Part shown: one piece after another, positions 1 to 21,191 of the stretch
Position numbering within the stretch: the stretch's first letter is position 1
Layout of the letters: every line of letters begins with the position of its first letter
From: a virus
Virus record (IMG/VR): IMGVR_UViG_3300046000_011930
Location: 1 to 21,191 of that record
DNA: 21,191 bases
Reading direction: 5' to 3' (one strand)
The notes under the pieces: generated by a model
Told to the model about the DNA's origin: nothing
Seen by the model: only the letters and a program-made list of their open reading frames with translations
The model's database searches: none
Position numbers and translations under genes: made by a program

Positions 1-555
1 CGCAATTACTGTCACGATCTGTTTAATTTTACTACCAGTCATTTCTTGATATGCTAGGGCATAAAAAGTTTCTTGTAGTAAATAATCTTGAATCCACTCT
101 TCTTTTTTATCCCTACGGGAATTCTTAAAATCAATTACAGATAATAATCCATCAAACTCAGCAATACAATCAACAGTTCCAGCAATTTGCAATTTATCGC
201 TGTATAGAGTTGCTTCTTGACAATGAATGTTGTTAATTCTATTTAAAACAGGTTTAAGCGAATAGAACATTTCTAATGCATCAGGCATTTTACAAGAAAG
301 AGGTCTATTGTTGAGGTAATCTTCGCACATTAGGTGAAGATTAGTTCCTCTTTTAGATGAATTGGCGGAAATACGATCAGCTTCGTTATCTCCAATGCGT
401 TTCCGCCATTCATTAAGATGAGTTTTATCAGCAGTGGAACCCAAGACATTGGTAATAGATGGATAACATTTATGACCTATTTGATAGTGCCTGCTACCAT
501 TTATATCAACTCTTGGGTATTCCGTTAATTCAATATTAACATGACAAAAATTCAT
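1..555 (-). CDS. PD-(D/E)XK exonuclease (MGME1/RecB-like), 3' part cut by window edge
   Basis: The minus strand is open from an ATG at 555 to the window edge, giving the first 185 residues. An AGAGAGA ribosome site lies just upstream of the ATG. The visible motifs fit the PD-(D/E)XK nuclease superfamily as found in T4-like phages and mitochondrial MGME1: RGTNLH near residue 69, a Glu at 114, GTVD with Asp129, the catalytic IDFK with Asp142 and Lys144, and a downstream QETFYALAY helix (161-169). Proteins of this family degrade single-stranded DNA during phage recombination or replication; that role is inferred from the family. The C-terminus is outside the window, so total length is unknown. 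The gene is read away from homing endonuclease 1, which starts about 100 bases away on the other strand. Confidence 0.8.
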   Translation of the reverse strand, partial: MNFCHVNIELTEYPRVDINGSRHYQIGHKCYPSITNVLGSTADKTHLNEWRKRIGDNEADRISANSSKRGTNLHLMCEDYLNNRPLSCKMPDALEMFYSLKPVLNRINNIHCQEATLYSDKLQIAGTVDCIAEFDGLLSVIDFKNSRRDKKEEWIQDYLLQETFYALAYQEMTGSKIKQIVTVIA

Positions 556-575
556 TTTATTTCTCTCTATTAAAC

Positions 576-583
576 TATAAATA
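576..583 (+). promoter_or_regulatory. T4-type late promoter (TATAAATA) for homing endonuclease 1
   Basis: A perfect TATAAATA octamer, the T4 late promoter consensus read by gp55/gp33-type factors, lies 9 bases before the leader hairpin and about 75 bases before the endonuclease start. Chance copies are expected in DNA this AT-rich. Here the orientation, the spacing and the same arrangement at two other endonuclease genes support function. Confidence 0.55.
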
Positions 584-591
584 ATAAAAAA

Positions 592-621
592 GCTACTCGC
601 GGAACGCCAATTCCCAGTAGC
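592..621 (+). promoter_or_regulatory. Homing-endonuclease leader hairpin, copy 1
   Basis: The 6-bp outer stem is GCTACT/AGTAGC. An asymmetric internal loop follows, with CGC on the 5' side and a single C on the 3' side. Then comes a 4-bp inner stem GGAA/TTCC closing a 6-base loop. The flank after it begins CTAAACATT, followed by the ribosome site GGAG at 647-650. The architecture and the flank recur before the endonucleases at 12089 and 14867. Confidence 0.7.
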
Positions 622-657
622 ACTAAACATTCCTTACAATATTCATGGAGAACATTA

Positions 658-1407
658 ATGTTCAGCACAAATACTTATATTATTACAGAATATCAACGTT
701 CAAAATTTAAACCAACATATTTGATGATCAAGCAGCATCAAATTACAGGCAAAAAATATTTTTGTAAAACTACGAGAAATAATCCAATAAAATATCTTGG
801 GTCAGGTAAGTATTGGAAATCACATATACAAAAATATGGAAAACAATATATTGAAACCAAATGGTATAAATTGTTTACCAATATAGATGAATTAGTTTCT
901 TTTGCTTTAAATTTTTCTTATGAAAATAATATTGTTGAGTCGGATGATTGGGCTAACTTAATCTTTGAAAATGGATTGGATGGAGGATCAAATTCAGAAA
1001 CAATATCAGAACAAACTAAAATAAAAATGAGTCTTGCGCAAACAGGAAAAGTTATGTCTATTGAATCCAGTATAAAAAAATCAATTGCAAATAACGGGCA
1101 AAGTAGAACCAAACAACAAAAAAATAATATATCAATTGCATTAACTGGAATAAAAAAATCCGAAGAACACAAGAAAAATTTATCAATTAGTAGAACAGGG
1201 AAAACATACCCAAAAATATCCGAAAGTCAATCATATAAGTGGGTATGTATAAACACCAAATTTAATCAAGAATATAAAACTACACGATTAAAAGAATTTT
1301 GTAAAGAACACAATTTAAATTATAGTTCAGCAAAAGGTTCTAATGGTAAAATATCGAAATATGGAATAAATACTGGTTGGATATTTAAAAACCATAAACA
1401 CATTTAA
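658..1407 (+). CDS. Free-standing homing endonuclease 1 (GIY-YIG-like, NUMOD3 repeats)
   Basis: A 249-residue basic, Asn/Lys-rich protein. The N-terminal part has YLMIKQHQITGKKYF (residues 21-35) followed by KYLGSGKYWKSHIQKYG, the arrangement seen in phage GIY-YIG-type endonucleases with a degenerate GIY-YIG core. Repeated SxxxKxKxSxAxTGK-like segments between about 115 and 185 are NUMOD3 DNA-binding motifs. The C-terminus, with KEFCKEHNL, resembles a NUMOD1 helix-turn-helix. The ATG has GGAG seven bases upstream. It is inserted in opposite orientation between two minus-strand phage genes and carries its own late promoter and leader hairpin, as expected of a mobile endonuclease cassette. Its target site is not visible. 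Confidence 0.75.
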   Translation: MFSTNTYIITEYQRSKFKPTYLMIKQHQITGKKYFCKTTRNNPIKYLGSGKYWKSHIQKYGKQYIETKWYKLFTNIDELVSFALNFSYENNIVESDDWANLIFENGLDGGSNSETISEQTKIKMSLAQTGKVMSIESSIKKSIANNGQSRTKQQKNNISIALTGIKKSEEHKKNLSISRTGKTYPKISESQSYKWVCINTKFNQEYKTTRLKEFCKEHNLNYSSAKGSNGKISKYGINTGWIFKNHKHI

Positions 1408-1408
1408 T

Positions 1409-2113
1409 CTATAAATTTAATTTTTCTTTAGCAATAAGAAAACTTTTAACGATATCTGAACGCACGATGTCGTCAACAGTAAATTCAACTAAAGAAAATT
1501 CAGACATAATTGTGGCAATAGAAATTAAATCTTTAACTCCTGAATTTTCTTTTCGTTCATTTAAATCTGACTGACGAACGTCCCCAGCAAAAATAATTTT
1601 TGAATTTTCCCCTAATCTTGTTACGATTGTCGAGATTTCATGTAATGTCATATTTTGAATTTCATCTACGAAAATTAAACAATTGGCATATGTTAAACCT
1701 CTCAAAAATGAAGAGGATTCAAATTCGATAATATCTTTTTGTTTCATAATATCATAAGCATCAGCTCGACCAAATAATTCGTTAATTATTGACCGATATG
1801 GAGCTTCATAAACAGATATTTTTTCTCGTTCAGTTCCAGGAAGAAATCCTAAATCCCTAGTTGCAACAGCAGATCGCAGGATTACGATTTTACTAAATGC
1901 CGCTTCATCAAGCATTTCTTTTAGACCTAGATATAAACTTAAAAAACTTTTTCCAGAACCAGCACTACCATACACGACTAGGTTCTTTCCTTCATCATAC
2001 AAATCAAACACTTTCTTTTGGTTTTCTGTCATTGGATAGATTTTTTTTAATTCAAAATGCAATGCAGAAACTCTATTTGCTGATTTTTTAGATCTGTTTT
2101 TAGGTTTTAACAT
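1409..2113 (-). CDS. phoH: PhoH-family P-loop ATPase
   Basis: The 234-residue protein has the PhoH ATPase core: NQKKVFDLY (Q-motif-like), Walker A GSAGSGKS at 49-56, then VILRSAVATRDLGFLPG (77-93, the PhoH-specific R-A-v-x-x-g-x-lGfLPG stretch), Walker B LIFVDEIQN at 146-154, and sensor FAGDVRQSDL near 175-185. PhoH is very common in T4-like and marine phages, where its exact role is unsettled; a phosphate-stress or RNA-related ATPase is usually suggested. The gene starts with AAGGAA upstream and is separated from the next minus-strand gene by a strong terminator, so it probably has its own promoter in the 30 bases between, although none is obvious. Its 3' end converges on homing endonuclease 1 with a 1-base gap. 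Confidence 0.92.
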   Translation of the reverse strand: MLKPKNRSKKSANRVSALHFELKKIYPMTENQKKVFDLYDEGKNLVVYGSAGSGKSFLSLYLGLKEMLDEAAFSKIVILRSAVATRDLGFLPGTEREKISVYEAPYRSIINELFGRADAYDIMKQKDIIEFESSSFLRGLTYANCLIFVDEIQNMTLHEISTIVTRLGENSKIIFAGDVRQSDLNERKENSGVKDLISIATIMSEFSLVEFTVDDIVRSDIVKSFLIAKEKLNL

Positions 2114-2145
2114 AAATTCCTTTTATGGTTGATTTAAAGTGAAAA

Positions 2146-2186
2146 ACCCGCTTACCGATTATTAGTCGATTCGCGGGTCTTTTTTA
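2146..2186. terminator. Bidirectional intrinsic terminator between phoH and the 2203-2475 gene
   Basis: ACCCGC (2146-2151) pairs with GCGGGT (2173-2178) around a 21-base partly structured loop. A T tract follows on the plus strand (2180-2186) and a shorter one on the minus strand. The minus-strand gene ending at 2203 is the natural user. Confidence 0.75.
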
Positions 2187-2202
2187 CTACTATAAGAACA
2201 TC

Positions 2203-2475
2203 TCAATATTCCTTTGGAATTTGAAACTTTCTATCATGGAGTGTATTTCCAGGGATAGACTCTTTCATTCTCCCAATAACGCCTTTCATAAAATCAGCAG
2301 GCGGTTTTTTAATTCCTAGTCTAACTGGGTCGCCGAAACTAGTTTTTGAACATTCAGAATCATAATATCTTTGAATATGAGGATTATCTTTAACATATTC
2401 TTCATATTCGGCAATCTTCATAATTTTCTCAAAGATTTCGCCAGTTTCAGTATTTTTTAATGGATAGATTGGCAC
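2203..2475 (-). CDS. Small T4-like phage protein, FmdB-like N-terminus without cysteines
   Basis: A 90-residue protein using a GTG start at 2475. The opening MPIYPLKNTETGEIF and a following NPHIQRYYDSE segment resemble short proteins common in cyanomyoviruses. Those start like the FmdB zinc-ribbon family but lack its CxxC pairs; only one Cys is present here. The C-terminal half has GDPVRLG and DFMKGVIGRMKE, a likely helix that follows the same plan. No function is known. It follows the 2511-2846 gene on the minus strand after about 35 bases, probably in the same transcript from the promoter at 2871-2899. Confidence 0.7.
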   Translation of the reverse strand: MPIYPLKNTETGEIFEKIMKIAEYEEYVKDNPHIQRYYDSECSKTSFGDPVRLGIKKPPADFMKGVIGRMKESIPGNTLHDRKFQIPKEY

Positions 2476-2510
2476 AATTTAATTCCAATAGGGATAATAT
2501 GATTATTTAT

Positions 2511-2846
2511 TTATGCAGCTTCTTTCGATGCAATCCATTCTTTATATTGATTAGTACGTTTATCGACATTTCCTGTTGGTAGACGAGGTAAGTGTTCTGG
2601 ATATACATTAGCAGCATTAACCAATTCTTCAGTAAAAACGACATCCTTCTCAACAGAAAGTTTAACTGTAGGTTTAGCATACCTTTTTTTAAAATCAACA
2701 AATGACTCTAATACGCTGATATGAGTATCATTATCAAAAAAGATAACTGTTTCTTGACCTCCAGAAGAAGGAACTGCATAAGCAATTTTCTCTGGATTTA
2801 CTAAGATTTCCTCACCAAACTGATTTTTCGATTTAACTATAAACAT
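2511..2846 (-). CDS. Hypothetical phage protein (111 aa)
   Basis: The start is set at the ATG at 2846, which has GGAG seven bases upstream. A TTG two codons earlier lies only one base from the same GGAG and is unlikely. The N-terminal half (FIVKSKNQFGEEILVNPEKIAY, then TVIFFDNDTHISVLESF) reads as a small beta-barrel resembling FlbD-type or SH3-like proteins, but that is only a shape impression. The C-terminal half is Lys-rich and ends KEWIASKEAA. It is the first gene behind a good sigma70-type promoter, so early expression is inferred. I do not recognise the family. Confidence 0.75.
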   Translation of the reverse strand: MFIVKSKNQFGEEILVNPEKIAYAVPSSGGQETVIFFDNDTHISVLESFVDFKKRYAKPTVKLSVEKDVVFTEELVNAANVYPEHLPRLPTGNVDKRTNQYKEWIASKEAA

Positions 2847-2870
2847 AAACAAACTCCATTAAAAAATATT

Positions 2871-2899
2871 ATTATACTATATACTAACAAATTAGTCAA
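2871..2899 (-). promoter_or_regulatory. Sigma70-type promoter, minus strand
   Basis: On the minus strand TTGACT (2899-2894) and TATAAT (2876-2871) are separated by exactly 17 bases, a consensus arrangement 25 bases before the 2846 start. It carries the TGCTTGAC extension shared by the other promoters in the window. Confidence 0.8.
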
Positions 2900-2924
2900 G
2901 CAAAAGAAAAAAATGCTTGACTAA
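2892..2924. repeat. Inverted repeat joining two divergent promoters
   Basis: TTAGTCAAGCA (2892-2902) and TGCTTGACTAA (2914-2924) form a perfect 11-bp dyad with an 11-base A-rich centre. Each arm contains the -35 element of one of two back-to-back promoters. The symmetry may simply come from two copies of the same promoter motif, or it may be an operator. Confidence 0.7.
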
Positions 2925-2945
2925 ATAAACTTTATAGAATACACT
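2917..2945 (+). promoter_or_regulatory. Sigma70-type promoter for the structured RNA
   Basis: TTGACT (2917-2922), a 17-base spacer and TACACT (2940-2945), with the usual ATGC before the -35 element. The predicted transcription start near 2952 coincides with the first base of the first hairpin of the noncoding region. Confidence 0.7.
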
Positions 2946-2951
2946 ATATAA

Positions 2952-3510
2952 AGTTGGCTCCGAACCCAACGTCACAGTTATACCCTACAATTTATTAGCA
3001 AAAAGTGAGATAGCAACTCACCTTACCGGAGAAACCCTTATCTCCAGTAGGTCTGAAAAGATAAAATCTATATGTGACTAGATTATTATCGTACCTGAGA
3101 CGAGGCAGACACTCTTAATAAGAGTAAAAGTATATATTCGAATACTTTTCGGCGACTGGATAAAGGACGCCGTTATCATTAGTCTAGGGTCGGTCCCTTT
3201 TTCTGTTGTTTATGCGTCCTATGTTGATTTTAGCCACAACACTTCTTCAGCCAATCAGAGCATAAATAATCGGCGGACTATCTTTAACAGGATAGTTTCT
3301 AGTTGTAATAGTTTTTGTAGCTGACACCCGCACCAGTTGCAGTTTTTCTTTAAAACCTAAGTGTATATATTCATATACATGAACGGGGGGTCAAAGAAAA
3401 TTCAATCTAAGAAAAACTGGATCTTGATTCCGAAGGAATCGATCGAGCGAAGCGAAGATTATATTAGTATCAAATTAAATGTTCGCTTCGCTCACATTGC
3501 TTCGCTTTAT
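2952..3510 (+). ncRNA. Candidate large structured noncoding RNA
   Basis: No plausible protein gene lies between 2847 and 3655. From the predicted start at 2952 there are close-packed perfect stems: 2953-57/2966-70, 3006-10/3018-22, 3029-33/3042-46, 3065-70/3079-84, 3111-16/3120-25, 3126-33/3142-49, 3150-54/3168-72, 3186-89/3195-98, 3209-15/3260-66, 3277-82/3291-96, 3340-50/3409-19 and 3445-56/3482-93. Base composition is also less AT-rich than the flanks. Promoter placement suggests the plus strand. Size and ornateness recall the phage-borne giant RNAs GOLLD and ROOL, but I cannot recognise either consensus by eye. It is not a tRNA cluster as far as I can see. The 3' end is uncertain. Confidence 0.6.
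3445..3493 (+). repeat. 12-bp perfect inverted repeat with extra direct copy
   Basis: GAGCGAAGCGAA (3445-3456) is matched exactly by TTCGCTTCGCTC (3482-3493) around a 25-base AT-rich loop. A third partial copy, GCTTCGCTT, follows at 3499-3507 and leads into TTTATT. It may form the 3' boundary or terminator of the structured RNA, although the T tract is weak. Confidence 0.6.
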
Positions 3511-3530
3511 TAATGTTGTTAAATAAATGC

Positions 3531-3559
3531 TTGACGAAAACAAAAATTCAAGTTACAAT
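3531..3559 (+). promoter_or_regulatory. Sigma70-type promoter for the 3656-4865 operon
   Basis: TTGACG (3531-3536), a 17-base spacer and TACAAT (3554-3559), with the ATGC extension. The leader that follows is about 90 bases long and has a C6 run at 3583-3588 next to a small TTCG hairpin. Confidence 0.75.
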
Positions 3560-3655
3560 AAATAAAAATGTAGAAACAAATCTCCCCCCTTCGGGAAATT
3601 AACCATATGGAATCAGTAATTGATTCTAACAGTAACTTTAAATGAAAATTAATTT

Positions 3656-4084
3656 ATGATTAAGAACGTACATGAAATTCTAGATGAATTTAATCTAGCA
3701 GTAAACAAACAACAAAGAGTAGAAATTCTTCAACAGAATAATCTTTATCATTTTAAAGAAGTATTAAAATATACATTTAATCCAAACTATCAATTCTATG
3801 TTGAAGATAACTTTCCAACAGATTATATCGAACCAGATACTCTATTAGGGATTAGATATGCTGGAATTGAATCAGAAATCCGTCGAGCCTATTTGTTCGT
3901 CAAAGGAGATCCAACTGCTGATTCATTAACAGAAGAAAAACGTAATCTTCTTTTGTTACAGTTACTAGAATCTTTTGAGCCTAAAGAGGCTAAGATTTTC
4001 TTTAACATGTTACACAAAGACTTAAAGGTTAAAGGCTTAACAGCAGATTTAGTTCGTGAAGTATATCCAGAACTTTTAAATTAA
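3656..4084 (+). CDS. Small T4-like phage protein (DUF6433-like)
   Basis: A 142-residue, mostly helical acidic protein. Its order matches a small family common in T4-like cyanophages that I recall as DUF6433: an N-terminal VHEILDEFNLA helix, KQQRVEILQQNN, LKYTFNPNYQF (38-48), an extended FPTDYIEPDTL loop, an ESEIRRAYLFVKGDP core, a LLLQLLESFEPKEAKIF helix, and the closing KGLTADLVREVYPELL. The function is unknown; such genes sit among replication and nucleotide genes. It is the first gene of a plus-strand operon behind the promoter at 3531. The family name is from memory and should be taken as tentative; that it is a real gene is secure. Confidence 0.8.
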   Translation: MIKNVHEILDEFNLAVNKQQRVEILQQNNLYHFKEVLKYTFNPNYQFYVEDNFPTDYIEPDTLLGIRYAGIESEIRRAYLFVKGDPTADSLTEEKRNLLLLQLLESFEPKEAKIFFNMLHKDLKVKGLTADLVREVYPELLN

Positions 4085-4105
4085 ACTTAGTAAATAGTAC
4101 AACAG

Positions 4106-4273
4106 ATGAAAAAGCACAGCAATATTCTTATGGAAGATTATACCGATTTCCAGCCTAGAAAAACCAAACAGATTAAGAAATTCAAAACGAATCAAGTTTC
4201 GTTTTCTGAGTTAGAGTATGACGATTTTCAACCAGCAAAGAAGAAAAAGAATGTCAATTTTAAACAGTATTAA
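4106..4273 (+). CDS. Small basic hypothetical protein (55 aa)
   Basis: An open frame of 55 residues beginning MKKHSNILMEDYTDFQPRK. It contains an internal repeat: DYTDFQPRKTK (11-21) and YDDFQPAKKKK (38-48), an acidic-aromatic DFQP motif followed by lysines. The rest is Lys-rich. The spacing from the upstream gene (21 bases) and the overlap with the next start fit a tightly packed phage operon. No recognisable family. The internal repetition argues that the frame is really translated. Confidence 0.55.
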   Translation: MKKHSNILMEDYTDFQPRKTKQIKKFKTNQVSFSELEYDDFQPAKKKKNVNFKQY

Positions 4274-4418
4274 AGACGTATATAACAGTATCCCTAAACA
4301 AGAACCTGTTAAACAAATTGTAACCCCGATGGATCCAGAATTATTGGGCAAAACTTTGGACCATCTTAACCAACAGCCTCAAATTGCCCCAAATATTACT
4401 AGGAAACCAGAAAAATGA
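4251..4418 (+). CDS. Small hypothetical protein (55 aa)
   Basis: The likely start is the ATG at 4251 (MSILNSIKDVYNSIPKQ), preceded by purine-rich AAGAAGAAAAAGA. An in-frame ATG at 4218 would add 11 residues and overlap the upstream gene further. The protein has a short N-terminal amphipathic helix and a Pro/Gln-rich remainder (VTPMDPELLGKTLDHLNQQP). It overlaps the preceding gene by 23 bases and the next by an ATGA junction, so translational coupling is likely. No family recognised. Confidence 0.55.
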   Translation: MSILNSIKDVYNSIPKQEPVKQIVTPMDPELLGKTLDHLNQQPQIAPNITRKPEK

Positions 4419-4591
4419 ACTTAAAAAATCTGATATTCCGTCAACACTATCTGATGGAATTGAGTTACTCATCAAGTAACAAAGCTAAACAAGCTTCAAA
4501 AGAGCAAGTAGTAACTTCTAAAACTTTATACCCCGAAGATTTCGCTGAAGCGATGTTCGGTATTTTCACTGAAAAAGATCTCAAAATTTAA
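4415..4591 (+). CDS. Small hypothetical protein (58 aa)
   Basis: The ATG overlaps the previous stop (ATGA at 4415-4418), a classic coupling arrangement. The 58-residue product begins MNLKNLIFRQHYLMELSYS, has a Ser/Lys-rich middle and ends with a conserved-looking helix, YPEDFAEAMFGIFTEKDL. It is followed after 16 bases by the 4608 gene with a GGAA ribosome site. It was reconstructed by reading the frame directly. No family recognised. Confidence 0.55.
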   Translation: MNLKNLIFRQHYLMELSYSSSNKAKQASKEQVVTSKTLYPEDFAEAMFGIFTEKDLKI

Positions 4592-4607
4592 TCTAGGAAT
4601 TTATATC

Positions 4608-4865
4608 ATGACACAAATCGATAAAGATACATTAAAAGCTAACTTACAAAATGGAACCGGAACTATTGTCTTTACAAAAGCTGATGGTTCAGAAAGAACA
4701 ATGAAATGCACTTTAAAATCAGATTTATTACCTGTGGTAGAGATTAAAGAAGGAGCGAAAGTTAAAGTAGAAAATCCCGAAGTATTATCTGTGTGGGACT
4801 TAGAAAATTTAGGATGGCGTTCATTTAGACTTGATTCAATTATTTCTGCTAATGTAACTTTATAA
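4608..4865 (+). CDS. Sm-like/SH3 beta-barrel protein (WYL_2, DUF2693-like)
   Basis: An 85-residue protein with the pattern of the phage WYL_2/DUF2693 family: a TIVFTKADGSERTMKCTL strand pair (19-36), a SDLLP turn, and the closing LSVWDLENLGWRSFRLDSI (60-78), where family members have VxVWDxxxxxWRSFrxdsi. These small beta-barrel proteins of T4-like phages are thought to bind nucleic acid or act as ligand-sensing modules; no experimental role is known to me. It is the last gene of the operon and is followed directly by a strong terminator. Confidence 0.8.
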   Translation: MTQIDKDTLKANLQNGTGTIVFTKADGSERTMKCTLKSDLLPVVEIKEGAKVKVENPEVLSVWDLENLGWRSFRLDSIISANVTL

Positions 4866-4874
4866 AGAATTGAT

Positions 4875-4901
4875 GGGGGAGTTTTGCTCCCCCAAATTTT
4901 T
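4875..4901 (+). terminator. Intrinsic terminator after the 3656-4865 operon
   Basis: GGGGGAG (4875-4881) pairs perfectly with CTCCCCC (4887-4893) around a 5-base loop and is followed by AAATTTTT. It also abuts the stop of the convergent minus-strand gene. Confidence 0.85.
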
Positions 4902-6618
4902 AAGGTCTTCTAGTAAGCTCTTGTTTAGCAGTCATGCTAACATCTTTATGTTTATCGTTTGCTAATATATTAAGATGTTCTTTGGTTGCATTTGGATTTT
5001 TTGCGGCAGCTTGTCTAACATATGGAGACTTGTCTTTAATTAATTTATCTAAATGTTCTTTGTGTGGAGTGTTATCTGCTGCAGCAATTTTAACCATTGC
5101 CTCTTTATCGTTAATTAATTTATCAAAATGATCTTTATCTGTAGCTTTATTTTTTGCAACAGCTAGCCTAACATTACTACTTTTGTCTCCAGCTAAATGG
5201 TCTAAATGATCTTTCTGTGTAGTATTTCTTGCAACATTTAATCTTACAAAATCATCTGGATCATTAATAAATTTACCTAATTTTTCGTTATCGTTTTTAT
5301 TGGTATGAACTATATTGGCTCTAATATTAGGGCTTTCATCAGAATTTAATTTATCTATATGTTCTTTATGCGGCGAATTTACTAAAACTGCTTTTCTAAC
5401 GTGTTCGGATTTATCGTTAACAAGTTTATCAAAATGTTCTTTAGTTGTATTCGGATTATTTGCTACAGCTGCTCTAACTTTGTGGTCTTTATCATTAACA
5501 AGTTTATCTAGATATTTTTTATGCGATGTATTTTCTGCTACAGCTGTTCTAACGTCTTCATTTTCGTCATTACTAAGTTTATCAAGATGCTCTTTAGTTG
5601 CATTTGGATTAGTTGCAACGCTTGCTCTAATTTTTGGATCTTTATGCGTAATTGCATATTTATCTATATGTTCTTTATGTGGGGAATTTTTGAAAACTGT
5701 GTTTCTAACATGCTCGCTTTCGTCTTCGATAAGTTTATCAAGATGCTCTTTAGTTGCAGATTTATTGGCTGCAACACCTGCTCTAATATCTTCATCTTTA
5801 TCATTAATTAATTTATCTAAATGTTCTTTACTATTTGTAGGGTCTGAAGCTTTTTGTACTTTATAGTGTCTAGAATTTTTGATAGCAGGAATTTTTTCTA
5901 ATTCAGGGTTTCTGTGTATTAAATTATGGAAATCTTCGCCTTTAATTGTTTTATTATTTTCATCTTGAAATTGTCCATTTACTCCAACACCACCAATTCT
6001 TCTATGGGGAAATTGTTCTTTATGCATATGTAAAATATGAAAATTACCTCTAGATTTTTCGTTATAATGTTGAAACATATTTTTACTTCGATCTGCGATG
6101 GAAGTACACCAGCCTAATTTTTCTCCATTATCTTTTTTGCCTAATTCCTGAGCTGCTTCTGTTGTATGAACGTGATATGCAGTAAGATTAGGGCTATTGT
6201 GCACAACAGTAGAACCATTTACAACTTTAGAATTATTAATAGCTTTTACTTCCTCATCTTTTTCTTTATGTGGATGCATAGCCGTTTTTAATTCTGAAAC
6301 TGATTTATATTGTTCTATTCTTTTCTTAGGTAATTTTGATTTGTATTTCTCAAAATTCTTTACTGTATCGTGCATATCATGAGCATCTTCTTGCTTTATC
6401 TCGCCTTTTTTATATTGGTCCATCATCCAACGAGTATGTTGGACATTACCGCCTGGAGTATGTTTATGAAAATGGTCAATAATATCAGCTGCAGATTTAT
6501 GTTGTGCATCTGGATCGTGTTTAGTTGAGATATTTGTTTCTTGTGCTTTATAATCATCGATTTTAGATTCGTTTATTAAAAAACGTTCGATCATTAAAAA
6601 ATGTTTAAATCTTAACAT
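4900..6618 (-). CDS. Probable capsid-internal protein with WCTS domain and 12 HEAT-like repeats
   Basis: 572 residues in three parts. Residues 1-18 are a leader (MLRFKHFLMIERFLINES) ending in an I-N-E site like those cut by T4 prohead protease. Residues 19-245 form a domain shared with the 10095-11282 protein, including EAAQELGKK, LGWCTS (168-173), GNFHILHMHKEQFP (191-204) and GQFQDENNKTI. Residues 262-572 are 12 tandem repeats of about 25 residues, with TKEHLDKL alternating with HKEHIDKL, then a D-rich turn, then VRxAVAxN: a variant HEAT/leucine-rich-variant solenoid. WC-T domains of this sort occur in phage virion proteins of unknown activity. A late promoter (6671-6678) reads into it. Packaging in the head is inferred from the leader. 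Confidence 0.75.
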   Translation of the reverse strand: MLRFKHFLMIERFLINESKIDDYKAQETNISTKHDPDAQHKSAADIIDHFHKHTPGGNVQHTRWMMDQYKKGEIKQEDAHDMHDTVKNFEKYKSKLPKKRIEQYKSVSELKTAMHPHKEKDEEVKAINNSKVVNGSTVVHNSPNLTAYHVHTTEAAQELGKKDNGEKLGWCTSIADRSKNMFQHYNEKSRGNFHILHMHKEQFPHRRIGGVGVNGQFQDENNKTIKGEDFHNLIHRNPELEKIPAIKNSRHYKVQKASDPTNSKEHLDKLINDKDEDIRAGVAANKSATKEHLDKLIEDESEHVRNTVFKNSPHKEHIDKYAITHKDPKIRASVATNPNATKEHLDKLSNDENEDVRTAVAENTSHKKYLDKLVNDKDHKVRAAVANNPNTTKEHFDKLVNDKSEHVRKAVLVNSPHKEHIDKLNSDESPNIRANIVHTNKNDNEKLGKFINDPDDFVRLNVARNTTQKDHLDHLAGDKSSNVRLAVAKNKATDKDHFDKLINDKEAMVKIAAADNTPHKEHLDKLIKDKSPYVRQAAAKNPNATKEHLNILANDKHKDVSMTAKQELTRRP

Positions 6619-6642
6619 ATAAGGGAATCCTATAAATAATGC

Positions 6643-6671
6643 TTGACTAATTTAAAAAAATATTATATAAT
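6643..6671 (+). promoter_or_regulatory. Sigma70-type promoter for the topoisomerase operon
   Basis: TTGACT (6643-6648), a 17-base spacer and TATAAT (6666-6671), preceded by ATGC, 31 bases before the gp39-type start. Confidence 0.85.
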
Positions 6672-6678
6672 ATTTATA
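6671..6678 (-). promoter_or_regulatory. T4-type late promoter, minus strand
   Basis: TATAAATA on the minus strand, about 55 bases before the start of the 4900-6618 gene. It overlaps the -10 box of the plus-strand promoter by one base, so early and late transcription diverge from the same spot. Confidence 0.5.
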
Positions 6679-6701
6679 CCATAAACTTTTAACAGTATTT
6701 T

Positions 6702-8570
6702 ATGACAAAACACATTCAACAAACTTATCAAGTTCTTGACGAGATTGAACACATTAGAAAACGAACTGGCATGTATTGCGGTTCTACTTCTGTTCAAACA
6801 AGTCAAGAATGGGTGCTAAACAACACCACAAAGAAAATGGAAAAGCGAGATATTTCTTATATCCCAGCTTTTATTAAAATCTTCTCTGAAATTCTCGATA
6901 ATTCAATTGATGAAGGAAAAAGAGCACCGGATACATTAACTCAAATTAAAGTAGATATAACTTTTGATGAAATTTCTGTTCAAGATGATGGAAGAGGTAT
7001 CCCAGTAGTTCTTCATGAACAAACAGGAACTTATATCGCTGAAACTGTATTTTCAAATTTAAGAGCTGGTTCTAATTTTAACGATAATGAAGACCAATCG
7101 CTAATTGGAACTAATGGTGTTGGTTCGACGTTGACTAATGTTTTATCAACAAATTTTAAGATTGAATCTTGTGATGGTAAGAAAAAACTAACGCAAGATT
7201 TCTGGAATGGTATGCGCGAGCGTTCCGAGCCTATAATTAAAGATTTTACTAAAAATGGAACTAAAATTACGTTTACTCCAGATTATGAATTTTTTAAACT
7301 AAGTGGGTTAGATGCAGACCATATTCTACGAATTCAGAAAAAAGTAATAGATGCAGCTGCGAATAACTTAAACATTAAATTTTATTTTAATGGGGAATTA
7401 ATTAGATTTAGATCTTTTGACGATTATGTTGCATTATATTCAGATAATTACTTTACCGATAATAGTAAAGATTGGAATGTTGGTATTACCGATTCTGATG
7501 GATTTGAGCAAATTTCTTTTATTAACTCAGTAGAAACCTATCAGGGTGGAACTCATGTTAATTATGTTGTTGATCAAGTAACAAATAAGTTACGCGAACA
7601 TTTTAAAAAGAAACATAAAGTTGATGTAAAACCATCTGATATTAAAAATCATTTTAGAATTTTTATTGCAGGAACTGTTAACCGCCCTAGATTTTCCAGT
7701 CAAACTAAAGAAAATATGATTAGTCCTGCATCTGAATGGAAAACTTCATGGACTGTTAGCGATAAATTTATTAAAGGTTTATTAAAATCTGATATTATTC
7801 AGTCTATTTTAGACTGGGTTCAAGCTAAAGAAAAAGCATCTGAATTAGCTGAATTGCGTAAAGCTAATAAGAACTTAGATAAAGCCGATCCAAGAAGAGT
7901 TGATAAATTCCATGATGCTTCTACTAAACAACGTAGTGATGCAATGCTTTTTCTTGCTGAAGGAGATTCAGCTTTATCTGGTTTATTATCAGGTAGAGAT
8001 CCAAAGACAATGGCTGCATTTCCGCTACGTGGCAAACCCATAAATGTAATGCCAATGGAATTAAAAGATATTCTTGAAAATAGAGAGTTTAAAAATATTA
8101 TGACAATTACTGGGCTTCAGTTTGGGGTTAAGGTAAATTCTATTGAAGATATTCGATTTGGTAAAATTGTATTATCAACAGACCAAGATTTAGATGGGTT
8201 TGGTATTCGTGGACTATTGTTAAATGCTTTTTATAAATTTTGGCCAGAATTATTTTCCTTGGGTATTATCCATATTTTAAATACACCAATTGTCAAGGTT
8301 AAGTATAAAAAAGATACATTATCTTTTCATGATTTGACATTATTTGAGAAATGGAAAGAAAAACATGTTAACGAAAAATATGAGTCAAAATATTACAAAG
8401 GATTAGGAACTAGTTCTAGTAAAGAGTGGAAAGAGTATCTAACGGATTTATCTGGTAATTTGGAAAAAGTTGTTAGTGAAATTGGTGATGTGGATATTTT
8501 TACATTACAATTTTCTAAAGATACTGGTAGCGCTGATAAAAGAAAACAATGGTTGAATATTGAAGGATAA
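6702..8570 (+). CDS. 39: DNA topoisomerase II large subunit (T4 gp39 type, with TOPRIM)
   Basis: The 622-residue ATP-hydrolysing subunit of the phage type IIA topoisomerase, which acts with the 8573-9880 product to relieve supercoils during replication. The GHKL ATPase motifs are EILDN at 63-67, DDGRGIP at 95-101 and GTNGVGSTLTNVLS at 136-149. The TOPRIM metal site is present in the same chain: EGDSA at 420-424 and DQDLDG at 494-499. In phage T4 itself this region is split between gp39 and gp60; here it is one uninterrupted gene, as in most relatives. PLRGKPINV and YKGLGTSSSKEW are further conserved landmarks. The gene is two bases upstream of the partner subunit and is driven by the sigma70-type promoter at 6643. 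Confidence 0.95.
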   Translation: MTKHIQQTYQVLDEIEHIRKRTGMYCGSTSVQTSQEWVLNNTTKKMEKRDISYIPAFIKIFSEILDNSIDEGKRAPDTLTQIKVDITFDEISVQDDGRGIPVVLHEQTGTYIAETVFSNLRAGSNFNDNEDQSLIGTNGVGSTLTNVLSTNFKIESCDGKKKLTQDFWNGMRERSEPIIKDFTKNGTKITFTPDYEFFKLSGLDADHILRIQKKVIDAAANNLNIKFYFNGELIRFRSFDDYVALYSDNYFTDNSKDWNVGITDSDGFEQISFINSVETYQGGTHVNYVVDQVTNKLREHFKKKHKVDVKPSDIKNHFRIFIAGTVNRPRFSSQTKENMISPASEWKTSWTVSDKFIKGLLKSDIIQSILDWVQAKEKASELAELRKANKNLDKADPRRVDKFHDASTKQRSDAMLFLAEGDSALSGLLSGRDPKTMAAFPLRGKPINVMPMELKDILENREFKNIMTITGLQFGVKVNSIEDIRFGKIVLSTDQDLDGFGIRGLLLNAFYKFWPELFSLGIIHILNTPIVKVKYKKDTLSFHDLTLFEKWKEKHVNEKYESKYYKGLGTSSSKEWKEYLTDLSGNLEKVVSEIGDVDIFTLQFSKDTGSADKRKQWLNIEG

Positions 8571-8572
8571 TT

Positions 8573-9880
8573 ATGAAAGAAATTACAATTGAAAGATTAT
8601 TTCAGGAACAATACAAACCATATGCCAATTATGATAACGAACGGTCAATCGTTAATTTAATTGATGGATTAAAGATTACTCAAAGAAAAGTTCTTTATAC
8701 ATGTTTATTAAAGAATGTTAATTCTGAAATGAAAGTTGCGCAATTAGCATCTTCTGTTGCTTATGAAACACAATATCATCATGGAGAACAAGGAATAGCT
8801 GGGGTTATTTGTAATCTAGCTCAAGACTTTACTGGATCCAATAACTTAAACTGGTTAGATCCCATTGGTCAGTTTGGTTCAAGATTATCACCTGTTCCTG
8901 CAGCTGCTCGATATATTTTTACTAAATTATCGAAAAATTTTAGATTATATTTTCGTAAAGAAGATGATATTATCTTAGAACATTTATTCGAGGATGACTT
9001 TAAAATAGAGCCTAATTTTTTCGTTCCAATCCTCCCTGGAGTGCTTTTAAACAACTCGCTAGGAATAGGTACGGGTTTTGCTTCTACGATCCTCTCAAGA
9101 GATCCAAAGGAACTTGCAAAGTATATTAAAGCTAAACTCTCTGGAAGTTCAAAGAAATTTCAATTATTACCACATTTTCGCGGATTTAAAGGTAGCGTAA
9201 CTCGACTTGATGATAATAAGTATCAAATCAAGGGTTCTATCTCTAGAATTAATGCTACACAGGTAAAGATTACTGAATTACCAGTAGGAATGTATCTTGA
9301 TGATATTAAGAAACAGCTTAATAAATTAGTAGAGAATAATTCTATTAAAGATTATGAAGATAATTCAACGGAAGAAGGGTTTGATATTGATGTATTTTAT
9401 CAGCGCGGAATTCTTAATTCAATGGAGGATGATACTATTCTTGAAAAATTAAAGTTAGTTACAACAGTAACAGAGAATTTAACCTGTTGGTTGCCTACTG
9501 GTAAATTAAGAAAGTTTGGGTCGGTTAATGAAATTATTGATTATTTTATCGATTGGCGTTTAGGTAAATATACAGATAGAATCGATAAATTAATTGAAAT
9601 CCTTGATAATGATATTATTGATTTAAATGAACGAGTAAGATTTATCTATTTTTATCTAGGTAATGTTGATAAATTTAAAAACGCTTCTAAGATTGAATTA
9701 TTTAGTATTTTAGAAGAAAATAATTTTGACAGTAAATTATTAGATATGAAGATTTGGAATTTAACTGGAGATAGAATTATCGAGTTAGAGCAAAAGGTTA
9801 AATCTTTGGTTGAGCAAAAGGTTGAGTTGCAAGAAACAACAAATATTGTATTATACGCAAAAGAATTGGAGCAAATATGA
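8573..9880 (+). CDS. 52: DNA topoisomerase II medium subunit (T4 gp52 type)
   Basis: The 435-residue DNA-breaking subunit of the type IIA topoisomerase. The catalytic tyrosine is Tyr114 in the motif PAAARYIFTKL, next to the DPIGQFGSR loop (96-104); T4 gp52 has its tyrosine at nearly the same place. DGLKITQRKVLYTCL (31-45) and the HHGEQGIAG helix (69-77) are typical GyrA/ParC-like winged-helix elements, and the tower region reads LPGVLLNNSLGIGTGFAS. A coiled-coil near the C-terminus (RIIELEQKVKSLVEQK) is the usual dimer arm. There is no beta-pinwheel C-terminal domain, as expected for a non-gyrase phage enzyme. The stop overlaps the start of the next gene (ATGA). Confidence 0.95.
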   Translation: MKEITIERLFQEQYKPYANYDNERSIVNLIDGLKITQRKVLYTCLLKNVNSEMKVAQLASSVAYETQYHHGEQGIAGVICNLAQDFTGSNNLNWLDPIGQFGSRLSPVPAAARYIFTKLSKNFRLYFRKEDDIILEHLFEDDFKIEPNFFVPILPGVLLNNSLGIGTGFASTILSRDPKELAKYIKAKLSGSSKKFQLLPHFRGFKGSVTRLDDNKYQIKGSISRINATQVKITELPVGMYLDDIKKQLNKLVENNSIKDYEDNSTEEGFDIDVFYQRGILNSMEDDTILEKLKLVTTVTENLTCWLPTGKLRKFGSVNEIIDYFIDWRLGKYTDRIDKLIEILDNDIIDLNERVRFIYFYLGNVDKFKNASKIELFSILEENNFDSKLLDMKIWNLTGDRIIELEQKVKSLVEQKVELQETTNIVLYAKELEQI

Positions 9881-10062
9881 GTGTAAATTTAACGCCAAAA
9901 GAGATGTCAGAATTACAGGGTAGATTTTCTACCGTGATGATTAATGAAACTATTAGTAATGATACTATTGTTTGTACTTTATCTACGGGTAAGGTGGTAA
10001 ACGGAGTAGTTACTGAGAACGGAGTTCAAATTAAATCTGTTTCTGAATTATTATTCGGGTAA
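9877..10062 (+). CDS. Small hypothetical protein coupled to the topoisomerase
   Basis: A 61-residue frame whose ATG overlaps the stop of the gp52-type gene, so it is probably translationally coupled. The sequence has an N-terminal helix (TPKEMSELQGRFSTVM) followed by beta strands (DTIVCTLSTGKVVNGVVTENGVQIKS, here described in two pieces: residues 29-43 and 44-54). It could be a tiny beta-barrel. No family recognised. It is the last gene of the operon before a bidirectional terminator. Confidence 0.65.
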   Translation: MSVNLTPKEMSELQGRFSTVMINETISNDTIVCTLSTGKVVNGVVTENGVQIKSVSELLFG

Positions 10063-10067
10063 ATAAA

Positions 10068-10097
10068 AAATGGGAGCGAAAGCTCCCATTTCCTTTA
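10068..10097. terminator. Bidirectional terminator between convergent genes
   Basis: AAATGGGAGC (10068-10077) and GCTCCCATTT (10082-10091) form a perfect 10-bp stem with a GAAA loop. T-rich sequence follows on both strands. It serves the topoisomerase operon and the 10095-11282 gene. Confidence 0.85.
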
Positions 10098-11282
10098 TTG
10101 CATTTTGGCTAATCTTTCTTTAGCAATCGAACTTACAGTTTGCGCGTCATCATTTGCTAAATGTTGTAAATGTTGTTTGGTAGCTAAAGGGTGAGCAGCA
10201 ACAACTTTTCTTACTAATGAGTGCGGGTCTTTTATAGCTTTATCTAAATGTTTTGTGGTTACAGTTTTAGGTCGAGTTAATGCAAGTTCCCGTGTAGTTA
10301 CGCTTCTATTGTCAGTATTATTTAATACTTTATCAATATGATCAGAATTTATTTTTGGATGCGTTATTGCATTATTTTTTATATTTCCTATTTTATCATC
10401 TAATGCTGTATGTAAATGGTCTTCATCAACATTAGGATGTTTTATTGCTTTATTTCTTACTTCCCAATTTTCGGAATGTAATCCATCATGAATATCTTTT
10501 TTAGATGCTGTTGGTGAGTCTAATTTTTTATTTGAGATATGATCATCGTATGCTCTTTTAACTGGGGCAATTTTCTTTACGTCTGGATTTCTATGAACAA
10601 AGTCTTCTAATCTATCGCCTTCAATTGTTTTATTATTTTCATCTTGAAATTGTCCTTCTACTCCAACGCCACCAATTCTTCTATATGGAAATTGTTCTTT
10701 ATGCATATGTAGGATATGGAAATTACCTTCAGACTCGTCATTATAATGATTAAACATATTTTGATTTGCATCTGGATGAGAAGTACACCAACCCAATTTC
10801 TCGCCTTTTGGTGATTTACCTAATTCCTGAGCTGCTTCTGTTTTATGCACGTGATAAGCCGTAGCATTTGGACTATTATGAATAACAGTTGAACCTTTAT
10901 TAATTTTATCTTGATTTACAGCTTTTACTTGTTCATCTTGTTCTTTATGCGGATGAATAGCTGTTTTTAATTCCGAAACAGATTTATATTGTTCAACTTT
11001 TTTCTTCGGAAGATTATGTTTGTATTTTTCAAAATTAGTCAACGTATCTTTCATATCAGGAGCATCTTCTTGTTTCATTTCGCCTTTTTTATATCGGTCA
11101 ACCATCCATCGAGTATGTTGGACGTTGCCATTAGGAGTATGTTTATGGAAGTGATCGATAATATCCGCAGCAGATTTATGTTTTCCTTCTAAATCATGTT
11201 GAGTAGAAATATCTTTTTCTTGAGCTTTATAGTCGTCTATCTTAGCTTCAAGTAAAGAAATGAAATGTTTAAATCTTATCAT
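10095..11282 (-). CDS. Paralogue of the 4900-6618 protein, short HEAT-like solenoid
   Basis: 395 residues. The leader MIRFKHFISLLEA ends in an L-L-E site. Residues about 14-235 are clearly homologous to the 572-residue protein, sharing KIDDYKAQE, SAADIIDHFHKHTP, LGWCTS, GNFHILHMHKEQFP and GQFQDENNKTIEG. The C-terminal part has only about five divergent repeats (for example TTKHLDKAIKDPHSLVRKVVA and TKQHLQHLANDDAQTV) instead of twelve. The two genes lie on either side of the topoisomerase operon, both minus strand and both behind a late promoter, so they look like a dispersed duplication followed by repeat gain or loss. Function is unknown; a head-packaged protein is inferred from the leader. 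Confidence 0.75.
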   Translation of the reverse strand: MIRFKHFISLLEAKIDDYKAQEKDISTQHDLEGKHKSAADIIDHFHKHTPNGNVQHTRWMVDRYKKGEMKQEDAPDMKDTLTNFEKYKHNLPKKKVEQYKSVSELKTAIHPHKEQDEQVKAVNQDKINKGSTVIHNSPNATAYHVHKTEAAQELGKSPKGEKLGWCTSHPDANQNMFNHYNDESEGNFHILHMHKEQFPYRRIGGVGVEGQFQDENNKTIEGDRLEDFVHRNPDVKKIAPVKRAYDDHISNKKLDSPTASKKDIHDGLHSENWEVRNKAIKHPNVDEDHLHTALDDKIGNIKNNAITHPKINSDHIDKVLNNTDNRSVTTRELALTRPKTVTTKHLDKAIKDPHSLVRKVVAAHPLATKQHLQHLANDDAQTVSSIAKERLAKMQ

Positions 11283-11304
11283 ATGGAGATCCTAGAAATA
11301 ATGC

Positions 11305-11333
11305 TTGACTTTTTAATATATGTATGGTATAAT
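11305..11333 (+). promoter_or_regulatory. Sigma70-type promoter, now separated from the RNase H gene
   Basis: TTGACT (11305-11310), a 17-base spacer and TATAAT (11328-11333), with the ATGC extension. The next plus-strand gene is the RNase H gene at 12234; an endonuclease gene on the opposite strand lies between. Any transcript from here would be antisense to that endonuclease. Confidence 0.75.
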
Positions 11334-11334
11334 A

Positions 11335-11342
11335 TATTTATA
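11335..11342 (-). promoter_or_regulatory. T4-type late promoter, minus strand
   Basis: TATAAATA on the minus strand about 53 bases before the 11282 start. This is the same position relative to its gene as in the paralogue at 6618. Confidence 0.55.
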
Positions 11343-11345
11343 AAT

Positions 11346-12089
11346 TTAGAATAAATGCTTTAAGTCTGGGAAAACTCTACTTGCTACACATATATCATAT
11401 TCTTTTTTATTTTTAATATTGCACAAAAATAAATCTTTCTTTTTATGTTTTTTATTTGTTGTTCCAAGGTTAAACCCATCTGGTATTTGATCATCTTTGC
11501 CTATTTGAATATTAATTATATTATTTGTGATCCAAGTATATTGATAATTTTTTAAATTTAATTTACCATAAATCCATCCAGTAGGTATTTGTTCATTTTT
11601 GTGTATTTTATTATTAATTATTCCGTTATTTATCCAGACTTTATTTTTATTATGACTTTTATCTCCAGATATTTTTAATGAGAATTCTAATTTTCTTTTA
11701 TCTGACCACCTATTATTCCAATTAGGATTATTTTCTCCAATACAATTTTGTAATTTATATTCATCAGTAAATACTTTACCTGAACCTCCTTCGCCGCCGT
11801 CAGTTAGATTTAAAAGAATTCCAGTTCCTAGATCTTTTCTGCCATGCCAACGAATTAATCTTCGTTCAATAGCAAAAGCGCCAGTTTCGGTGAGATTTGA
11901 TTCTATAACAATAATTAACGATTTATCTTTTGGTAATTTTATTCTTCCATGTTTTGCATATGCCCGTTTTCCTTGACCTTTTCCAATATAATATGGAGTT
12001 CCTGCTTTTGCAGTTATTGAATCTTTTGATCTGAGATAGGCGTAAACGTAAAAAGATTTTTGTTTTGTATAAGTATTTGTGCTGGGCAT
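11346..12089 (-). CDS. Free-standing GIY-YIG homing endonuclease 2
   Basis: 247 residues. The GIY-YIG core reads YVYAYL at 14-19 and PYYIGKG at 32-38, with [10 protein letters not shown] after it and the probable catalytic Glu in [13 protein letters not shown] (Glu75); [10 protein letters not shown] follows. The C-terminal part has two copies of a DNA-binding repeat found in phage endonucleases: [20 protein letters not shown] and [25 protein letters not shown] lies seven bases before the ATG. The gene is on the strand opposite the RNase H gene, inserted into its promoter/leader region, and carries its own late promoter and leader hairpin. Confidence 0.85.
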
Positions 12090-12122
12090 TACAGTCTCCT
12101 GATTGTTGTAGAAATGTTTAGA

Positions 12123-12152
12123 GCTTATGGGTGGTGAGACACCGCGATAAGC
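12123..12152 (-). promoter_or_regulatory. Homing-endonuclease leader hairpin, copy 2
   Basis: On the minus strand the outer stem is GCTTAT/ATAAGC. An internal loop has CGC on the 5' side and C on the 3' side, and an inner stem GGTG/CACC closes a 6-base loop. The 3' flank starts TCTAAACATT and leads to AGGAG. Apart from the stem sequences it matches the hairpin at 592-621, with compensatory changes in both stems. Confidence 0.7.
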
Positions 12153-12161
12153 ATTTTTTCC

Positions 12162-12190
12162 TTGACTTTATACTACTTTTATAGTATAAT
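12162..12190 (+). promoter_or_regulatory. Sigma70-type promoter for the RNase H gene
   Basis: TTGACT (12162-12167), a 17-base spacer and TATAAT (12185-12190), 44 bases before the ATG. Unlike the other copies, the base context before the -35 element is TTCC rather than ATGC, consistent with the junction of an inserted cassette. Confidence 0.8.
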
Positions 12191-12192
12191 TT

Positions 12193-12200
12193 TATTTATA
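12193..12200 (-). promoter_or_regulatory. T4-type late promoter for homing endonuclease 2
   Basis: TATAAATA on the minus strand, 40 bases before the leader hairpin and about 105 bases before the endonuclease start. Confidence 0.4.
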
Positions 12201-12233
12201 GTAATTAATATTTTTAATATAGGATTTTTTGTC

Positions 12234-13082
12234 ATGGCTATACTTATTGATTTCCACCAAGTAGTAATTAGTGGATTGCAATCTCAAGTTGCATCAAATA
12301 GAATTAATGTTTTAAGTAAAGATTTATGTCGGCACCTAGTTTTAAACTCGATTAGATCGCATATACATAAATTTAAAAAAGAATATGGTGAAGTAATTAT
12401 CTGCTGCGACTCCAGAAAATACTGGAGAAAAGAAGTATTTCCATTCTATAAAGCAGGAAGAAAAAAAGCACGAGAAGCATCTAAATTAGACTGGACTGTT
12501 ATTTTTGAAGTGCTTGATGAAGTTCGCGAAGATTTAAAAATTATTTTTCCGTATAAAGTGGTGCATGTTGAGCGAGCTGAAGCTGATGATGTAATTGGTA
12601 CATTAGTTCCTAGAATTAGTGCTCATGAAACTGTAATTATAATTAGTTCTGATGGCGATTTTAAACAATTACATCAATATTCTAATGTTAAACAGTATAA
12701 TCCAATGTTAGGTATTTATGTTAAATCAGAAAACCCTCAATTAGAGTTAAAGGAAAAAATATTAACTGGTGATGCTGGAGATGGTATTCCATCGGTATTA
12801 TCTAATGATGATGTATTTGTTGCGGGTATTCGTCAGAAACCTTTAACAGCTAAGAAAAAAGCTGTTATGTTAACTGAAGATTTTAATAATCCAGATATTG
12901 AAAATTATCGTAATATTCAGAGAAATAAATTATTAATTGATTTGACTATGACTCCCCAGGATATCAAAGATGCCATCGTTGAACAGTATGAAGCTCCAAA
13001 AACAGGTTCAAAACAGATGTTGATGAAGTATTTTATCGAAAAAAAGCTAACTCGATTATTAGAAGTCATTGACGAATTTTGA
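12234..13082 (+). CDS. rnh: RNase H / 5'-3' exonuclease (T4 rnh, FEN-1 family)
   Basis: 282 residues from the ATG at 12234, with AGGA upstream. A longer frame opening with TTG at 12162 overlaps the promoter and is rejected. Flap-nuclease motifs are LIDFH (Asp6), CCDSRKYWRKEVFPFYKAGRKKAR (Asp59 and the basic helix, 57-80), EADDVIG at 116-122, SSDGDFKQL at 138-146 and the helix-hairpin region GDAGDGIPSV at 179-188. Like T4 RNase H, it should remove RNA primers from lagging-strand fragments, working with the phage replication machinery. It is followed by a terminator. Confidence 0.92.
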   Translation: MAILIDFHQVVISGLQSQVASNRINVLSKDLCRHLVLNSIRSHIHKFKKEYGEVIICCDSRKYWRKEVFPFYKAGRKKAREASKLDWTVIFEVLDEVREDLKIIFPYKVVHVERAEADDVIGTLVPRISAHETVIIISSDGDFKQLHQYSNVKQYNPMLGIYVKSENPQLELKEKILTGDAGDGIPSVLSNDDVFVAGIRQKPLTAKKKAVMLTEDFNNPDIENYRNIQRNKLLIDLTMTPQDIKDAIVEQYEAPKTGSKQMLMKYFIEKKLTRLLEVIDEF

Positions 13083-13090
13083 TGTACCAT

Positions 13091-13117
13091 AAAAACCAAC
13101 TATAAAGGTTGGTTTTT
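13091..13117. terminator. Intrinsic terminator after rnh
   Basis: AAAAACCAAC (13091-13100) pairs perfectly with GTTGGTTTTT (13108-13117) around a 7-base loop. The T tract runs straight into the late promoter TATAAATA. Confidence 0.85.
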
Positions 13118-13124
13118 ATAAATA
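13117..13124 (+). promoter_or_regulatory. T4-type late promoter for pmoC
   Basis: TATAAATA 69 bases before the pmoC ATG and directly after the rnh terminator. No TTGAC/TATAAT pair is evident in this gap, so late expression of pmoC is inferred. The last base of the terminator is the first base of the octamer. Confidence 0.5.
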
Positions 13125-13193
13125 AACTTAACTTGGATTGATGTTTAATTCAAGCTAAACTTTTTTTAATTTTCCCTTGGTTAGGAGAATAAT

Positions 13194-14195
13194 ATGTCAG
13201 CTACAGTTGAAACAGTAAAAGCAGAAGTTGCAGAAGCACCGCTTTTAAACAAAAGAAATATGTTGTTAGGCGCAGCTTTGTATATTGTATTTTATGGTTG
13301 GGTTCGTTGGTATGAGGGTGTATATGGATGGTCAGCTGGTTTAGATTCATTTGCTCCAGAGTTTGAAACATATTGGATGAATTTCCTTTATATTGAGATG
13401 GTACTTGAGGTATTAACTGCATCAGTGTTGTGGGGTTATATCTGGAAGACTCGCGATCGTAAAGTAATGTCAATTACCCCTAGAGAAGAATTGAGACGTC
13501 ATTTTACTCATTGGGTATGGTTAGTAATGTATGGTATTGCAATTTATTATGGTGCTTCATATTTTACTGAACAAGATGGTACATGGCATCAAACAATCGT
13601 TCGTGACACTGATTTTACTCCAAGTCACGTTATTGAGTTTTATCTAAGTTACCCAATTTATATTATTACTGGTGTAGCTTCATTCTTATACGCTAAAACT
13701 CGTTTACCAACCTATCAAAAAGGATTACCATTACAATATTTGGTATCTGTAATTGGTCCTTTTATGATTCTTCCAAACGTAGGTTTGAATGAATGGGGTC
13801 ATACTTTCAAAACAGGAAGCTCATTATAGCAATATAATGATGAGAACTCTGTGAAAACGGTGAACATCCAGAACGGACAATACCGTGCCAAGCCTAGAAA
13901 TAGGAAGGTGTAACGACTATTCCGAAAGGAAGTACACTCAAGTGAGTGGAAGCGCAGGGCAACCCACGTGGTTGATGAGATAGTCTGCTCTAACTGGGAA
14001 CAGTTAGCAGTTCATAAGAGAACGATATAAGTGTAACGAACTTATATGAACATAGGCTGGTTTATGGAGGAGTTATTTGTTGCTCCTTTGCATTATGGGT
14101 TTGTATTTTTTGGATGGGCTGCGCTTGGTGTATTAGGTGTAGTAAATATCGAAGTACAAGCTATTTCTAAATTATTGAAAAACGATTTAGTTTAA
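13194..14195 (+). CDS. pmoC: Particulate methane monooxygenase subunit C, split by a group I intron (join 13194-13807, 14057-14195)
   Basis: Joined exons give 250 residues, the normal PmoC length. Unspliced, the frame stops at 13829 after residue 211. The C-terminal 45 residues (WFMEELFVAPLHYGF onward) are in the downstream exon. The protein is an integral membrane subunit of copper methane monooxygenase with about six helices. The metal ligands known from Methylococcus (Asp156, His160, His173) align with Asp128, His132 and His145 in DGTWH and TPSH. The CuD ligands (Asn227, His231, His245) align with Asn199, His203 and His217. RWYEGVYGWSAGLDSFAPEF and RDTDFTPSH are gammaproteobacterial PmoC hallmarks. 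No pmoA or pmoB is near, so it would act by joining host subunits. AGGAG precedes the ATG. Viral pmoC genes are known from freshwater phages. Confidence 0.93.
13808..14056 (+). other. Group I self-splicing intron in pmoC (249 nt, no internal endonuclease)
   Basis: The boundaries restore the conserved PmoC frame exactly. The 5' exon ends ...ACTTT (U at 13807) and the intron ends in G at 14056. P1 pairs CUUU (13804-13807) with GAAG (13816-13819) and puts a G-U wobble at the splice site. P2 is 13821-28/13833-40, P5 13873-76/13883-86, and P6/P6a 13887-89/13907-09 and 13893-96/13901-04 with a GAAA loop. P7 is GACTA (13915-19) with TAGTC (13981-85), inside the typical AACGACTAttCCGAAAGG and gatgagaTAGTC contexts. 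P8 is 13935-39/13944-48, P9 13990-96/14001-07 with a GGAA loop, and a further hairpin 14026-32/14040-46. I could not settle P3 and P4 by eye. Subgroup IA is a guess from resemblance to T4 introns. Confidence 0.9.
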
Positions 14196-14200
14196 TCGAT

Positions 14201-14230
14201 AAAGAAAAGGGGCTTAAGCCCCTTTTCTTT
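14201..14230. terminator. Palindromic bidirectional terminator between pmoC and homing endonuclease 3
   Basis: A perfect 30-base palindrome centred on CTTAAG, with arms AAAGAAAAGGGGCTT and its complement, followed by T runs in both directions. The last five codons and stop of the minus-strand endonuclease lie inside it. Confidence 0.85.
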
Positions 14231-14867
14231 TTTTACAATTATTAAAATGGTATCTTGTCATATTTCCGCGACCTTGTTTATTACAATGCGGGCATGTTAG
14301 TATATCATTTTTATTATATTTTGGGTTTTGTTTACAGTTAGTAAAATGAAACCTTGTCATTACTGCTTTATTTCCAGACAATAAACAATGCGGGCATATT
14401 ACTGGAGTCATTGATTGTTTAGCTAACGATACTTTTTTATTATGTTCAGCAGTTTTAGGTTTTTTCATCCTTAATTTCGTTAGTTCTGACTTAGGTATTC
14501 CTTTTGCTACGTTTGATAATTTTAATTTATGTTCTACAGATAATGATATACCTGTATTATCGAATCTTTCTATTGCAAACGAACAATTAATATATAAAGG
14601 CGATTTAACTACATTTAATTGTTTTTGAATTTTTTCTTCTTTGCAATATGCTTCTTTTCGTGTATAATGCGTTGAAATTATTTTAGTTTTAAATAATGCT
14701 GGATTTATTTTTCGTTCTGATTTCCATATATCTTTATATTTTATAGAACATACAGATCCATTATAACCTTTTGCTATGTTAGTTAACGAAGATGATCCAA
14801 TATAGAAAGGCGGTAATTTATTCCCGTAATAAATTGTAAGATATACACAATACTTATAAATACTCAT
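14214..14867 (-). CDS. Free-standing GIY-YIG homing endonuclease 3 with C-terminal zinc fingers
   Basis: 217 residues. The GIY-YIG core is VYLTIYYG (8-15) and FYIGSSS (21-27), followed by a basic segment and KEAYCKEEKIQKQL (71-84), which probably carries the catalytic Glu. SVEHKLKLSNVAKG (110-123) and a second EHNKKVSLAK (141-150) are NUMOD3 motifs. The C-terminus has two C-x2-C-x(11-12)-H-x3-C zinc fingers: Cys158, Cys161, His174, Cys178 and Cys192, Cys195, His207, Cys211. AAGGAGT precedes the ATG. It lies on the opposite strand just 18 bases after the second exon of pmoC and could be the enzyme that spreads the neighbouring intron, but that link is only positional. Confidence 0.85.
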   Translation of the reverse strand: MSIYKYCVYLTIYYGNKLPPFYIGSSSLTNIAKGYNGSVCSIKYKDIWKSERKINPALFKTKIISTHYTRKEAYCKEEKIQKQLNVVKSPLYINCSFAIERFDNTGISLSVEHKLKLSNVAKGIPKSELTKLRMKKPKTAEHNKKVSLAKQSMTPVICPHCLLSGNKAVMTRFHFTNCKQNPKYNKNDILTCPHCNKQGRGNMTRYHFNNCKKRKGA

Positions 14868-14892
14868 GCTGATACTCCTTAGAAGTGTTAGA

Positions 14893-14923
14893 ATCAGCGG
14901 ATACTTGCAATATCGCGGCTGAT
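14893..14923 (-). promoter_or_regulatory. Homing-endonuclease leader hairpin, copy 3
   Basis: On the minus strand the outer stem is ATCAGC/GCTGAT, then an internal loop of CGC against C, then an inner stem GATA/TATC with a 7-base loop. The 3' flank starts TCTAAC. It has the same plan as the copies at 592 and 12123 although all stem bases differ. Confidence 0.65.
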
Positions 14924-14927
14924 ATAT

Positions 14928-14935
14928 TATTTATA
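14928..14935 (-). promoter_or_regulatory. T4-type late promoter for homing endonuclease 3
   Basis: TATAAATA on the minus strand, four bases before the leader hairpin, in line with the arrangement at endonuclease 1. Confidence 0.5.
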
Positions 14936-14981
14936 ATATTTAGCGACAAAAACTTTAAATTAGTTCTTAGAAAACTAATTC

Positions 14982-14989
14982 TATAAATA
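14982..14989 (+). promoter_or_regulatory. T4-type late promoter for the 15017 gene
   Basis: TATAAATA 27 bases before the ATG at 15017. A ribosome site GAGGAAAT lies in between. It diverges from the late promoter of endonuclease 3. Confidence 0.55.
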
Positions 14990-15016
14990 TTATTAAGTAA
15001 CCACGAGGAAATATTT

Positions 15017-15526
15017 ATGGAATTAGACGAAAGAAAAAGTCCGCTTACTCTTAAATGCTGGAAAAATTACCACAAACAAGGCACTAAGATGAAAGGCGGC
15101 AAGCGAGTTAATAATTGCGTTCCCAATGAAAGCGTTGAATTAACGCCTGAAGAAATGTTTGATATGATTGAAAGTACCGTTGAAGAATATGCAACTGACA
15201 ATGGGTTTGCTAGCGAATACCTTTGGGAGTTATATGATGTTATTAGTGATAATGAGTTATTGGAATATGCAATTGATGCAAAAGGTCACAAAAGTTCTGC
15301 TGGTGGGTTAACTCAAAAAGGTGTTGATGCGTATAGAAGAGAAAATCCAGGAAGTAAACTTAAAACTGCTGTGACTACTCCACCAAGTAAATTAAATCCA
15401 GATAGCAAAGCTGCAAAAAGACGTAAAAGTTTTTGTGCTAGGATGGGTGGTATGCCTGGAGCAATGAAAGATGACAATGGAAAGCCTACTCGAAAAGCAT
15501 TAGCTTTAAGAAAGTGGAATTGTTAA
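15017..15526 (+). CDS. Phage hypothetical protein with CW-GTK tail motif and DUF6321-like basic domain
   Basis: 169 residues in three blocks. Residues 14-36 hold CWKNYHKQGTKMKGGK then NNCVP, a Cys-bounded motif seen in many T4-like marine and freshwater phage proteins. Residues 42-85 are an acidic helical stretch (LTPEEMFDMIESTVEEYA). Residues 96-169 are a strongly basic block starting GGLTQKGVDAYRRENPGSKL, then KAAKRRKSFCARMGGMPG and KPTRKALALRKWNC, resembling the DUF6321-type domain found alone or fused in phage proteins. The combination suggests a nucleic-acid-associated protein, perhaps virion-related given its late promoter, but no function is known. It ends at a strong terminator. Confidence 0.75.
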   Translation: MELDERKSPLTLKCWKNYHKQGTKMKGGKRVNNCVPNESVELTPEEMFDMIESTVEEYATDNGFASEYLWELYDVISDNELLEYAIDAKGHKSSAGGLTQKGVDAYRRENPGSKLKTAVTTPPSKLNPDSKAAKRRKSFCARMGGMPGAMKDDNGKPTRKALALRKWNC

Positions 15527-15530
15527 ACTA

Positions 15531-15556
15531 AAAGGAGCTTTTTGCTCCTTTTTTAT
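15531..15556 (+). terminator. Intrinsic terminator
   Basis: AAAGGAGC (15531-15538) pairs with GCTCCTTT (15544-15551) around five T residues and is followed by a T run. Confidence 0.85.
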
Positions 15557-15568
15557 TCTGGAGGTATT

Positions 15569-15676
15569 ATGGAAAATGTAACTGTAGCAGACGAATTCGG
15601 TGTAGTAATGATAGCAATTATATCAACAATTGCTATATTAATGTATGTCTTAGATTGCGATTGCGATGACTGTTAA
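15569..15676 (+). CDS. Membrane microprotein with Asp/Cys tail (35 aa)
   Basis: A short frame starting at 15569 behind a strong TGGAGG ribosome site. The product has an acidic N-terminus, one hydrophobic segment at about residues 11-27 (GVVMIAIISTIAILMYV), and the tail DCDCDDC. A terminator lies directly upstream, so its promoter is unclear; readthrough or a weak internal promoter would be needed. The stop overlaps the end of the convergent HNH gene by four bases. The Cys/Asp tail could bind metal. The strong ribosome site and the clear transmembrane pattern are the main support. Confidence 0.55.
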   Translation: MENVTVADEFGVVMIAIISTIAILMYVLDCDCDDC

Positions 15677-15996
15677 TTTTTATAATAGTTACAAAATTTA
15701 GTTATTTCTTCTTCGGATAAATTATTTTTAGCTCGATTAGCTTTTACTGATATAATTAGTAGATTATCTATTTCGTATCCTTTCGAACTATCAATTCTAT
15801 CGAAACTATAACTATCATCTTGAGGTTTGTTTCTATGCCATTTTAACGGTATATTCAACACAGGGCAAGAAATTGGAAAACTTATATTATTTAACTCAGA
15901 TAAAGTTAATGTAAAATTTATATTTCTTTTTTTAGCTGATGATTTTAAGTTATTATAGATCTGTTTAATTTCCGGTGGTTTTATTTTATATTCCAT
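15673..15996 (-). CDS. HNH endonuclease (107 aa)
   Basis: The start is placed at the ATG at 15996 (MEYKIKPPEIKQIYNN). A frame extending to 16056 would run into the divergent neighbouring gene. The protein fits small phage HNH nucleases: SCPVLNIPL (43-51) with one metal-type Cys, then SFDRIDSSKGYEIDNLLIIS (64-83), where SxDRID and GYxxxNxxxxS are the core of the fold, and VKANRAKNNLS (84-94). Most relatives use this as a free-standing homing endonuclease. It lacks the late promoter and leader hairpin of the other three endonuclease genes and has no good ribosome site, so its expression differs or is poor. Confidence 0.75.
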   Translation of the reverse strand: MEYKIKPPEIKQIYNNLKSSAKKRNINFTLTLSELNNISFPISCPVLNIPLKWHRNKPQDDSYSFDRIDSSKGYEIDNLLIISVKANRAKNNLSEEEITKFCNYYKN

Positions 15997-16047
15997 AGTT
16001 TTGCATTTAAAATAAATATATCTATAACAACATAAAATAGGATTCTT

Positions 16048-16419
16048 ATGAAACACTACTTAAAAGAAATTTATGATGAAGAAATACATGATGGTTTTAT
16101 GTTTATCTTAGATGAGAATGAACAATTAGATATTTCAGCATTTACATATAAAGATAATGCTCAACCAATTGAAAAACATGAATTAGGATTTAAGTATCAT
16201 ATTATAACATATAAAGAAACAATTGACGGGGATGTAGTAGAACCTGATATGTTTGAAGCAATTTTAGGTAATCCGCATCATTATATTGCAAATTTACTTA
16301 AAAGCGGATTCTTTGGAACGATTTGTAAGAAAACAAAAACATCAAGTGAACTTGCCAATACAATGTATGAAGATTTAATAAACATGGTAACAGAAGACGA
16401 TGAATACGCAAGTGCATAA
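16048..16419 (+). CDS. Hypothetical phage protein (123 aa)
   Basis: The ATG at 16048 has TAGGATT upstream. The protein is acidic, opening MKHYLKEIYDEEIHDGFMF. It has beta-rich stretches (FILDENEQLDISAF, YHIITYKETIDGDVVEP) and a helical end (SSELANTMYEDLINMV). I do not recognise the family. It overlaps the next gene by 20 bases and probably forms an operon with it. No clear promoter is visible in the short gap to the HNH gene. Confidence 0.65.
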   Translation: MKHYLKEIYDEEIHDGFMFILDENEQLDISAFTYKDNAQPIEKHELGFKYHIITYKETIDGDVVEPDMFEAILGNPHHYIANLLKSGFFGTICKKTKTSSELANTMYEDLINMVTEDDEYASA

Positions 16420-16642
16420 ATTAATTGAGGAATATTTTCCTAATGACAAAGAAAAAGCCCTAGCATTTGTTCGAGCTATTTCTCATGGAATCAATTCCGA
16501 GATACAAAGATTTTCAACTGAAGAATATAAAAAATTTACATCTAGTACAAATAATGAGATTAAAGGAAGTTCGTATGTATTAGGAGTTAGCGATGGAGCT
16601 GATATTTGTATTAGTTTAATACAAGATATGCTTGACGAATAG
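16400..16642 (+). CDS. Hypothetical phage protein (80 aa)
   Basis: Its start lies inside the end of the upstream gene (20-base overlap), suggesting translational coupling. Mostly helical: TQVHKLIEEYFPNDKEKALAF, then FSTEEYKKFTSST, and a C-terminal VSDGADICISLIQDML. The last codons (MLDE) are also the -35 region of the next promoter. Family not recognised. Confidence 0.65.
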   Translation: MNTQVHKLIEEYFPNDKEKALAFVRAISHGINSEIQRFSTEEYKKFTSSTNNEIKGSSYVLGVSDGADICISLIQDMLDE

Positions 16643-16660
16643 ATAGTTTTATAGTATAAT
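16632..16660 (+). promoter_or_regulatory. Sigma70-type promoter inside a gene end
   Basis: TTGACG (16632-16637), a 17-base spacer and TATAAT (16655-16660). The ATGC extension and -35 box encode the final residues of the preceding protein. It drives the zinc-ribbon gene at 16694. Confidence 0.8.
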
Positions 16661-16693
16661 TAATTTGTTGTTTAACTAAAGTGAGGTATTAAA

Positions 16694-16846
16694 ATGGCGT
16701 CAACTGTTGAAATTAAACGTTGTAACTGTACTGGCGGAAAAGCTGCTGAATATCAAGATGCAACTTATGGTAAAAATATGCGAGTTATGAACGAAGACCA
16801 AAAGAAAGGATATACTTGTACTGTCTGCGGCGCGAAACATAAGTAA
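16694..16846 (+). CDS. Zinc-ribbon microprotein (50 aa)
   Basis: A 50-residue frame starting behind GTGAGG at 16694. Cysteines come in two pairs, RCNC at residues 10-12 and TCTVCG at 42-45, separated by about 30 residues, forming a plausible zinc ribbon; the middle is charged (YQDATYGKNMRVMNED) and the end is GAKHK. It has its own consensus promoter and its own terminator, a single-gene transcription unit, which argues that a protein this small is truly expressed. The role is unknown; small zinc ribbons in phages often contact host transcription or replication proteins. Confidence 0.7.
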   Translation: MASTVEIKRCNCTGGKAAEYQDATYGKNMRVMNEDQKKGYTCTVCGAKHK

Positions 16847-16882
16847 TCATTCTACAATAATAATATAAGTTATGTATATTTA

Positions 16883-16914
16883 AGCCAGAAGCGCAATACT
16901 TCTGGCTTTTTTTA
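16883..16914. terminator. Intrinsic terminator after the zinc-ribbon gene
   Basis: AGCCAGAAG (16883-16891) pairs with CTTCTGGCT (16899-16907) and is followed by seven T residues on the plus strand. It may also serve the convergent gene ending at 16920. Confidence 0.85.
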
Positions 16915-16919
16915 TATTA

Positions 16920-17222
16920 TTACTTTTTACTTTTTTTGGCTGCTTTTGCTACTGTTGAAACTTTACCTGCTACATCTGCAATTTTAGCTTCACCTTCAGA
17001 TGCCGCCACAGTAGATATTTGTTCTGATACTGCGCCAACTAAATCTCCTGAAGTATTTACTTCCTCGCCAACTTTTGCAGCTGCATCGCCTGCTTTTTGA
17101 GTTAAAGCCACTAAATCTGCATGACCAGTTGCTACTTCCACTGTTGTTGCTATTGCTGTTAATGTTGGAGCTGCTTTACCTAATCCAACAAATGCCTCTT
17201 TTATTTTACTAAAAAAACTCAT
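16920..17222 (-). CDS. Small Ala-rich hypothetical protein, paired with a holin-like gene
   Basis: 100 residues rich in Ala, Val, Thr and Gly. The N-terminal helix is MSFFSKIKEAFVGLGKAAPTL; a weakly hydrophobic middle (TAIATTVEVATGHADLVAL) follows, then Ala-rich helices, and a Lys-rich end. It starts one base after the stop of the 17224-17463 gene, so the two are co-transcribed from the late promoter at 17484. No family is recognised. A late-expressed membrane-associated or virion protein is possible. Confidence 0.65.
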   Translation of the reverse strand: MSFFSKIKEAFVGLGKAAPTLTAIATTVEVATGHADLVALTQKAGDAAAKVGEEVNTSGDLVGAVSEQISTVAASEGEAKIADVAGKVSTVAKAAKKSKK

Positions 17223-17223
17223 T

Positions 17224-17463
17224 TTATTTCTCCTTTGTATCTTCTTTTAGGAATATCCCTGCTATAGCAAATACTGCAGATAATCCATTCATTACATTAT
17301 TCCACATTTGATCCGAAATATTAGTTCCAAATACGGCAAATATCGCAGCTAATGCGGCATGACTACTTGGTTCTCTTAGTCGACTATAAACATAAAATAG
17401 TTTATTATATTCGCCTTGTAGAGTTCTTGGTTCTTTTATATATGCTAGTATTTTATTCATCAC
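17224..17463 (-). CDS. Holin-like small membrane protein
   Basis: 79 residues: a charged N-terminal part (MMNKILAYIKEPRTLQG), a hydrophobic stretch SHAALAAIFAVFG at about 34-46, a polar turn (TNISDQMWNNVM), a second hydrophobic stretch GLSAVFAIAGIFL at about 60-72, and a charged end KEDTKEK. A two-helix hairpin with charged tails is the usual layout of phage holins, and similar proteins occur in T4-like cyanophages. No lysozyme gene is in the window, so the lysis role is only suggestive. It is behind a late promoter. Confidence 0.55.
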   Translation of the reverse strand: MMNKILAYIKEPRTLQGEYNKLFYVYSRLREPSSHAALAAIFAVFGTNISDQMWNNVMNGLSAVFAIAGIFLKEDTKEK

Positions 17464-17483
17464 TTTCTCCAGTTTTTTACTTC

Positions 17484-17491
17484 TATTTATA
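17484..17491 (-). promoter_or_regulatory. T4-type late promoter, minus strand
   Basis: TATAAATA on the minus strand 21 bases before the holin-like gene start. Confidence 0.55.
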
Positions 17492-17532
17492 TAAACTAAA
17501 TAAATTGGGATTAATTATTAAAATAGGATTTT

Positions 17533-17748
17533 ATGTTAAATTGGCTTGGTACTGTAAACTTTCTTATCGCTGGATCTTTAATTGCAACAAATATTGAACC
17601 GTATACAAAATATGCATTTATTTTCTTTTTGATAGGGCATGGATTATGTTTAATAAATGCATATTGTAAAAATATTGCATCATTAAAATTGCGATATTCT
17701 TTTTTCTGTGTAATAGATTCTTATGGGATCTACAATTGGTTTACATAA
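17533..17748 (+). CDS. Small membrane protein (71 aa)
   Basis: Three hydrophobic segments: NWLGTVNFLIAGSLIATNI, YAFIFFLIGHGLCLINAYC and LRYSFFCVIDSYGIYNWF. The end resembles a half of PnuC-type transporters or small phage membrane proteins with a closing D-xx-G-I-Y-xW-F motif, but it is too short to be a transporter alone. TAGGATTT precedes the ATG. No good promoter is visible in the 70-base gap. It is followed after nine bases by another membrane microprotein. Confidence 0.6.
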   Translation: MLNWLGTVNFLIAGSLIATNIEPYTKYAFIFFLIGHGLCLINAYCKNIASLKLRYSFFCVIDSYGIYNWFT

Positions 17749-17757
17749 GGAGATATT

Positions 17758-17838
17758 ATGATTTCGCTTTGGATTGCTGCGTTTTCTGTTATACTCACAT
17801 ATTTTTTAATTGAAACTTTGTATAAAGATAATGAATAA
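17758..17838 (+). CDS. Single-pass membrane microprotein (26 aa)
   Basis: A 26-residue frame with a very good AAGGAGAT ribosome site nine bases after the previous stop. One hydrophobic helix (SLWIAAFSVILTYFLI) and a charged tail (KDNE). A terminator starts directly after the stop. No family is known. Support rests on the ribosome site, the spacing and the hydrophobic pattern. Confidence 0.5.
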   Translation: MISLWIAAFSVILTYFLIETLYKDNE

Positions 17839-17863
17839 AAAAAGGAGCTTTACGCTCCTTTTG
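17839..17863. terminator. Bidirectional terminator between convergent genes
   Basis: AAAAGGAGC (17840-17848) and GCTCCTTTT (17854-17862) with a 5-base loop. The last codons of the convergent minus-strand gene lie within it. Confidence 0.8.
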
Positions 17864-18089
17864 CTTTTGGGATAGTAGGCGTCTTACAATAAGAATCAAC
17901 CATTTTTCTAGCTGCATCTGGTGTCATTTTATGATCTTTTACTACAGCATCAACTGCTTTTTTAATATGTTTTTGTTCGACAGGCGCAGCACCAGAAGCA
18001 AAAATTGGACCAATATGGTATTTAATTGTTTGCTGAACGTCTTTTACTGAACCTTCATATAATTGTCGAAATTCTCTAAAACTTTTCAT
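17850..18089 (-). CDS. Small probable virion protein with capsid-targeting leader
   Basis: 79 residues. The opening MKSFREFRQLYEG has the Met-x-x-Phe-x-x-Phe pattern seen in T4 internal proteins and ends in an L-Y-E site of the T4 prohead-protease type. The rest is a short basic helical protein (QKHIKKAVDAVVKDHKMTP, ARKMVDSYC). It is separated from the upstream minus-strand gene by its own terminator. Function unknown; head packaging is inferred from the leader shared with three other proteins here. Confidence 0.6.
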   Translation of the reverse strand: MKSFREFRQLYEGSVKDVQQTIKYHIGPIFASGAAPVEQKHIKKAVDAVVKDHKMTPDAARKMVDSYCKTPTIPKAKGA

Positions 18090-18097
18090 TTATTTTT

Positions 18098-18122
18098 CCT
18101 AAAAAGGGGGATTTCTCCCCCA
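18098..18122 (-). terminator. Minus-strand terminator after the 18129-19190 gene
   Basis: On the minus strand GGGGGA and TCCCCC form a stem with a GAAA loop and are followed by five T residues, directly upstream of the next gene's ribosome site. Confidence 0.8.
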
Positions 18123-18128
18123 TATCAA

Positions 18129-19190
18129 TTAAGATCTTGGATCTTTATAGATTGATGTATTTTGTTTTGGTGCGGGGAACTTTTTAACTACATCATGAAC
18201 CGCGTCAAAATGTTTAGGTGATTTTTGCATGTGAGCCATAACTTCTTGTCTTTTTTGTGGTTTTAATCCAGCCATAAAGCTATTAATTCTTTTTGCATCG
18301 CCATGTTGAAGAGTAACAGATCCTTGTCTTAAATCAATATCTCTGTGAGCATTTGGTTTTGACATTTCACCTTTAGCTGCACGAGCTGCTAATCCAGCTT
18401 GAACTCTTTTGTCATCAGGATTTTCTTTTTCATCATCAGATAATGGATTATCATCAATATCTTCAGCTGTTTTTAATTTTCCATGAAGAGATTTACTAAA
18501 TGAATCATCATCTACTTCAGCATGTTTTTCATCTTTATAATCATCATCTTCTTTTGGTTTTTTCATTTTACTAATTGTTTTGCTGTAATCATCATGATCA
18601 TTGTCATCATCATCGTCGTGTGATTCTTGAATACCAAATACTCGTTGAGCAACACCAATTTTAGATTCTTCTAATCTGGCTGCAATTTTAGACGAGATAA
18701 TATCAGTAAATGATTGTGTAGATTCAACTAAATTACCTGATAAGATAGTTTCAATCATACCTTGAATAGATTCTCTTGTTACTTGCATATCATCATGTTC
18801 TTGACCAGAACGACGAGTTGCAGGTTTGTTTCTAGCAAGATAACGAGCATCATGTTTTTCTGGTGGTTCGCCGGCATCTTTGCGTTCCTGCGCTCTTAAA
18901 CGCAATAAATCACCTAATTCATCTTTTTTCTGTTTTTTAGGGCGACCATAACTACCTGTATATGCTTCTTCGACTCCACCTTTATATTCTTTAGCTTTTT
19001 GTGCGTTAATAAAGTCTTTTAATGAAGAATCAGGATTCTTTTTCATAAACTTATCATAGTTTGCTTTGAATTTAGGGTGTTTTGGATTATGTAGTTCGTA
19101 TGGACCAGAACCTTCTTCTAATTCTTCTTCTTCCTCGAAATCATCTTCATCTAGGTCAAAATCATCTGGGTCGTTGTATAAATTACTCAT
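18129..19190 (-). CDS. Acidic virion or scaffold-type protein (353 aa)
   Basis: Very acidic N-terminus (residues 7-26, mostly Asp and Glu). GPYELHNPKHPKFKANYDKF and SLKDFINAQK follow, then a basic, Lys/Arg-rich linker. The central module at about 144-174 (SGNLVESTQSFTDIISSKIA then ARLEESK) is shared with the 603-residue neighbour. After it come an Asp/His-rich stretch and a C-terminal helical part ending VVKKFPAPKQ. Charge-segregated, low-complexity sequence with a short SSKIAxRLEE module is typical of prohead core or scaffold proteins of T4-like phages, but this is an inference. NLVE-S and RLEE-S could be prohead-protease sites. A late promoter at 19223 precedes it. Confidence 0.6.
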   Translation of the reverse strand: MSNLYNDPDDFDLDEDDFEEEEELEEGSGPYELHNPKHPKFKANYDKFMKKNPDSSLKDFINAQKAKEYKGGVEEAYTGSYGRPKKQKKDELGDLLRLRAQERKDAGEPPEKHDARYLARNKPATRRSGQEHDDMQVTRESIQGMIETILSGNLVESTQSFTDIISSKIAARLEESKIGVAQRVFGIQESHDDDDDNDHDDYSKTISKMKKPKEDDDYKDEKHAEVDDDSFSKSLHGKLKTAEDIDDNPLSDDEKENPDDKRVQAGLAARAAKGEMSKPNAHRDIDLRQGSVTLQHGDAKRINSFMAGLKPQKRQEVMAHMQKSPKHFDAVHDVVKKFPAPKQNTSIYKDPRS

Positions 19191-19222
19191 TTTTGTATTT
19201 CCTTGTACGGTTAATTAATTAT

Positions 19223-19230
19223 TATTTATA
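19223..19230 (-). promoter_or_regulatory. T4-type late promoter, minus strand
   Basis: TATAAATA on the minus strand 33 bases before the 19190 start, with AAGGAA as ribosome site in between. Confidence 0.5.
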
Positions 19231-19237
19231 TATTTAT

Positions 19238-21049
19238 TTAGTTTTTGTCGTTATAAAATGCTGCAATAGCTCTTTGACGGCGTTTTTCTTTAGAGTCGCC
19301 TTCGAATCTAGAGTCATCTGATTTTATGAAATCATCTATATATGCTTTTACGCCCATAGAAGGATTTAAAACTTCATTTAATGCATCTTCAATCGCTTCT
19401 TCATTACATGCAGTATCGCATTTATTGGTATATTTTTTAGCTCTTAGTTTTTTAAAATCGTCAGAGTCTAATTTACCATTTTTGTTTTTATCTAAATCTT
19501 TGTCATATCTTTCAGAATAAACTGCTTTTTTAGCTTCAAGTAATCTAGATGCGATTTTACTTGATAAAACAGCTTTAAATGAATCAGTTGATTCGACTAA
19601 ATTGTTACCCAAGACATTATCTAACATTTCGCCAATAGCTTTTTCATCCCAATGCGGGTTATCTTTTGCTGGATTCACTTTTTTTTCCTTTTTCGGTGTA
19701 GTTGTTTTTTTAGTTGACGCTTTTTTTGGAGCGGTAGCTGTAACTTTGTCTGTAGGTTTTTCATGTAAAGCTGATTTTGGTCCTTCTTGTTTTACCAATA
19801 CTTTTGTCGTTTTATCTATTTTTCTTGAACCAGCTTTAGACCATTGACTAAATCTATATAAATGCTTTCCATCTTTATCGTGTGCATCAATATGAACCGT
19901 TCCGCCACCTTTTGATATATTAAAATGATGCGTATTATCTAATATATTATTTAAGTGTGTAGAATGATCTTCGAAATGATGGCTATCTGCTTGATTAGTT
20001 TTTGGATTAATCGTCATTGCAGCTCTAACAGGAACCACGTCAGGAGAAGATACCGAAGCTTTTCTTCTAATATAATTTGAAATTTCTTTTGTTGAACCTT
20101 TTTGTGTTTCTCTATTATTAATTTCCGATAATGCGCCGTGTAATTCGTTTGCTACATTAGAATTTCTTTGTAAATTAGCTTGTTCAACAGCTTGCAATTT
20201 TTTATGAACATTTGGATGAGAAGATCCTGGTTTTGCTTTTTCAGCATCTTCGTGTTCTCTATATTCTCTTCCTCTAGCATTATCAGATTCGTGGCTATAA
20301 TGATTTCTTACTTTATCTACAAAATTATCAATATGTTTTGACGAATCATTATGAAATTTATCTGCAATATCTTGATATTCAGGAGATAATTCTCCTCTAT
20401 TTTGTTTACCGAATACAGTATTATGCGTATTATTTTTTAATGTTGGTTTTGCTCCTTTTTTGGAACCCCATTTCATTGAAATACCAACGTGTTTTGTATT
20501 TCCATCTTTATCTTTAATTGATGCCATTCCATCAAAATCGTCACCATCTTTGTTTTGTTGACGATTTTTATTATCACCATGTTTTTTCATAAATTCGTTA
20601 GCATCACCATCTTTAGATGTCCATGAAATATTATGTAAAGTTTCTGGATTTAAGCCTTGTTCTCTTAAATGATGATGTAATTTATTTACATGTTCTACTG
20701 AATTTTTAAAATGATTAAATAATTCATCATGCTCTATTTTATGATTATGTTGATGAAATACTTGATGAGGTCTTTGTCCGTCTTTATCTCTAAAATGTTC
20801 TGGCATTTCCTCATTAAAATTTGCAGTAGCAATATGGTTATCGTAAAAATGTCGTAACTCGTCATGATTCATTTTAAGTAAATTTGGATATTCTTTACCA
20901 GATTTACGTTTTATTGCTCCATGATGTCTTGCCATATGATTCATAACACCTAGAGACATTAATTCATGTCTGACTCCATTAGTATTTGCGGCTGCGCCAG
21001 CTTTACTGTTTTCTTTTGCTTCAGTTAGGAAAGATTTAAATCTTAACAT
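19238..21049 (-). CDS. Large probable head-packaged protein with nuclease-like region and EF-hand
   Basis: 603 residues. The leader MLRFKSFLTEA ends in an L-T-E site. At about residues 142-196, ISWTSKDGDANEF, DGMASIKDKDG and VGISMKWGSKKG follow the layout of a phage family with a WTSKxGD motif and a D...S-x-K pair that resembles a PD-(D/E)XK nuclease; this is tentative. His-rich helical regions surround it. A Lys/Thr-rich linker (about 435-460) leads to a module shared with the 353-residue protein (GNNLVESTDSFKAVLSSKIA, then SRLLEAKK). Then comes one canonical EF-hand loop, DKNKNGKLDSDDF, which should bind calcium. It ends with a basic tail. Likely injected or head-internal; the function is unknown. 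Confidence 0.65.
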   Translation of the reverse strand: MLRFKSFLTEAKENSKAGAAANTNGVRHELMSLGVMNHMARHHGAIKRKSGKEYPNLLKMNHDELRHFYDNHIATANFNEEMPEHFRDKDGQRPHQVFHQHNHKIEHDELFNHFKNSVEHVNKLHHHLREQGLNPETLHNISWTSKDGDANEFMKKHGDNKNRQQNKDGDDFDGMASIKDKDGNTKHVGISMKWGSKKGAKPTLKNNTHNTVFGKQNRGELSPEYQDIADKFHNDSSKHIDNFVDKVRNHYSHESDNARGREYREHEDAEKAKPGSSHPNVHKKLQAVEQANLQRNSNVANELHGALSEINNRETQKGSTKEISNYIRRKASVSSPDVVPVRAAMTINPKTNQADSHHFEDHSTHLNNILDNTHHFNISKGGGTVHIDAHDKDGKHLYRFSQWSKAGSRKIDKTTKVLVKQEGPKSALHEKPTDKVTATAPKKASTKKTTTPKKEKKVNPAKDNPHWDEKAIGEMLDNVLGNNLVESTDSFKAVLSSKIASRLLEAKKAVYSERYDKDLDKNKNGKLDSDDFKKLRAKKYTNKCDTACNEEAIEDALNEVLNPSMGVKAYIDDFIKSDDSRFEGDSKEKRRQRAIAAFYNDKN

Positions 21050-21100
21050 ATTGATTTCCTTTGTTGAATGTTATATCTATATATTTATTTAAACAAATGC

Positions 21101-21129
21101 TTGACTTATTAATCTTTATACGTTATAAT
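21101..21129 (+). promoter_or_regulatory. Sigma70-type promoter near the right edge
   Basis: TTGACT (21101-21106), a 17-base spacer and TATAAT (21124-21129), with the ATGC extension, 34 bases before an ATG. Confidence 0.8.
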
Positions 21130-21162
21130 TATAATGTATAAACGATTAAAAAAGGAAAAATA

Positions 21163-21191
21163 ATGAGAGGGAATTCAAAAATTATTATAAA
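21163..21191 (+). CDS. Start of a gene cut by the window edge
   Basis: An ATG at 21163 follows AAAGGAAAAATA and opens MRGNSKIII before the window ends. Nothing can be said about the product. The consensus promoter and ribosome site make the gene itself likely. Confidence 0.6.

Follow-up and report, generated by a model that had tools for sequence, protein, structure and literature searches.

Between two divergent genes (2511-2852 on the − strand and 3656-4084 on the + strand), the virus sequence studied here contains 803 bases without a convincing ORF. Does this stretch encode a large structured RNA and, if so, does that RNA belong to a known family? A sequence-only reading had proposed an ornate RNA with its own promoter, and had left three options: GOLLD or ROOL, a diverged member of these, or a new class. 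The window, i.e. the whole stretch analysed, is an entire IMG/VR virus record of 21,191 bases. Its genes have a T4-like look (PhoH, a topoisomerase II large subunit, an exonuclease-family gene), and it carries pmoC (Pfam AmoC, E 1e-102), as do previously described phages, some of which have Methylobacter hosts (PMC7674155).

Some other features of the window were recorded in passing. Three ORFs (14214-14867 on the − strand, 658-1407 and 11346-12089) resemble GIY-YIG homing endonucleases by eye; none of the three has a Pfam match. Two related large ORFs, 4900-6618 and 10095-11282 (both − strand), have a common N-terminal region, and the former contains about 10 repeats of a 'KEHLDKL..DK...VR..VA.N' HEAT/LRV-type unit. 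A strong GCTTGAC-N18-TATAAT promoter (11303-11333, + strand) faces the antisense strand of ORF 11346-12089, which suggests that this ORF was inserted between the promoter and the gene at 12162.

A non-coding structured RNA gene with its own promoter

The layout of the locus is as follows.

2511-2852, − strand: flanking divergent gene, 113 aa, no assigned function; neighbour kept in the window, sister, L209 and L211 lineages (see below)
2871-2901, − strand: promoter of the divergent 113-aa gene
2915-2945, + strand: promoter of the RNA, GCTTGACT-N17-TACACT; one of seven GCTTGAC-N18-TANANT sites
2952-3495, + strand: structured RNA gene, 3′ end approximate
3529-3559, + strand: separate promoter of the downstream gene, GCTTGACG-N17-TACAAT; equal layout in L053
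3656-4084, + strand: flanking gene with its own promoter, 142 aa, DUF6433 (Pfam PF20025, E 4e-13; phrog_461)

The claim that about 560 nt are free of protein genes was borne out, as no ORF of at least 60 aa is present in 2853-3655. The sole 50-aa ORF is a GTG frame at 3361-3513 that crosses the 3′ hairpins; what separates the homologues there are compensatory changes and indels (1, 2, 4 and 6 nt long), without a codon pattern. A hidden protein frame, which the sequence-only reading had itself named as fatal to its proposal, was thus not found. The TTGACT-N17-TACACT promoter that it had noticed proved real (2917-2945). The GCTTGAC-N18-TANANT set to which it belongs has 7 matches in the window, for 0.01 expected by chance, and its TTGACT box is invariant in all 9 homologues that cover the promoter. 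The predicted RNA gene would be transcribed from a start near 2952, 7 nt past the promoter end. The last conserved hairpin lies at 3445-3493, and the 3′ hairpins (3420-3493) precede the promoter of the next gene. No U-tract terminator was found after the RNA, so that read-through into 3656-4084 is possible.

The fold predicted for 2952-3515 has an energy of −155 kcal/mol (z −5.35), and none of 100 shuffled sequences folded as well. IMG/VR was scanned with both flanking proteins, and the contigs retrieved keep the RNA at 86-100% identity. Eight full-length copies from IMG/VR were aligned for covariation. RNAalifold, run separately on this alignment, found 15 pairs changed on both sides, and a direct helix scan recovered most of its helices as well as a pseudoknot. 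The written structure comprises 19 helices and 137 pairs, with 99.3% of cells pairing and 20 compensated pairs, a count reached by none of 500 shuffles, while structures slid by 1-3 columns give 0-2; its helices were chosen partly by covariation in the same alignment, in which the separate RNAalifold run still counts its 15. The rows represent about three to four distinct lineages (window/L017/L003/L007/L009; L008/L004; L011/L012; L010, partial), so the sequence counts overstate the number of independent events. One-sided changes are mostly to G-U rather than A-C when read on the + strand, which agrees with the strand of the promoter. The comparison among related phages that had been suggested therefore showed conserved pairing. 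The local stems announced are present, many of them with covariation. Long-range pairing exists too, as announced; the best-supported instance is not the stem proposed but a pseudoknot, 2971-2976 with 3073-3078.

The elements of the RNA, all on the + strand, are listed below.

2949-2970: 5′ element TAAAGTTGGCTCCGA together with hairpin P1 (2953-2957 with 2966-2970), whose loop contains CCGA; the 5′ element recurs in related lineages
2971-3078: pseudoknot helix P2, 2971-2976 with 3073-3078 in the P6 loop; 2 compensated pairs
3005-3021: hairpin P3 (3005-3009 with 3017-3021); GUGAG/CUCAC to GUGGA/UCCAC, 2 compensated pairs
3023-3050: hairpin P4; 4 compensated pairs
3051-3110: helix P5 (3051-3055 with 3106-3110), enclosing P6 and a small hairpin, 3094-3105; 2 compensated pairs in P5
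3060-3069 with 3080-3090: helix P6; 3 compensated pairs
3111-3125: hairpin P7; 3 compensated pairs
3126-3149: hairpin P8; 1 compensated pair
3150-3172: hairpin P9; 1 compensated pair
3201-3419: conserved core domain; identity to L011 above that of the four-fold sites of the next gene
3206-3215 with 3260-3269, 3276-3283 with 3290-3297, 3317-3323 with 3334-3340: core helices P11, P12 and P13
3309-3316 with 3412-3419, 3344-3351 with 3393-3400, 3361-3380: core helices P14, P15 and P16
3321-3391: core motifs CTGACACC (3321-3328), CTTTAAAA (3348-3355) and GGGGGGT (3385-3391); in the 2.95 Mb searched, the ordered set is confined to the window family and L215
3420-3444: 3′ hairpin P17; 1 compensated pair
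3445-3493: 3′ hairpin P18 (3445-3456 with 3482-3493, GAGCGAAGCGAA/UUCGCUUCGCUC); 1 compensated pair

P2 crosses P5, and is therefore a pseudoknot; its variants are GUCACA/UGUGAC, GUCGCA/UGCGAC and GUCACG/CGUGAC. In the 5′ domain (P3-P9, 3005-3172) the sequence varies while pairing is kept. Between the window and L011, 3201-3385 is 92.4% identical (14 of 185 sites differ), compared to 72% at the four-fold sites of the next gene (10 of 36 differ; Fisher p 0.0015). Judged by this comparison, the core is conserved beyond neutral expectation; no slowing relative to the four-fold sites is seen in the 5′ domain by itself (p 0.26). Only L011 was used for this claim, because the 92-99% core identity seen in most window-type contigs is due in part to recent ancestry or recombination. 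L008, for instance, is a mosaic that differs from the window by 12% in the 5′ domain and by 0.5% in the core. A GIY-YIG-like gene, recognised by eye (L008 2693-3280), is inserted just upstream of this mosaic RNA. The core pairs are nearly invariant, so the structure proposed for the core comes from the predicted fold.

Comparison with known RNA families

With E allowed up to 10, the GOLLD model (RF02032, gathering score 150 bits) matched nothing in the window, and in 9 related phage records nothing beyond a 4-bit chance match. Under the same limit the ROOL model (RF03087, gathering score 99.1 bits) found nothing in 10 records, and control genomes were negative as well. The accession first put forward for GOLLD, RF01998, is in fact group-II-D1D4-1, and this model too has no match in the window. 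At the gathering threshold, Rfam 15 places no family at the RNA, and a permissive cmscan of 2850-3660 produced chance matches only, far below threshold. Scans of the relatives were likewise negative, bar sub-threshold matches to a simple long hairpin in L215. With no credible match in Rfam 15, membership of GOLLD or ROOL, even as a diverged member, is unsupported and the RNA makes a new family, the option favoured among the three offered. The more general proposal, that a phage of lake type encodes a large non-coding RNA which is structured and has its own promoter, is supported by fold, covariation and promoter. We found conserved covarying structure and no coding potential, which places the RNA among the large structured phage ncRNAs, a class that is functional and not one of homology.

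The negative Rfam result is not a matter of insensitive filters, because the same permissive setting detected a group I intron in pmoC that the fast setting had missed. The window pmoC (13194-14200) is split, with AmoC positions 7-202 at 13221-13808 and 203-244 at 14058-14183, while the gene is uninterrupted in six related phages (a seventh runs off the contig end). Between the two parts lies a match to Rfam RF00028 of 63.9 bits (gathering score 50), seen in the permissive scan of a short stretch but not in the gathering scan of 21 kb with fast filters. When 13194-13807 is joined to the sequence from 14057 on, the product has 250 aa, 249 of them identical to the intact 252-aa relative, which sets a 249-nt intron at 13808-14056. 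The ORF that follows pmoC is one of the GIY-YIG-like ORFs of the window. Four fragmented pmoC genes have been reported, and in LR_6 the fragments are separated by non-coding sequence that is transcribed and was left unexplained (PMC7674155); extrapolating from the window, introns may lie behind these genes and that stretch.

Like GOLLD, the window RNA is large, pseudoknotted, phage-encoded, recorded in DNA from lakes, and more conserved at one end; unlike GOLLD, it is shorter, has no tRNA nearby and does not match the covariance model. With ROOL it has in common the size class (500-660 nt), a phage origin, pseudoknots and no known partner, but it gives no match to the ROOL model even at E up to 10. 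GOLLD and ROOL often occur near tRNA islands; no tRNA gene was found in the 21 kb of the window or in L048, L053, L050 and L009. OLE and ARRPOF, too, are bacterial RNAs, large and ornate, whose roles are known in part or not at all, but the window RNA has no Rfam match to them; OLE is mostly found in Gram-positive extremophiles and anaerobes (PMC12054373). The manA and wcaG motifs are structured RNAs of T4-like cyanophages carrying host metabolic genes (PMC2864571), a similar setting. They differ in that manA lies in 5′ UTRs and wcaG seemingly regulates its neighbours, whereas the window RNA, without Rfam match, is separated from the next gene by a promoter.

Relatives in other phage lineages

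A sister clade (L048-L050, L052 and L053; PhoH 73-75% identical, pmoC on some contigs) has in the equivalent slot a structured RNA of ~330 nt, with promoter, RNA and hairpins arranged alike; L053 also has the downstream promoter. Two further lineages, L209/L210 and L211, were reached through a profile of the 113-aa neighbour; their slots contain some 450 nt of non-coding sequence, with a fold z of −2.85 and −2.38. None of these RNA bodies aligned to the window RNA, and window-only models missed them. Searches with the window RNA by BLAST against phage records and plasmids, and with the sister RNA against phage records, gave no real match. Core 18-mers were found in IMG/VR within the same clade only, plus one chance match (L027), and the 14 short matches of one core 18-mer in GTDB genomes were judged to be chance.

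The ends of these RNAs are nevertheless alike. The element TAAAG(N)TTG-N2-6-CCGA stands at the RNA start in the window, the sister clade (S), L211 (T) and L215 (U), accounting for 10 of the 13 matches in 44 records; a match at G004:125977 was dropped, as it seemingly lies within a coding gene. Most RNA-bearing records (16-126 kb) have GAGCGAAGCG at the 3′ end of the RNA and nowhere else, as a single copy or one hairpin pair; the record of L011 has a variant, and none of the seven RNA-less records tested contains GAGCGAAGCG. In the 80-kb genome of L209, a second place with GAGCGAAGCG, at 65.6-66.3 kb, is L215 (− strand), where a promoter and the 5′ element come with a ~450-nt non-coding stretch, next to different genes. 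Nearby (G016:65500-66300), a ~100-nt unit with the GAGCGAAGCG hairpin arm is tandemly duplicated, as if the 3′ element itself could be copied.

A covariance model built solely from the two sister RNAs (R3) matches L215 with 31.5 bits, at E 3.4e-5 when 41 kb are searched and 6.6e-5 for the whole record, which establishes the sister-to-L215 link statistically. Between the sister RNAs and L215, 8 of 20 pairs are compensated, in an alignment fitted to that structure; the fold of L215 is no more stable than that of its shuffled versions (z −0.76). The ordered motifs CTGACACC, CTTTAAAA and GGGGT are common to L215 and the window RNA, and were found nowhere else in 2.95 Mb, both strands included. The window-to-L215 link is suggested by these motifs, picked after looking, and by the common termini, rather than by a significant model match; a modest alignment score (z 4.2) and the termini point to one between L211 and L215; and for the L209 slot RNA a link is suggested by its location, by the 3′ hairpin and by a weak model match at the right place. 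We had first favoured the idea that the slot holds unrelated RNAs, since pairwise alignments and the window-type models R1 and R2 found nothing in the other lineages. The common 5′ element, the 3′ hairpin, the R3 match and the window-L215 motifs weakened it, and our reading is that the window, sister, L209, L211 and L215 RNAs may form one fast-evolving family.

Possible roles of the RNA

What could such an RNA do? Conserved, non-coding, structured, flanked by its own promoter and a distinct one for the next gene, and with relatives bearing the same termini, it is probably a stand-alone RNA gene of a new family acting in trans. A host-type RNA polymerase would transcribe it from its own phage promoter, and the ~500-nt transcript would fold into the 5′ domain, where sequence shifts and pairing is kept, and the core, with a GC-rich hairpin at the 3′ end. 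Once folded, the RNA would work as a structured body: the conserved core and the exposed CCGA loop would most likely serve to bind a partner, either a protein of host or phage or further copies of the RNA. It is not tied to one gene, as the 142-aa gene occurs elsewhere without it (in more distant phages directly 3′ of RNase H) and as the U copy lies beside different genes. No nuclease, reverse transcriptase or RNA-binding gene linked to the RNA and common to the lineages was seen.

A wider reading, which we put forward tentatively, is that of a single fast-evolving RNA family of T4-like phages, pmoC carriers included, whose termini stay fixed while the body is hypervariable, not related to GOLLD or ROOL, and serving RNA-only assembly, counter-defence or host takeover. 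RNA-only assembly and a decoy or counter-defence role both fit the anatomy. That the RNA is a decoy or inhibitor of a host defence or of a host RNA-binding factor seems rather unlikely to us: it would account for bodies almost wholly different between neighbouring lineages while termini and slot persist, and a homing-endonuclease-like gene adjoins the RNA in L008, but fast change may equally reflect relaxed sequence needs under a fixed fold. Self-assembly into a closed particle or cage, in the manner of GOLLD and ROOL without kinship to them, we hold to be unlikely. The RNA is of similar size, phage-encoded and pseudoknotted, with several exposed invariant loops and no obvious protein partner gene, and GOLLD and ROOL, mutually unrelated, both form cages (PMC12286853); against this, neither sequence nor structure matches theirs, the window has no tRNA gene, and the sister RNAs measure merely ~330 nt.

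A cis-acting leader, riboswitch-like or attenuator, for the DUF6433 gene 160 nt downstream is improbable, even though the two lie on the same strand with no clear terminator between them and manA is commonly found in 5′ UTRs (PMC2864571). The promoter of that gene follows the RNA in the window and in L053, so that the RNA is not obviously a leader; its size and pseudoknotted two-domain fold would be unusual for one, and the U copy does not precede a DUF6433 gene. It is very improbable that the RNA is a degenerate mobile ribozyme, a relative of group I or II introns stranded between genes: the window does contain a group I intron and homing-endonuclease-like genes, but the permissive scan that detects this intron finds none at the RNA, whose structure is conserved and not decaying. 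Finally, functionless stems, which abound in AT-rich DNA, or a hidden protein are refuted by the covariation, together with the fold z-score and the non-triplet indels, and we dismiss them.

To our knowledge, few families of large structured phage RNAs are known. The best studied, GOLLD with its 14-mer cage and ROOL, are RNA-only cages of unknown purpose, to which the RNA reported here adds an unrelated, independent case, found in phages with a possible effect on lake methane oxidation. Its clean anatomy, with a promoter, defined termini, a pseudoknotted domain and a conserved core, makes it amenable to synthesis, probing and imaging. As its sequence has diverged fast with the fold retained, nature also supplies a range of variants from which the parts that matter might be located.

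Follow-up and report, generated by a model that had tools for sequence, protein, structure and literature searches.

Group I introns and fragmented pmoC genes in phages

Group I introns are already known in phage genes, including the auxiliary gene psbA, so the kind of element described here is not new. One of the closest described systems, as presented in PMC3984707 and PMC6083498, is that of cyanophage S-PM2, in which an ORF-less group I intron lies in the auxiliary metabolic gene psbA near a gene for a free-standing endonuclease, F-CphI, and moves by collaborative homing (other accounts of this process are in PMC3984707, PMC2988022 and PMC10448857). Phage T4 has group I introns in td, nrdB and nrdD, flanking exons are co-converted with such introns, and the nrdB intron homes in trans through mobE (PMC2988022). 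More than one group I intron per phage gene is also on record, since the Staphylococcus phage Twort nrdE gene is described as having two self-splicing introns (PMC3984707). Finally, "fragmented" pmoC genes were reported in phages TP6_1, BML_3, BML_4 and LR_6 (Chen et al. 2020, PMC7674155); in these large freshwater phages pmoC lies in two pieces around a noncoding stretch, which was not recognised as an intron, a word absent from the main text of that paper. No published report of an intron in pmoC was found in the open-licence literature.

The locus analysed here lies in a stretch of 21,191 nt (positions 1 to 21,191 of IMG/VR virus record IMGVR_UViG_3300046000_011930; "the window"). It differs from S-PM2 psbA, as that system is described in the two sources above, in that the host gene is a methane rather than a photosynthesis gene, the endonuclease is predicted to be GIY-YIG-like whereas F-CphI has an Endo VII motif, and pmoC has eight insertion sites with up to four introns per gene. 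Unlike the T4 cases, the pmoC intron is ORF-less and the endonuclease is encoded outside the interrupted gene on the other strand, and in contrast to Twort nrdE as described, one relative (L040) packs four introns into about 24 codons, with intervening exons of about 14-30 nt. The novelty lies in which gene is interrupted, in how densely it is interrupted, and in a proposed explanation for "fragmented" phage pmoC. The best explanation of the locus, to which we assign a probability of about 0.87, is that an ORF-less, IA2-like group I intron splices from pmoC and has spread by collaborative homing.

The interrupted pmoC gene

The window virus is a virus of methane-eating bacteria, with T4-like genes that include RNase H, PhoH and topoisomerase-like ORFs. 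Its pmoC gene starts at 13194, and exon 1 matches the Pfam AmoC family (PF04896, E 1.2e-102). As an earlier note on this DNA had pointed out, the PmoC frame ends prematurely at 13829, inside an insert, and the missing C-terminus (45 residues) is encoded downstream of that insert. The gene is laid out as follows:

13194-13807, plus strand: pmoC exon 1, from codon 1 to the first two bases of codon 205; 99.7% nucleotide identity to exon 1 of intronless sister phage L003
13808-14056, plus strand: group I intron, 249 nt, ORF-less, IA2-like; RF00028 match, exact insertion relative to L003, covariation
13827-13829, plus strand: TAG, first in-frame stop of the unspliced pmoC frame, within the intron
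14057-14195, plus strand: pmoC exon 2, from the rest of codon 205 to the stop TAA (14193-14195); apparently co-converted

Excision of 13808-14056 in silico restores F205 and a PmoC of 250 amino acids, as that note had predicted, and in the alignment to an intronless viral gene that it had proposed, the spliced gene and L003 pmoC are identical at 731 of 750 nt. Spliced PmoC products contain the conserved DGTWH and C-terminal motifs, and their residues 202-225 are those of intronless genes. The insert length is divisible by three, and stop codon read-through or recoding is ruled out because the 249 nt contain four in-frame stops, one TAG (13827) and three TAA (13911, 14028 and 14034). An assembly artefact is also ruled out, since the independent contig L002 has the same arrangement (99.9% identity over 10.3 kb).

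Structure and splice signals of the intron

The insert (13808-14056, 249 nt) is a group I intron within a phage pmoC gene. The Rfam covariance model RF00028 matches 13797-14007 with 63.9 bits (E 7.8e-16; gathering score 50 bits) in a 701-base search with permissive filters; an Rfam scan of the whole window with default fast filters missed it, a false negative. Chance is a very poor account of the structure, given the strong covariation among relatives described next and a predicted fold energy with a z of -3.86 against shuffles. When the standard group I helices were overlaid on a 13-row alignment (introns from phage pmoC genes plus one from a polymerase gene), 94.8% of cells were paired, compared with 34-46% after the partners were slid, and 50 of 69 pairs had changed on both sides. 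Helices P4-P9 are 97.9-100% paired, P7 and P8 being fully paired in all 13 sequences, and the window intron has the whole P3-P9 core, P7 included, with covariation in each core helix. Its helices, all on the plus strand, are:

13804-13819: P1, exon CUUU plus the first intron base C (13804-13808) with guide GGAAG (13815-13819); pairing script
13813-13815 with 14057-14059: P10, CAG with CUG; pairing script
13847-13853 with 13953-13959: P3, enclosing P4, P5, P6, P6a, P7.1 and P7.2 (region 13847-13959); covariation
13857-13862 with 13881-13886: P4; helix alignment, covariation
13867-13869 with 13875-13877: P5; helix alignment, covariation
13887-13889 with 13907-13909: P6; helix alignment, covariation
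13893-13896 with 13901-13904: P6a; helix alignment, covariation
13915-13919 with 13981-13985: P7, the guanosine-binding helix, GACUA with UAGUC; RF00028, 100% paired
13920-13923 with 13928-13931: P7.1; helix alignment, covariation
13935-13939 with 13944-13948: P7.2; helix alignment, covariation
13960-13964 with 13970-13974: P8; 100% paired in 13 sequences
13990-13996 with 14001-14007: P9, GGAA loop; covariation
14010-14013 with 14020-14023: P9.1; helix alignment, covariation
14025-14032 with 14040-14047: P9.2; helix alignment, covariation

The G-U wobble at the 5′ splice site that the earlier note had read from the letters is U13807.G13816 in P1, and the terminal G, the P7 pairing and the GNRA loops of P6a and P9 are likewise as it described (the terminal G is G14056). 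Its assignment of family, boundaries and host gene is right in all three respects; what it missed is the apparent co-arrival of a downstream endonuclease, seven further intron sites in pmoC and the published fragmented genes. The U.G pair and a P1 of at least 4 bp are present in each of the 15 introns tested, and all but one end in G. Introns of subgroup IA2 are marked by two additional paired elements, P7.1 and P7.2, located between the strands of P7 and P3. Two covarying hairpins occupy this position in the window intron, which we call IA2-like by this helix rule.

Introns at eight sites in phage pmoC

Among phages in IMG/VR, pmoC is interrupted by group I introns at eight sites, and 24 conserved codons contain six of these (numbered by window PmoC residues):

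between G45 and W46: L042
between G129 and T130: L113
between G202 and H203: L040
F205: window, L002, L013, L014
F207: L039, L040
between A214 and P215: L016, L040
F220: L009, L011
between G224 and W225: L039, L040

Every intron-bearing pmoC record tried scored above gathering with RF00028 (63.9 to 104.7 bits; 66.8 to 104.7 for the relatives without the window). The most crowded gene is that of L040 (IMGVR_UViG_3300047476_001516, 1480-2720), in which four introns of 94-105 bits each lie inside 1.24 kb of a single pmoC, with inner exons of about 14-30 nt. The first of these introns ends in A rather than G; use of a 3′ site nine bases further upstream would preserve the frame and add three residues, so this intron may be impaired. 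The G129/T130 site falls within the DGTWH motif; Asp156 and His160 have been named as copper ligands (PMC7674155), and from an alignment by eye window D128 and H132 appear to correspond to them. This phage methane-cycle gene is a hot spot for homing elements.

The introns are probably the reason that viral pmoC was described as "fragmented", which offers a testable answer to the published puzzle of broken-looking pmoC genes in large freshwater phages. If those genes are only split by introns, annotation and transcript studies undercount intact viral pmoC.

Is the intron spliced?

In the pmoC transcript the intron would fold and the end of exon 1 would pair with the internal guide (P1, with its U.G pair); two guanosine-started transesterifications would then remove the intron and join codon 205, giving full-length PmoC. 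From the sequence we infer that this happens in the cell. The intron could instead be real but have lost splicing, leaving pmoC broken and producing a truncated 211-residue protein that lacks the C-terminal segment. The missing terminal G of the first L040 intron and the lower expression of the C-terminal pmoC piece in one phage (Chen et al. 2020) point that way, but the window copy has kept its core helices, its guanosine site and its splice signals, the reading frame is kept across the introns in all eight intron-bearing lineages, and the exon 2 differences are almost all synonymous, also between intron-bearing lineages. Among pairs of downstream exons that share an intron site, window and L013 differ by 11 synonymous nucleotides and one nonsynonymous codon, and L039 and L040 by 22 and 2, respectively. 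The downstream exons of intron-bearing lineages are thus under purifying selection, which argues that the introns do splice, and dependence of pmoC on splicing would follow from the sequence and the selection on exon 2. Loss of splicing is accordingly judged quite unlikely.

Far less credible still is the possibility that no splicing occurs and exon 2 is translated alone, from the ATG at M208 or another start, the two polypeptides then assembling. There is indeed an in-frame ATG close to the start of exon 2, and two pmoC pieces have been described (PMC7674155), but this would not explain why each break has a group I structure with covariation, the inner exons of L040 are too short to be separate genes, and residues 202-225 are unaltered across the breaks; after intron removal all the pmoC products are intact and identical in this segment.

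The favoured reading, in which pmoC is spliced, can be set beside the published transcript data for LR_6, where Chen et al. (2020, PMC7674155) saw little transcription of the gap that divides the pmoC pieces, and much lower expression of the C-terminal than of the N-terminal piece. If the gap is an intron, the former is expected, since an intron would be removed and degraded, and the latter counts against full splicing and could mean incomplete splicing. A rather unlikely extension is that splicing acts as a control point, with the output of full-length PmoC depending on ribozyme-folding conditions or on competition with translation; homing introns would then gate phage support of methane oxidation during infection.

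The empty site and the transferred tract

Sister phage L003 is intronless and about 99% identical around pmoC, and so supplies the empty site. Identity between the two is 99.15% over 8191-13808 and 99.24% over 14960-18500, exon 2 is only 88.1% identical (14057-14190, against 99.2% in the flanks; Fisher p 4e-14), and the block 14193-14959 is missing from L003. In codons, exon 1 has two synonymous differences in 612 nt, and exon 2 has 15 synonymous differences and one nonsynonymous codon in 129 nt. Intronless phages L004 and L005 give the same boundaries. The tract and the ORF it contains are:

13805-14959: transferred tract of intron, exon 2 and endonuclease block; identity breakpoints against L003, L004 and L005
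14214-14867, minus strand: free-standing homing-endonuclease ORF, predicted to be GIY-YIG-like, convergent with pmoC; C-terminal zinc-finger-like repeats

Since the drop in identity is confined to 13805-14959, the flanks are 99% identical and an intronless sister has the empty site, the simplest reading is that the intron, exon 2 and the endonuclease ORF arrived in one conversion tract, which begins at most 3 nt from the insertion site and extends past the ORF. The layout is that of collaborative homing, a free-standing endonuclease gene adjoining an ORF-less intron within a single tract relative to three intronless sisters, and the tract is most simply read as the footprint of that process. 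During co-infection the endonuclease would cut an intronless pmoC, and repair from the intron-bearing copy would transfer the intron, exon 2 and the endonuclease gene together. Introns at the same site in L013 and L014 are 95% identical to that of the window and their exon 1 is 85% identical, which fits lateral transfer. Phage pmoC, with its many introns, offers a natural system for studying the part that introns and free-standing endonucleases play in moving auxiliary metabolic genes from phage to phage.

The endonuclease ORFs

ORF 14214-14867 matches PHROG 10820 (E 2.5e-24) and PHROG 314, "homing endonuclease" (E 5.1e-22), and the motif YLT..PFYIG was seen by eye; a Pfam search gave no GIY-YIG match and a PDB sequence search no relevant relative. 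The ORF is missing from L003, L004 and L005, and its IMG/VR relatives are one near-identical locus and others that are weak. That its product cuts pmoC, and where, is a prediction.

Of 11 contigs with an intron-bearing pmoC, 9 have an endonuclease ORF 3′ of the gene, compared with 2 of 29 intronless contigs of the gammaproteobacterial type; by lineage the intron-bearing figure is 6 of 8, against the same 2 of 29 contigs (p 3e-4). These counts come from a hand-compiled table of related contigs whose search seeds included endonucleases from intron-bearing loci and in which only the intron-bearing side was collapsed to lineages. The endonuclease might nevertheless be a bystander, the splicing-competent intron having arrived by reverse splicing or ordinary phage recombination, which we regard as unlikely but as the alternative with the most to be said for it. 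Two intron-bearing pmoC genes (L016 and L042) have no adjoining endonuclease, L023 and L041 show the reverse, the introns follow short motifs that match (CGGU and CGCU, for example), an outcome expected of reverse splicing, and the window intron core is 97.6% identical to that of an intron in a polymerase gene. Against this stand the association just given, a tract whose start is within 3 nt of the insertion and whose end lies past the endonuclease, and the different endonucleases that accompany different pmoC sites. The first founding of each site may have been ectopic, with collaborative homing, as we favour, responsible for the spread. L055 and L072 have an intronless, distant-type pmoC, yet an endonuclease ORF lies downstream.

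The endonuclease ORFs of the window (14214-14867), L009, L013, L040, L041 and L197 have a common C-terminal zinc-finger-like module (CPHC..GNMTRYHFDNCK) and different N-terminal parts, as if DNA-binding modules had been swapped among these pmoC-linked endonucleases. In L197 (350-1940) the 3′ end of pmoC is intact; beyond it come an endonuclease ORF on the opposite strand, some small genes and a second, displaced fragment encoding the PmoC C-terminus. This arrangement resembles a scar left when an inserted endonuclease gene replaced the pmoC 3′ end. A second endonuclease-like ORF of the window (11346-12089, minus strand) is present in L003 and missing from L005, and so seems to be another mobile gene that is polymorphic among sister phages.

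Ancestry of the introns

The polymerase intron (L110, 11141-11391) interrupts a family-B DNA polymerase gene, and a copy in L105 and L309 lies at the same motif (NSL/YGALGN). The window intron is 97.6% identical to it over P3-P9.2 and 48.6% over P1-P2, whereas it is 94-95% identical to the same-site L013 intron in both parts; its make-up therefore suggests a pmoC-specific guide region joined to a core held in common with the polymerase intron, through an exchange that may have gone in either direction. The intron tree has two well-supported clades, both represented in L040, with weak support within clades, and on this tree there are at least two deep intron lineages in phage pmoC. Introns at CGGU sites resemble one another, as they would if reverse splicing had carried them to ectopic sites, although the branches within clades have weak support.

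Inheritance of the intron from a bacterial host gene has no support among the bacterial pmoC genes examined. Of 80 methanotroph pmoC loci, 79 have no interruption and the other runs off the end of its contig; in a family-wide search of 237 bacterial genomes all pmoC genes among the matches listed are stop-free. Alphaproteobacterial-type phage pmoC showed no interruption among the matches listed, and tblastn of PmoC against INPHARED phages gave no match.

Outside pmoC, two RF00028 matches above gathering were seen in intron-bearing phages, in L313 (a 259-kb contig, 90180-90373) and L317 (the L040 contig, 8670-8874). In the phage-classed L314 (867-1823, at the end of contig 3300021354_000499), a DnaK-like gene lies beside a match to RF00028 that is weak and, at 36.3 bits, falls short of gathering. 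Elsewhere in the window, two minus-strand ORFs (4900-6618 and 10095-11282) encode large proteins that are related to each other and similar in their N-terminal parts; the former has repeated "ATKEHLDKL..DK" units.
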